Positions 1 through 64,000 of a stretch of 64,000 nucleotides of DNA are shown here, piece after piece. Position 1 is the first letter of the stretch; every line of letters begins with the position of its first letter. Location: contig JBANSL010000007.1 in assembly GCA_037127255.1 (NCBI GenBank), forward strand, positions 63,101,038-63,165,037. The letters are read 5' to 3'. The stretch is from Persicaria tinctoria (lineage: Eukaryota; Streptophyta; Magnoliopsida; Caryophyllales; Polygonaceae). A model generated the notes under the pieces. The model saw only the letters and a program-made list of their open reading frames with translations. It was not told the origin of the DNA and made no database searches. The translations under genes and the position numbers were made by a program.

Positions 1-448
1 TTTTCCAATACATGATCATCCTTTTAGGACTGGTGGGTTTTAATTCATCCAAATAGAATGGTTTCAATTTGAGTTTATTTGGTTCAAGTTTCAACTCATC
101 CAAATCGAAAGGTTTCAATTTGAATTTATTCGGTTCAAGAGCCTTAGGAACTCCAGGCACACTAAGCATCACAGACATAGAGCAAGAAAGGTAATACCTA
201 AAAGCAGTTTGTCTGGCATGAGTTTTCTCATTTTTTGCTCTTGGTTCATCGGTGGATCGTTTCTCTTCAGGTTGATTGGTTGGTGTTTCATATCTCGTTC
301 TATTTTCTTGAGTTTTCGTTGTCTTTGTATCTGATCTTCTTTTCTGTTCCTTTCCTGTTACTGATGTATGTTGCATCTGTCGGCTTCTTAGACCATATCT
401 ACTCCTTGTCTTGCCATCAAATTGAAACCTTGGATGGGATTTGTTTTC
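1..448. repeat. Unassigned sequence with a 51-bp direct repeat
   Basis: No gene is recognised here. Two imperfect copies of a 51-bp unit lie head to tail at about 42-143, each containing tcatccaaat followed by a gtttcaattt core and ending in ggttcaag. The rest is AT-rich with no coding signal I can support. Confidence 0.5.
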
Positions 449-1033
449 CTATTCAGGAGAAGAGATCAGATGCAGAAGGAAGCAAACTGCTTTCCTTTGT
501 TGAATCCTTTTCACTCTAGCAATCATTTCATGTTTTCCTTTGCATCTGCACTCGCACAATAAGATCACCCAGTCAAGACCGTTTTTATGTGTTTCTTGGT
601 GATTCTTTCTAGAGTTCACTCCACCAAGTACTTTGTTTTCTAATTTGTTCATCTGTTCATCGATCTTTGTATATTCTTTGTAGTTTCTAAAACAGGAGGG
701 TAAGATACTCCACCAAATCTTAATAGGAGAATTAGCAAACAACAACGGTTCAATCATGTAAACTTTACTTAAGCTACTTTCAATTTTCTTCCCTTTCTTA
801 TTTCGTTTTCTAATTAGCAGATGGATCATAGACCAACGGAAGAGCAAGAAAGAAAGCCAATTTTCCTTTCCCCTCAAGTGTTTATTATTAAGAATCCTAG
901 TAGTTCCCATCCATTCAATCATCTTTTCAAGAAGTTTATAGAACACATCATCATTTCCTTGTTCTATTCCTAGAGTATTGGTTCTGTTCATTGTTCTAAA
1001 AGCCATTTTTCTGTTCATTGTTCTAAAAGCCAT
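449..1033 (-). CDS. Unrecognised ORF, 194 codons
   Basis: An open frame on the minus strand that I do not recognise. The first 17 residues contain an exact tandem repeat of MAFRTMNRK, caused by a duplicated 27-bp stretch at about 979-1035. The rest is Lys/Arg- and Trp-rich without a known motif or signal peptide. Flanking DNA shows no promoter or splice pattern. It may be a chance ORF or a transposon remnant; an expressed gene is not shown. Confidence 0.2.
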   Translation of the reverse strand: MAFRTMNRKMAFRTMNRTNTLGIEQGNDDVFYKLLEKMIEWMGTTRILNNKHLRGKENWLSFLLFRWSMIHLLIRKRNKKGKKIESSLSKVYMIEPLLFANSPIKIWWSILPSCFRNYKEYTKIDEQMNKLENKVLGGVNSRKNHQETHKNGLDWVILLCECRCKGKHEMIARVKRIQQRKAVCFLLHLISSPE

Positions 1034-2035
1034 TTTTTGTAATTCCTTCCATTTTCAGCATAACCGGAAGAGCAAAAATAACATACAACAATTGTTCAAT
1101 CCTGAAAACCTTATCAGTGCTTTTAAATAACCCTCTCATCGATTCAGTTATGTGCTCATGCTTGTCATTTATGTTTTTTTCCTGGGTGGGATCAAATATT
1201 CGGATCTTGTCTGATTTATCAATTCTAGATTCAAACCAAAAAGGAATTTGAGATGAGGATGTCGATCGAGAGAGAAAGGATCGATAGAACCTGATATTTG
1301 GTTGATAGTCTATGAATTGGCGTCTGTCAGGTCCTCCGTTCTTCGGATCGGTTTTCTGGTCTTATCACCACCTCTTCCAGACCGATGCCCAACACTCCTC
1401 CCCGAACAACCTTTGGTCACTTTCGAAACCTCTTTTACTCCCCACGCCCTAAGAAAGAGGAAGAGGGAGCGTTTCCCCAAAGAAGACCCAACCCTTGTAA
1501 AATTGATTTTTCCAGAGACTTTCTCCTAAGAAAGAGATTGAACCCTCCATTCTTGTTGAATGACAACAACCTCACCCTTAATCGAATTCGAAGCACAAGC
1601 CCCGTTAGCTCTTTTTTCCAGCTTTTCTTTTGCTCCATTTTTTGTTGTTTTTCCTCCAATCCCATCTAATCTCTCTGTTATTGTTTCGATTTTTTTGAAT
1701 CTGAAGACTTTTGTGGTTGATGATAGGAGATCTTGGGTTGTGTTTCACATTTCGATGGGTTTTTTCGGAGGATTTTGTAGATCGGAGCTCGAGCCGGTGG
1801 CTGTGAGTTGGGGGATTTCAGGGGGCGGCACTGGTGGCTAGGGTTTTTAGGGTGAGGTTTCTCTCTCTTCTCTCTCTTTTTCATTTTTCCGGTGGGATGT
1901 TCTAACCGATGAGTCAATGACAATGAGTGTATTCAACCGAGTCAAAATTACATATTCAAGTATTCAATCGAGTCAAAATCATGTATTTTAAGTAAATTAC
2001 ATATTTAAGTATTCAACCGAATCAAAATCAACCTA
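1034..2035. other. Unassigned sequence, no gene recognised
   Basis: Contains a locally GC-richer stretch (about 1300-1850) with overlapping short ORFs on both strands, including 93 codons at 1560-1841 with a hydrophobic Phe-rich middle. None resembles a family I know. A pyrimidine-rich tract lies at 1860-1885. Confidence 0.4.
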
Positions 2036-2039
2036 ATTA

Positions 2040-2335
2040 TCCAAACGGGTCGAATCGAAAACTTAAACAAATTATACCCACTTTGATTCGAAACTCAAAT
2101 GAGACTGACCCGCCTCTTGACCCGAAACCCGAACGAGCTCGACCCGCTTTGACCCGAACCCGAAGGGGCATAACCAGATTTAACCCGAAACCTGACCAAT
2201 CTAAAATTCATTATGACCGAACCCGACCCGACCAATACCCAACCATAAATTTTACCCGAACTGACCCGATCCGTCAGTGACCCGACCCGAGCAAGCCTAA
2301 CCCGAACCCTACCCGAACGACCGAATTGTCAGCTC
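2040..2335. repeat. Degenerate ACCCGA-type repeat tract
   Basis: A stretch of loosely repeated acccga/gacccg units. Its right edge, read on the minus strand, starts gagctgacaattcgg, similar to the gagctggcaatac edge of a second such tract at 35.94-36.2 kb. This suggests both belong to one transposon family in opposite orientation. The open frame across it has no coding meaning. Confidence 0.55.
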
Positions 2336-2427
2336 GAGTGTGGTGGTTATAACACTAAAACGAGAGTTATAACAATGGAGTGGTTATTGAGATAATGATG
2401 GAGTAAGCTAGTGAGTGATGTAGTAGA

Positions 2428-2630
2428 CTAGGGGTGGATCCGTGTGTATCATTGGGGATGCTCAAGCATCAAAAAAAAAAAATTGTGTTAATTTCTTAAT
2501 ATTTTCTGTCAAGCATCCCCAACCCTGGAAAAAAAGTTACAAAAGAATTTTTTTTACCTTTAAACATTTCCGGAATGATGAAAAATTTACATTCAAGTAT
2601 CCTCGGAATGACGGTCCAAGATCCGCCCCT
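2428..2630. mobile_element. hAT-type MITE (203 bp)
   Basis: Non-autonomous element with inverted ends of the type aggggcggatc / gatccgcccct, flanked by an 8-bp target duplication gtagtaga (2420-2427 and 2631-2638). A related copy lies at 57377-57572 in the opposite orientation. An 8-bp duplication is the rule for hAT elements. No coding capacity. Confidence 0.8.
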
Positions 2631-2638
2631 GTAGTAGA

Positions 2639-3462
2639 TGACATGAACTAATTTACCATTAGAATGTTTTTTGTTGGTTTATCTATTGATGAGGAATTAT
2701 GTGGTTGACGTTATATGTTCTATACTCCGACATGTGAAATCAAAACTTCTAATAAAAAAACGATTTTTCTATCCTATGCTCTATAAGGGCATAGAGTAAG
2801 ATTCTAAACTGGGAAAGATTCCCTACAAAAAAGCAAGCGACTCTAAGAATCTCATTAAAAAAATACAAAAATAATTAAAATTCTAAAAATAAATAAATTT
2901 AGAGTTTTATCCTATGCGATTAGAAAAATCGATAAAAAAATATATATGCCACATGAGAAAATTTTATTTCAGGTTCAATAGCAGTAATAGATTTTTTAAA
3001 AATAGAATCTTAATCTCATACATGAAGATGGAATTCATGGGACCCAAATTATTCATTATCATAGCCTTCATAGGGTTGGTTACATAAAGAAAAGCCATTA
3101 ATAAAAAAGACAAGTGACAAGTCATAGTTGTTGACTCTCCAAAGTTGATATTTTTATTTCTAACTCATAAATAAGGTGAACTAGTGGCACAAGTACTATT
3201 TGATTAAATTTTGATAATAACGTTTTGTTATTAAAATGTATTTTTAAACTAATTTTTTAGAGAAAAAAGTATGAATAAAATTAGTTAATAATAGTAAATT
3301 AAGGGAAAAATAAAAGCTAAACTAATTTTAAACCTTACCAAAACTAAACTATTTGTTCACAATTCTACCTCACCCATCTCGAGAACTTTAGGATATTAGA
3401 GTTCATATAGTTTTTTAGGGAAGTTAGGATCTAATTAATTTACCTCATAGATATTTCATATA
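2639..3462. other. AT-rich intergenic DNA, nothing recognised
   Basis: AT-rich sequence without ORFs of interest, inverted ends or RNA genes that I can support. Confidence 0.5.
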
Positions 3463-3465
3463 TTA

Positions 3466-4432
3466 GGCCCCGTTTGGTATAAATGTGGTAATCGGAATGG
3501 GAATCGGAATCGGAATCAAAAGTTAGAATAAGCCATTACCGAAGCATGTTGTTTGGTATAATTCGGGAATGAGAAATTAACAAATTCAACTTAAAAATAC
3601 CCAAATTTGACATATCCAATTCACAAACACACAAATCCAATCTATCAAATTAGGCATAAAATTCACAAATTCAACCTATCAATTACATAAATTCACCATC
3701 AAAATACACAATTGAACAATACAAATTTGAGTAAATATGGAAAGAAGAGGGAGGTTTGGGCACTGGTGGTCCGGTGGAGGTCGACTGCAACGGAGAGGAT
3801 GTCTACTGCTGTGTTGGTGTTCAACTGCAAGCGGGGGTGGCGAGCCACCATCTGGAGATGACTGTTGACGCAGAGACGACGGCGACGAGGTTGACGGGGG
3901 CGGATCTGAAGTTCTGAACGCAGGTGGCGATGGAGGAAGACAGGGGCAGATCTGGACAAGGGGCGACGGAGGCGGATCCGGACAGGGCCCGACCTGGATT
4001 CGATGCGCAGAGAGAGAGACCAGTGGTGGAGATGAGCGACGGCGGCGGCGGTAGCAGTGGAGATGAGAGAGACCTGGATTCGATGCACAGATGAGGATCC
4101 GGACAGGGGCCGACCTGGACGGTGGTGGTAGCAGTGGCGGCGGCGGCGGCTTCGGATCTGGACGGTGGCGGCGGCGGCGGCTTCGGATCTGGACGGTGAT
4201 GGGTGGTGGAGATGAGGGACACCGGTGGAGGTGGAGATCCAAGGAGGAGAGGGGCGGTTTGTATGAAATTGGTAATCATTGATTCCCTAGGTTTTTCAAA
4301 GTAATGAAATGGGTTGAAAAAGGGGACGAGGAGATTACCGGAATCAATTTAATTCCCGATTTTGATATACCAAACATCAAAATGGTAATGATCCATTCCC
4401 ATTCCCAATTTCAGCTCATACCAAACAGGCCC
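3466..4432. mobile_element. PIF/Harbinger-like non-autonomous element (967 bp)
   Basis: Both ends are inverted versions of GGNCCNGTTTGGTAT (15 bp, two mismatches), flanked by the 3-bp target duplication TTA (3463-3465 and 4433-4435), as in PIF/Harbinger elements. Subterminal ggaatgggaat motifs also occur in inverted orientation. There is no transposase. The middle (about 3740-4260) is strikingly GC-rich, with gcggcggcgg and ggtggagatgag repeats that give long Pro/Ser/Arg ORFs on the minus strand. These look like low complexity or captured host DNA, not a gene. Confidence 0.8.
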
Positions 4433-4435
4433 TTA

Positions 4436-4890
4436 GTACTGATTAATTCCAAACTAAATAATCTAACAACAAAAAACTAAGTATCATGTCTCTCACGATG
4501 CAAGACAATTGACTTACCTATACAACTTAAGCATGTAACAAAGTGCAAACATGAGAAGAACTTGCTTTCGATTTATAGTCCTAAATACTTTACAACAAAA
4601 AAATGTAGGAAGTTTTACCAAGTAAAAGAAAAATGTGAAGAGGATACAACTCTAGTCTAAGCTAGTGAGGCAAACACGAAAAAATGATCCAAAATAATCA
4701 CGCCTTTAAGCTAATGATCGATCTTGAGTTTCGTTAGGGTTTAGGAAGGATCTTTTCATAGGTAATTTCACCCCCCTACGATCCCCAATCCACTCTCCAT
4801 CACATGCAAACCAAGTTTTTCTGTTCTTTGGTAATATCACATATCTCCTCCCATTTTCTTACAAGCTCTTAAATATACATAAATTTCGGA
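4436..4890. other. AT-rich DNA, nothing recognised
   Basis: No gene, terminal repeat or RNA structure that I can support. Confidence 0.45.
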
Positions 4891-4899
4891 AATGTCTTG

Positions 4900-5293
4900 A
4901 TACATATAGTTCAGGATCACGTTACTAGGATCCATAACTTTGCACTTGTAAATATGAATTGTGTTATGACTTGCCTTCTCGAAAAGGTCCTGATACATAT
5001 AGGTTAGGATCATCTCTCACATGCCTGGGGGTGCCATATTGTGGCTATCGCCCTCCTCACGGTTCTCATCTTCACTATCACGTTACTAGGATCCATAACT
5101 TTGCACTTGTAAGACCCAGAGTCTTAAGAGAAGCCAACCCATGCCACCTAGCTCTCTTATGTCCGTTCTCATATCATCGCTTGGAGCCTGAAAATGAAGA
5201 GCTCTATTGATATAGGTAGGGTTTAGAATACTTATAAATCACTCTCAACCTCCTTATTATACCAAATGTGGGATGGGGTGTTACAACACTATC
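4900..5293 (-). mobile_element. LTR-type fragment with TGTAACACCC end
   Basis: Read on the minus strand it starts TGTAACACCCCATCCCACAT and continues into a stretch also found, diverged, at 44034-44100 (+). Both share the ataataagga and gagtgatttataagt blocks. A 30-bp segment, gttactaggatccataac plus flank, occurs twice (about 4921 and 5083). The short ORF at 4959-5210 is part of this element. I infer an LTR or TRIM-like repeat; the exact borders are not resolved. Confidence 0.45.
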
Positions 5294-7681
5294 AAACAAA
5301 GAGCATGATCAATCACTTTAATTAGTCAAGCAAAAAACAGGAAAGTAGAATGATAAATTTCCAATGCTAACTAGTTGTTTGTGTACCTCAGCAACGAAGC
5401 GCTCCATATGAAGCCCTATGCTACCTTCTTTGACACAATCCACAAGCCCATCGGTTGAGGGCCTGAGGCACATACATTGAATCTTATTTAGATTCGGGGA
5501 ATACTGAAAAGATAAATTCTATAATGTGTCAAAAACAAAAGTTTATAGAGATTTGAATCCATAGAGCATAACGTGCAGTTTGTCTCTCAAACTGCTTCTT
5601 CCAGTTCCCCTTAAATGAATGCTGGACTTGGAATTATTGGAAGCAACAATTTAAGGAGATTATGAGGGAAAATAAAGAAAAATAAATGGCAAACATTCAT
5701 CATCTAGTGATCTAGAAAGGAAATAGATAAAACAGTACGTGCTACATTTGCATCCCGGTGGATTCCCCTAGGTTTATACATGGATTTCAGGGAGCAAGGA
5801 AGAGCAGCAGTGTGTAAATCATTTGCGATAAATAAAATCCCCTCCTAAACCATTTCGGATAATATTATTCAAGTGTTATATGTGATAAAACCTATACATA
5901 TCTGGTATACATCTAGAGACATATGTTGCGATTAGTAAAGAGAAGCGATAATTGATTTGCATTAGGAAGAAAGCCATCTCAAACGAATTTATTGATGAGC
6001 TTAAGACGCCTCAGTTAATGCTGCTTGAATTCATCCATTTACATACACATGTAAAGAAAAGATTATTCACACAAGAAAGATCTTAAAAGATCAGAGTGAG
6101 AAGATCTTGGCGCCAAAGAAGAATATCATGTGGAGCATCCTAGAGCTGCCTTAGATAAAATATATGCATGTTTCCGTTTTTAAATTGATCATAGGCGATT
6201 ACATTTAGATTATATACTAGGCTTAGGAGTGTTGTTATTTGTCGAGTTGAAGAAGAAGAAGTTGCTACGAGCTAAGGTTAGTATCTTCGTGTGTGATAGT
6301 TTTTCATTAATATCCGCCTCTCATTAAGGTGACACCCTTGGTCTCTCACTAAAGGGTTCGCTCATAGAAAGTTATTAGTGAGTAGTGACTCAATCTTTAA
6401 CTCAACTTGACTTTCTTAAAATGATGTTCTTACAAGAAACGTCAAATTCGAGCATCGTCAGAGCTGTTTTATGAGAAGTGTCCTTATTGGAAGTTGTAGT
6501 CACTTAAAATAGCTTTCCAACAAGTGTTTGCCGACTTCAATCAGAATTTTATACTTCCCGATAAAGCCCAAATACCGCGGTGTTGCCATGTAGTTTTCTC
6601 AAATGAGAGTTGGTATTCGGCTCTAGTGACAAAGCTTCGTAAGATAAAGGAGTCGAGCTCATTGACAACTAGAATCACATCACATGACATCTTCCTTTTC
6701 AGGCTCACAGTAAGAACAACAGACTTGAAAGAATGGATTGATGCCTCTTAAAATCCCGGCTCAGTCCAATGCGAAATCGGAGGTTCCGTTTTCGTTCTTT
6801 CGGAGCAGATTGTTTGTGTTGTAGTTGTGATAGTTTTACTTGGTGACTTGTGGAACACAGTTTTCCCGCTGATAGGCTGAAAATCTGCAAGTTTAAGCCA
6901 CTTTTTTAACACGGTTGTACCAAAGGACCAAGAAAGAATGGTTTGAAAAATCACAACAGTTTAAAAAGGAACGAAAAAACATTCCAATGACATCGTTGAC
7001 AAGGAATTCGTTGCGAGGATGGATGGTCCACTTATCTCTCCCGCCAAAAAGAAAAAAGAAAAAGAAATTCGTAGTGAGGATGGTTATCTCTCCCGCCAAT
7101 TCGAATTTGAAGCCGTCAGATTTTGTTAAACCGGGCCATTCTTTTTGTCTTCTATCTTTTTTTTTTATATCAAAGTTCAGCCCCATTTCTCCTTCTTCAA
7201 TTTTTTTTTTAATTGGCTAAGCCCTAATTTTATCTAGACCTCCATTGAAGCTCTGCAACGTGAATCACAGAGAAGCTACGGTAGCCGGTAGGTCGACGAC
7301 AAATTGGTGACTTCCTGCTCAGGCGATTAGGAGCGAGGGCAGATGCAATCCGAGCACCTCAACTCAGTGCACCTCTCAGTAAGTTCGTTCAATCGTTCTG
7401 TTTTTTTTTTCTTTCGAAAATTTCCAAGCCCCAATCTGCTACTTGACTTAATATTTCGATGATTTGAACTCCAAATTTTGAGCCCCCTCTTACATCTACT
7501 ATCAAGTGTTCAATTTCTAAATTTGACTGATTTTTTAGAAATTGTGATTTTGGGCGTTTTTGGATTAGGACAATTGAAGAAGGGGGGCACACGACCTCAG
7601 TGCTAGACATGAGGCCGATTGATGAATCAGTGGCCGTCTTTATTTGCTTTGTCAGCCCTAGTGAGAGCCAGAGCTGTAGCT
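5294..7681. other. Intergenic, no gene recognised
   Basis: Short ORFs only. A small imperfect duplication (gaggatgg followed by tatctctcccgccaa) occurs at about 7014-7045 and 7076-7102. The last few hundred bases (about 7230-7681) would be the former promoter and 5' leader of the SDA1 pseudogene, but I see no clear TATA box. Confidence 0.4.
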
Positions 7682-7965
7682 ATGTCGTTGTCCGTGACGG
7701 TGAACTCAATGACGGCGTCTGGCCGGACTTCGGAGAAGATAAGCCTCCCTGCGTTACAGTCAAAGATGAAGATCGATCCTGAGGGCTACGAGGCAGAGCT
7801 CCAGTTGCTATACAAGCAATTCAATTCCTCTCTCGAGTTGTTCAAGCAATAAGCCGCCTTGAACTTTAATTCTCTTACTGGAATCGATGCTGACCATACT
7901 GTGGCCAATGATCTTGGTGACAGGGCCATGTTTCTTGCTCATATGCGAGCGTTCTATCCTTAACA

Positions 7966-7999
<34 letters not shown>

Positions 8000-9766
8000 A
8001 ACTCGCTTAGTTGCTCAGGAGTTCTGCGAGGTCGTTGCCTTCTTTTCTCAGGTGTCAGCTTGTTCAGGCGCGGATACTTCTGATGAACCGAAAGGTAATT
8101 GTGGAGGAAAGTTTTTGTTTGAAGTTGACTTTATCTTTATGTATAATTTAAGTATTTAGCTGTGTTTGGGAATCCAGTTTACAGGGATTACCCTTGAAAT
8201 GGAATTGTTCAGTTCCATTGATAATTTGACTGTGTCCTTTTTGTGATCCTGTTTACACTTTTGACAAGGATGATGTATATGGAGGGTCTCAGGCTCACAG
8301 ATGGTTTTAAATTTATTGTTTTCATTAACCTGAATGTTGTTTAAGTGCTAATTCACTCGGTATTGGGATTTCAATTACTTAAAGTGATCTTTTTCTTCTT
8401 TTTCCGTTTTTGTTATACTGTGATTGTACCTTGCAACATTAGTTTGCATGATACTTTATGTAAAAATATGCATCTTGTTGTGCTAATGCTTTCTTGTTCC
8501 AGCTGTTCAATTGATAATGTGCTTACGTGACTGATAATTTTCAATTCAAATTTGATCAATGGCAGAGGATTGGGATAACTAGCATCTTTGTGATCTTCTT
8601 TGGGTTGGGTCGTTAAGTGATTTCAGCTTGCGACATTAGTTTTTATGATATCATATGTCCACTTGACAACTTGTGCATTTTCTCTTGCTTATGTGGCTTT
8701 GACTTAACTCCCAATTCGAAATTTTCACTAGGCAGTGGATTTGGAGGAGGTGCTATCATTGTTTATGGAGCTCCAGACACTAGGTGACAAAAATCTGAGA
8801 ACTCTGGCATTTTCGCATGTCATTCATAGCATCAAACCTATGAGCCAGAAACATAAGGATGAAGCTAAAAACCGGGCACTTCAAAGAATCGTGTTTCCAA
8901 TGCTACACAGCTACAAGTCTGCTCCTCTTTCTTTCCCTTTTTATTTTTCCTTTATTCCTTCTACTATAATACTTTGTTCTCTTCCTTTTGCAGTGCGATG
9001 AAGAATCTATATCAAAGGTGTCACTTGTTGTTCTCTGTGATCTTCACAGAAGGAGAGTTTGGTTTGATGAGAGGACTGCAATGGCCATTTGTAGGGCATG
9101 TTTCCATCCTTCATCAAAGTAAGTTTCTCTTTCATTTGTATGTTTTTTTTAAAATTTATTTGTAATTTTGAATGTCGGTAGAATCATGAAAGCTGCATTA
9201 CAAATCCTCCTTGATTATGAAAAGATTGAAGATGATCATGATGGTAGTGATGCTTCAAGCAGTGAAAATGAGGCTGCCCCTCAAAATCCTCAGATAATCA
9301 TCAGTAAAGAGGATGTATATAAGGTCATTTGGTTGTCCTTTGATTTAAGATCCATGCTATTCTATTCTTTTTGTTTTTGTTGTATCTATTTTTGCTTGGG
9401 TGCTGCTAGTCTACTAGGTAGATTTTGTTTTACTCATTGCCACGGGCATTGGTCTGGTCGTAGACTGGGCTTAGCACACATTATGGGCCCAAGGGTATGG
9501 GTACCGGATTTGAATTTACGGAGTTTTATTGTACCTCCCCATAGTTGTGGGTGGATGGGTTGTGCCTGTCTATATTTCCCCATCTTTGTGGGTGGATAAT
9601 TGAGCTTGTCTGAATTCACTAAGCTTAAAACGCATTTTAGAGCCTACGGGTTTGGCCAATTGGCCACCACTTTTTGTTTGATTGATTGAAGAATATTTTG
9701 AATTTAGATAGATGACATCCTTGGGAGATTCAAATCATTCAAAATTAAATCCTTTGAATTTAGATA

Positions 9767-10105
9767 GATCTCGCACCTAGGAAAACCACTCAAGCAAGGA
9801 TCTCGTTAGAGGAATTGTGCAGGAACTATCCCACTTTCGACACAATATATTGATAATTCAAAACATGATTACAACTGACTCAATCTAGGACTTAAATAGG
9901 CTGCTGAGAAAACTAACTACTAAACCACTAACATAGAGGTGTGCCTAGTGACCTTAGTGGTCTGCTAGCATGATCCTAGAAAATAGGGAGCAATTGGACT
10001 ATTCTAACTTCTACTAACTGCCTAGAACAATATCTACTGGAATTAAAGATAATTTAATTAAACTAATAAACTAACTGTTGCCTGCTGGGATCTGGAACCG
10101 TATCA
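9767..10105 (-). repeat. Gypsy 3' LTR, end-truncated
   Basis: 339 bp matching the inner 339 bp of the 5' LTR. At its broken edge the motif gaatttagatagat occurs twice (about 9700 and 9756), which looks like filler DNA from a repaired break. Confidence 0.8.
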
Positions 10106-10164
10106 GTGCACCCCCTTGCAAAACCGCCTTGTCCTCAAGGCGGGCACTATTTTCAGCCACTGGA

Positions 10165-11711
10165 CTAAGTGATAGCACCCTTATCGCCACTGGCCCTTAG
10201 CCCCTGGAGCTTGTATTGATGTCCCTTGTTGTCGAATATTAGGAACATCTCCTTCCAGTTAGATTGTATAGTATTTAGGGAAGCCAGCCAACCAATTCCA
10301 AGCACCAAGTCTGCTCCAGCAAGAGAGAAAGGAAAGTAATCTTGAGTGATGGTGAGACCCGGCAGCTTGATGTCGATGTCGGGGCACACACCACTGCATT
10401 GAACAACTTCCCCATTGCCAATCCGAACACCGAATGAAGGGACATATTCAACTTGAAGTCGCAGTTCCTTTACCAACTTGTCTGAGATGAAGTTGTCGGT
10501 GGATCCGCTGTCAACTAAGACAAGAATAGGATGTCCCTGTAGGGTTGCCTCGAACTTCAAAGTTGTGCCTGGTGATTTGCCGGATAGGGCACTGAAAGAG
10601 ATCTCAACCATATCCCCTCCGGCTTCCATGGCTTCTTGGACTTCCTCTAGCTGCGAGAAGGTTGATTGTTTGCACCTATGCCCAGGGGTGAACTTCTCTC
10701 CGCAGCGGAAACATAACCCTTTCTCCCATCGGGCTTGTCTTTCGTCTTCCCAGGATTTCGCCGGAGTTGGCAAAGGTTGGTGCAGGCGGCGATTGGAACC
10801 TGGAGGGTTGGATAATTCTGACGGTTGGGCTGTAGGGTTTGTATTTGTACGGGAGGAAGAGGGGATGGAATTGGAGTGCAGGGATGGTGAGGGATTGGGC
10901 CTGTTTTGTGGGTTACTGGGTGGTGGGCTTATATCTGGGCCCTCCTTAGCCTCAAACTCCAACGCCAAACTCACCGCCTTGAAGACAGACCTAGGTTTAT
11001 GAATCCGTACCTCCACCCTCAACGCTTCTTTCAATCCAGCGAGGAAGACGCCAAGCAAACAGTGCTCCGGCCAATCTTGTACACGAGCGGCGCGTCGAGC
11101 AAATTCTTGACGACACTCCGCCACCGTACCAGTCTGTTCTATGGCACACAGGTATTCATGAGGGTTTTGGAATTCCGGTGGGCCGTAGTGTTCCTGGAAC
11201 ACTTTCACCAAGGCTTCCCAATATAAAATTTCTGTATCACCATTGACCCAAGCGTACAGATCAAGAGCATCGCCTTCAAGGTGCATTGAAGCCACTTCAA
11301 CACGGAGTTCGTCGGGAATCTGGAAGTACCGAAAATACTTTTCGGCCTTCAGGACCCAGCCCCGAGGATCTCCGCCTTCAAACTTGGGGAAATCAATTTT
11401 CGCCCGAGGTCGTCGGTTGGTGTGGAAACCTCGGTCGCCTTCTTCTTCCTCTTGACCATCCCACCAACGAGTACGGCCTCGTTCATAAGGGTTTGCACGG
11501 TGGGCATGAGAACCCCCCCCCGATTGGATCCCTCGGGAGTACGACCAGAGAATGGAGTCTCTCTGGTTTGGGCTTTGAGGGCTGCTACTTCGGCCACTAG
11601 CATCTCAATCGTGGCTGCCATTTCTTCGTTTGTAATTTCAGGAGGAGGTGGTGGTGGTGGTGGGGGTGGCGGTGGTGGAGGATTGGTAGCGGAAGAACGT
11701 GTCGTCACCAT
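10165..11711 (-). pseudogene. Gypsy gag-protease reading frame with a frameshift
   Basis: The N-terminal part (11711-11349) begins MVTTRSS, followed by a poly-Pro run and a short coiled-coil-like stretch. A frameshift near 11400-11420 separates it from the rest. The sequence then continues as gag (IDFPKFEGGDPRGWVLKAEK, partly outside the long ORF), the gag core (LEGDALDLYAW), a zinc knuckle CFRCGEKFTPGHRC, and an aspartic protease with VDSGSTDNFI, ending at 10165. Gag packages element RNA and protease processes the polyprotein. No pol domains follow. Because of the frameshift and missing pol, any mobility would need help from another element. Confidence 0.88.
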
Positions 11712-11723
11712 TCGGATCGAACG

Positions 11724-11735
11724 GCTCTGATACCA
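11724..11735 (-). other. Primer binding site, initiator tRNA-Met type
   Basis: TGGTATCAGAGC on the minus strand, three bases inside the 5' LTR. This is the standard tRNA-iMet primer site of many plant LTR retrotransposons. Confidence 0.9.
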
Positions 11736-11738
11736 AAT

Positions 11739-12100
11739 TGATAGAAACCACTAGGAGCAAGGATCTCGCACCTAGGAAAACCACTCAAGCAAGGATCTCG
11801 CTAGAGGAATTGTGCAGGAACTATCCCACTTTCGACACAATATATTGATAATTCAAAACATGATTACAACTGACTCAATCTAGGACTTAAATAGGCTGCT
11901 GAGAAAACTAACTACTAAACCACTAACATAGAGGTGTGCCTAGTGACCTTAGTGGTCTGCTAGCATGATCCTAGAAAATAGGGAGCAATTGGACTATTCT
12001 AACTTCTACTAACTGCCTAGAACAATATCTACTGGAATTAAAGATAATTTAATTAAACTAATAAACTAACTGTTGCCTGCTGGGATCTGGAACCGTATCA
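11739..12100 (-). repeat. Gypsy 5' LTR
   Basis: Starts TGATACGG on the minus strand and ends ...CA; 362 bp. Identical ends are seen in the left copy except for the truncation there. Confidence 0.85.
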
Positions 12101-12897
12101 CATTCTCCCTTCCAGACTTCTCCCAGGGAGTACTTTTGACCATCCTAGTTACTTATGTTTGTGTTGTCTCAGGGGTTTGCTGAAAAGCTGTTTTCTCGCC
12201 TTCAGACCTGCAATGAGCGTTTTAAGGTTAGTGCTGTTTGCTTATCTTTTTTTTTTTTTTTTTTTTTCATATTGTACACATTTATTAGTAACAGGAAACC
12301 ATAGATGAGTTTTGTGATCTTATTCATTTTTCAATCTACTGCTTAATAAATTCAATTTTTAACTGTCTTAGATTTGTATAATTTAATGAATCCATTTTGT
12401 TTATTAACTTATTGTACAGGGATGCTTTTTATCTGTGAGATTTGGCTTACACTTTTGTCAGTTAGTGGACGTGCAAATTTAACATTTCTGTTGTTATACA
12501 CAGGTTAAGATGATGCTCTTAAAAGTAACTGCACGGACCATTGGGCTCCATCGCCTGCTTTTGTTGATTTTCTATCCGTTCCTTCAAAAATATGTTCAGG
12601 TAAGCTATAATATTCTTAATTTCTTTTTTTTTCGGGATCGGATCTCATTCAACTTATCATATTATGACCATCTCTTGCAGCTTTATCAACGTGATGTCAC
12701 AAATCTTCTTGCTGCAGGTTCAGGCCTGCCATGATATGGTATGCTGGAGAATGACTTATCACGGACTTTATCATTCCTAACATAAAAATACATCTTCTAA
12801 AGTAAACCATGGAAAAATGTTATACAAGTAATGTATTTAGCTAGGTTTTTGGGGTATGATATCTACACCGCTAATTTTTACTATTTACACCGCAAAT

Positions 12898-13140
12898 CCA
12901 CCGCATAAGGATGCGGTGGATTAATAAAATTTTAGCCCAACATACCGCATGTACATGCGGTACGTAGGTTGACCGTATGAAAACACCGCTTATCCATGCG
13001 GTATCCGGTGGTTTAAACGGAGTCCGTAATACAGTTATCCGGTTGGGTAGTGGGTATCCGGTGGTTTTAAAAATACCGCTTAGCCATGCGGTAAGTTTTA
13101 AAAGTTGGGTAAAAATCATACCGCATGGATATGCGGTATG
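12898..13140. repeat. Left subterminal palindrome array of the MULE
   Basis: Five palindromes with the plan accgcat-N(3-5)-atgcggt (two with an accgct left arm), at about 12898-12919, 12943-12962 (perfect 20-bp TACCGCATGTACATGCGGTA), 12983-13003, 13072-13094 and 13117-13140 (24-bp near-perfect). The same motif recurs at the other end of the element. Confidence 0.88.
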
Positions 13141-13163
13141 ATTTTTACCCTTGGGGGTCCCAC

Positions 13164-13171
13164 TATAAATA
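13164..13171 (+). promoter_or_regulatory. TATA box of the MULE gene
   Basis: tataaata about 165 bp upstream of the proposed ATG (13334), just after the left palindrome array. Transcription would start around 13195. Confidence 0.55.
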
Positions 13172-13333
13172 GGCGTGGGGGGCCCAGTTTTCCGACACAC
13201 CGAATCTTCTCCGATCTCTCTCTTTTCGAGGCCGACTCGAATCTTCTCCCATTCTTTGATTCCGAGCCCGACATCTGGATCCGTCCATTCCCCGTCTCCA
13301 TATCTACCACCACTCTATACCCGGGTTTTTAAG

Positions 13334-16300
13334 ATGGTGAAGGACAACCGTGGAAAAGCCGTAGCTGATGATGTCGGTCATGTTCGGAGACATCCGTTAC
13401 AGGTAAAATTTAATCTTTATAATCAATTTGCTTTATTTGTTAATTTGAAGGAAATAGTATTAACATTTCATTGTTATATATAATGTAGCCGGAGCCCACT
13501 ATACAGAGGCGGAGGACGACAGATTTACCGCCACCGCTGGAGACACAGCCTCACCCTACGGTATGTTAAAATTGTTACTAGGTGTAGGGAAATTGATATC
13601 GAATAAGTATATATTTATGTTTTCTTAGGAATTGATAGTATGAGGTTGAAATCTTTTATAAATCTTTGGAAAATCTTGCAAAATTTAGCCAGTCATACGA
13701 TATAATATCTTATTCGAGCCATAGGATTCTGACAAATACTAGGTGTAGGAAAATTGAAATCGAATAAGTATATATTTATGTTTCATTATGAATTGTTAGT
13801 ATTAAGATGATATCATTAATAAACCTTACGAAAATGTTGAAACATTTAGACAATTATACGATATAGTTTTGTAATTGAGCGATAGCATTCTGACATATAT
13901 ATTTTAAACTACACAGTCTTTGTTGTCGAGAAATTTGGGAGAGAGGGTAGTATTACAATCTGCTAGGAGAGCTAACGCTAGGGAGAGGCAGACGTTGCAG
14001 GGTGCATCCGTTCCGATGGAGACGGATATCGACGAGGTTGAGGATGTCATCAGGGAGAGCCAGACGTTGGAGGATGTAGTGGATCCTCCGGAGAGGGACA
14101 CTGAGACGGTAGGAGCTGATACTGGGCACACATCCCAGTCATCTATACAGACGTCCTCCCGTCTGATGCAGATTGAGCAGCACTTGATGTCTGACCACAT
14201 GGATGACCCATTGGTGCGGTCGACTGGAGAGTCTGCTCAAGGCGACCAGGGACTTGAGATGCTGGAGGAGTACCTATTAGGGGACCTCGCACGTCATACG
14301 GGTGAGCACTTGCAGACTGGAGATGAGAGAGTGTCAGAGGAGGTGCAGACTTATCCTGACAGTTATCGGGACTACTTTGGGACTGGGTTTGCGAGCGAAC
14401 AATTGAACTCGTATGACGACACGGCACCTATGTTCGGAGATGTGAGTGCCGGGACGAGTCATGCTCGAGGTGGCGACCAGGAGCCATGGGTCGTTGCGCA
14501 GATAGATTTTGCGTCGTTCACCCCGGTTGGTGCTACGGGTGTAGGGAGGACGCCAGGGAGTCAGCATGCGACGCCATCGTTGACGCCGAGGATCGCCGAG
14601 ACTGAGCCGATCACTGAGCTTCAGCTTGCGACGCCGAGGACTGCCGAGCCTGAACCGATCATTAGGAGTCACCAGGCGGCGCCATTAGCGACACCTACGA
14701 ACTTGGAGGGTGTGCCGATTGCCGGGGCCGGGGGGCATGAGATGCATGTGTTGTTGGATATGGGAGGAGGCCAGAGGCATGATCCGATGTTTGGGGCATC
14801 TGATGATGTTCGTCAGGATTTAGGAGGAGACCAGGCGGCACAGCCCCCTGTCCGTGCAGTGCAGAGGAGGCGGAGACAGTGTGGAGAGAGCAGTACTGCA
14901 GGAGGTGATGGACAGCATGGCGAGACTAGCAGGACAGGGGCCAATCGGGCTGTTCAGCCCGATTGGCCGGGGGGGCCACATAATGTTTCCCTTCTGAGAG
15001 ACTACGAGAATCACATTGCACAAGCCATTTGGAGACGGGAGGACGAAGCCTTGCGTAGGGGTGTGCGTGCGCAGAGACGAGGGCAGTCGCTGGGCCGTGT
15101 AGAGGCGTTGTTGGAGGTCGATGGACGGGAGTCCTGGTTTCCCGCAGTTCGGGACGTTGGGTTCTGGGACCTCAGAGATTTCGACTGGGATCATGTGGAT
15201 CACACTCTGATTGGCGCATTTGTTGAGCACTGGCACCCCGAGACGAACAGTTTTCACTTCGCATGGGGAGAGATCACCATCACACTGCACGACCATCTAC
15301 TCCCCGGTGCATTGGACGGTCACCCGTACGTCGGACGGATGGATGCAGATGAAAGAGACACTACGTTGGCCCTTACCGTCGCTGGTACCCCACCAAAACC
15401 GATTTTAGCTACATTGAAGATGACAGCTGACGCACGACAGAAGCTAAACTTCACATCGCGGCGCCAAGTGTACAATGCGAGAGCAAAGTTTAAAGCTGAA
15501 GCGGGAGGAGATCGAACAGTCTCCCAGGAAGCACTCCGCATTTTGCGGGATAAGGGTTACTACTATTGTACGAGGAGATCCCCTGACAATCCCAACAGGC
15601 TTCAAGATCTATTCATCGCCCATACAGACGCTCGACATCTTCTAGCAATGTTTCCATACGTCGTCCTCGTCGATAGTACATACCGGACGAATGCGTAAGT
15701 TTCTATATACACTAATTCTTTAACTCATTCCCACCACTGCATGCAAACTCAAATATTTCATTGTGCAGGTACGGGATCCCTTTGTGTGAGTTTGTTGGAT
15801 TTACTTGCACAAAGAAGAACTTCGTCATCGGGTTCTGCTTCATGTCGCACGAGAACACAAATACGTACATTTGGGCGTTGGGGCAGCTCGTTTACCTCAT
15901 GCGAGGTAATCTTCCTAACGTTATTGTCACTGATCGAGAGCTGGGGTTGATTGCGGCGCTACGAGAAGTCCTTCCCAACGTCAGGCACATGTTGTGCACA
16001 GTGCACGTCCTCCGACGATGCGAAGAAGCTGCTTTCCAGAAGTCAAAGAATCTGGATGTTGCTAGGCGTTTCAAGAACGCATGTGTTGGCCTGTTCCAAT
16101 CCAGATCGGTTGAAACTTTTGCCGCTAGAAGGAGGGGTATGCATGCAGAGTGGGGGCATATTGAAGGGCTTATGCCGTATTTGGAGGCGACGTGGTTACG
16201 AGATTACTCGGAGCAGATAGTTCGTGCATGGACAGACGCAATCCAACATTTTGGTACGACCACGACGAACAGGTGCGCCTACATTTTCAATATAAAATTC

Positions 16301-18011
16301 ATTATACCCGTAATTTGTTTAGGGATAACGATTTCCAACTGCGATTCACACTTATCTTTTAGGGTTGAGTCTGCTCATTCTGTGTTGAAAAAGACCTTAA
16401 ACTCTGCAGTCGGTGATTTCACTCACGTGATAAACACAATCGATCTCATGATGTCGGATCAAATTTGGGAGGTGAAGAATACATTGGGGAGAGCGAACAA
16501 CACCTGGCCTACAGACTCCCACGACCTATGGATTTTCGACCGAATTCGGAATATTGTGTCCAAGGAATGTTTCAACTTGTTGTTCGAAATCTACACAAAG
16601 ATGGAAGCCGAGCCACCGTCGCAACCATGCAGAGATGCCTATTGGAGGGACGTCTACGGTCTTCCATGCACACATGACATGCAAGCTTGTCGAGACACGC
16701 AGATACCCATCAGACCATCCCAGATACATAATTTTTGGAAGCAATTGGATTTCAAGAGGCCTCATGTGGACAACGTCCAGGATAACACTCCACTCAGCAG
16801 AGCTGATGTGGACATGTCGCGCATGATCAGTTTGTTCCAGAGCGGAGCTATGGACGAGGATACTCATTGGAGAATCGCTTCGGCATTCAACGACGGGGAT
16901 CGTCCGTCCCAGACACCGTTGACCACCCCTGACCCGGAGGACCGTAGACCGCCTGGGAGACCGAGGACTCGCCACCCCTGTCAGACGAACCCTCTACCTT
17001 GGGAACGTGAGCGTGCTCGGGCTCAACGTCAGGCAGATAGACAGGCGACCACTGGATCCGCACGAGGGCGAGGCCGAGGTCGGGGTCAACCCGCATCAAA
17101 CGAAACAGATGACGTGGAAGGTACTGAGGAGGCCACTGGGTCCAACGACATTGCCATCGACGACCCTCCCAGGGGCCGAGGAGTAGGCAGAGGAAGAGGA
17201 CGGGGTCGTGGAAGGGGACGTGGACGAGGTCGAGGTCGATCGGCGTCGGAGCCAGCTCCGGAGATTGTAAGTGACATTCCAACACCAGCACCTACGACGC
17301 TTCCACCACAGAATCTACCTCGAGTAGAATTCAATTGGGGCACTGACAACGTCGACGAATTCATGATTACTTTCGTACGAGCCGTCACAAATGTTGCAGG
17401 TGATGGTCACTGTGGGTATAGGTCTTTAGCTTGTCTTCTCAACTTGGGACAAGACGCATGGCCTCGAGTTCGACGTGAGCTGGCCGTTGAGTTGCAGGTG
17501 CATTCAGATCGGTACCATTACTATCCGGCCTTACAGGAGCTCATCATGAGGGTCAACTATTTCAGCACGTGTCATGATGCTACGTATTGGATGGAGATTC
17601 CGATCATGGGCGAGGTGTTTGCCACGCTTCACCAGCGTCCTTTGGTGATTTTGTCACAGATGATGCCTATGTTATGCCTACCTCTGTACGCCACCGGTGG
17701 CCCGTCAGTACCGGCCTGTGAGGAGCTTGATGGAATAGCTTTAGTCGGCAACAGCAACCATTTCGTTCCGGTACGTTTCGTATTTCATATTCATTAATTT
17801 GTTACTGTTTTGTTTCTCTTTTCTAACATCAATATTAACCTTTTATTCACATATTTGGTTGTTGCCTGGTTCACCTCTTCCTCCAGTCTACGTCACATGG
17901 ACACGGAATCACGATCGCACTGTCGACGGTTGGGACGAGCAGTTTGCAGCGAGGATTGCAAGATATAGAGCTTACCGCCGTCGTGATGGTGGTCGTCCCC
18001 TACCGTATTAG
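13334..18011 (+). CDS. MULE transposase fused to plant mobile domain and OTU protease
   Basis: Proposed exons: 13334-13402, 13489-13560, 13917-15694, 15769-16272, 16363-17770, then a last part up to 18011; all but the last junction keep frame. About residues 445-525 resemble a shortened plant mobile domain (HPETNSFHFAWGEITITLHD). Residues about 540-850 are a MULE DDE transposase: VVLVDSTYRTNA with first Asp, IVTDRELG with second Asp, MLCTVHVLRRC, and NR-VESAHSVLKK rejoined by removing the 90-bp intron 16273-16362. An RGRGRG tract follows. Then comes an OTU cysteine protease segment with VAGDGHCGYRSLA (Asp, Cys) and NSNHFVPV (His). The C-terminal frame LLPGSPLPPVYVTW would need an acceptor at 17858, where the sequence has gg instead of ag, so this last splice may be broken. 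Role: transposition of the MULE; the OTU role is unknown. Confidence 0.82.
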
Positions 18012-18268
18012 CATTTCCCACTTTCTTATGTCATTTCTCGAACTTCATATGTTCAATTGGGTTGTATCTTTGTCTATTCCATTTCACAACCGAACTCCAT
18101 ATCGCACTTTAGAACATATGATTTTTTATTAATCTTTCTTATGTCATATCGCACTTTCGTTTTATTAATCTTTCTTTTCAATTGAACATATGATTTTTTC
18201 CAGATCACGGCGTTTATTAACAGTTCATTCCACTGTAGAAGGATATAACATTGCAGATGTCCATGGAT

Positions 18269-18546
18269 TGTACAAGTTCATCCCATGGCTTGTACAAGTT
18301 CATCCCATGGCTTGTACAAGTTCATCCCATGACTTGTACAAGTTCATCCCATGGCTTGTACGATATATCACTTAGTGTCGGCAAATACCGCATTCCCATG
18401 CGGTGTGATTCGGCTCCTATTGGTATGGATTGTACAAGTTCATCCCATGGCTTGTACAAGTTCATCCCATGGCTTGTACGATATATCACTTAGTGTCGGC
18501 AAATACCGCATTCCCATGCGGTGTGATTCGGCTCCTATCGGTCCCC
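18269..18546. repeat. Compound tandem repeat inside the MULE 3' end
   Basis: Four head-to-tail copies of a 22-bp unit tgtacaagttcatcccatgg(ct) at 18269-18356, followed by a 118-bp higher-order duplication (18313-18430 versus 18431-18546). The 118-bp unit contains two 22-bp units plus one accgcat palindrome. Confidence 0.85.
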
Positions 18547-18800
18547 TCAGCTGTTCCGAATAGTATCGCCCGAATCGGGTTATCCGATACCCACCGCATG
18601 GGTATGCGGTACAGTTTGAACGGAACGGGGGTGCATACCGCATGTATACACGGGGGGGTGCATACCGCATGTATACACGGTATATATCTATACGGAGGCT
18701 AGTACCGCATGGCGAAGCGGTGATTAACCCCATGTATATGCGGTAGGACGTTGACTGTCATTAGAATGTCATCAACTCACCGCATTCCTATGCGGTGATT
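18386..18800. repeat. Right subterminal palindrome array of the MULE
   Basis: Copies of the accgcat-N-atgcggt palindrome at about 18386-18405, 18503-18522, 18592-18611 and 18779-18799. Half or decayed copies lie at 18634-18653, 18661-18680, 18702-18722 and 18736-18747. They mirror the left array and lie within about 450 bp of the element end. Confidence 0.85.
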
Positions 18801-18852
18801 AGTGGTGGAAATAGTAAAAATTAGCGGTGTAGATATCGTTTCCTTAGGTTTT

Positions 18853-19190
18853 TGAAAGGAAATAGACAAGTATCTAGAATAAATTCTGGTATAGTGTCAT
18901 GTGGGCTACAGGAGATAGATGCTTTAAGGTCCCTAGTAGGTGACTGCCAGCATACCAATGAGAGCTTAGATATAAATAGGGGAGGGGTTTCAATTAGAAG
19001 CCTATTCTATTATCTTCTATTCTTCTTTCTATTATGCTTTTGCCGTCTAATGGCCAATTTTTGCCGATAGTTAATAGAGAATATACTCCAGTTGATTGAT
19101 CTTCTTCAGCCTCTTGCTCTGGCATCTCTTGGTGTATGTGTGTGTGTGTTTTATCTTGTTCGTGTGTCCATTGTTGAGGGTTTGTGTTCA
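18853..19190 (+). repeat. Older LTR, left copy
   Basis: Starts TGAAAGGAAATAGA and aligns along its length with 27289-27600, at roughly 75-80 percent identity by eye. It includes a shared gatataaatagg (TATA-like) and a shared gttttatcttgttc near the end. I infer a diverged LTR pair, left by an older retrotransposon that later received the copia element. The right end is approximate. Confidence 0.65.
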
Positions 19191-19824
19191 AAAAGATGAA
19201 ACAGAAATTGCTGGAATAAATTGTGCTGCACCAGACCATGGCATGTACTTCTATCCAAGCCATGTGGGCAAGGCATATTTTGTTCAAGGATGATATTATA
19301 GCTCAAGCCTATGCCTGGAGGAGAGCACGATAAATATACAGTTAAGACCTACATACTTCATATCACTAGGTAACTTCTCTTAGTGGACTAGTTAGCTACA
19401 CTGTAAAGGGTAAAGTATGTCGAGAGGAACATTGCTATGGAAGATTCAATGGAGGAGGCATAACTGGCTCTTGTATGCTTCCTGGAAAGTTTTAGGGATC
19501 TGAAGTAAGGTTTGGGCTTGTGTGTATTTTATCAATCACCATGGCTCTCATCTTACCTTGGCAGTTTCCTTCGGACTTGGCCCACTCCTCAACAATCTCC
19601 ACCAATGTCATCTCATATCGCACCTCAGTTTCACTATGATGATTTCACCAAATCTGATTAGTACTCTTGATCCATCTCCTGAATTATCCTTCATGTGATG
19701 ACGTTCACCTACGTGCTCACATCATCCTACATCATCTGTCTTATGACCACCTACGTTTCTTAGACTTAGTGAGAGAATTAAGCTACACTCTGGTTATGTT
19801 TGATAGTTGGATAGGCTTCCCGTT
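19191..19824. other. Interior of the older LTR element, not recognised
   Basis: No gag or pol motif recognised. Short ORFs only. Likely eroded internal sequence between the old LTR and the copia insertion. Confidence 0.35.
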
Positions 19825-20403
19825 TGAAAACACAAACGAAGCAACAAAACAACAGAATCAACAGTATATATTCAAATATATGTGCGAGAATGAATACAAA
19901 ACTTAGGCCTCAACTGGAACGCTCAAGAAACGCAAAGTAAGAACGAGAAAGGCAAAGAGAAACCAAGAATCTATGTGTTTGAGGAGACAACCAGTAGAGA
20001 TCCAACTAGGGCATAAGCAAAACATCCAATGATGTTTTGCACCAACGATTTCCAATGAAAACGTCTTGGAATCTCAGTGTCTCAGGCTCTTTGGATTGAA
20101 CGGGAGCTCTATCAAGAGGCTCTGTCAAGGCATCTCACCCAAGGGCAAGGAAACCACAAATGGTTGCCAAGGAGACAAAGCAAGAGGGAGAGCTAACCCT
20201 AGAACAATCTGAACAGAACCGTAAAAAACCCTAGCTCCAGCAAGAAGCAACATATATAAGGCAAAGGAGAATGGGCCAGTCGTTGCCTTCTCAGGATTGG
20301 GCCTTGAAGAGCCCAATTCTGGTTGCAACACATAAGGTCCAAAGTTCTCAAAGCCCAACAAAAATAAAGAACAGAAAACTTAAGGATTATACACAAAGAG
20401 ACA
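19825..20403 (-). repeat. Copia 3' LTR
   Basis: 579 bp, same length and ends as the 5' LTR. The purine-rich aaggagctg just before it on the minus strand is the likely polypurine tract. Confidence 0.9.
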
Positions 20404-20411
20404 ACAGCTCC

Positions 20412-23400
20412 TTAGTGTGCCTTGAGATCCTTGATGTGCAAGAAATCCCTGCAGAAAACAAACTTGTCAATTGTCACAATTTTAGTTCCAAAATCAGCAG
20501 GGTTTAATTTTCCATCAATTTTCTTAATCAAGAACACCCGTTTATACACTTTATCTCTAATAAAGTGATATCTGACATCTATATGCTTGGTCCTCTCATG
20601 GTAGACAGGATCCTTGCATAAATAGATGGCACTCTGACTGTCCATATGCAATACAGACACATAGTGTTTTCTTTCAATCTCTCTAAGTATACCTTGAAGC
20701 CAGATTGCTTCCTTAGAAGCCTCAACAGCTGCTATATACTCAGCCTCTGTAGAGGACAAAGCCACAATAGCTTGCTGTTGAGTTTTCCAGGAAATGCAGT
20801 TTCCATGCCAAGTATACATATAAGAGGTTGTAGATTTTCTATTGTCTTTATTGCTAGCAAAATCAGAGTCAACATAACCAAGGAGATCAGGTTTAGAGGA
20901 ATGCTTACCATAGACAAGACCATAATCTGAAGTACCTGAAACATATCTCAACAAATATTTCATTGCAAGCCAATGCTTTTCACAAGGATTAGACATGTAT
21001 CTACTCAGGACACTAATAGCAAAAGCTAGATCAGGTCTAGTACAAATCATGGCATACATCAAAGAACCAACAGCAGCATCATAAGGTATAGATTTCATGC
21101 GTAGCTCCTCTTCCTTAGGGAGTGGCATCTTCGTCTTTGTGAGATCAAGATGCCCTCCTAAAGGAATAGGAGAGGCTTTAGCATTCAAAACCTTAAACCT
21201 TTCAAGGACTTTCAGCAGATAGTCCTTTTGGGACAAAAATATCAAATGCTTAGCTCGATCTCTGAAAATTCTCATTCCAAGAATAACCTGAGCAGGGCCC
21301 AAGTCCTTCATGTCAAAGAATTTTCTGAGAGAGCACTTGACAGTTGATATTTTTGCCCTTGATTTGCAGATAATCAAAATATCATCCACATACAGCAACA
21401 CATACATGGGAAAAATAGTATTGACATCTTTCAAGTAAAGGCAAGGATCATATTTGCTAACAACAAAACCAATCTTTTTCATGCTGCAATCAAATTCAAG
21501 ATTCCACTGCCTAGGAGATTGTTTAAGACCATAAATAGACTTCTTAAGCAAACATACATGATCAGGTCTATTTTTGTCAATAAATCCCTTAGGTTGTTTC
21601 ATATAAATTTTTTCATCCAGTTCACCATGTAAGAAAGCAGTTTTAACATCCATTTGTTCTATCTCTAAATCATACACATCAGACATGGACAGCAACAATC
21701 TCATGGTTTTAAACTTAACAACAGGAGCAAACACATCATTATAGTCAATACCTTCCCTTTGAGTGAAGCCCTTGGCAACTAACCTAGCTTTGAATCTAGG
21801 TTGATCACCAGGGCCAACACCATCTTTGAGCTTATAGACCCACTTGCAATCAATGGTCCTTGCCTTTTCAGGCTTGGGAACAAGTTCCCAGGTCCTATTG
21901 ATCTGCAGTGAGTCCATTTCCTCTTTCATAGCAGTAATCCAAGACTTAGCATGAGAGCACTTAACAGCATGTTCATAAAGCTCAGGTGTATAAGCATAAA
22001 GCACTTCAGCAATCATAACACAATATTCAATCTCATTCACATACTTCCTATTAGGTTTCCTCACACGAGGAGACCTATCTCTAGTAAGCTGATAATGTGT
22101 TAAATCAGGAGGCTCATCAACATTAGTATCAACATCAACAGAAGAAGCATCAACAGAAGAAGCATCAGAAACAGAGAACTCAAGAAACTCATCATTATCA
22201 GCTTGAGAAGAGGAGGAGGAGGATGAATGAGATGAGGAAGAATCTGAGTCAGAGTCACTTACTTCCCCACCTGAATGGTGGGGGTGCACATGTGGGTGCT
22301 CTTCAGTACTTGAGTTTGGATTGCTTTGCCCTTGAGAGTTTGAAGCTCCAGGGTGATTTGGTGGTAAGTGACCAATGTCAAACTCATCTCCATCATCTCC
22401 AGAGTCGTTTTCATTCTCACTAGGCATGTAGAAATGATTTCCAGCTTGTTCATGGGTACCTGCATTCTCAACAGAAGAAGTAAGCACATTTTTAAAGTGA
22501 AAATCATTCTCATTAAAGGTTACATTTCTACTGGTTATGACTTTGTAACCACCAGGTTGCACAACCAGTAGCTTATAACCTTTCACCCCTTCTGGATAGC
22601 CTAGCATAACACACTTAAGTGCCCTAGGATTCAGTTTGCCATCACTCACGTGGGCAAATGCAGTGCATCCAAAAGGCCTCAAGTGTGCTAGTCCAGGCTT
22701 CCTACCACACCACAGTTCCTGTGGGGTTTTAAAACCAATAGCAGCAGAGGGTGATCTATTTGTCAGGTATGAGGCAGTTGTGACTGCCTCACCCCAAAGG
22801 GAGTGTTTCATCCCAGCACTAATGAGCATACACCTTGCCTTTTCAAGCAAGGTTCTGTTCATCCTCTCAGCAATGCCATTCTGCTGAGGGGTGCCTGGCA
22901 CAGTGAGGTGCCTTTTGATCCCATTCTGCTGGCAGAAGGTATCAAACTCATGGTTACAAAACTCAAGGCCATTATCAGTTCTAAGACATTTAAGCTTGAA
23001 ATCACACTCACCTTCAACTTTAGATTTCCAGAGCTTAAAGAAATCAAAAGTATCACTCTTGGCCCTCAAGAGGTACACCCAAACCTTCCTGGAATAGTGG
23101 TCTATAAGTGACAAGAAGTACTTCCTGCCACCTATAGTGTCCACCTGGGCAGGTCCCCATAGGTCTGCGTGTACATACTCTAGTTGCCTAAGAGCTACAT
23201 ACTTAGATTTCTTAAAGCCAGTTCTGGATTTCTTACCAAACACACAACTTTCACACAAAGGCAAATCAGAAGGTTTATGATTCAATGAGCCATGCTTGAA
23301 CAGATAATGAAGACCTCTATTGCCTATATGACCTAGTCTAGCATGCCACAGTTTAGTATCACTCAGATTCATGCAAGCATTGATCTCAGGAGACAAGTTA

Positions 23401-24677
23401 TAAGCATGGAAGACAGGTTCACCAAGCACATAATAAAGGCCACCCTTTTTAACACTCTTCAACACAACTTTACCATTTTTAGACACAGATTTAATCCCAT
23501 TTCGAGTGTTAATGTCATAACCAAGGTCATCAAACATGCTGACAGACAACAAGTTTCTCCTAAGGCCAGGCACCCACCTGACATGTTGGAGTACCCTGAC
23601 CCTCCCATCATGCATCTTAAAAGAAACATTACCAATGCCCTTGATGGATAACATGGAGTGATCACCCAATTTAACAGCACCCTCATCAGACAAATGCAAC
23701 TGATTAAAATGATGTTTATAAGGAGTAACATGCATTGTGCAACCAGAATCCAAAATCCAGGCATCAGAATCAGATATATCAGATATATCACACATGAGAA
23801 GTTCATCGGGGTAAAAAGACCGAGACTCTAAGACAGCAGTGGTACCATTATTGTTTCTAGCATTTCCTTCATCCTTTTTCTTTTTAAAGCATTCAGAAAT
23901 GTAATGACCAAGTCTACCACAATAATGACACTTAACATTGCTCTTATCAATCTTAGGTTTAGTCTCATTAGCCTTAGTTTCTCCAGAGTTTGAGTTGGAA
24001 CCAGAATTAGAAGTAGAAGAATCCTCTTTCTTCTTGTTCTTCTTCTTCTGATTCTTACTCTTACCCTTGGTGAACAAAATATCAGATTTGTTATCCTTAT
24101 CACCCTTTCCCTTAAACACTTTTATAACCTCATTTTTCTGTATGATAGACTCAATAATCCTCTTTTTAGTTAATTCCTCTGTTCCAAATTGAATCACATC
24201 TTTAAAATTATCAAATTGAGATGGCAAAGAGTTCAACAAAATAACAGCTTGATGAGTATCAACAATTTTATCATCACATCTTTCTAACTCTTGAGTCATA
24301 CGAAGATACCTATCCAGATTATCATTCAGAGACACAGAGACATCCATTTTGAAATTAAAGATGCGACACAACAAACTTATCCTAGATGGCAGAGACTTAA
24401 CTTGAAACAAATCAGTAAGACCCTTCCACAGAGATTTAGAAGTGGTAAAGCTTATCACTTGCCTAGCAACTTCATCAGACAAACGAATAATAATCTCAGA
24501 ATGAGCAATTTGATCCATTTCAGCTTTAGCCACAGCATCAAGAGAAGCAGGATAAGTTTCATCAACAGCATACCAACATTTTTCTTTAATAAGAACAGCC
24601 TTCATTTTCAATTGCCACATAGCAAAATCAAAGGTCCCATCAAAGGGCTTAATTCTAACAGAGGATTCAGACATCAC
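20412..24677 (-). CDS. Copia gag-pol polyprotein, 1421 aa
   Basis: Single open frame with all copia parts in order. Gag of the UBN2 type starts near the N-terminus (VRIKPFDGTFDFAMWQLKMK). The zinc knuckle is CHYCGRLGHYISEC at about residue 250. Protease has WILDSGCTMHVTP near 308. The integrase zinc region begins HARLGHIGNRG, with the core Asp in ADLWGP and DNGLEF and the Glu after PQQNGIAERMNRT. Reverse transcriptase contains VDVKTAFLHGE-type DVKTAFLHGELDEKIYMKQP and the catalytic YVDDILI. RNase H has GYVDSDFASNKDNRKST and ALSSTEAEYIA. The length is normal for a full copia polyprotein and no stop or frameshift is present. It copies element RNA to DNA and integrates it. The stop lies 9 bp from the 3' LTR. 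Confidence 0.97.
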   Translation of the reverse strand: MMSESSVRIKPFDGTFDFAMWQLKMKAVLIKEKCWYAVDETYPASLDAVAKAEMDQIAHSEIIIRLSDEVARQVISFTTSKSLWKGLTDLFQVKSLPSRISLLCRIFNFKMDVSVSLNDNLDRYLRMTQELERCDDKIVDTHQAVILLNSLPSQFDNFKDVIQFGTEELTKKRIIESIIQKNEVIKVFKGKGDKDNKSDILFTKGKSKNQKKKNKKKEDSSTSNSGSNSNSGETKANETKPKIDKSNVKCHYCGRLGHYISECFKKKKDEGNARNNNGTTAVLESRSFYPDELLMCDISDISDSDAWILDSGCTMHVTPYKHHFNQLHLSDEGAVKLGDHSMLSIKGIGNVSFKMHDGRVRVLQHVRWVPGLRRNLLSVSMFDDLGYDINTRNGIKSVSKNGKVVLKSVKKGGLYYVLGEPVFHAYNLSPEINACMNLSDTKLWHARLGHIGNRGLHYLFKHGSLNHKPSDLPLCESCVFGKKSRTGFKKSKYVALRQLEYVHADLWGPAQVDTIGGRKYFLSLIDHYSRKVWVYLLRAKSDTFDFFKLWKSKVEGECDFKLKCLRTDNGLEFCNHEFDTFCQQNGIKRHLTVPGTPQQNGIAERMNRTLLEKARCMLISAGMKHSLWGEAVTTASYLTNRSPSAAIGFKTPQELWCGRKPGLAHLRPFGCTAFAHVSDGKLNPRALKCVMLGYPEGVKGYKLLVVQPGGYKVITSRNVTFNENDFHFKNVLTSSVENAGTHEQAGNHFYMPSENENDSGDDGDEFDIGHLPPNHPGASNSQGQSNPNSSTEEHPHVHPHHSGGEVSDSDSDSSSSHSSSSSSSQADNDEFLEFSVSDASSVDASSVDVDTNVDEPPDLTHYQLTRDRSPRVRKPNRKYVNEIEYCVMIAEVLYAYTPELYEHAVKCSHAKSWITAMKEEMDSLQINRTWELVPKPEKARTIDCKWVYKLKDGVGPGDQPRFKARLVAKGFTQREGIDYNDVFAPVVKFKTMRLLLSMSDVYDLEIEQMDVKTAFLHGELDEKIYMKQPKGFIDKNRPDHVCLLKKSIYGLKQSPRQWNLEFDCSMKKIGFVVSKYDPCLYLKDVNTIFPMYVLLYVDDILIICKSRAKISTVKCSLRKFFDMKDLGPAQVILGMRIFRDRAKHLIFLSQKDYLLKVLERFKVLNAKASPIPLGGHLDLTKTKMPLPKEEELRMKSIPYDAAVGSLMYAMICTRPDLAFAISVLSRYMSNPCEKHWLAMKYLLRYVSGTSDYGLVYGKHSSKPDLLGYVDSDFASNKDNRKSTTSYMYTWHGNCISWKTQQQAIVALSSTEAEYIAAVEASKEAIWLQGILREIERKHYVSVLHMDSQSAIYLCKDPVYHERTKHIDVRYHFIRDKVYKRVFLIKKIDGKLNPADFGTKIVTIDKFVFCRDFLHIKDLKAH

Positions 24678-25257
24678 AACAGATCTCAGCAGGCAGAGTC
24701 ACAAAGATAATAGCCGGCAAGGCAACAGAAAGCAAAAAATTAAGGGAAAAGCAACAACAAAAGATAAAGGATATGCAAAGGATCTAGTGAATGCCAAAGC
24801 TTTCACAGATCTGTAACAACAGCAACAGATTTTTTTTTTTTTTGTGTACCTGCAAAACAAAGCAACTTAAGTTAGTAATGCAGGAAATAAACAAGAAAAC
24901 AACTAAAAAATGACTTAGGATCTCCTTTAGAGAAAGGAAACCCAAGCCACTCAAAACCCTAAACTTCAGATCCGACTTAGATCCAAGTTTAGGAGCCTTA
25001 ATCCTTTAGATCCAAGACACAGGAAGTCTAAGATCCGCAAGGAATAGGCAGTGTCAATGTAGGTTTCCCAGAAACCGAAGAGACAGGCCTTGAGACTTTA
25101 GATCTGAGACAGATCGTAGCTCAAGGATCCTTATCCTTTGGATCTAGGATAGATTATCCCAGATCTAAGGAAAACAAAGCGTCAAGACTTTAGATCTGAG
25201 TTTTTCGACACAGAAAGTAGTCGGAAACTCAAATCGTAGCTTGAAAAACTCGACACA

Positions 25258-25269
25258 GCTCTGATACCA
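25258..25269 (-). other. Copia primer binding site (tRNA-iMet)
   Basis: TGGTATCAGAGC three bases inside the 5' LTR. Confidence 0.9.
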
Positions 25270-25272
25270 GTT

Positions 25273-25851
25273 TGAAAACACAAACGAAGCAACAAAACAA
25301 CAGAATCAACAGTATATATTCAAATATATGTGCGAGAATGAATACAAAACTTAGGCCTCAACTGGAACGCTCAAGAAACGCAAAGTAAGAACGAGAAAGG
25401 CAAAGAGAAACCAAGAATCTATGTGTTTGAGGAGACAACCAGTAGAGATCCAACTAGGGCATAAGCAAAACATCCAATGATGTTTTGCACCAACGATTTC
25501 CAATGAAAACGTCTTGGAATCTCAGTGTCTCAGGCTCTTTGGATTGAACGGGAGCTCTATCAAGAGGCTCTGTCAAGGCATCTCACCCAAGGGCAAGGAA
25601 ACCACAAATGGTTGCCAAGGAGACAAAGCAAGAGGGAGAGCTAACCCTAGAACAATCTGAACAGAACCGTAAAAAACCCTAGCTCCAGCAAGAAGCAACA
25701 TATATAAGGCAAAGGAGAATGGGCCAGTCGTTGCCTTCTCAGGATTGGGCCTTGAAGAGCCCAATTCTGGTTGCAACACATAAGGTCCAAAGTTCTCAAA
25801 GCCCAACAAAAATAAAGAACAGAAAACTTAAGGATTATACACAAAGAGACA
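25273..25851 (-). repeat. Copia 5' LTR
   Basis: 579 bp, starting TGTCTCTTTG on the minus strand; contains a tatataa-like motif (around 25699 on the plus strand) compatible with a promoter. Confidence 0.9.
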
Positions 25852-26570
25852 AAGTCTCTACACCATCATATGAGTCCCATCTAGGGTCGGGGCACTAACT
25901 TCGGGTAAATGGGCACCACCGTTTTAGGTTGATGACACAAATGTTGCTCAGTATCACCTATTTGGCAGCATAGATGCTAATGCAGACGATCCAAGCAACA
26001 TATCAGCATACGAGTCCCATCAGCTAATACCCTATATGCAGTTTGGTTTCAGACAGGAATATGATACCTACATTGCTGGTACACTAATTGGCGCAAGACT
26101 CCTAGAGCTATTTAAAAAAAAAAATATTTTAAGGGTTAATATATTAAACTTGAAATGGAATATTTACATGTAGGTTGCGTTAAGGCCTAGATAGGGCCGT
26201 GAGCAGGACTCATCAAAATCGTGGGATCCTTTTTTAAGGGATCCCAATCCAATAAGGTGTGTTGAACACTAGGTTCGGTGCGACTCCTATCTCTTCAAGC
26301 CATAGCTATCAGAAGTCGGACCCGCACCCTAAGGTTGTGAAAGACTAAGACCCCCTTTGGCTCGGCCATCAAGGGTCTTATCCTAGCACAACCTTAGCAC
26401 ACCTAGAAGCCATCCAATATACCCAATGTTTCTATGGTGTGTTTACAAAAAATGAGGGCATCCATAATGTAGCCGGGGCCTCTAAGCAAAAATTAGCCTA
26501 CTTATAACATTGTGAGAGTATTTCCTTAGGCTTCTTGTCTCTTAGTTTATGCTTCCATTGGTCTCTGCTC
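25852..26570. other. Unassigned stretch between copia LTR and LINE fragment
   Basis: Contains one coding-like open stretch on + at about 25930-26150 (with QYHLFGSIDANADDPSN) that I cannot assign. It could be captured exon sequence or internal sequence of the older LTR element. The rest shows nothing recognisable. Confidence 0.35.
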
Positions 26571-27263
26571 TTATGTGTTTGATGAGGTTTCCCCAAGGCT
26601 AGGCATGAGTCCTTGTTGTAGGGTATCAGCTGTTGTGAATTGCAGGGAATAGTTGTGGCTGAGCATTCTATACACATGAATCTTGATCTGGTTGGTGACT
26701 ACCTCAAGACTCTTGCTGATGTTTTCAAAAGCTTTTTCATTGCGAGCTTTCCATACATAATATATTGTAGCAGCGAGGGAGATTCTTTTAGCCTTTGATT
26801 GCCAGCTCCTACCACGTGCTTCCTTCTTCATCCATTTTAGGCCACTCCTTAGGGAAGACATTCCTCTCCAGATGCCCAACCAACACTTAACCTGGGACCA
26901 TACAATAGAGGAGAAGTTAGAAGCAAAAAATAAGTGTTCATGCGTCTCAATTGCTTGGTTACAGAAGTGACAATTAAGATTAACTTCCCTCGTCTTGATG
27001 AGATCATTACTAGCAAGCTTCCTCTTAGCTGCAAGCCACAGAATAAAGGAATGTTTGGGGAGTATAGCATTATCCCACACCACTGAGCTCCATGGTGGTT
27101 TGGGCCCTTTTCTTCTGAAATGTTCATATGCATCTTTGACAATGTATTTTCCACCTTGTACCCGTGTTTGTAAGAGCTGGGAGGCTCCTAGAGCTAATAC
27201 ATTGATGGGATGCTGATGAAGAAGGCTACTGTATCCATCTCTTAAGAGTAGCCTTGAGGACAA
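26571..27263 (-). pseudogene. LINE (L1-type) 3' fragment with zf-RVT domain
   Basis: 230 codons resembling the zinc-binding domain that follows reverse transcriptase in plant L1-type elements. Seen are GGKYIVKDAYEHFRRKGPK, WDNAILPKHSFILWLA, the Cys/His cluster CHFCNQAIETHEHLFF, and the tail YYVWKARNEKAF. No reverse transcriptase or endonuclease is attached, so it is a 5'-truncated copy. It sits just inside the older right LTR and in opposite orientation to it. Confidence 0.8.
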
Positions 27264-27288
27264 GGCTTTATTAAGGAGGGTGGCATTT

Positions 27289-27600
27289 TGAAAGGAAATA
27301 GAGAAGTATCTACAGTCTAAATTCTGTTATGGTGTCATATGGGCTACAGGAGAGAGATGCTAAGGTCACTTGCAGGTGACTCTCAGTATATCACCGAGAG
27401 CTTGGATATAAATAGGCTAGGGGTGTCAGTTAAGGCTTCTGTAGTTATCTTTCTTGTAATTGGCTTTTTCCATCTAAGGGACAACTTACTGAGTTACTGC
27501 TGGTAGACAGTTGATAGAGAATACTCCATTTGGTTGATCTTCTTCAACGTCTAGCTCTCTTATCTCCTGGTTTGTGTGTGTTTTATCTTGTTCATGTGTG
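27289..27600 (+). repeat. Older LTR, right copy
   Basis: Starts TGAAAGGAAATAGA like 18853 and shares its TATA-like gatataaatagg. Preceded by a purine-rich aaggagggtgg that could be the polypurine tract. The end is approximate. After it the sequence returns to SDA1 intron. Confidence 0.65.
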
Positions 27601-29942
27601 CTGTCTTTTTTTATTCCCAATCTTAACTATCAAAAACCGAAGCGCGAAATTAAGAAATGTAAGTTTTCCTACCATTGTGATTTTTACTAGGTTCCACCTG
27701 ATGCAGTTGACCCTCTATTCAAGCAGATTGTTAACCAGTTTGTAAATGACCGGTCACGGCCCTTTTCTATTTAATAAAGATGCCTGTTTATTGTGATCTC
27801 GTCTTTTGACTTCTTCTCTGTTTCCTATCCAGGTAATTGCCGTTGGATTGAAAGTGGTTAGAGAGATTTGCTTGTGTATTCCTCTGGTATTTAGTTCCCC
27901 TTCCTCTTGTCTTCTAGGTGTATAAAATGAAGGATATGTAGTGAAGAAATGTGAAATGGGTCACACTATATACTCTAAATTAATGCTTGGTAGTGTTCAT
28001 AGCTAACCTTTTATCTGATGTGCCTTTAATGTAACTGATATATATATGTTGGTAATCAGTTGATGACAGGATTTGCTGCAAGACCTTGTGCTGTACAAGA
28101 AAGAAAAAGAAAAGGCGGTTTCCAGTCTGGGCTTTGTCCATCTTGTTTTAATATTTTTTGCACTGCCAACTGAAAGGATTGTATATTGTTAGATCTGCCC
28201 ATCACTGTTGATTAAAAAAGATCGTGGACGTCCTATGAATCCAACAGCTAGCTAAAGCATTTGGAGAAGTGGACATTGCAAGCAATGTCCCTAGTATTGA
28301 ATTATTACAGGATACTGGTAATGACAGTGATGAGAATGATGATTCTGTTGAAGGCATAGACAGTGAAAATGACATGGAAGACTTTGCTGCTAGCAGCTCA
28401 GAGGAAGACGATGAAAACTTTGAACTTACTCTTGATTCACATTCCGCTCAGAGTGGAGAACTGGCAGTAAGGGATGAAGATGAGGACCCTGATGAAGATG
28501 AAATTAATAGTGGTTATGATGACAATGCAAGTGATTTTGATGGCAGTGATGACGAGGAAGAGATGAAGTTGCATGGCTCCCAAGACAGTGGACGAAAGAT
28601 TTTAAAACAATCTAATTCAAAGAAGAGGAAGGCGTCTGATTTCGATGGACAGTTGAATGTTGCTGATAAGAGCCTAAGAGCTCTTAAGAAATTGGCTTCA
28701 GCTAAGATGGTTAATGACCCGGTAGACTCAGAAGATTGTATCCTTTCAAATGAGGAGTTCAGGCGGATCAGAGAATTAAAGGTAGCTTGTTTGTCTCCTA
28801 TAAAACGACGAGTTACCTTTGCTTTGTCATAACAAGCAAATAGTGTCGAAGAAATGCTATTTATCTTTGTGTGAAATATATACCTTGGCGGCTTGGCCAT
28901 CTTCATCCTTTTTTCTGCCAACTTATTTATTGTTTTCAAACAGGCAAAAGCAGATGCAAGGGCTGCTTTGTCACATCATGGTTTGCTGAAAAAAGGCTCA
29001 GATTCTAAACCAAGAGCTCTGAAGATTCCAAATGCTGATGAATTAACTCTCAAGCGTGTGGATCCTGCTCAACTTGAGGCATGTGCTCTCTCTCACTTGC
29101 CTTATGTATTGTCTATATTTAGTTACTCGCAGCATTAGTTTATTACTTTTTTTTATTATTTCGTGATTGGTGACGAAGAATGGTTAGTCTCTTTTCCAAG
29201 GAAGGTTAGTTTATCGTGTTAAATCAAATACAAGAAAAGCTACTTTCGGTAGGTCCTGTTCCTTGTATGGATGGTCCACCTCGACAATCATGCAGTATAT
29301 GTAAATCGGTTTTAGTCTTCAAATGATGTATGTATTTGCAAAGATGAAGAAAGCTAGATTATTGAAAAAACTGAAAGTCTGATAGAAAAACTATTTACAC
29401 AACAAAACACAATAATTAATGATAAAAATTACAGAAATATCAGATGGAGATATAATTGGATGGAATACCATCTGACCAAAATGATAAATTCCAATGTTCT
29501 TTTGTTCCACCCTGAACCAGTAGTGCTTTATGTTTTATTGCAAACCCTTGAAAATGCTATAGAACTATGACTTCAATTGGATAATGTATCACTTTTGTTT
29601 GTATCCTTGTTAATTATTCGGGTAGAGGTGGAAAGTGCTTTGGAAAATAAATACTCTTATGAGATGCATCAACCAGATATAAGGCTTGGTATTTGTTTAT
29701 CGTATAAATGTCATTGATATGATAAGTTTTTGATATTGATCTCTCTGATGGGTTTGAGCAGAAGGGCGGTATGAGTAACAAACAGAAAGAGCACAAGAAG
29801 TTCATGCCTATTGCGGCAAGAAGAGGAAACAATGCATCGCCTCTAAACAGTTCCGTGGAAAGAAGGCATGGAAGTGATTTGATACTTGTTACATTATCGT
29901 CAGCAACAATCACTTTTTATTCAAGTGTAACGGCAATTTAGT

Positions 29943-31290
<1,348 letters not shown>

Positions 31291-31732
31291 ACAAAGCCCA
31301 AACAAGAGGTTTGAAATGGGTAGGATTTTAAGTCAATTTCATAGTAGGTCACAGCACTCATCGGATTGATACGTCTATATCAGTATTTGGCACTTGGGAG
31401 GTGCAGATTATTCAATACCACGTACCAATGACCTTAAAAAAACAGACAAAATTTTGTAATCCAGCCAAAAGGAAAAGAAAAAATGGAGAAACGGGTCGAA
31501 TAGTTATCTTCCAACTACTCATGGTGATGCCGTGATGGTACTATATGTTATTAGAAGGATATAATCATACAACAACGCTACTTTCAGTACCGAAAAATCG
31601 ACAACTTATGAGAAGGATCATAAGTTTAGAAGGGCAAAATTTTCCAGTAAAATCCAGGCAAACATATCAAGGAGTGTTAATTATAAACTGTCCTGGAAAA
31701 GGAGTTTATTCCTCAAGTGGTCTTCAACTTGG

Positions 31733-34700
31733 CTGATGATGAAGGTCACAAAGAGATCCAACTGCATAGGCAAAAGATGTTCAAATGTCAGATACACAGA
31801 TGAGTGTGGAAGAAACATGTGAGATTTGTGGATTGCCTGCAGATTCCTAACCTTGAGCCAGAAAAGAGCATAGAGACCGAGAACAGCAGCAATGCCGACA
31901 TGGAAGAGAATGGCAAATATTGCAGGCGCGCCTGAGGAGGGGAAGTTCTTGATGTTTACCCCCAAGCCGTACGAGCTGTAGTAAACAAGATGTGTCAATC
32001 AGCATATGGGAAGAGGTACAAAAAATAGAGGCACGGGAACAGAAGATTGCATCACAGATATGGATAAAGAAACTAAACGTCATGTATTGTTGTCTACAAA
32101 TCTCGAAGATATGGTAACAATATTATGATAAAGCTACTATTATGCTTCCCTAACCTCTTGCTGAGATATGCTAAACTATACGGAGTATTACTAATGGTGA
32201 TATATAGTTATTAATGGAAATTTGTCAATTTAAGAAACCATCCAATCCAGAAAGCAAAAGACACAGAAAGACATAGATCTTCATGCAGAAAGTATGTTCT
32301 TTTAAAAAGGTTCAATTAAAATGTATAATTGTATTCACCCCAACCAAGAATCCCACGAGTGGAAGAAGGACAAGACCCAAGAAAACACGAGACAGGTTGT
32401 TGGATGGTCGCTTTTCTGGTGACCGGAAAATATGTGTTATCTCTGCTTTAGGCCCAAATCTAGAGGAGGGATCAACTGGTGAGGGAGGTGGACGAGTTGC
32501 CTTTTCAGGTGCTTCAGGCAATTCAAGATCAAAATGGCCAACTGACCACAAGAATGAATTCTCCTGATAACAATTTAGAACAGAGCATGCAACGGGCCAG
32601 TGAAATACAACATGAATATTTAACACATTTTGCAGGTAATATATTGTATTTTATGTTTACAATCTGGAAATGGAACAAGAAGTTTCATCTCTTACCATGA
32701 CAGCATCACCAACTGATAGTTCAATATCATATTTACCAGAGAGATAATATAGCTTCTCAACTAGTCCAAGGAAATCCTGTGAGAGAATAAGGCAACTTTG
32801 ATAAGCAAATAGATATAAAAATTCACACTAACTGGCCTCGCGAAGGTTGAAATGCCCAAAATTTATCATGCCAGGATCTGAAATATTAAATAACCAAGGG
32901 GATCAAAAGCAACTTAACTAGTATGATCTCAAATTGCTTTCAAGAGTTCCCCACCACAAATTAATGCTCTAGTGTTGACTCATGCCTCAGTTTGAGTGTT
33001 GCCTGTAGGAAACAAGTATTATCCTTCATTAGCTCAAAGTAAGACAACATTAGTATGAAATCTGATAATGCTAACTGGGTTCCAATAATTTCACAAAGGC
33101 ATAAAATTTAAAAGCAGACCTGGTGGGGTTTAAATTGCCAAAGGGGAGTAGACAACTGGAATGATAAGCGCAGCTTTTGTTGATGATTAGCCGACAAAGA
33201 AACAGAATTTTTACATGCTATATGCCCCTATCCAATCTGAACAGGACGAGTCAACATTTGTTTCTGCTAATGACACAACCCCAGCTAGTGTTTCAAGTGC
33301 CATTCCTGCAAGAAATATAAACAAGCTCAGGAGATGAATAAAGCACAACATGGATACATAGTTAAATAAGCACAAAAGCTGGTATAAATACAAACATAGC
33401 CAGTCCATATATGGCCTATGCAATTAGGTATCAAAAGGTAAACATGAAGCCCATTAAAGGAAAAATGGAAAATTTGTATTGCAATGATGATAATGGTGGT
33501 CAAATTCAATCACCCGCATCAAGAGTACTAGTCTTTGGATTAGTTGAGTTGTATCGCCATCTGCCATCACTTTGACTGAGGGACTACAGAAAGGAGGGGA
33601 AAGGAAAAAAAAAGGTTAATGTGCATAAGTATTCATACAAATATTTTCTCGTTACAAACTCATATCAGAAACTGAAACTATATAATTTCAGAGACTGAGG
33701 TAAATGCAAAACCTTGATTGAACGAAAAATAGTATCAGCGTCACTGAGCTTGACATCAACTCCGGCAGCCTGATCAAGACAGCCCAGAAGCAAGCATACA
33801 AAATTAGGAATGAAAGTACTACCAAGCAAGAAAACAAATACTGTTAAAAAAAAGAAGAAAAAGGACGAAAGCAGTTAGATTTATTGTCTGCTGCACCACA
33901 TACCTTTATCAGAACCAAGCTACCAATTGTGTACTCCGTAGTAATTATCAGACAATGAGCTTGAATCGCTTATGGTAGTTTGAAGCTTTGAAGTTACTCC
34001 CTTCAAGAGGAAAGGGGAATAAGTCAATTATTATGATAAAAAAAAAATGCACCATTTCCTTTTGGGAAAACAAGAGGGGAAACAGAAGAGTAGAAAAGTC
34101 AGCACAGGTTTCAACGTAGAATGCAGACTACCTTAAGATTCTCGGCATCAATCTTGCACTTTAGGATTTGATTACATTTCAGAGCATAGAACACGTCCTT
34201 AAAAGCAGATGATGATTGAAGATTATCAATGACTTGTGTGCAGGTGGAAGAACTTAAATCAAGACCTTTTTGAATTTTAAGAATCTCAAATGATCTTAGG
34301 GCTTTATATGCTTCTTCAAGGCTGCAAAAATAACAAAATCACACAATTTAGTTTCATAGTGCAATCCAATCAGCAACTGAAGAAGAACAACGTTAAATGA
34401 AGACACATGGATTTCTAAGAAGTAGCACGGCGTCCCTGAAATTGCCTAATCAACATTGGATTGGAGTTGGTTGAATGGGGTTGCTAGTGAATAGGATACA
34501 AACCCCTAAAAGTTTAGTGTTTATTTTTAATTATCGCGGTTTGTGTCCTCTGCTGGAAATTTTAGGTCTCTCTTCTCTCTATTTATCATGATTCATCTCC
34601 CTTCTCTCTATTGACGATGATACACCATAATCACATGAGTTCTATCCTTTCACTTTTCAATTCGGCACAACTACATTTCATGAAGCCCATACTAGATTCC

Positions 34701-35409
34701 TTGACTTAACAATAAAATTGTAACAGGATTTCAAATTCATGATCTTCCCTTCTATGAACCCATTCATAAATTTTTAGGCACATCAGTCCAACATTTCCAT
34801 TGTTATCAAGTTTCCCATATCCTAAACTCCTTTTCCATTTGCCTTAGCTACCTTCACGGGACACTCACGTTTTGATCAAAACACTAGACAAAAAAGATAG
34901 CAACAGACTTAAATATAAAGAGTTTGACTTTGAATCAAAACTGAAGAGAGCACTGAGCAGGAAAACTAGCAGCAACCATCACTTTTTAGATGCAGGTTTC
35001 ATTTCCCCTATGACCAAATAAGCCATCAATTCACTAGTCATTGCTCCAATTCGTTCATCTACGCAAAAACAATACCAACGGAGCATTTCAGAGATCAAAT
35101 TTGCCCCGACTGATTACAAGGCTCCAGTTGGTAGCATGAAACCACCTCACAAGACCAACACATCTCAAACACCGCATTAAACAAAACAACAAGAAACATT
35201 TATGAAACAGACTCGAAATTAGTCAAACAAAACGCGAGAAACATTAAGCCTAGGGTTTAAGGGGTGCATTCGAGTTGACCTTGCGAAAGATCCATCGACA
35301 GGTGCGAAGATCTGTTGAGCAGCAGATCGGTGCGAATCGGAGAATCGTGCAGCGGATGGGGAAGAACGATGAGAGAGAAAACTAGGGATTTTGCGAGGGC
35401 CGATTCCAT
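31733..35409 (-). pseudogene. HAP6: Ribophorin II (OST subunit 2, HAP6-like), decayed
   Basis: Pieces in order on the minus strand: 35409-35280 (signal-like start, then SDSHRSAAQQIFAPVDGSF in another frame), 34321-34132 ([14 protein letters not shown]), ~34000-33904, 33769-33713 (AAGVDVKLSDADTIFRSIK), 33583-33514 (LSQSDGRWRYNSTNP), 33305-~33245 (MALETLAGVVSLAE), 32776-32696 ([20 protein letters not shown]), 32563-32339 (LPEAPEKATRPPPSPVD, FLGLVLLPLVGFLVG), 31975-31852 ([17 protein letters not shown]), 31761-~31733. The family is an ER membrane subunit of the N-glycosylation enzyme. Broken by a frameshift in exon 1, an extra ggag near 33934 (on +) that shifts frame, loss of several hundred codons between 33245 and 32776, and a missing C-terminus after LDLFVT. 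Confidence 0.9.
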
Positions 35410-35940
35410 GGGCAGTTTTCGCACTCCCTCGACTTTGGGCATGCGTGACAAACCGTACAGCCTGACATAGTTACCGTCGGACTCAATAACGGCCGAAAAT
35501 TCAAATTTTCTGAACGTTAGGACGGGTCTGACAAACCTCACAAAATCCGGTCTAGCTAAATTGGGGTCTTCTCCGACGACGGAAACCGTCCTCTGACTCC
35601 GGTTCCGGACTCTTCTTGATCCCCCAGCCTCACCTCCTTAAAATCTTCCTTCCATTTGTAGACTCCCCTGCAGAAACCTTGACCAACTGAAAATGTCGAA
35701 TGAACAGTGACTAGGAATCTTGTTGCGAATGGGAAGGTCCCCGTAAAGGCTTCGTCTCTAAAATTGATCCTTCCTCCATCTTTGTCATCTGGTTAAGCCC
35801 CTAAATCCATACGAATTTGATGTTTGGAGAATCATTCGAAAAACGCCCAAATTGTTAGGGTTTACAATGAAGAAGCCCTAAGGAACCCATCTTTTCTATC
35901 TCTTTTCTCAAATTAATCCCTTCTCTTAGCTCCCCACAAC
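35410..35940. other. Former promoter side of the HAP6 pseudogene
   Basis: No gene. About 60 bp near 35880-35940 (cttttctatctcttt ... cccttctcttagctc) reappears, diverged, at about 44115-44170. Confidence 0.4.
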
Positions 35941-36200
35941 TAGAGCTGGCAATACCCAGCCCAACTCGAGAAAATCGATCCGATTGATCCGACCCAAACC
36001 CGTTCGACACCCGAATAATTGAACAAAAAGTTTGTATACGATACTGACCGACCCAATCCGAGTTAAGCCCGAACCCGAAAGCAATCCGGGTGTACCAACC
36101 CGAAATCAACTCAAACCCGAAATTGCCTGACCCGAATATATCCGTAACCCGAAATTACCGGACCCGATTATACCCGACACTCGAAATAACTCAAACCCAA
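35941..36200. repeat. Degenerate ACCCGA-type repeat tract, second copy
   Basis: Begins tagagctggcaatacc and continues as irregular acccga/aacccg units. Related to 2040-2335 in opposite orientation. Confidence 0.55.
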
Positions 36201-36317
36201 TTATATCCGAAACTAACAAAAATCTTATCGTTCTCCCTAAAATACTCAAAACAACATAAGTATTTGATTACTTAATAATGGATGGTAATATTATCATTCA
36301 TATAGTATAATTAAATA

Positions 36318-36554
36318 CTCCCTCTGTTAATTAAAACTTGTCGTTTACTATTCATGCACGCTTTTTTAGAACGATAAAAACTATATAAAATATTAACTTT
36401 TTTTTAAATTTGTTTTTATAAATTCATACTTAATAGTAATAAGTATGATATTATTTAAAAAAATTATTTCAAAAGTTAATATTTTATATAGTTTTTAACA
36501 CCTAAAAATGCGTGCGTGAATAGTAAAACGTCAAGTTTTAATTAACGGAGGGAG
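36318..36554. mobile_element. Stowaway-type MITE (237 bp)
   Basis: Inverted ends ctccctctgttaattaaaac / gttttaattaacggagggag, flanked by TA on both sides (36316-36317, 36555-36556), the Tc1/mariner target. The internal ends are also inverted (aaaactatataaaatattaac). A copy of the same length lies at 56902-57138. Confidence 0.92.
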
Positions 36555-36569
36555 TATAAGTTTGTATTC

Positions 36570-36775
36570 CCTCCATTAAAAAAAGTCACTTTTTAGGATT
36601 TTTTTAAGACGCCAAAACTATATAAATATTAATTTTTTTGTTATTTTTATAATTTCATAATTATGAGTTATAAATATGAAATTAATATTGAAAAATAATA
36701 TTTTATATAATTTTGAGTTTTAAAAACAAATGTTCTAAAAAGTGAGAAGACTTACATTTTTGTAACGAATGTTGT
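36570..36775. repeat. Probable diverged Stowaway-like MITE
   Basis: Left part starts attccctccattaaaaaaag and contains agtcactttttagg; right part has ctaaaaagtgag in inverted orientation. Ends are decayed, so borders and family are uncertain. Confidence 0.4.
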
Positions 36776-37001
36776 ATTGATTAAGAATTGATAAACACCA
36801 GCTTAACCTATATAGAACGATAATAAATATAAGTAAAAAAAAATTGATTTGTTTTAATGGGTTACCTACTTATCTCTTGGAAGATAATCAAGTCTGACGT
36901 AGTTCAAAGTGTTTAGGTTTGTGCGTCTTAATCCTTAACTATATATTTGTTTTTAAAGATTTTCACGCAACAAAGGATTTAACTATATATTTGTTAACAA
37001 G

Positions 37002-38273
37002 TTTTTATAAGTTTAACTATCTATTTGTTTTTAAAGATTTAACTCTGTTTTTTGTTTAAAAGTCAATTTGAACTGCTTAATGGACTGAGGCCTAAAACCA
37101 TAATAAACACAGCTCTGAATTCTATGGGTTTTATTGAACTCGACTTATTTTCTACCAAATTTTTTTATCGACTGATTAGGAAACTTCAACGCAATATTAG
37201 AACCCCGGTGAGAGTGAGACAATTCAATGCAACGGGCGAACCCTCTGATGCCATGCCCACCGAGTGAATTTTGGTTTGAACGGTTGAACGTTGAAGGAGG
37301 GGCAAAATCAACCAAAGTTTCGATCACCCCAAAAAAAAACTCAAGGGTTTCAGATTCAAAATCTTTCGAGTAGGCATTTTCTGGGGTTTTTTTTTTCACC
37401 CCAAGATTTTAGGGAAGCCATTAGGTTTGACTTGAATGCGATTTCCTCTTGAGATTTGACTTGGTCTGATTTTGTGTCGGTTGTATTAGGTGACCTCTTT
37501 TTTTTCTTGCGGTTGGGCAATAGTCATTGTGTTGACTTGGTCTGATTTGGTGTTCAATATGACTTTGTCTTGTGATTTTATTTGGGATTAATTTTGCCCG
37601 GTTAAGTCAATAACAGTTTTTTCTCTAGGGATGGAAAATGATGGTTGCATCTTTTCTCCTAATTTGGGAAAAGTCTATGATGAAATCAACTCTGTCCCTG
37701 GCCAATATTGGGCAGCATTTTGACCTTATAAATCAATACCGTAGGATTGGGTGTAGCGATGAAACTGTAACATTTCGACTGTCTATGCGTTTTGGGTGCT
37801 AGCTGAAACTTTGACATTTCGAACCTATAACACTTCGTTGGTCTTCACTTCTTCAGTGTATATGGTGTTTTTGGTGCTATGCGAAAGTTTAACATTTCGA
37901 ATTGACCTATAACATCACACTGTTCTCCATGTTTGTTCTTGTTCTATTTGTCTCTGCAAACAAAAAATAAAAGGATGAAGAACTCTACTTATGCGTGACA
38001 GTGCTCTTGCTCTTTCTTTACTGGTGTTTTCAAGTTGTATTTTCTTTTGGTGTTGAAGTCATGTTCTTTATGAAACTCACTTTTGATTTTGACAAGTCCT
38101 ATTTATAGACCTTATCACATGCAATTATTAGCTAGGTAAACTGTCTCTTTTTCCTTTCCCATCAACTGCAATTATAGGAATAGTGCAGCAGTTCCCATCA
38201 CTCCTTCTCTTCCACTACTAGAGAAGGCTATTTTTTTTATAAAAAAAAAAACTACCTTAATTTGCGGTTAATT
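37002..38273. repeat. Large direct repeat, copy A (about 1.27 kb)
   Basis: Aligns almost throughout with 41763-43023 in the same orientation: shared start gttttataag/taactatctatttg, shared end ccactactagagaaggct plus an A/T run. No TG...CA ends, primer site or pol sequence, so I do not call them LTRs with confidence. Contains only short ORFs. Confidence 0.75.
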
Positions 38274-38903
38274 AAACTAATTTCAATCTCTAAAGTGATT
38301 AATCAATCGAATTTGCAATATCCCCTGAAGCGGATAATTAATCTCTATCACTTGGATAATTAATCTCAAATTTGAAACCTCCGTTGTTCAATATAATCTT
38401 TCACCTGTGGTGAGAACTTCATCTGTTTTGATTTTTGTACAGATTGATACATATTTTTCATTTCAACGATTACTCGTTATTTTATTCGGATTACAAAAAA
38501 AAAGTTCATGGTTTTTTTTTAATTTTATGGTACCCTCTGCGCTCGTCTACCTACTTGATGATTGCTTTCCATCAATTAATTGATTGCTTTCCATCGATTA
38601 ATTAATGAGGGGACATTATTTCTTGTGTGTTTATACTGCGCAAATGTACACATAATTCCATTTGTTTCGTAAGATGTTTTTCATATATGGTATGTTATTT
38701 CGGTGTTTTTAGATTTTTCATTCTTGAGAGAAATCTTCTCTTAACATTTTATTTAATCTTTTCATATCAGTATGTGATTTGATTAATGATTTTTAATTGG
38801 AATTGTTCATTATGTTCGGTAACATATCTTTGACTTGATATGCTTTAGGGGACGAAGTAATTATTTATTAATATGGCATTCTATTTTATTGAATTTATAT
38901 ATA
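38274..38903. other. AT-rich, nothing recognised
   Basis: Contains a few ccctgaagcggataa motifs like those arrayed at 41.3-41.7 kb. Confidence 0.4.
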
Positions 38904-41074
38904 CTAGTGTAATACCCGTGCCTTGAAGGCACGAGATTTTGATTCATTTCAAATTGAATATCGTTTTATATATCTATATATAATACTATATGGGGATTGA
39001 CTCCGGTGAAAACCTCAAATATAATTGTGGTAAAAACCGTGAGGACTACTTTATATCTTGGTTTATTTGAAACCTGTGCTAAAAACCTCAATTACACGGT
39101 GACTTTACAGCTCGGTTCAACCTAAAAACCGTGCTAAAAACTCCAGTTTTAAAATAACACATGACTTTATAGTTCGGTCAAGCCTAAAAATCGTGATAAA
39201 AAATTCATGTTTTAAAATTACATAGTGACTTTATAGCTCGGTTTTATTCAGAGTCGAGCTAAAATTTGTGACTTTATAGATCAGTTCTATTCAGAACCGG
39301 GCTATAAAGCAAGTGAAACGGGCTAAAAAGTCGGTCCTCACGGGTTTTTACCGCAATTTTGGTTTTCACCGGAGCGCACCCCATACTATATTAATATATA
39401 CTTGTTTACAACAAAAATAATATGTATAAAGTATTTTTTAATTTATATATTAGTTGGAAAGCGATACAATATAATTTTTTAAATGATTTAATAAGGTAAA
39501 GTAGTAATAAAACTCAAACACACCACCTATTATAATTTGAAATACATATATAATTATTATCATTAGGATAAAACTAAAAAGAAAAATATAAGCTGTCATA
39601 TAATGATTAAAAAAATCATAAGCACATGATTGTACGAATACTTTTGAAGTTATGTAGATATACATAACTTATTCATTATTTGTATGAGAAATATGGCTAG
39701 AAAGAGGGAGAAATAAATAGAGAAAATAAAGGTTAAATGTAATAAAAAAAAAGTGATCTAAGGCGTGTCATCTAAGATGTAAAATAAGTAATGCATGTAA
39801 GTCTTAACTAACTTTTAAAATATGTAAATTGTAAAAAAAAAAAACTTTTTTGGCTCTAATTGATTTTTATAATTAACTTTTGAAATCGAATATTCACAAA
39901 TTAATTATTTTTACTAACTTTACACAAAAAAATTGCAAGTCTTAAATTATTGAAATTATAATAAGGTACATCTAGGGTGTATAAAATAAATATAGATGTA
40001 AAATATTCATTTTGGGGATAAATATTTTTTTCTTTGATATTTGAAGCCAAGCACCCAAAATTAAACATAAAGAGTGTTTATTTATTTATTTTTAAATGAT
40101 AATATATGCAAATTTCACATTTTTCTTTTCTCAAAATTCTTCAATTTTTGTTTGTAGATCTTAAAATGTTATTCTTTGTATTCCAAATAGTCATTTAAGA
40201 TGTTTAAAATAAATGTAGTTTATCTCTAAAAAATCTTTTATTAAAAATTTATGTAGATGTCATGTAGAATGTGAAGAGCAAGTATGGTTTTAAAATATTC
40301 ATTTCGGATAATTATTTTTCTCAATTTTTGAAGGTTAACAGGTGCAAAAATAATTTCTTCTTAAAATTAATGATGTTTTGCTTATATCTCCAAAAATATT
40401 TAAAAAAATTCAATAAAAATTTAAGATGTCTATATTGTATAATAAATGTAAATTTTAAAAACAAATACATAATATTATTGATGAATAAAATGTATAAGAA
40501 AGTCATGATATTAATGAAATAATGATATAAAAGACCACACAGAATGATAATATCCAAAATTGTGGTCCGACATATCAATGTATATAATCTTTTCTATGAA
40601 AAAAGAAAATAAATATATTTAAAATAGATAAAAAAAATTGATATAATTAGCATATCAATTTAAATAATCTTCGTATGAAAAATAGAAAACAAACATATGT
40701 CAAATAGGAAACAAATAATTTCAGCAACAATATTGACCAATAAGAAAATGTCATTTGAATAAAAAAATCAACTTTAATTGTGGGCGTGACACGTCAGCAA
40801 AATGCTAGCAGAATTAGTAATATTAATAGATTAATAGATAGATATATTGCAATCAGAAAAAAAAAATGGAAACATCTCTCAATATTTACAGAAATATAAC
40901 CGAAAATAAAAAAGGGGAATGAATTCAAATCATATTTAAAATAGGAAACAAATATTTTATAGTTTCCATAATAATATTGACCAATGAGAAAATCTCATTT
41001 GAATAAAAAATTCAACTTTAATTGTGGGCGTGACACATCGGAAAAATGCTAGCAGAATTAGTAATATTAATAGA
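38904..41074 (-). mobile_element. Non-autonomous Helitron
   Basis: On the minus strand the 5' end is TCTATTAATATTACTAATTC. The 3' end is a hairpin cgtgccttcaaggcacg followed by GGTATTACACTAG, and the element sits between A and T, all as in plant Helitrons. No Rep/helicase is encoded. The 5'-terminal segment is present twice in tandem (about 40690-40834 and 40930-41074), so an alternative right border is 40834. A Mutator-type MITE is nested inside. Confidence 0.8.
38992..39382. mobile_element. Mutator-type MITE (391 bp) inside the Helitron
   Basis: Inverted ends of about 50 bp (gggg...ctccggtgaaaacc ... gtaaaaac...cgtgaggac) and a perfect 9-bp target duplication atactatat (38983-38991 and 39383-39391). 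The interior holds several diverged copies of a gtgactttatagctcggtt unit. Confidence 0.88.
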
Positions 41075-41309
41075 TTTGTTTTCTCTTTGCCCAGATCGAG
41101 TTCTTTCATATGATCCTTTCATGGCTCATGCATGTACACCTATGCTTATAATTGTGTTTTTTTTTTGTGTACTCTGTTTTAATTAAAGATTGTATTTGTA
41201 ACCTTAGTTTTACGTGTAATCTCAGTTATTCTCGATCTTGAAGGAGTGAAGTACAAACACATCCCTGAAGATGATGTGTAATATAAATCATATCAACCCC
41301 CGAAGTGGT
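41075..41309. other. AT-rich, nothing recognised
   Basis: Short spacer between Helitron and the degenerate array. Confidence 0.4.
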
Positions 41310-41720
41310 GATATTATCCATCGAATTGGTGTTGAATTAATCAATTAAAATTGATATATCCCTTGAAGCGGATAAATTATTTCTAATCCTTGAAGCGATT
41401 AAACCAATCTCCCCGAAGCGATGAACGATTTATATATTTTTTTACTATTTTCTTTATTTTATGTATTTCTATTCGTATATTATATTATATATACATTTTT
41501 TTATTCTATATCTCCCGAAGTAGACAAACATTATTTCCTGAAGTAGATAAATATTATCTCCCGAAGTAGATATGAATTGTTTAATTTGTATATTATCCCA
41601 GAAGTGATAAATTTATCTCTTGAAGAAGATAAAATATGATTAGCTTTTATATCTTGATGAAACTTATCTCATGCAGTAGATAAAGTTTTAAAACTTATAA
41701 TCATCAATGTAGCGATGAGT
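41310..41720. repeat. Degenerate array of ccgaagtagataa-type units
   Basis: About a dozen irregular units with cores such as cttgaagcgga, cccgaagcgatga and cccgaagtagataaa, spaced about 20-30 bp. Isolated units also occur at 38320-38375. Confidence 0.6.
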
Positions 41721-41762
41721 GCAAATTAAACTATCATAATAAACACATCTCCGAATTCCACG

Positions 41763-43023
41763 AGTTTTATAAGATTAACTATCTATTTGTTTTTAAAGAT
41801 TTAACTCCGTTTTTTGTTTAAAAGCCAATTTGAACTGCTTAATGGACTGAGGCCCAAAACCATAATAAACACAGCTCTGAATTCCAAGGGTTTTCTTGAA
41901 CTCGACCGATTTTCTACCAAATTTTTTTCATCGGCGGATCAAGAAACTTCAACGCAATATAAGAACCCCGGTGAGACCATTCAATGTAACGGGTAAATCT
42001 CGGTTTGAACGATTGAAGGAGGGGCCAAATCAACCAAAGCTTCGATCACCCAAAAAAAACTCAAGGGTTTTAGATTCAAAACCTTTCGAGTAGGCATTTT
42101 CTGGGTTTTTTTTTTCACCCCAAAATTTTAGGGAAGCTATTGGGTTTGACTTGAATGCAATTTTCTATTGAGACTTGACTTGATCTGATTTGGTGTTGGT
42201 TGTATTAGGTGGCCTCTTTTTTTTTCCTGCGGTTGGGCAATAGTCACTGTGTTGACTTGGTCTGATTTGGTCTTCAATATGACTTTGTCTTGTGATTTTA
42301 TTTGGGATCAATTTTGCCCGGTTAAGTCAATAACAATTTTTTCTCTAGGTATGGAAAATGATGGTTGCATCTTTTCTCCTTTTTTCCTTTCGCCTCCATT
42401 ATACAACGGTCCCTAATTTGGGAAAAGCGTATGATGAAATCAACTCTGTCCTTTACCAATATTATTGGGCAGCATTTTGACCTTATGAATCAATACCGTA
42501 AGATTGGGTGTAGCGTTGAAACTGTAACATTTCGATTGTCTACGCGTTTTGAGTGCTAGGTGAAACTTTGACATTTCGAACCTATAACACCTCGTTGGTC
42601 TTCACTTTTTCAGTGTATATGGTGTTTTTGGTGCTAGGCGAAAGTTTAACATTTCGAATTGACCTATAACCCCACACCGTTCTCCATGTTTGTTTTTATT
42701 CTTTTATTCTCTGCAAACAAAAAATAAAATGATGAAGAGCTCTACTTATGCATGACGGTGCTCTTGCTCTTTCTTTATTGGTGTTTTCAAGTTGCAGTTG
42801 CTTTTCTTTTGGTGTTGAAATCATGTTCTTTATGAAACCCACTTTTGATTTGGACAAGTCCTATAAACATTATCACATGAAATTATTAGATAGGTAACTG
42901 TCTATTTTTTCTTTCCCATTAACTCTAATTATAGGAATAGGGTAGCAGTTCCCATCACTCCTTCTCTTCCACTACTAGAGAAGGCTGTTTTTTTTTTTAA
43001 AAAAAAACTACATATAATTTGCA
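41763..43023. repeat. Large direct repeat, copy B
   Basis: Second copy of the 1.27 kb repeat at 37002-38273. It has about 35 bp (ttttcctttcgcctccatta and neighbours, about 42385-42415) missing from copy A. A short fragment of the repeat also occurs just before it at 41735-41770. Confidence 0.75.
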
Positions 43024-43615
43024 GGTCGAGCTGCTGGAGGAGGCTCATTCTTTTGTTTGGCCCAAAACAAAAGACCAGTTGGAGAGTACAAAAGGCTTTC
43101 TTCAATAATTTTTTGTTGTACCCTCATGACACCAAATTTATCCTTTCAACACAGAAAACAAAGAAATAAATCTTGTTTCATTGAAAATGCGCCAAAATTT
43201 GATAGGAGGAATTTGTCGTTATTTCTATCAAAAGTAAAACTCAAACCTACGAACTAGTATATTAGGTAAGTACTAGCAATGATTGACATGGAGCAAGAAT
43301 CACTCTAGTACCAACAAATTAATCAAGGATTTAGATGATATATATATATGTGGGTATATGTATATATGTATATATGTATACATATAAAAATAGTTTCAAA
43401 ATACGGGCTTGTTCCACCATTATAATTGAGCAACCAAATTTATCTTTTCAACAATTGCCCCTCGAATTTTGTACATGTGAGATATCAAATATGTTCAAAA
43501 TTCGACAACTATTTAGTCTATGTGAAGTTCCATTTTGCTTCCCGATTCATCTTGCACATTTGTTCGACGACAATCATTAGGTACTTCTATTGAACTTATG
43601 AACACTTTCTTTCAA
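43024..43615. other. Unassigned, AT-rich with an at/gt microsatellite
   Basis: An imperfect tatatgtata run lies at about 43339-43388. No gene recognised. Confidence 0.4.
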
Positions 43616-43619
43616 GTTT

Positions 43620-44034
43620 GACACTTCCAGGGGTTTGCCAATTCTATCAAGATGACGGACGTATTAAACATCTTTTGGAGCTTAGGTCGAGATTGAAGGC
43701 TACCATTCTTGAAAAGGTTCAACTAAACGATGATTATTCTACTCCTAAAAAGAGTTTTATCCCGTTTTGAGAAGATTGCTGGTTGACCGTAGGAATTAGG
43801 GTATTGATTTTATTTTTAGAGGCATGTTCACTTATGTTCCGTATCTTATGGAATGGATTGAACACGTAATGAATAACTTCAAACAACCATTGAAGGATGT
43901 TGGCATCTATGGACTCACATGGATCTCTGAGTACCCCTATAACTACCGAGCAGATGTATGGAAAACTTTTTGCGAGCACTGAATCCCTTAAAAATACACT
44001 TTATCACGGTGGTGGTGATGTAGGAATCTCGTTA
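43620..44034 (+). pseudogene. Plant mobile domain gene, N-terminal half, broken
   Basis: Frames around 43625-44034 read FYQDDGRIKHLLELRSRL, VGIYGLTWISEYPYNYRADV and LKNTLYHGGGDVGISLF, in different frames with stops. These match the start of the plant mobile domain (PMD, MAIN-like), a transposon-related family. The match stops abruptly at 44034, where an LTR-type TGTAACACTC sequence begins; the C-terminal half resumes at 45195. Confidence 0.7.
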
Positions 44035-44110
44035 TTTGTAACACTCATGTCTCACATCGGATATAATAAGGATGTACGGAGTGATTTATAAGTGATTCAA
44101 GCTCTACCCA
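44034..44110 (+). mobile_element. LTR-type fragment, TGTAACACTC start
   Basis: Shares its opening and the gagtgatttataagt block with the element at 4900-5293. Only the first 70 bases are recognisable. Confidence 0.4.
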
Positions 44111-44367
44111 TGAGAAACCAATATTTTCTATCTCTTTCTTCAAATTGACCCCTTCTCTTAGCTCTCCCACAAGTATCTCACTGCATTTCTTTTCCTACCT
44201 AGTTTTGTTAAAAAATATTTTATTCAATCCAGTCAAATTGGTGTGGCATTTCATATCAATTTAGTATTTAAAAAAAAAAGAAACATTAACACATGATAAA
44301 GATCTATAGATTCTATATATCAAATATATAAACTAGTATAAGGAGAGAAAGTGAGGGAAAAATATAC

Positions 44368-44740
44368 CACTAATAGCGATGTTATGGGCTGTGATGACGC
44401 ACGTCTGCATAACTGAGTTCTCATGCCTAGTAAACGGATGATAGGAAACTTCAAACTTGTCCCAAGCCATCCTACACAGCTTCACGAATGCGTACCCAAG
44501 CAACTCAACAAGTACATTGAGAGAAGAAGTCATCCTCGTAGACAAGATGAGCCTCAAGGTGATGAAGGAGAACATTGCAGACAAGATGAAACTCCCTACT
44601 AGGCCTCTTAAAATGACTTGCTTCTGCTATGAAGGGACCTCAATGTCCCTAAACAACTCCTCGATCATAGGATCCTGATCCTGCTCCCAAGAACTATATG
44701 GCGTGAAAAATTCACCCGAGACGTCCTCGACAACCTCCAT
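44368..44740 (-). pseudogene. YSL metal transporter, first-exon fragment
   Basis: Read on the minus strand from 44740: an acidic start, then EVPS-stop-QKQVILRGLVGSFI, LILSTRMTSSLNVLVELLG, HPFTRHENSVMQTCVITAHN and a GT splice donor after 44368. This matches the first exon of yellow-stripe-like (OPT family) metal-nicotianamine transporters, where the text is EVPSW...LRG and PFTRQENT.IQTC. The conserved Trp is a TAG stop. No other YSL exon is in the window. It lies between the two halves of the PMD gene, so it was probably carried in by a transposon. Confidence 0.78.
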
Positions 44741-45009
44741 AATCTCCCTATGAGCTGGTTGAAAAACGTCCACGGCTTCTACTACAGGTATGGAAACCTC
44801 CTCAATCTCACCGTGAATATAATAAGTTGGGGATCCCCGATGGAGAGTACGAAATCCCTATTTTATTTTAATTTTACCTAAGATTATATAATTTTTCTTT
44901 CACTTTTAAAAGTTTACCTTATAATTTACATTTATAAAATATTTATATCATATTTTTAACATAACTTTAATAATATCTTATAATTTTCTATCAAATGGGA
45001 GGAGGGGGA

Positions 45010-45196
45010 ACATGAGTTTTAAACGAGAAACCCGCGGTAAATATAAACGGGGAAAATTATGCGGAGACGAGGATTCCTTGACGGGGACGAGGGTGATTTA
45101 TTGTCCCTGAGCGGGGACGGGGATGAGGAAAGTGTTCATAAACGGGGACGAGGACGGGGAGGGTACTCTCCGCCCCGAACCAGTTGCCATCCCTAA
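45010..45196. mobile_element. GGGGACGGGGA-rich transposon end
   Basis: Repeated ggggacgagg/gcggggacgg units ending in gttgccatcccta (minus strand start tagggatggcaac). Such starts are common in plant DNA transposons; the other border is not clear. Confidence 0.45.
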
Positions 45197-45740
45197 TTGT
45201 AGCCTTTATTTATCTTTTGCTTGGCAGATTTGTTCTTCCTTATAGACAAAATTCTATTCGGCTTGAAACTTTTGTGATGGCATCACACATGGCTCGAGGA
45301 ACGCAAGTTCCTCTTCCACCTTCTATGTTGGGGCACATCTATCATGGACTAGGACAGATGGTTACCTACCCGGGTAATCTGGGGAACGTTAAACTCAATT
45401 TTGGAATTCACTTTGTTGTTGGATGGTTAGTCGTGTATTTTCCCAATTTTTACAAGTGTCGTCTCAATGATGAATTTGATGAAAAATTCCCCTTGCTAGC
45501 ACAATATGCAAGAGAACGTGGGAACAATTTCAAACTTTATCAATCCAGACTCACTTTTCGAGGCGTTGAGCATGTCTTACCGAGATGTGAATTGTGGGTC
45601 AAATGTTGACAAACATGATGATTTTGATTATGCCGAGCTACCATATCAATCCTTTGAGCACATGATTGCTATTCGTTATGGAGTATTACATTACCCGTCC
45701 GTCTCGGCACTACACTCTCTCAAGAGCCTTATTACCTAAA
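45195..45740 (+). pseudogene. Plant mobile domain gene, C-terminal half, broken
   Basis: FIYLLLGRFVLPY, ETFVMASHMARGTQVPLP, MLGHIYHGLGQM, GIHFVVGWLVVYFPNFY and FPLLAQYARERGN follow the PMD family pattern. A frameshift near 45570 moves the match to YRDVNCGSNVDKHDDFDY in another frame. It continues the fragment at 43620-44034 after about 1.16 kb of inserted DNA. Transposon-derived, not functional. Confidence 0.72.
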
Positions 45741-45751
45741 TCGATTTGCGC

Positions 45752-45775
45752 ACCATTATATATATATATATATAT
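45752..45775. repeat. (TA)n microsatellite
   Basis: About 24 bases of uninterrupted ta repeat. Confidence 0.9.
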
Positions 45776-46786
45776 AAAATGGGGCTCAAATCTATTTGAG
45801 GCCTCTATATTAATATGGTGAACATTGTCGAATGGAAGGAGAAATAAATATTAAATTTTACTTCCTCACATAAGAGAATTAAACGCATAGTCCTGGTATT
45901 CCAAATGTGACATACCTACCGATTTCATTTGACGGCTGATTCAAGATTCAAGAACACTTGATGACCGATTTTAAAAATTCAAAATCAATCTATACTCAAA
46001 CCCTAAATACTTAATTAACGATGGTTGCATGTCTAAATAAGGGAGATGACTAAAAAGAAATGCATCAACCAAAGGTTATATTTACAAGGCAAAAACAAAA
46101 CACAAACTCGCCCATAGCAATTATTAATATATGTAATATTTAATCCGAAACAAAAATCAATTCATTCACCTGTTAAATTTGGATGAAGTTTGTAGTTTGA
46201 ACTTGTTGTGTTGTTGCCCATCAAGAAGCGATCGAAGATGCATACTGAAGAAGAAATATTTATCTTCTTTTGGGGGAGAAAGAGTTGAGCGATATACAAA
46301 GAGTAAGTTTGGGAGTGTGAATATGAGGTTTGGTGAATGGTGGGGTTAATAAGTCTTGAACTAAATCGGGATTTTTAACTAAAAGAAGGTTGTGTGTTTT
46401 TTTAATGATCCAAGTGAGCGATATAGGACCTTTAATGAAGTAAAGTCTAAAGCCATCCAACTTATCTAAACTAGGCTGAGAGATATTTCAACCCATCCAA
46501 CTAATCTAAGGGGAGTCTGTTTTTTTTTTTTTTATCAAAAAAAAAGGGGAGTCTGATTTAGAGTTTAGAGATTTCACTATGACATCATTATGATGGTTTA
46601 ATCATCTCTTGGACTATGCATGTGTCACCACTAGTATCACAAAAAAGGACACATGTTACCAAACTAAAACTCTAGGGTAAGGGGAGCATAAATCCTAGAA
46701 GTATTAATCCTAAGCCAATGAAATGATATAGACTTTTGATATTTTACTATAAATGCCAACAAGTCGAGCATTTCAATATTTATATC
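45776..46786. other. Unassigned AT-rich DNA
   Basis: Short ORFs only. A small palindrome-like A/T run lies at 46510-46550. No gene recognised. Confidence 0.4.
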
Positions 46787-47140
46787 TATATAATACTTTA
46801 AATGAGAACAACTTTTGGGAATCAAATCCTCTGTCCCAAAAAATGTCCCCCCTCCTGTCCCTCCCCCCTCCCCCCTCCCCCTCACAACTTGTAATTAAAA
46901 AAAACGAAAATAAAATAAATAAATAAAAATAGATTAAAAGGAAAAAAGAAAAAAAGATTTTGTGAGGGGGAGGGGACATACCCGGGGACAGAGGATTTGG
47001 ATCCCAACTTTTGATGATCTGTCATCAACATATTAATTGTAGAGGTTTTTATTTCCTTAAAATATTTTATATTTTCTAATCATCCAGATAATACTTTAAA
47101 TGAGAACAACTTTTGACAATGTGTCATTACTATATTAATT
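46787..47140. repeat. Tandem duplication split by a MITE
   Basis: A unit beginning ataatactttaaatgagaac and ending near ttctaatcat occurs twice (about 46789 onward, interrupted by the MITE, and about 47088-47190). The MITE entered one copy after the duplication. Confidence 0.6.
46818..47004. mobile_element. Mutator-type MITE (187 bp)
   Basis: Inverted ends GGAATCAAATCCTCTGTCCC and GGATCCAAATCCTCTGTCCC, flanked by a perfect 9-bp duplication caacttttg (46809-46817, 47005-47013). A C-rich run near the left end is matched by a G-rich run near the right end, so the ends could fold together over about 40 bp. Confidence 0.85.
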
Positions 47141-48145
47141 GTAAGACTTTTTATTTCTTTAAACTATAATACTTTCTAATCATTGGGTTTAATTCAAACC
47201 ATTTAATTTAAATTAAAATAATATATTAATATACACACACATATTTTATTTTATTTTTGTAAATAGTGATATTAAATTTTTTTCTTTATTCGACTAAACA
47301 ATAGGCGCGATAAAATATATGTATGTATATATATATATATATATTACTACTTTAAATAAGAATAATATTTTCAAATTTTTTTCTAAGATACTTTTATGGT
47401 AAATTTTTTACGACATTTTACTGCATTAAACCTAAATTTCTTAGTTTACAATAATTTTTATTAATATTTGATTTAACTATAAAATATTATTTTATATTAT
47501 TATTAAGATTAAGATTTTATTTTAAAATAATTACGTCATGGCGCGAGAACTATACCAGTTTTACTTACACTAGAATTTTGGATATCATAAGTCATTTTGA
47601 GGAGGAGATTTTCTTTTAAAGGTGTATGATGTAAAATCTTAGATTTTTTTTTTCCAAAATAAACTCTCATTTCTTTATTAATTATCTGGATGAGTTTGAC
47701 GCGGATTTTCGCAATGCGCTTTCGTGGATTTTTTTCTTATTAATTTTTTTTCTTCGTGAATTCACACTTCACATTTGCTCTTTTGTGAACCCATCGCATT
47801 CGCATCCTCTCACCGTATATTTGACGAGATTTTTACCGTGTATTTATGAATTCCGATACTAATTTACTAACCATAGTTGCACAATGTAGATTCGAGTTCT
47901 ATCAGTTTAATTTTAGGCACAAATTCAAGTGTAAAACAAAAGGACTAAAAAGGTTGTTTGGGGAAAAAATGTGGTAATTTTGTGAAAATTTCCAAAATGA
48001 GTATTAAAGCAAGAAATAAATACCTCCACTACCGTAAAGTGTACAACAAATTGGCTTCTTTGTTTCAGATTCTTGCATATGAAGCGATACACACGCAACG
48101 AAGGGCCTTCGTAGTTTCCGAGAGGCGAGAACTACTGCCACCGCC
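47141..48145. other. AT-rich upstream region of ERLIN copy 1
   Basis: Contains a (ta)n run at 47320-47342. The last 150 bp, GC-richer, are probably the 5' leader of the ERLIN gene. No clear TATA box. Confidence 0.4.
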
Positions 48146-50990
48146 ATGGACACTCACCACCGACAAGAGCACACCCGTCCACCGCCGGTTCAACCACCTC
48201 CACCGCTACCTCCAGCCGGTGCTTTCAATTCTTCTCTCCTCACTTTCGCCTTCCTCGGTATCGCCGCTTTCTCTTTGGTTAGTGTCTTTCGCTCGCTCGG
48301 TCCCTCCTTTATCCCTCTCCTGCTAGGGTTAGTTCCTTTGGAATGTAAAACTCTGTATCTGTTTCTGGCTTTGAGATTTTACTCTGTTGGATTCTGTTAT
48401 GATTTCCTTTGTTTCATGTCGATTTTGGCCGTTTGATCAGCATCGATTGATTATTAGGAATTCATCTTTGTCGGATGCGTTCAGCGATCGAATTTCCTTC
48501 GGGTTGTAGGTTGTTATGGACTTGACTGCTCTTTCACTCTTTGCATATCATATTATTGTTGGAAAAATGCAAGATGGTGAATCTTGGGACTGATTAGATT
48601 AGGGATGCCTTGGTTTCTAATTCTAGGTCATGGTGTTTAGTTAAGGGAATACGTTATACGAGTTGATCTGAGAAATGGATTCGGATGACATTGAGTGATT
48701 TTGAATGTTCCCAAACCTACCATCAGCCTTATCCGATTGTTTTCTTGTATGAACAACTTCTTTTGTAGGACTGGATTGTTTGTTGATTTTTCATTTTCCA
48801 TGTTAATGTATGCCTTTTCTGGATAAGCAATGATGTTTCATCTAAACTGGCTTTTATGTATCTTGCCCAGATGTGATATTTGTTTTGCATTTTATGGTTC
48901 CAACTTCTGGTTCCACACAGAACTCCTATCCGCAAGTTCTGATACGCACTGTACTGTTGTCCGATTTTTCCTACTTCCATTCATGCTTGTTTTAAGTCAA
49001 AATGCAGTTAGGGCATCAGTTTAAATTGTCAAAGTTTGTTTTTCGAAACTGAAAATTTGATTTCAAAATATTAATGTGATAGATATCATCTATGTCTCAC
49101 GGTCACAATAGCTGGAGTATTCTGCATCAAGTGCCAGAAGGCCATGTTGGTGTGTACTGGAGTGGTGGCGCCCTTCTTAAGAACATCACTGATCCAGGTA
49201 CACATCTTTGTGCCTTTTTAGGTTTATGCTTGCATCAGGTGTTGTGTTTATAAGACATTCTAAACTTTGGAAATGGTCATTCCATTATAAGGTTTCCACT
49301 GGAAGCTGCCTTTGATAACTCATTTTGAACCCATTCAAGTGACACTTCAAACCGACCAGGTTGATTGACTATCTTCCACTCAATTCACATTACCTAAGCT
49401 GAATGGTGGTTTCGACAAAAAAAAAATGCCAATTTTCTCAATCCACAAAACCTTGCAGGTTCGAGATATTCCATGCGGCACAAAAGGAGGTGTCATGATC
49501 TACTTTACAAGGATTGAGGTCAGCCTTGGAGATTCTAATGCTAGTTTCTGTCTCTTTTTAATTCTAAACCTGTAAAATCTATATCAATGTTAGTTTAACC
49601 CTGGAATTGTTCATTAGGTGGTGAATCGGCTGCGCAAAGATTATGTTTATGAGACACTTCTCAATTATGGTGTTCATTATGATAACGCGTGGATATATGA
49701 CAAGATTCATCACGAGATCAATCAGTTTTGCAGTTCACATACTCTGCAGCAAGTGTACATTGACGTTTTTGATCAGGTAAGTGACAAAACTGGTTGTCCT
49801 ACAATTTGAAGGAGTACTGGTGGAACACAGTACAGATCTAGTCAAACTTAATATCTATAGACTTCTTTGTTATAGCTATTCAGGAAACATCCAACTATTC
49901 CTTCCTGCATTATATTTATGAATGGTGTTTATAGCTTGTGTAAACTGGTTAGTTGAAATGGATTCTTGCTTAGTGGTTTTTTATGAAATTTTGATCCCTT
50001 TTGCTTAATAATTATTTGCACTTCTAATATGAACATTTGCTTTCTTTCATGGCCTCTGCTCTTCCTAATAATTTTGACATGGTGTGATACGGGGTTATTA
50101 TGTATTTAGATTGATGAAATGATGAAAGAAGCTATCCAGAGTGATTGCACTCGTTATGCTCCAGGTATTGAAATAATAGGTGTGCGAGTCACAAAACCTG
50201 TCATCCCTGAGAGTATAAAACGGAATTTTGAACAGATGGAGGAGGAACGAACTAAGGTACTCTTGATTTGTATTGTGGTCTTTTGTCTTATATGTCACTC
50301 TACACCCCACTGCGGTTACTTGATTTGAAATTGAATGTTTTTCAACTATAGCTGCACTTGTTTTAATGGGTAATTGAAAGGCATTGAATTAGTTCTTGAT
50401 TAGAGTTCTGTGGAATATTTAGGTTTTAATAGCTATTGAAAAGCAAAAGGTTGCAGAGAAAGAGGCAGAGACACAAAAAAAGATGGCCATATATGAAGCA
50501 GAGAAGAATGCTAATGTTAGCAAGATCATGATGGAGCAGAAGCTTATGGAGAGAGGAAGCACAAAACGGATGCAGCAGATTGAGAACGAGATTTACCTTG
50601 AACGGGAAAAGAGTCTGGCTGATGCCAATGCCTACAGGTAAGAGCTCCTAAGATATTTTTCTCATGAATGCATATGCTATAGTGACCATAAACTAAAAAT
50701 CTCTTTATATTCCCAGAATGATGAAGGAAGCTGAAGCTAACAAACTTCAGCTAACACCTCAGTACCTCGAGCTCAAATTCATCGAAGCCATTGCTAACAA
50801 TTCAAAAATTTTCTATGGAAATAAGGTATTCTTTAACTTGTAAATCTTCAAGAACCGTCTTCTCCTTCCTATTATGCCTTGTCATCTCATAGCAACCTTC
50901 ATTTTGCAGTTGCCGAATATGATATTTGATCAAAAGTTGCTTGGGAGCTTCTTGCAAGGCTTTGATGCTAGATCAAACTTGGAAAGTTGA
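48146..50990 (+). CDS. ERLIN-type SPFH/Band 7 protein, 361 aa, intact
   Basis: Nine exons with GT-AG borders: 48146-48277, 49083-49197, 49292-49359, 49459-49518, 49618-49776, 50110-50256, 50423-50637, 50717-50825, 50910-50990; all phases fit. The protein has a Pro-rich start, one membrane anchor (about 30-44, [15 protein letters not shown]), an SPFH domain (about 57-235: [63 protein letters not shown]) and an Ala/Glu/Lys-rich helical region (about 220-310) before the conserved [14 protein letters not shown] and a short tail. ERLINs form ring-like oligomers in sterol-rich ER membrane; in animals they act in ER-associated degradation, in plants the role is less clear. The first intron border is supported by its conservation in the second copy. 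Confidence 0.93.
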
Positions 50991-51414
50991 ATTCGCTTCG
51001 TCGGTGTCACTTTCACGTTGGTTGGTAGCTCATACACTTTGGACACCGGAGAGTATTTTGCAGATTAGCATACCATGTTTCTATTTCCAGTGACCCTTCC
51101 CTTTCTTCATGTTCTTGGCATATACAGAGATGATAGTAGATGACCAGAGATGCAGAACCCTTGGTAAATGAGGGAGAACAGCTGCAAGACAACTTTTTGT
51201 TGAATTGGTTTCATTTTTTGATTCGTTTGTCTTCAGTGAAAATGTTGATTTGTTTTTGCTGTATGTTTGCTGACTTCAAAAATAAAACCTGCTGTGTTTC
51301 AATTCTGACACTGAAGATTGGATTTTTTGTGGTGTTGATGTTTACCACCCTGTAATATATAACATTAGGGTACTACGTACAGTGTTGAGGACCTTATGCT
51401 TTTGAAGTCAAAAA

Positions 51415-51486
51415 GGGCATTTGGTCTAGTGGTATGATTCTCGCTTAGGGTGCGAGAGGTCCCGAGTTCAATTCTCGGAATGCCCC
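51415..51486 (+). tRNA. tRNA-Pro (AGG)
   Basis: 72 nt fold into a full cloverleaf. The acceptor stem is gggcatt/aatgccc, the anticodon stem ctcgc/gcgag encloses loop ttagggt with anticodon AGG at 51447-51449, and the T arm is ccgag-ttcaatt-ctcgg. No intron. A T-run about 20 bp downstream (around 51504) fits a Pol III terminator. It lies between ERLIN copy 1 and the ureide permease. Confidence 0.97.
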
Positions 51487-51499
51487 TCATTTCATCTCA

Positions 51500-52401
51500 A
51501 ATGTTTTTTAATTATCTCTCTCTTTCAGTTTTATTTACATGGGATAGAAAGACTGAAAGAGCGTTGTTTAGATGTTAGAAATAAAATGGGGTTGTTGACT
51601 AGTTCAAGTTGTAGAGGCGTAGTATTTGAAAATGGGGATCTCTGACGATCTTGGCCAAAGATCTCCATCCACCAAGATTATTGAGCCTTTTTTCTTTGAC
51701 TTTTCCCCTTTTCCTCTCATTCATTAACAGCTCAAATACCAAAGGCACTAGCTTTGATTTCATTAAGAAAATTAATTTCTTCCCTTTACATCGTATTAGC
51801 AATTGAATTTGATTTGGTAATCATATCATATCTACTCTGTAATTCTTTGCTTCTGGCGATTAAGCTATTGGCGGAGTAAAGGTGTCGCTTTTCCGTTTTG
51901 TCTGGACTTGTTGACTTTAATGCATTATCTAGTCAACGTTTAGTTCCCTCCCCTTCTTGGATGCCTACCATTTTAGACTTTTCAGTATTTTTCATTTTGG
52001 AAATATTTATTGCTATTTATTTTATTACGTGCAAGATAGATCCCGTTGCAGGATCTTTTTTATTCTTCAGCTGAATCCCTACAATTCCTCTAAAGATTCA
52101 GCTGCCACTTTTATGGGATACTGCCAACTCAAGTTGGTCGACGTTTTGATTCACAGAAAAGGTAATTGCAAATCAGTGGTTTCTTTTGATCACAATTGAT
52201 ATGTGTACTCTCTCTCTTTTAGAATGAAATTGGGTTATTCACTTATTGTTATGAATTATGATTCAATTGATCTCAACTCTCAAGCAGTTCTGGACCTTCT
52301 GATACACAATTCCGTGGTGTCTGTTGATCTCCGTATCGATTTCAAACAATATTAATGGCTTGTGTGCAGGTTTATAGATCAGCAAGAATCTTCGCCTTGG
52401 G
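51500..52401. other. Upstream region of the ureide permease gene
   Basis: A probable 5' leader exon ends at about 52160 (cagaaaag|gtaatt) and splices to gtgtgcag|gtttatag at about 52370, placing a 210-bp intron just before the start codon. This is inferred from splice-site signals only. Confidence 0.45.
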
Positions 52402-52407
52402 TTGAAG

Positions 52408-54065
52408 ATGTATGTGGTGGAGAGCAAGGGAGGAGCAATAGCATGTATGCTGCTTTCTCTCTTGTTCTTGGGCACCTGGCCTGCTGTTATGACTCTGCTC
52501 GAAAGGCGGGGCCGCCTCCCTCAACACACTTACCTTGATTACTCAATCACAAATCTCCTGGCTGCTGTGATCATAGCCTTGACCTTTGGTCAGATTGGAG
52601 ACAGCAAACCCGGGATGCCAAACTTCTTCACTCAGCTCACTCAGGTGATCTGTCCTCTTTACAGTTACATCCATGTCGCGTTGTAACTGGAGTCGTTGCC
52701 TTGTAGTTTAGTTGATCAGTTATTAGGAGTTTGACATGTGTGCTACTACTGCAGGATAATTGGCCCTCGGTTATTTTTGCCATGGCAGGCGGTATTGTTC
52801 TGAGTCTTGGAAATCTATCGACTCAGTATGCGTGGGCTTTTGTTGGCCTATCGGTTGTAGAGGTGATCACTTCAAGCATCACAGTTGTAATCGGTATTAG
52901 TCCTCTCCATCACCTTGCCCTTGTATCGGTATGTGTTCTTTCATTGACGACACATTTATTCTTACTTTCTATAGGCACCACATTGAACTATTTCCTGGAT
53001 GACAAAATAAACAATGCCAAGATTCTATTCCCTGGTGTCGCGTGCTTCCTGATTGCAGTTTGCCTTGGTTCCGTTGTGCATTCATCCAATTCAGCTGATA
53101 ACAGGGTGAAACTCAATACCCTAAAGAGTGGCTTCAAAGACGGTGGAATGTATATCCAACTTGGTTACCTTAAATCACTTGCAAAAATTCGATAAGCACT
53201 TTTTCCCCTGATAAGGACATCAAAGTTCACACTCATTCTATCATTGATATTTGTGTTGACAGCAATATTAAGAAAGATGTAGAGAATGGAAGTGTGACTT
53301 CGTCCAAGGCAGAATTCGGGACTGCAGGTTTCCTCATTGAAGTTGAGGAGAGAAGATCCATAAAAGTATACAATCTAACTCCCTAGCGAATCTTAATGGA
53401 TATACGGCTTCCTTATTTTTTCTGTTTCTATATTTGGGCATGGTGAATGGCAGGTGTTTGGCAGGAACACTTGGATAGGGCTAGCAATAACCTTCTTCGC
53501 AGGTGGATGCTTCTCGTTGTTCTCTCCAGCGTTCAACTTGGCTACAAATGATCAGTGGCACCTCCTGAAAGAAGGGGTCCCTCATTTGGTGGTTTACACT
53601 GCTTTTTTCTACTTCTCTGTCTCCTGTTTTGTGATTGCTGTCATCTTGAACATCAGCTTCCTTTACCGCCCTGTCCTGAACCTACCAAAGTCGTCATTCA
53701 AAGCATACCTCATGGACTGGAATGGAAGAGGCTGGGCCTTCTTGGCTGGTTTCCTCTGTGGGTTTGGCAACGGACTTCAGTTCATGGGCGGTCAGGCGGC
53801 TGGCTATGCCGCAGCTGATGCTGTTCAGGTTGAGCTTCATCAATTCGGTTCATTCTACTTACATGTTCAGATGTTGCTTATTTGATCTTGTTTTCATTTT
53901 GAATTGAACCAGGCACTGCCACTTGTGAGCACATTCTGGGGAATATTGATATTCGGAGAATATAGGAAATCTTCGAGAAGAACATACATATTACTTGTAG
54001 GCATGCTATTTATGTTCATTGTTGCTGTTGGGGTTCTCATGGCCTCCTCGGGACATAGGAAATGA
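52408..54065 (+). CDS. Ureide permease (UPS family), 393 aa, intact
   Basis: Six exons: 52408-52644, 52755-52893, 52975-53149, 53263-53365, 53454-53828, 53913-54065, with all phases consistent. The start MYVVESKGGAIACM is the conserved family N-terminus. Family blocks: RRGRLPQHTYLDYSITNLL, GGIVLSLGNLSTQYAW, ITVVIG-TTLNYFLDD, ILFPGVACFLIAVC, a charged cytosolic loop (DVENGSVTSSKAEFGTAG), SLFSPAFNLATNDQWH, FLCGFGNGLQFMGGQAAGYA and the C-terminal MASSGHRK. About ten membrane segments are expected. UPS proteins carry allantoin and nucleobases such as uracil across membranes. Exon 3 reads past its donor into a stop if unspliced, so the 53150 donor is needed. Confidence 0.95.
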
Positions 54066-54579
54066 TCGAATTGAAGTTACCATAGAGGTAATACATTGAT
54101 GCATTTGTAATTGGGACAAGTTGCTCTCAATTCTCAATTGTTCATGAATCTAGAAACAACATAGACTGATAAAGACTCAATTAAATGAAGTAATACATTG
54201 ATGAATTTGTAATGTGGACAATGCTCATTGATCATTGATACAAGGCGAGAATTTAGGCTTGGCTTGATGTTAAACTTCATTGATGCATTTGTAATGTGGT
54301 GTTTGAATTGCAAGTCAAACTTCATTCCGACACATACCTATGAACTTGATCCAACATATTCCATTTCAGTCATGGCATGAAGGACTTACAATCGCAATCC
54401 CCAATATGGTGAAGCCTTTCATTCTTTAGATTTAACGTTCGACTACTGATTATATTCATGGGGCAACAACTACTTTGTGCAACTACATAGCACTTGTTTT
54501 CAAGCACACAACAACACTTAGATAACGCGCCCATCGGCCGCGCATACTACCTAGTATATTTAAAAACCAAACTCCTGCA
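54066..54579. other. Downstream flank of the permease gene
   Basis: Contains three loose copies of a cattgatgcatttgtaatg motif. The stretch about 54290-54430 is duplicated, diverged, at about 58960-59115. Confidence 0.5.
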
Positions 54580-55017
54580 TTAGACAGTTAACGCCATAGG
54601 GTGTTGGTCCGGCTGCCCCGGCCCATCATGTGTAACCATAAAACAGTGGAGCCTCCAAATAAAAAGGAGTCCTAAGAGAGCAAGTATGATATCTTTGACG
54701 GAAACCTCTGAGGGCGCATCTTCCGATGGAGACGGTGCCGGGGAAGCTTCATCGGTCGGCAGGGAAGCGGAGGGCGGGTGGTGGTGCGCATCTTCCGATG
54801 GAGACGGTGCTGGAGGAGCTCCATCGGTCGGCGGGGAAGCGGAGGGCTGGTGGTGGGATCGGTGCCATGATGCGTCGACACCGCCGCCGGAGAAGGTGTC
54901 GTGAGCGTTGATCCACCCTCCGCTGCGGTATCCTCCGACGGTGGCCGCCATTGCGAGAAGGAGGATTAGACAACCTATCCTACATACACTAACACTATCG
55001 AATGACCCCGGCGACAT
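54580..55017 (-). CDS. Possible AGP-like secreted protein, 145 aa
   Basis: Unbroken frame with a hydrophobic N-terminal segment (CLILLLAMAATVGG) like a signal peptide or anchor, and a Pro/Ser/Ala-rich middle with two copies of a unit PSAS-PTD-PAPSPSEDA. A hydrophobic C-terminal helix (DIILALLGLLFIWRL) follows, then a polar tail. The PAP/SPS pattern is typical of arabinogalactan proteins, which are cell-surface glycoproteins, but the tail after the helix is unlike a GPI signal. No intron. I am unsure that it is expressed; the repeat could be a recent DNA duplication. Confidence 0.5.
   Translation of the reverse strand: MSPGSFDSVSVCRIGCLILLLAMAATVGGYRSGGWINAHDTFSGGGVDASWHRSHHQPSASPPTDGAPPAPSPSEDAHHHPPSASLPTDEASPAPSPSEDAPSEVSVKDIILALLGLLFIWRLHCFMVTHDGPGQPDQHPMALTV
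54715..54845. repeat. 66-bp tandem repeat in the AGP-like ORF
   Basis: Two head-to-tail copies of gcgcatcttccgatggagac... with a few substitutions, encoding the duplicated Pro-rich unit. Confidence 0.75.
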
Positions 55018-55129
55018 TGCAGAGTGCCGTTACAATTCAATTGAAAACAAAAACAAAAGAGGTGATTTACCTCTCATGAATCTTAGCGCTACTGTGAGTG
55101 TTGCCCTTTGTTGTTGACCTCATCGCTTC

Positions 55130-55440
55130 CCCTTTGCTGGCTACGTACACTGAGAGAGAGGGAGGGCTGAGTATAGTGTCCTTTGCTGGTTACGTACACT
55201 GAGAGAGAGGGAGGGCCGAGTATAGCGTTCAGCGGGCGGCCGGACAACGGAGGATAGTTGACGGAATGGAGGAGGAAGGGAGATGTTTACCTGCGAGCTA
55301 GGAACTTAACGGCGACGGGTGCAGTGGCCGGCGAGGGGTTGTGAAGCCGATGGAAAGAGCCGGGTTAAATTGAGATGAATGAGATCGGAATTGGAAAGGG
55401 CCGGGTTAAATTGAGATGGGTGAGATCGGAATTGGCGAGG
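55130..55440. repeat. Two short tandem duplications
   Basis: A roughly 50-bp unit (tacgtacactgagagagagg) occurs twice at about 55140-55230, and a roughly 41-bp unit (gccgggttaaattgagatg) twice at about 55358-55438. Confidence 0.7.
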
Positions 55441-56229
55441 TGGGTACGTTGTGCATTTAATAAAAGTGAAGTTCAATTTAAAACAAATCAAAAGGGGGAA
55501 ATTGCGTGACCAAGCAATTTTTTTTTAGTTTTAAATCAAAGTCTAAATAACATCTCCAAGCTTTGCTTAAGGTTGGAGATGGAACAAGGAAAATAAAGAT
55601 TGAAAAAGAAGAAGGCTGTAATACTAGGTTTCATGATCATTACATTTATGGACAAGCTATTCATCATTAATTAACTAGTTAATGCTACCCTTATACTCAT
55701 ACAAGAGTTGGTGTGTGGCTGACGTTGTCCTTTGCTCTGCTATGAAGTTGGATTGATACATGTGAAATATATGAGTTTTTAGCTTTTTTTATAAGTTTTA
55801 ATAAAATACTTTACTTTTAAAAAAACATCATCATTGCACTAACTTTTTCATAAATTTTACTCCACCCGTCTCAAAATTTAAGTCATTTTAGCCTTATGCA
55901 CAAAGTTTAATAAAAACACTCATCTATCAATCAACATCATCATTCCACTAACTTTTTCATTAATTTTTATTACCCACTACATTTTTTAACCAATTAAAAC
56001 CTTCAAAAAAGTCAACAACACACAAATAAATACAAATCATTACTATCCACTACCTAGAAAACCTAAAACGACATCTATTTTGATACAAAACTAAAGAGCT
56101 AAATGTCCATATGGACATGACAGATGGAAAACCATCGAGTGACAAATGAAAAAACCTTTACTTAGATAGTAGAACCTAAGGTTGATAAAAAAAATGATTT
56201 TTTTTGTGTTTGGGTAGTTTTAGGGTGTT
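55441..56229. other. AT-rich spacer with MITE-like debris
   Basis: The motif catcatcatt-cactaactttttcat occurs twice (about 55827 and 55940), suggesting an eroded MITE around 55860-56095. No gene. Confidence 0.4.
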
Positions 56230-57363
56230 TAAATTAAGAATATGCAATCACCATAATGAGGATGCATTCCATCTATTTTTTGAGTGTATATTCAGTCAGT
56301 TTGCCAAAAACTTACATCCACGGCATTTGTCTCACATTAACAGAATCATCTCTACATCCTGAAACTTTAGTTAAGTAATGGGCTACATTGGCCAAGCACT
56401 TTCTAATAGGGAGAAAACCGACTTGGCATTTAGCTGGTGGACTGTATGGAATACCCGCAATAAATTTATCTCTAGACATGAAAAACTGCCAACTCCATAT
56501 TGTTTTAACAAACAAGTAAATGTCCATAAATCAAACTGGGAAACAACTAACCAAGTTAATACGGAGATCGGCTGGGGGAAGTCGAACAAAGTTTGTAGGA
56601 ATGAGCCGAAGACAAAAGGATCGTCAACACGAGTAGCTAAATGGAAGTAGCCCCCCTGTGGGTATGTCAAATTAAATTTTGATGGGGTGGTTGGGGCTAA
56701 TAGAGAATCTTCAATCAGTTTTATTATTCGTGACTCAAGGGGAAATATTTTTATATGGATCTGGGGGGAAAACTAATAGGTGTACAAACGCTACTCATAT
56801 ATGGCCGAGGGACTTGCTCTACGAGAAGTCATTCTTAAAGCAATTGATTTACATATAGACAACCTTATTATTGAAGGCGACTCGCTCATAATAATCTACT
56901 ACTCCCTCCGTTAATTAAAACTTGACGTTTTACTATTCACGCACGCATTTTTAGGTGTTAAAAACTATATAAAATATTAACTTTTTAAATAATTTTTTTA
57001 AATAATATCATACTTATTACTATTAAGTATTAGTTTATAAAAACAAATGTAAAAAAAAGTTAATATTTTATATAGTTTTTATCGTTCTAAAAAAGCGTGC
57101 ATGAATAGTAAACGACAAGTTTTAATTAACAGAGGGAGTATTTTATAAAGGGGGTAGCGTGTCCATGGGAAATTGAGCTTCTGCTTTCGAACATCAAATG
57201 TCTACTCAGATCTTTCAGGACGGTCTCCTTTTCTCATATTTGCCGCAGTGGTAATAGAGTGACTGATAAGGTAGCACACATTTGTAACTCCCGCTCTAGT
57301 ATGGGAGCCAGTAATTTAGACCCAGGTCTCATGGACCTCATCCGAAAGGATGCTCTCGGTTAG
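56230..57363 (+). pseudogene. LINE 3' fragment with RNase H domain, split by a MITE
   Basis: Pieces in shifting frames: RICNHHNEDAFHLFFECIFS (zf-RVT Cys/His cluster), LAFSWWTVWNTRNKFIS, then an RNase H domain: CGYVKLNFDGVVG, FIIRDSRGNI, CTNATH, LALREVILKAIDLHI, IEGDSLI. The domain is interrupted at 56902-57138 by a Stowaway MITE and resumes after it, ending DLIRKDALG-stop at 57363. This is the end of a plant L1-type LINE. Frameshifts and the insertion make it inactive. Confidence 0.78.
56902..57138. mobile_element. Stowaway-type MITE (237 bp), second copy
   Basis: Same length and ends as 36318-36554 but inverted, with flanking TA (56900-56901, 57139-57140). It sits inside the LINE RNase H domain. 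Confidence 0.92.
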
Positions 57364-57376
57364 TCATCTTCTTGAG

Positions 57377-57572
57377 CAGGGGCGGATCCTGGACCGTCAT
57401 TCCAGAGATACTTGAAGATAAAAATTTTATCATTCCGAGAATGTTTAAGGGTAAAAAAAAATTTCTTTTGTAATTTTTTCCCCGGATTGGGGATGTTTGA
57501 CGGAAAATATTAAGAAATTAACACTAAAAAAAAAAAAAAATTTGGGGATGCTTGCAAGTAGATCCGCCCCTG
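57377..57572. mobile_element. hAT-type MITE (196 bp), second copy
   Basis: Ends caggggcggatcc / gatccgcccctg and an exact 8-bp target duplication ttcttgag (57369-57376, 57573-57580). Inverted relative to 2428-2630. Inserted six bases after the LINE stop codon. Confidence 0.88.
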
Positions 57573-57580
57573 TTCTTGAG

Positions 57581-58232
57581 GACACCCGAATTCTTACCTA
57601 ATAAAAAAAAAATTAAGGGTGTTTTTTCCATAATATATTAGTTATAATGCAAGTATTTTATCTCGATTTATATGATTATTTAGTTAAATTACTCAATTTT
57701 TACGAGATTTTTAATTGTACAACCAAAATGTTCACATAAACTAAGGTTATATAATTGCAATCATATGCAATGGAATCCAAACACACCCTTAAAGTAAGGT
57801 GGTTTCAGGTTCAGATGATACTGGTTTTGATTTATTTTGGGCTTGGCTTGATGTTAATTGTTAAACTCGTTTATTTGGGTATATAAACAGGTTTGTGTCA
57901 ATTTTGGGTTCTTTTAGGGTACTAGCTTAAAAAGCAATTCGAATATAGGTTAGGTACAGTGATGGAGCTGAGGATAGGAAGGAATTGGATAACTTATGAC
58001 CTTTGCACTCCTCCATGTATCCCATCCTCTAAAAAATTAGAACTACGGAGTAGAACTGATCCAGTAATTATTACACGTGAGGTGAAACCCCCCCTCGTGA
58101 AGGAAGCAACAGTTAAGCGGCCTTTGAGCTTCTGTGGACTCCTTTAAATTCAAATCCAACGATACCCTTCACTCCCAACTTCAAAACAAAGGGATAAGAA
58201 AGAGGAGAGATCAATTCAATTTTAATTTGAAG
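57581..58232. other. Spacer, nothing recognised
   Basis: AT-rich to 57950; the last part may be the leader of the following ORF. Confidence 0.35.
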
Positions 58233-58633
58233 ATGGGGGGTTTCCAAAGCAACGAATCCAACAATGGTGAGGCCAAGGGAAATGGGATGCTAGCATGGCT
58301 GACAAGTGCAATGCGTTCCCTATTTTCAGACGGGACTGGAATGGGTTCTACGTACATTCAATCCAATCGGGCTACGAGGCTGTTAAAGAATGGGTTGCAA
58401 GTGCACTCCTCCGACTCCTGATATCTGCTTTTACAAGGGGCCTAGAATGGGTTTACAATCAACTTCAATCTGCTTACAAGGCGGTGATGGAGTACCTCCA
58501 ACTGCTTCGTCTTTCTGCGAACAAGACAGTGAGTGCATGGCTTGACCGGCTGTTTCATTCTGGTTCCGATTCTGATTCCGATTCAAAGGGAGTGCGTGTG
58601 TACACTTGCCATTTTCCGAGGAGCATTACTTAA
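58233..58633 (+). pseudogene. Short Trp/Leu-repeat protein, probably frameshifted
   Basis: Starts at 58233 with MGGFQSNESNNGEAKGNGML. The frame closes at 58421, but from about 58340 another frame (ORF from 58295) carries the interesting part: SGYEAVKEWVASALLRLLI, SAFTRGLEWVYNQLQ, SAYKAVMEYLQLLRL, SANKTVSAWLDRLFH, then an Asp/Ser tail ending at 58633. These four blocks are units of a 15-19-residue repeat that also forms the C-terminal array of the gene at 60207-63328. A one-step frameshift between the two parts, near a GLEWV codon run, would explain the break. I know no family with this repeat. Confidence 0.45.
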
Positions 58634-60206
58634 CGATATGGGGTTGGAATATCATCACCTAGATTAAGATTGAAGTTTATGTAACTGTCACCACTAGGCA
58701 GTGACTCTAGCTACTTAATTATATAATTATCCGTATGACTTATATGTATTAAGATGCATATGTACCTTGCGTCTGTCCTATCAGCTGATCGATCAGGTGG
58801 ATGTAGTCATATATTGTGTTGGGAGTTAGGATTCGTGTCACCATGTGCGTGGCTTGTTTTGGTCATGGTTAGTCCAACGGGTTGCTGGTGTTTTGGTATT
58901 TTTGCTTCTTGAATATATGCAAGGTGATAAATTCCCTCTTTTGTTATGCTATGTACTTGTATAGTTATGGTCTCTAATTGAATTGCAAGCCCTGCACACT
59001 CATTCCAACACATGCCCATGAATCTTAGATCAAACATATTCCACCATTTCAGTTGTGGCACCAACAACATGCAATCGCAATTCCCAATATGGGTGAAGCC
59101 TTTCATTCTTTAGATTTAACATACCCATGTCCATGAATGATGGATATAAACGGTATCAAACTTTAGTTCTTATGATGGATATGCCCCAGCCAGATCTGGA
59201 TTAATATGCCAGCTAGTAGAGATACAAACATTGCTTGCGCGCAGGGCTCGTTTTTGTTGGGGCATTTTACTTTATTCTTAATTGCCAAATATATATAAAG
59301 TTGTTTTTAAAAAACCTATATAGACATATGTCACGTACATGGCAATTTGTACATTTGTGAGGGGGTTGTGGATTCTTGAACATACATGTCGATCAGTTAG
59401 GTTTCTTAAACCCTGAACTTGAGAATTTGACTCTCAATCCATAAATCCATACATGTATTTGACTTGGATCTTGGATCGTTATATTTTTGAGTCGGTCGGC
59501 TCATAAATCATAATTCAAAAAAGGAACGTTACCTACAAGCTGGCTACAAACTAGATTCTAACATACTAGAGTAATTAGCATGTATGATAGTGTTAACAAA
59601 ATTCATGAGAGATAACTAGTGAATTAAAACAAAAACTTAAAACTAGTCACGATATATGGTGGAGCATATGATAATTTATAAATTGAGCAATTTGTAGAAA
59701 TGAAACAAGTAATGTTAATACGATAATAAAAAATAAGATTTTGAAATATGTGATCTTCATTTATGAAAAAATGACTTTTGTGAATATTAAATGTTGCTTC
59801 AACGATTTTATATTTAACCCGCCTCAAACCAATTTGGTTCAACGATTCCAAATGATCACCGGATGTCTAGATCCATAACGACGTAGTGAGTATCCACAAT
59901 TTAATTATTTTCGCTATATCGAGATTGTTATTTTTTTTAAAGTTTTAACTAACTTCTATATACTTATATTTATATATTTATAAAATTTTATCATAATAAG
60001 TCAATTTCTGAAAAATTTTAGTTGATTAATAGATAGATTATTTTAGAAAAATATTTTTTTATAAGTCAATTTATCATGATCAAGTTTTATAAAAATATAA
60101 ATCCATCAAAAAGTGATGCACGCGCAGAGCCTTCGAAACCGATCACTACGAACTCTCGAAAATTGAAAACGAGGAGCGCTAGACACACACCGCCACCGCC
60201 ACCGCC
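58634..60206. other. Spacer with duplicated permease flank
   Basis: About 58960-59115 matches the downstream flank of the permease gene (ttgaattgcaag ... gtgaagcctttcattcttta). The rest is AT-rich. The last 90 bp resemble the leader of ERLIN copy 1. Confidence 0.55.
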
Positions 60207-63200
60207 ATGTCAAGTTGGACACTCACCAGAGTCCACCGGCAAAAGCAATGGCGTCCGCCGCTACCTCCAGCCGGTGCTTTCAACTTCTCACTCCTCGCTT
60301 TCGTCTATTTCGTTATCATCGCCGCCGCTTTCTCTTTGGTTAGTGTCTTTCGCTCGCTCGGACTCTCCCTTCTCCCCCTCTACTGCTAGGGCTGATTCCT
60401 TTGGAATGTAACACTCTGCCGTCGTTTCTATCTGTTAAGTTTTAATCTTTTGGATGCTATTACGATTTTTTTATTTGTTCCATGTCGAATTTTGACCGTT
60501 TGACTAGCATCTACCGGTAATTGGAGATTCATCTTCATCGTATGAGTTCAACGATCGATTTTACTTCGGATTGTGTGTCCTTGTGACTCGATTCTTCCTG
60601 GTGCTGAAATAATGGTTTAGTAGGACATTTAAGTGATTTTGAAATTTTCAAACCCTGCCATCGGCCTTGTGTGATTGTTTCTTGTACGAACAGCTTCTTT
60701 TTGCGCGTTTTAATTTGCATTCAAAGGAATGGATTGTATTCCACACATTGTTGATTTTTCAGTCCCCGTGTTAATTTTAGAGGCTTTTATTGCTTATTAT
60801 TCGTTTCCTAGTTTCGCAATAAATGCTTCTTCTAAAGTGACTTGTATTGCTTGTTTTTATGGTTCCACACACAACTCCTATCTGCAAGTTCTTTTCTACT
60901 TCCATTCAAGCTTGTTTTTCAATAATCAATGTTTGTTTTTCCAAACTTAAAATCTGACTTCAATATGTTAATAGATATCATCTATGTCTCACGGTCATAA
61001 GAGCTGGAGTATTCTGCATCAAGTGCCCGACGGCCATGTTGGTGTGTACTGGAGTGGTGGCGTCCTTCAAAAGAACGTCACTGATCCAGGTACATTGTTG
61101 TTCCTTTTTCGGTTTATAGTTGTATCTGGTTTTCTATGTTTAAGATATTCTAAACTTTAGCAAATGGTCATTGCATTGTAAGGTTTCCATTGGAAGCTGC
61201 CTTTGATAACTCGTTATGAACCCGTTCAAGTGACACTTCATACAGACCAGGTTCGTTGAGACATTGACTATCTTCGATTTGATTCAGACAAATTTGCTCA
61301 ATTTTCCTACACATGCAGGTTCGAGATATTCCATGTGTCACAAAAGGGGGTGTCATGATCTACTTTACAAGTATAGAGGTTAGGCTTGGACATTTTGATG
61401 CTAATCTGTGTTATTTATATACTATAACCTCACTAACCTGTATAATGCTATGCTACTTTACCCAGCCTCAACCTCTTCCTTACTGTTCTTTTTCCATTAT
61501 GGTATCAACAATCATCTGCATCACGATTCGTTTTAACCCTGGAATTGTCCATTAGGTGGTGAATCGGCTGCGCAAAGATTATGTTTATGAGGCACTTCTC
61601 AATCATGGTGTTCATTATGATAACGCTTGGATATATGACAAAATTCATCATGGGATCACGAAGTTTTGCAGTTCACATACCCTGCAGCAAGTGTACATTG
61701 ACATGTTTGACCAGGTAAGTTGCAAATTTGGTTGTCCTAGAACTTGAAGGAGTTCTGTTGAAATACAGAGGAGATGTAGTCAAACGTAAGACCTGCAGAC
61801 TTCTATATTAAAGTTATTTGTGGAAAATCCCTCTATTCCTTCTTGCATAATATTTGTAAATGGTGTTTATAGCTTGTATAAATTCATTAGTGAAAATGCA
61901 TTTGACAGTATGAACTTATTATTTTTTTTTATCATGAATGAATGGCCAATGATTTTCCTATTGTGTATGCCTATTAGGTAGGATTTCTTCTTCATGGTTT
62001 TTACGAATTTTGATGCCTTCTGCCTACAACATGTATTTTCACTTATATAGATCTTTGCTCTCTTTCCTCTGCTCCTCCCGATAAAAGTTATTTGCTTGGT
62101 TTGATAAGGGGTAATTATGTGTAGATTGATGAAATGATGAAAGAAGCTATTCAGGGTGACTGCACTCATTACGCTCCTGGTATTGAAATAATTAGTGTGC
62201 GAGTTTCAAGACCTGTCATCCCTGAGAGTATAAGACGGAATTTTGAACAAATGGAGGAGGAACGCACTAAGGTACTCTTGGATTGTAATGTATTATAACT
62301 TTTGCCTTACATTTCACACCAGTGTTTACTCAACTTGCAACAAAGAGGCCTGAATGTATACTCAATTGTTGTTTTTTTCCGGAAATTCATGCTTTATGCA
62401 ACATTCGATTTGTAGCAAATTTTTCACAACTATAATGGCACTTGTTTTAATGGGCCATTGAGATTGTTTTGATGAAGATGAATCAGTTCTTGATTAAACA
62501 TCTATGTAATTTTAGGTTTTGATAGCTATTGAAAAGCAAAAGGTTGCAGAGATGGAGGCGGAGACACAAAAGAAGATGGCCATACATGAAGCAGAGAAGA
62601 ATGCTAATGTTAGCAAGATCATGATGGAGCTGAAGCTTATTGAGAGAGAAAGCCTAAGGAGGATGCAAGAGATTGAGAACGAGATTTACCTTGAACAGGA
62701 AAAGATGTGGGGTTGCCAAGTGTCCAAGACATGGCTAGAATGGGTTCAACTTCAACTAGTTTCTGCTTACAAGACAGTGATGGTTTGGCTTGAACATGGG
62801 CTACGTTTGCTGATATCAGGTTGTAAGACAGGGCTGGAATGGGGCGAATGGGTTCAACTTCAACTAGTTTCTGCTTATAAGACAGTGATGGTTTGGCTTG
62901 AACATGGGCTACGTTTGCTAATATCGGGTTGTAAGACAGGGCTGGAATGGGGCGAATGGGTTCAACTTCAACTAGTTTCTGCTTATAAGACAGTGATGGT
63001 TTGGCTTGAACATGGGCTACGTTTGCTGATATCAGGTTGTAAGACAGGGCTGGAATGGGACCAATGGGTTCAACTTCGACTAGCTTCGGCTTATAAGACA
63101 GTGATGGTGTGGCTTGAACCTCGACTGCATTACCTGATATCAGACTGTAAGACGGTGTTAGAATGGGTTCAACTTCAGCTTGTTTATGCATATAAGTCAG

Positions 63201-63328
63201 TGATTGTGTGGCATGCACGTGGATTATGTTCCCTGATATCAGTTTGTAAGACACTGCTGGAATGGGTTCAAATGTTCAACCTCAACTTGTTCCCTAATAT
63301 CAGGTTCAACGTGAACTATGGTCCCTGA
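60207..63328 (+). CDS. Chimeric ERLIN copy with a C-terminal Trp/Leu-repeat array, 497 aa
   Basis: Seven exons in the same layout as ERLIN copy 1: 60207-60338, 60975-61089, 61183-61250, 61319-61378, 61556-61714, 62125-62271, 62516-63328; exons 1-6 have the same lengths as in copy 1 and all junctions keep frame. Residues 1-290 match copy 1 (membrane anchor, SPFH domain, helix up to EIYLEQEK). There, mid-exon, the sequence changes to MWGCQVSKTWLEW and then to repeats: three nearly identical 36-residue units (SAYKTVMVWLEHGLRLLI + SGCKTGLEWGEWVQLQLV) and two diverged 33-residue units. Each unit is two halves with the S-x-x-K-T pattern. Lost are the [10 protein letters not shown] region and tail of ERLIN. 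A changed residue IPCVTKGG (copy 1 IPCGTKGG) is noted. SPFH oligomerisation may persist; the array's function is unknown. Confidence 0.82.
62741..63268 (+). repeat. Coding tandem repeats, 108 bp x 3 plus 99 bp x 2
   Basis: The anchor tgggttcaac recurs at 62741, 62849, 62957, 63065, 63164 and 63263, giving periods of 108, 108, 108, 99 and 99 bp. The first three units differ at only a few bases; later ones are diverged. Confidence 0.93.
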
Positions 63329-63549
63329 TATCAGGTTGTAAGAAAGGGCTGGAAAGGTTCAACCTCAACTTGTTTCAGCTGAAAAGACAATGATGGCCTG
63401 TCTAGAACGGCTTTGTCTATCTTCTCTTACAACTTATAAGACATCGATGGCATGGCTTAAACTGTCGTTTCATTCTGATCTTGATTTGGATGAACTTAAC
63501 CTGCTGCAATGTTTTGAGGGATTGCCATTACCAGAGAACCTGAAGTGTT
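63300..63549 (+). pseudogene. Further repeat units and tail beyond the stop
   Basis: After the stop at 63326-63328 the array continues in another frame: LWSLISGCKKGLE, then LVSAEKTMMACLERLCLS, TTYKTSMAWLKLSFH and an acidic tail ending at 63549. A frameshift near 63290 appears to have cut the array short, so an earlier version of this gene was longer. The tail order (repeat, FHS, Asp-rich end) parallels 58233-58633. Confidence 0.65.
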
Positions 63550-64000
63550 GATAACTGACTGCTAGCTAGTACTAGTCTTGTGAATCCCTGCTTGTTTATT
63601 TTTTTTTAGGTTTAATATTTTAGAAATTGTAGTGGCTGTGTGAAGATGATCACCTGTTTTTATTTTTTCAGTGCATACCTGAACTGCACGTAGTCAATGA
63701 CTCAATGTATAGCACAAGTTGGGATTTTTTTTTTTTAAATCTGTTTGTTCATGTCTCATTTTGATTTTCGTCTCTGTCGATTGGCTTAACTGTATCTAGT
63801 CAATGATGGAAAGTTAGGATCTTTGCATCAGTTTATACGTGGCTGATGCAATCTCATGGTCTTTTGCATATTTTTGCTTTGTTGGTTCATGTTATTCCAA
63901 CAAAATAAACAATCCTTCCTTTATTATGATCATTTGTATTTCTCACATTGAATTTTCCCTCCTTTTCAGAAATTATGTTTGAATAGGGCTTGCATTAACC
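63550..64000. other. Downstream region, nothing recognised
   Basis: T-rich DNA; no gene or RNA recognised up to the window end. Confidence 0.4.

Follow-up and report, generated by a model that had tools for sequence, protein, structure and literature searches.

The window, a stretch of 64,000 nucleotides of Persicaria tinctoria DNA analysed as a whole, contains a second copy of a plant ERLIN gene that runs in frame into a Trp/Leu-rich tandem repeat. With a probability of roughly 60%, this gene is a locally formed, partly decayed chimeric duplicate of ERLIN carrying a repeat tail. Less than 15 kb separates the junction from the ERLIN parent and from a gene related to the repeat parent, both of them upstream, and the coordinates of all parts are collected in the table.

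Coordinates of the two ERLIN copies, the junction, the repeat tail and its relative in the window
Feature	Position	Strand	Evidence or description
ERLIN copy 1, complete	48146-50990	+	9 coding exons, 361 residues; splice model and translation
ERLIN copy 1, exons 1-5	48146-48277, 49083-49197, 49292-49359, 49459-49518, 49618-49776	+	
ERLIN copy 1, exons 6-9	50110-50256, 50423-50637, 50717-50825, 50910-50990	+	
Separate small gene, or remnant of one, related to the repeat tail	58233-58634	+	tblastn E 7e-7 to 5e-6; 80% over 49 nt
ERLIN copy 2 (chimera)	60207-63328	+	7 coding exons, 497 residues
ERLIN copy 2, exons 1-6	60207-60338, 60975-61089, 61183-61250, 61319-61378, 61556-61714, 62125-62271	+	
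ERLIN copy 2, exon 7 portion before the junction (most of coiled coil 1)	62516-62704	+	end of alignment to copy 1
Junction AAGATGTGGGGTTGCCAA	62702-62719	+	2 mismatches against 58230-58247, the region around the ATG of the small gene
Five tandem units (108, 108, 108, 99, 99 bp) in the ERLIN frame	62738-63266	+	Tandem Repeats Finder score 729; unit comparison
Beginning of the damaged sixth unit, and TGA 63326-63328 ending the chimeric frame	63267-63328	+	
Remaining repeats, in a different frame with 69 open residues at 63342-63551	63329-63551	+	

Two ERLIN copies and the junction in exon 7

ERLIN copy 1 is a complete gene, and its best plant ERLIN matches reach about 75-82% identity. Copy 2 is 84% identical to copy 1 across 281 columns; its spliced protein matches Band_7 (PF01145) in Pfam at E 3.8e-25, and with an SPFH/Band_7 domain of erlin sequence it belongs to the erlin (SPFH) family. 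Each of the six introns is bordered by GT-AG in the two copies alike, and exons 1-6 have the same lengths in the two (132, 115, 68, 60, 159 and 147 nt), as an earlier note on this DNA had stated. For exon 1 the agreement in length is coincidental, since indels are needed to align this exon with that of copy 1 and the start ATG differs. The introns of the two copies are homologous, with a divergence of 0.205 at 1303 aligned sites when gaps are excluded, and the duplication therefore took place at the DNA level and was not a retrocopy. The 5' flanks of the copies gave a local score of 45, against 51 for the best of 200 shuffles. A tree was built from 24 rows, comprising both copies and 22 proteins chosen from the 120 listed matches, with P0004, the top-scoring match of copy 1, left out. 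In it the two copies are sisters (SH-aLRT 98), and two Rumex salicifolius proteins join them (99), so that the duplication postdates the split from Rumex as far as the tree rows go; the placement would suit a plant of the Caryophyllales.

Homology to copy 1 ends inside exon 7. ERLIN identity stops at residue 290 (EIYLEQEK), at window position 62704, which corresponds to copy 1 position 50611, 26 nt short of the end of its exon 7. An in-frame ATG follows directly, and the chimeric frame is open through the junction to its TGA, giving 497 residues of which 207 lie past the junction. The switch from EIYLEQEK into repeats without stop or frameshift, as described in the earlier note, was thus recovered. 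So was the loss of the conserved ERLIN tail: copy 2 lacks the last 71 residues of copy 1, comprising the end of coiled coil 1 (CC1), CC2, the AIANNSK linker, the LPNMI motif and the tail. When the 3' end of copy 1 (50561-51800) was compared with 62601-64000 by blastn, only the 45 nt before the junction matched, the other hits being chance ones (E at least 0.74); a normal ERLIN 3' end, sought downstream of the junction, is absent from the remaining 1.3 kb of the window, which ends at 64000.

The sequence at the junction resembles the start of the small repeat gene. The 18 bases surrounding the ATG of that gene have the junction as their sole other match when both strands of the 64 kb are scanned at up to 3 mismatches, where 0.15 matches are expected by chance. 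The junction assignment rests mainly on this window-wide mismatch scan rather than on shuffle tests, in which the local alignment score of 26 was reached by 8 of 5000 dinucleotide shuffles (largest 32) and by 0 of 500 plain shuffles. The first 16 bases of the small gene agree at 13 or more positions with three of the 2511 ATG sites counted over both strands, namely its own, that of the junction and one other. Copy 1, the chimera and the small repeat gene have AAGA in common at the junction, an overlap that would be compatible with end joining through short homology. Since the one other match of the ATG region of the small gene falls right on the junction, ERLIN exon 7 appears to have been joined via about four shared bases to the start codon of a repeat-gene copy.

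The surroundings of the two copies include several other features. A tRNA-Pro (AGG) at 51415-51486 lies between ERLIN copy 1 and a ureide permease gene at 52716-53885, the latter matching PF07168 in two open frames (E 8.6e-50 and 1.8e-72). Two Hibiscus proteins among the listed ERLIN matches (P0072 and P0093) carry Band_7 together with PF07168, and ERLIN and ureide permease may therefore be old neighbours that annotation sometimes merges. A 149-codon open frame on the minus strand (54580-55029) encodes a doubled Pro/Ser-rich segment of the PSASPPTDGAPPAPSPSEDA type and has no Pfam match. Further upstream, a Copia-type retrotransposon polyprotein occupies 20412-24698 on the minus strand (RVT_2, E 1.4e-66); it is probably a recent insertion, since the polyprotein stands in a single open frame of 1428 codons. 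Retrotransposon Gag and aspartic protease domains (PF08284 and PF03732) were found at 10165-11604 on the minus strand, and a subtilase gene piece (PF00082, E 9.2e-13) at 30463-30846. Two long open frames of 596 and 693 codons lie at 13908-17797, the second, which was the one scanned, with a MULE transposase domain (E 3.5e-16) and, by eye, an OTU-protease-like stretch (GDGHCGYRSL).

Repeat tail and the neighbouring small gene

The tail of the chimera consists of 207 residues of Trp/Leu-rich repeats, 36 or 33 residues long. Over their first 96 positions, units 1-3 show 1 to 3 pairwise differences, each of them synonymous, and units 4 and 5 differ from unit 1 at 18 and 19 positions over the same 96 nt. 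Of the three forward frames across the repeats, only that of ERLIN has no stops; the pooled pN/pS of the five units (first 96 nt each) is 0.40 in this frame against 1.35 and 0.85 in the other two. Because the absence of stops and the synonymous bias are found in this frame alone, the units were probably translated in it for part of their history, either before or after the fusion. The repeats continue past the stop in another frame to 63551, and the stop of the chimera therefore comes after a loss of frame within the repeats. A splice over the damaged unit 6 (63246-63378, with a GTAAGA donor) would restore the frame; it is uninformative, as 28 GT-AG pairs there do likewise.

Self-comparison gave peaks at 36, 18, 33 and 15 residues for the tail and at 30 and 15 residues for the small gene, which indicates repeat units composed of 15- to 18-residue pieces. 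The highest helical moments (100 degrees) are 0.47 for the tail and 0.59 for the small gene. A single-sequence AlphaFold model of exon 7 is nearly all helix, at a mean pLDDT of 48.7 and below 50 across most of the tail, which is too low to use. Eleven inverted pairs, many of them A/T runs, were found in 57400-64000 in a search for terminal inverted repeats, and none flanks the tail, its downstream side being cut at the window end.

The small repeat gene sits 1.6 kb upstream of the chimera and has both the repeats and the start region in common with the tail, which makes the tail a member of the same small repeat family. Its ATG frame (MGGFQSNESNN...) differs from its repeat frame, and the gene is therefore frameshifted, spliced or started at a later ATG; ten GT-AG pairs are able to connect the two frames. 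The end of its translated sequence is Ser-Asp-rich. In a first alignment of the two 3' ends, 31 of 500 shuffles were as good, which is not significant alone. The upstream flanks of the small gene and the chimera reached a local score of 27 against 44 for the best shuffle, and the borderline score of the downstream flanks of the small gene and the tail (57 against a best shuffle of 54) was left unused.

Relatives were also sought outside the window. The tail had no match at E ≤10 in a set of 5.8 billion proteins that includes sequences assembled from reads, none of them recognisable as RNA of this plant (7997 candidates sharing most words), and neither did an alignment of a composite small-gene sequence with tail pieces (647 candidates); in both searches the word-based picking of candidates misses relatives without a common 5-residue word. 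In Pfam, the tail gave no match above the cut-offs and the small gene none at all; in the PDB, the tail had no match at E ≤1. The repeat domain, called unknown in the earlier note, indeed found no match in the databases searched, but it is not unique in the window. A search with the whole chimera gave 764 proteins at E ≤0.001, and the listing covers 120 of them. None of these 120 carries the tail, the maximum query coverage being 61% against 58% for the ERLIN part. The top-scoring match, Nyssa sinensis F0562_033849 (P0001; 568 residues, E 6e-209), was considered as a second chimera and rejected, as its sequence consists of two consecutive ERLIN halves with no repeat tail. With coverage at 61% or below and a double ERLIN at the top, no second chimera is present among the listed matches. 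In the titles and abstract beginnings of the open-licence papers listed, no ERLIN fusion of this kind was found.

Weakened constraint on the second copy

The comparison of dN and dS with copy 1, proposed earlier as a check, was run over exons 2-7 up to the junction and gave dN 0.062, dS 0.218 and a ratio of 0.283. Relaxation of copy 2 was seen at 144 conserved columns, defined as those in which 95% or more of 114 listed ERLINs agree, all 330-400 residues long (6 of the 120 were dropped for length). Copy 2 departs at 15 of these columns and copy 1 at 1 (copy 2 alone 14, copy 1 alone 0, both 1), and each of the 114 relatives, compared with the rest, departs at 0 to 7. The 114 proteins had been gathered with the chimera as query, which brings no bias toward this result. 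Among columns where the two copies differ, the commoner residue is in copy 1 at 30 and in copy 2 at 15, with one tie, so that copy 1 has also changed. The end branches of the tree measure 0.29 for copy 2 and 0.058 for copy 1, the ERLIN part of copy 2 having evolved about five times faster. If dS is split evenly, their own dN/dS ratios would be estimated near 0.47 for copy 2 and near 0.10 for copy 1.

When neutral change was simulated starting from copy 1 and half of the divergence was given to copy 2, a mean of 30 of 143 columns (exons 2-7) changed, against the 15 observed; 0 of 5000 runs ended at 15 changes or fewer, and 268 of 5000 were free of stops. With one third of the divergence on copy 2, 181 of 5000 runs ended at 15 or fewer and 594 of 5000 had no stop. 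The 15 departures are thus high against the relatives and low against neutrality, and the ERLIN part of copy 2 is accordingly relaxed yet was constrained for part of its life, a period that may predate or postdate the fusion.

Origin, alternatives and the erlin cage

The proposed model begins with a local duplication, at the DNA level, that covered the 5' two thirds of a plant ERLIN gene. Exon 7 of the duplicate would have become fused, through about four bases common to both sides (AAGA), with another small repeat gene, related to the neighbouring one, at the start codon of the latter's kin. The outcome would be a chimeric gene of ERLIN exons 1-6, most of exon 7 and an in-frame repeat tail, on which constraint later weakened, leaving what is most likely a partly decayed, dispensable duplicate. 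The earlier idea of a local duplication joining an SPFH platform to a repeat protein gains from the homologous introns, from the repeat relative next door and from its start-codon sequence at the junction. Its extension to a new ER-membrane chimera falters where a working protein is meant, given the faster ERLIN part and the early loss of the repeat frame. Counted against decay are the 497-residue frame without a stop and the conserved-column changes being fewer than under neutrality; on the rate evidence, a decaying duplicate nonetheless seems likelier than a new working protein. Chimeric genes of Drosophila yakuba formed by tandem duplication, as described in PMC5460883, likewise arose by partial duplication ending within a gene and joined to other local sequence, although those are animal genes and the present case is a plant one.

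The alternatives differ in what they make of the open frame and of the junction. A working, lineage-specific chimera, with the repeats as a new lumenal membrane- or partner-binding part of the erlin ring and both halves under selection, is unlikely. The frame open across the junction, an ERLIN part changed less than neutral and the synonymous bias of the repeat units in the fused frame (pN/pS 0.40) would fit it, but the rapid and unusual changes at conserved columns, the long branch, the frame loss in unit 6 and the absence of parts required for human erlin assembly argue against it, and the repeat bias may predate the fusion. A shade more doubtful is the related view that an orphan repeat protein, lacking relatives in the protein searches, was captured at its start codon by the ERLIN duplicate and now would form a new lumenal, perhaps membrane-active end of the erlin ring; on this view a young protein fusion would have been caught after its formation and before its loss or adoption. 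The junction falling on the ATG of the repeat gene, and the one-in-three odds of a common frame, would also suit two adjacent units, in which a truncated ERLIN pseudogene precedes a repeat gene translated from its own ATG at 62705 and the frames match by chance. This is improbable, as no 5' leader or promoter of the small gene stands before the ATG, the homology to copy 1 reaches the ATG, and the repeat gene loses its frame too.

An insertion of repeats into ERLIN exon 7, with exons 8-9 past the window end and transcripts that might splice over the insert, is no more probable. The window closes 449 nt past the last repeat (63551), which is in its favour, but in copy 1 the 380 nt after the break contain the end of exon 7 as well as exons 8-9, and nothing similar occurs in 62601-64000; the last 26 nt of exon 7 and the donor are absent at the break, and there are no clear inverted repeats. 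Least probable of all, and very much so, is an assembly error arising where a near-identical tandem repeat adjoins a duplicated gene. Units 1-3 are nearly identical, a setting in which assemblies can fail, but misassembly usually breaks within long identical sequence, and the join lies outside these units, at a start codon, where the parents share only about four bases.

With the partly decayed duplicate as the preferred reading, its predicted product can be compared with known erlins. Relative to a plant erlin (erlin-2-B-like; Band_7/SPFH, PF01145), the chimera keeps the N-terminal hydrophobic helix, the SPFH domains and most of coiled coil 1, and the 207 repeat residues stand in place of the last 71 residues of copy 1. 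In the human Erlin-1/Erlin-2 complex (PDB 9vvj, 9o9u and others), residues 53-293 of the chimera align with Erlin-2 at E 7.7e-80, and the cage-closing CC2, beta-9 and IPNMF region have no counterpart in the chimera. By eye, AIANNSK and LPNMI of copy 1 match the human AIASNSK linker and IPNMF. Copy 2 is without CC2, the AIASNSK linker, beta-9 and the IPNMF C-terminus that are required for the closed cage, and by these parts it does not belong among cage-closing erlins. In PMC12624060, CC2 and the IPNMF stretch are described as important in the assembly of human erlins, the motif as essential to the cage. The product, if made, would be an ER-anchored subunit of SPFH domains and coiled coil 1 whose cage-closing end (CC2, beta-9 and the C-terminal motif) has been swapped for a Trp/Leu-rich repeat, predicted to be lumenal and probably helical. 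Because SPFH and most of CC1 are kept and the remainder is lost, the chimeric subunit alone would most likely be unable to close an erlin cage; it would at most be a cap-less member of copy 1 complexes, and it might join copy 1 rings and weaken them.

If expressed, the chimera would be a naturally occurring cap-less erlin, on which the regions required for assembly could be tested. Even if silent, it is a clean case of a chimeric gene joined at the start codon of one parent, in which the sequence tells how a fusion gene was born.
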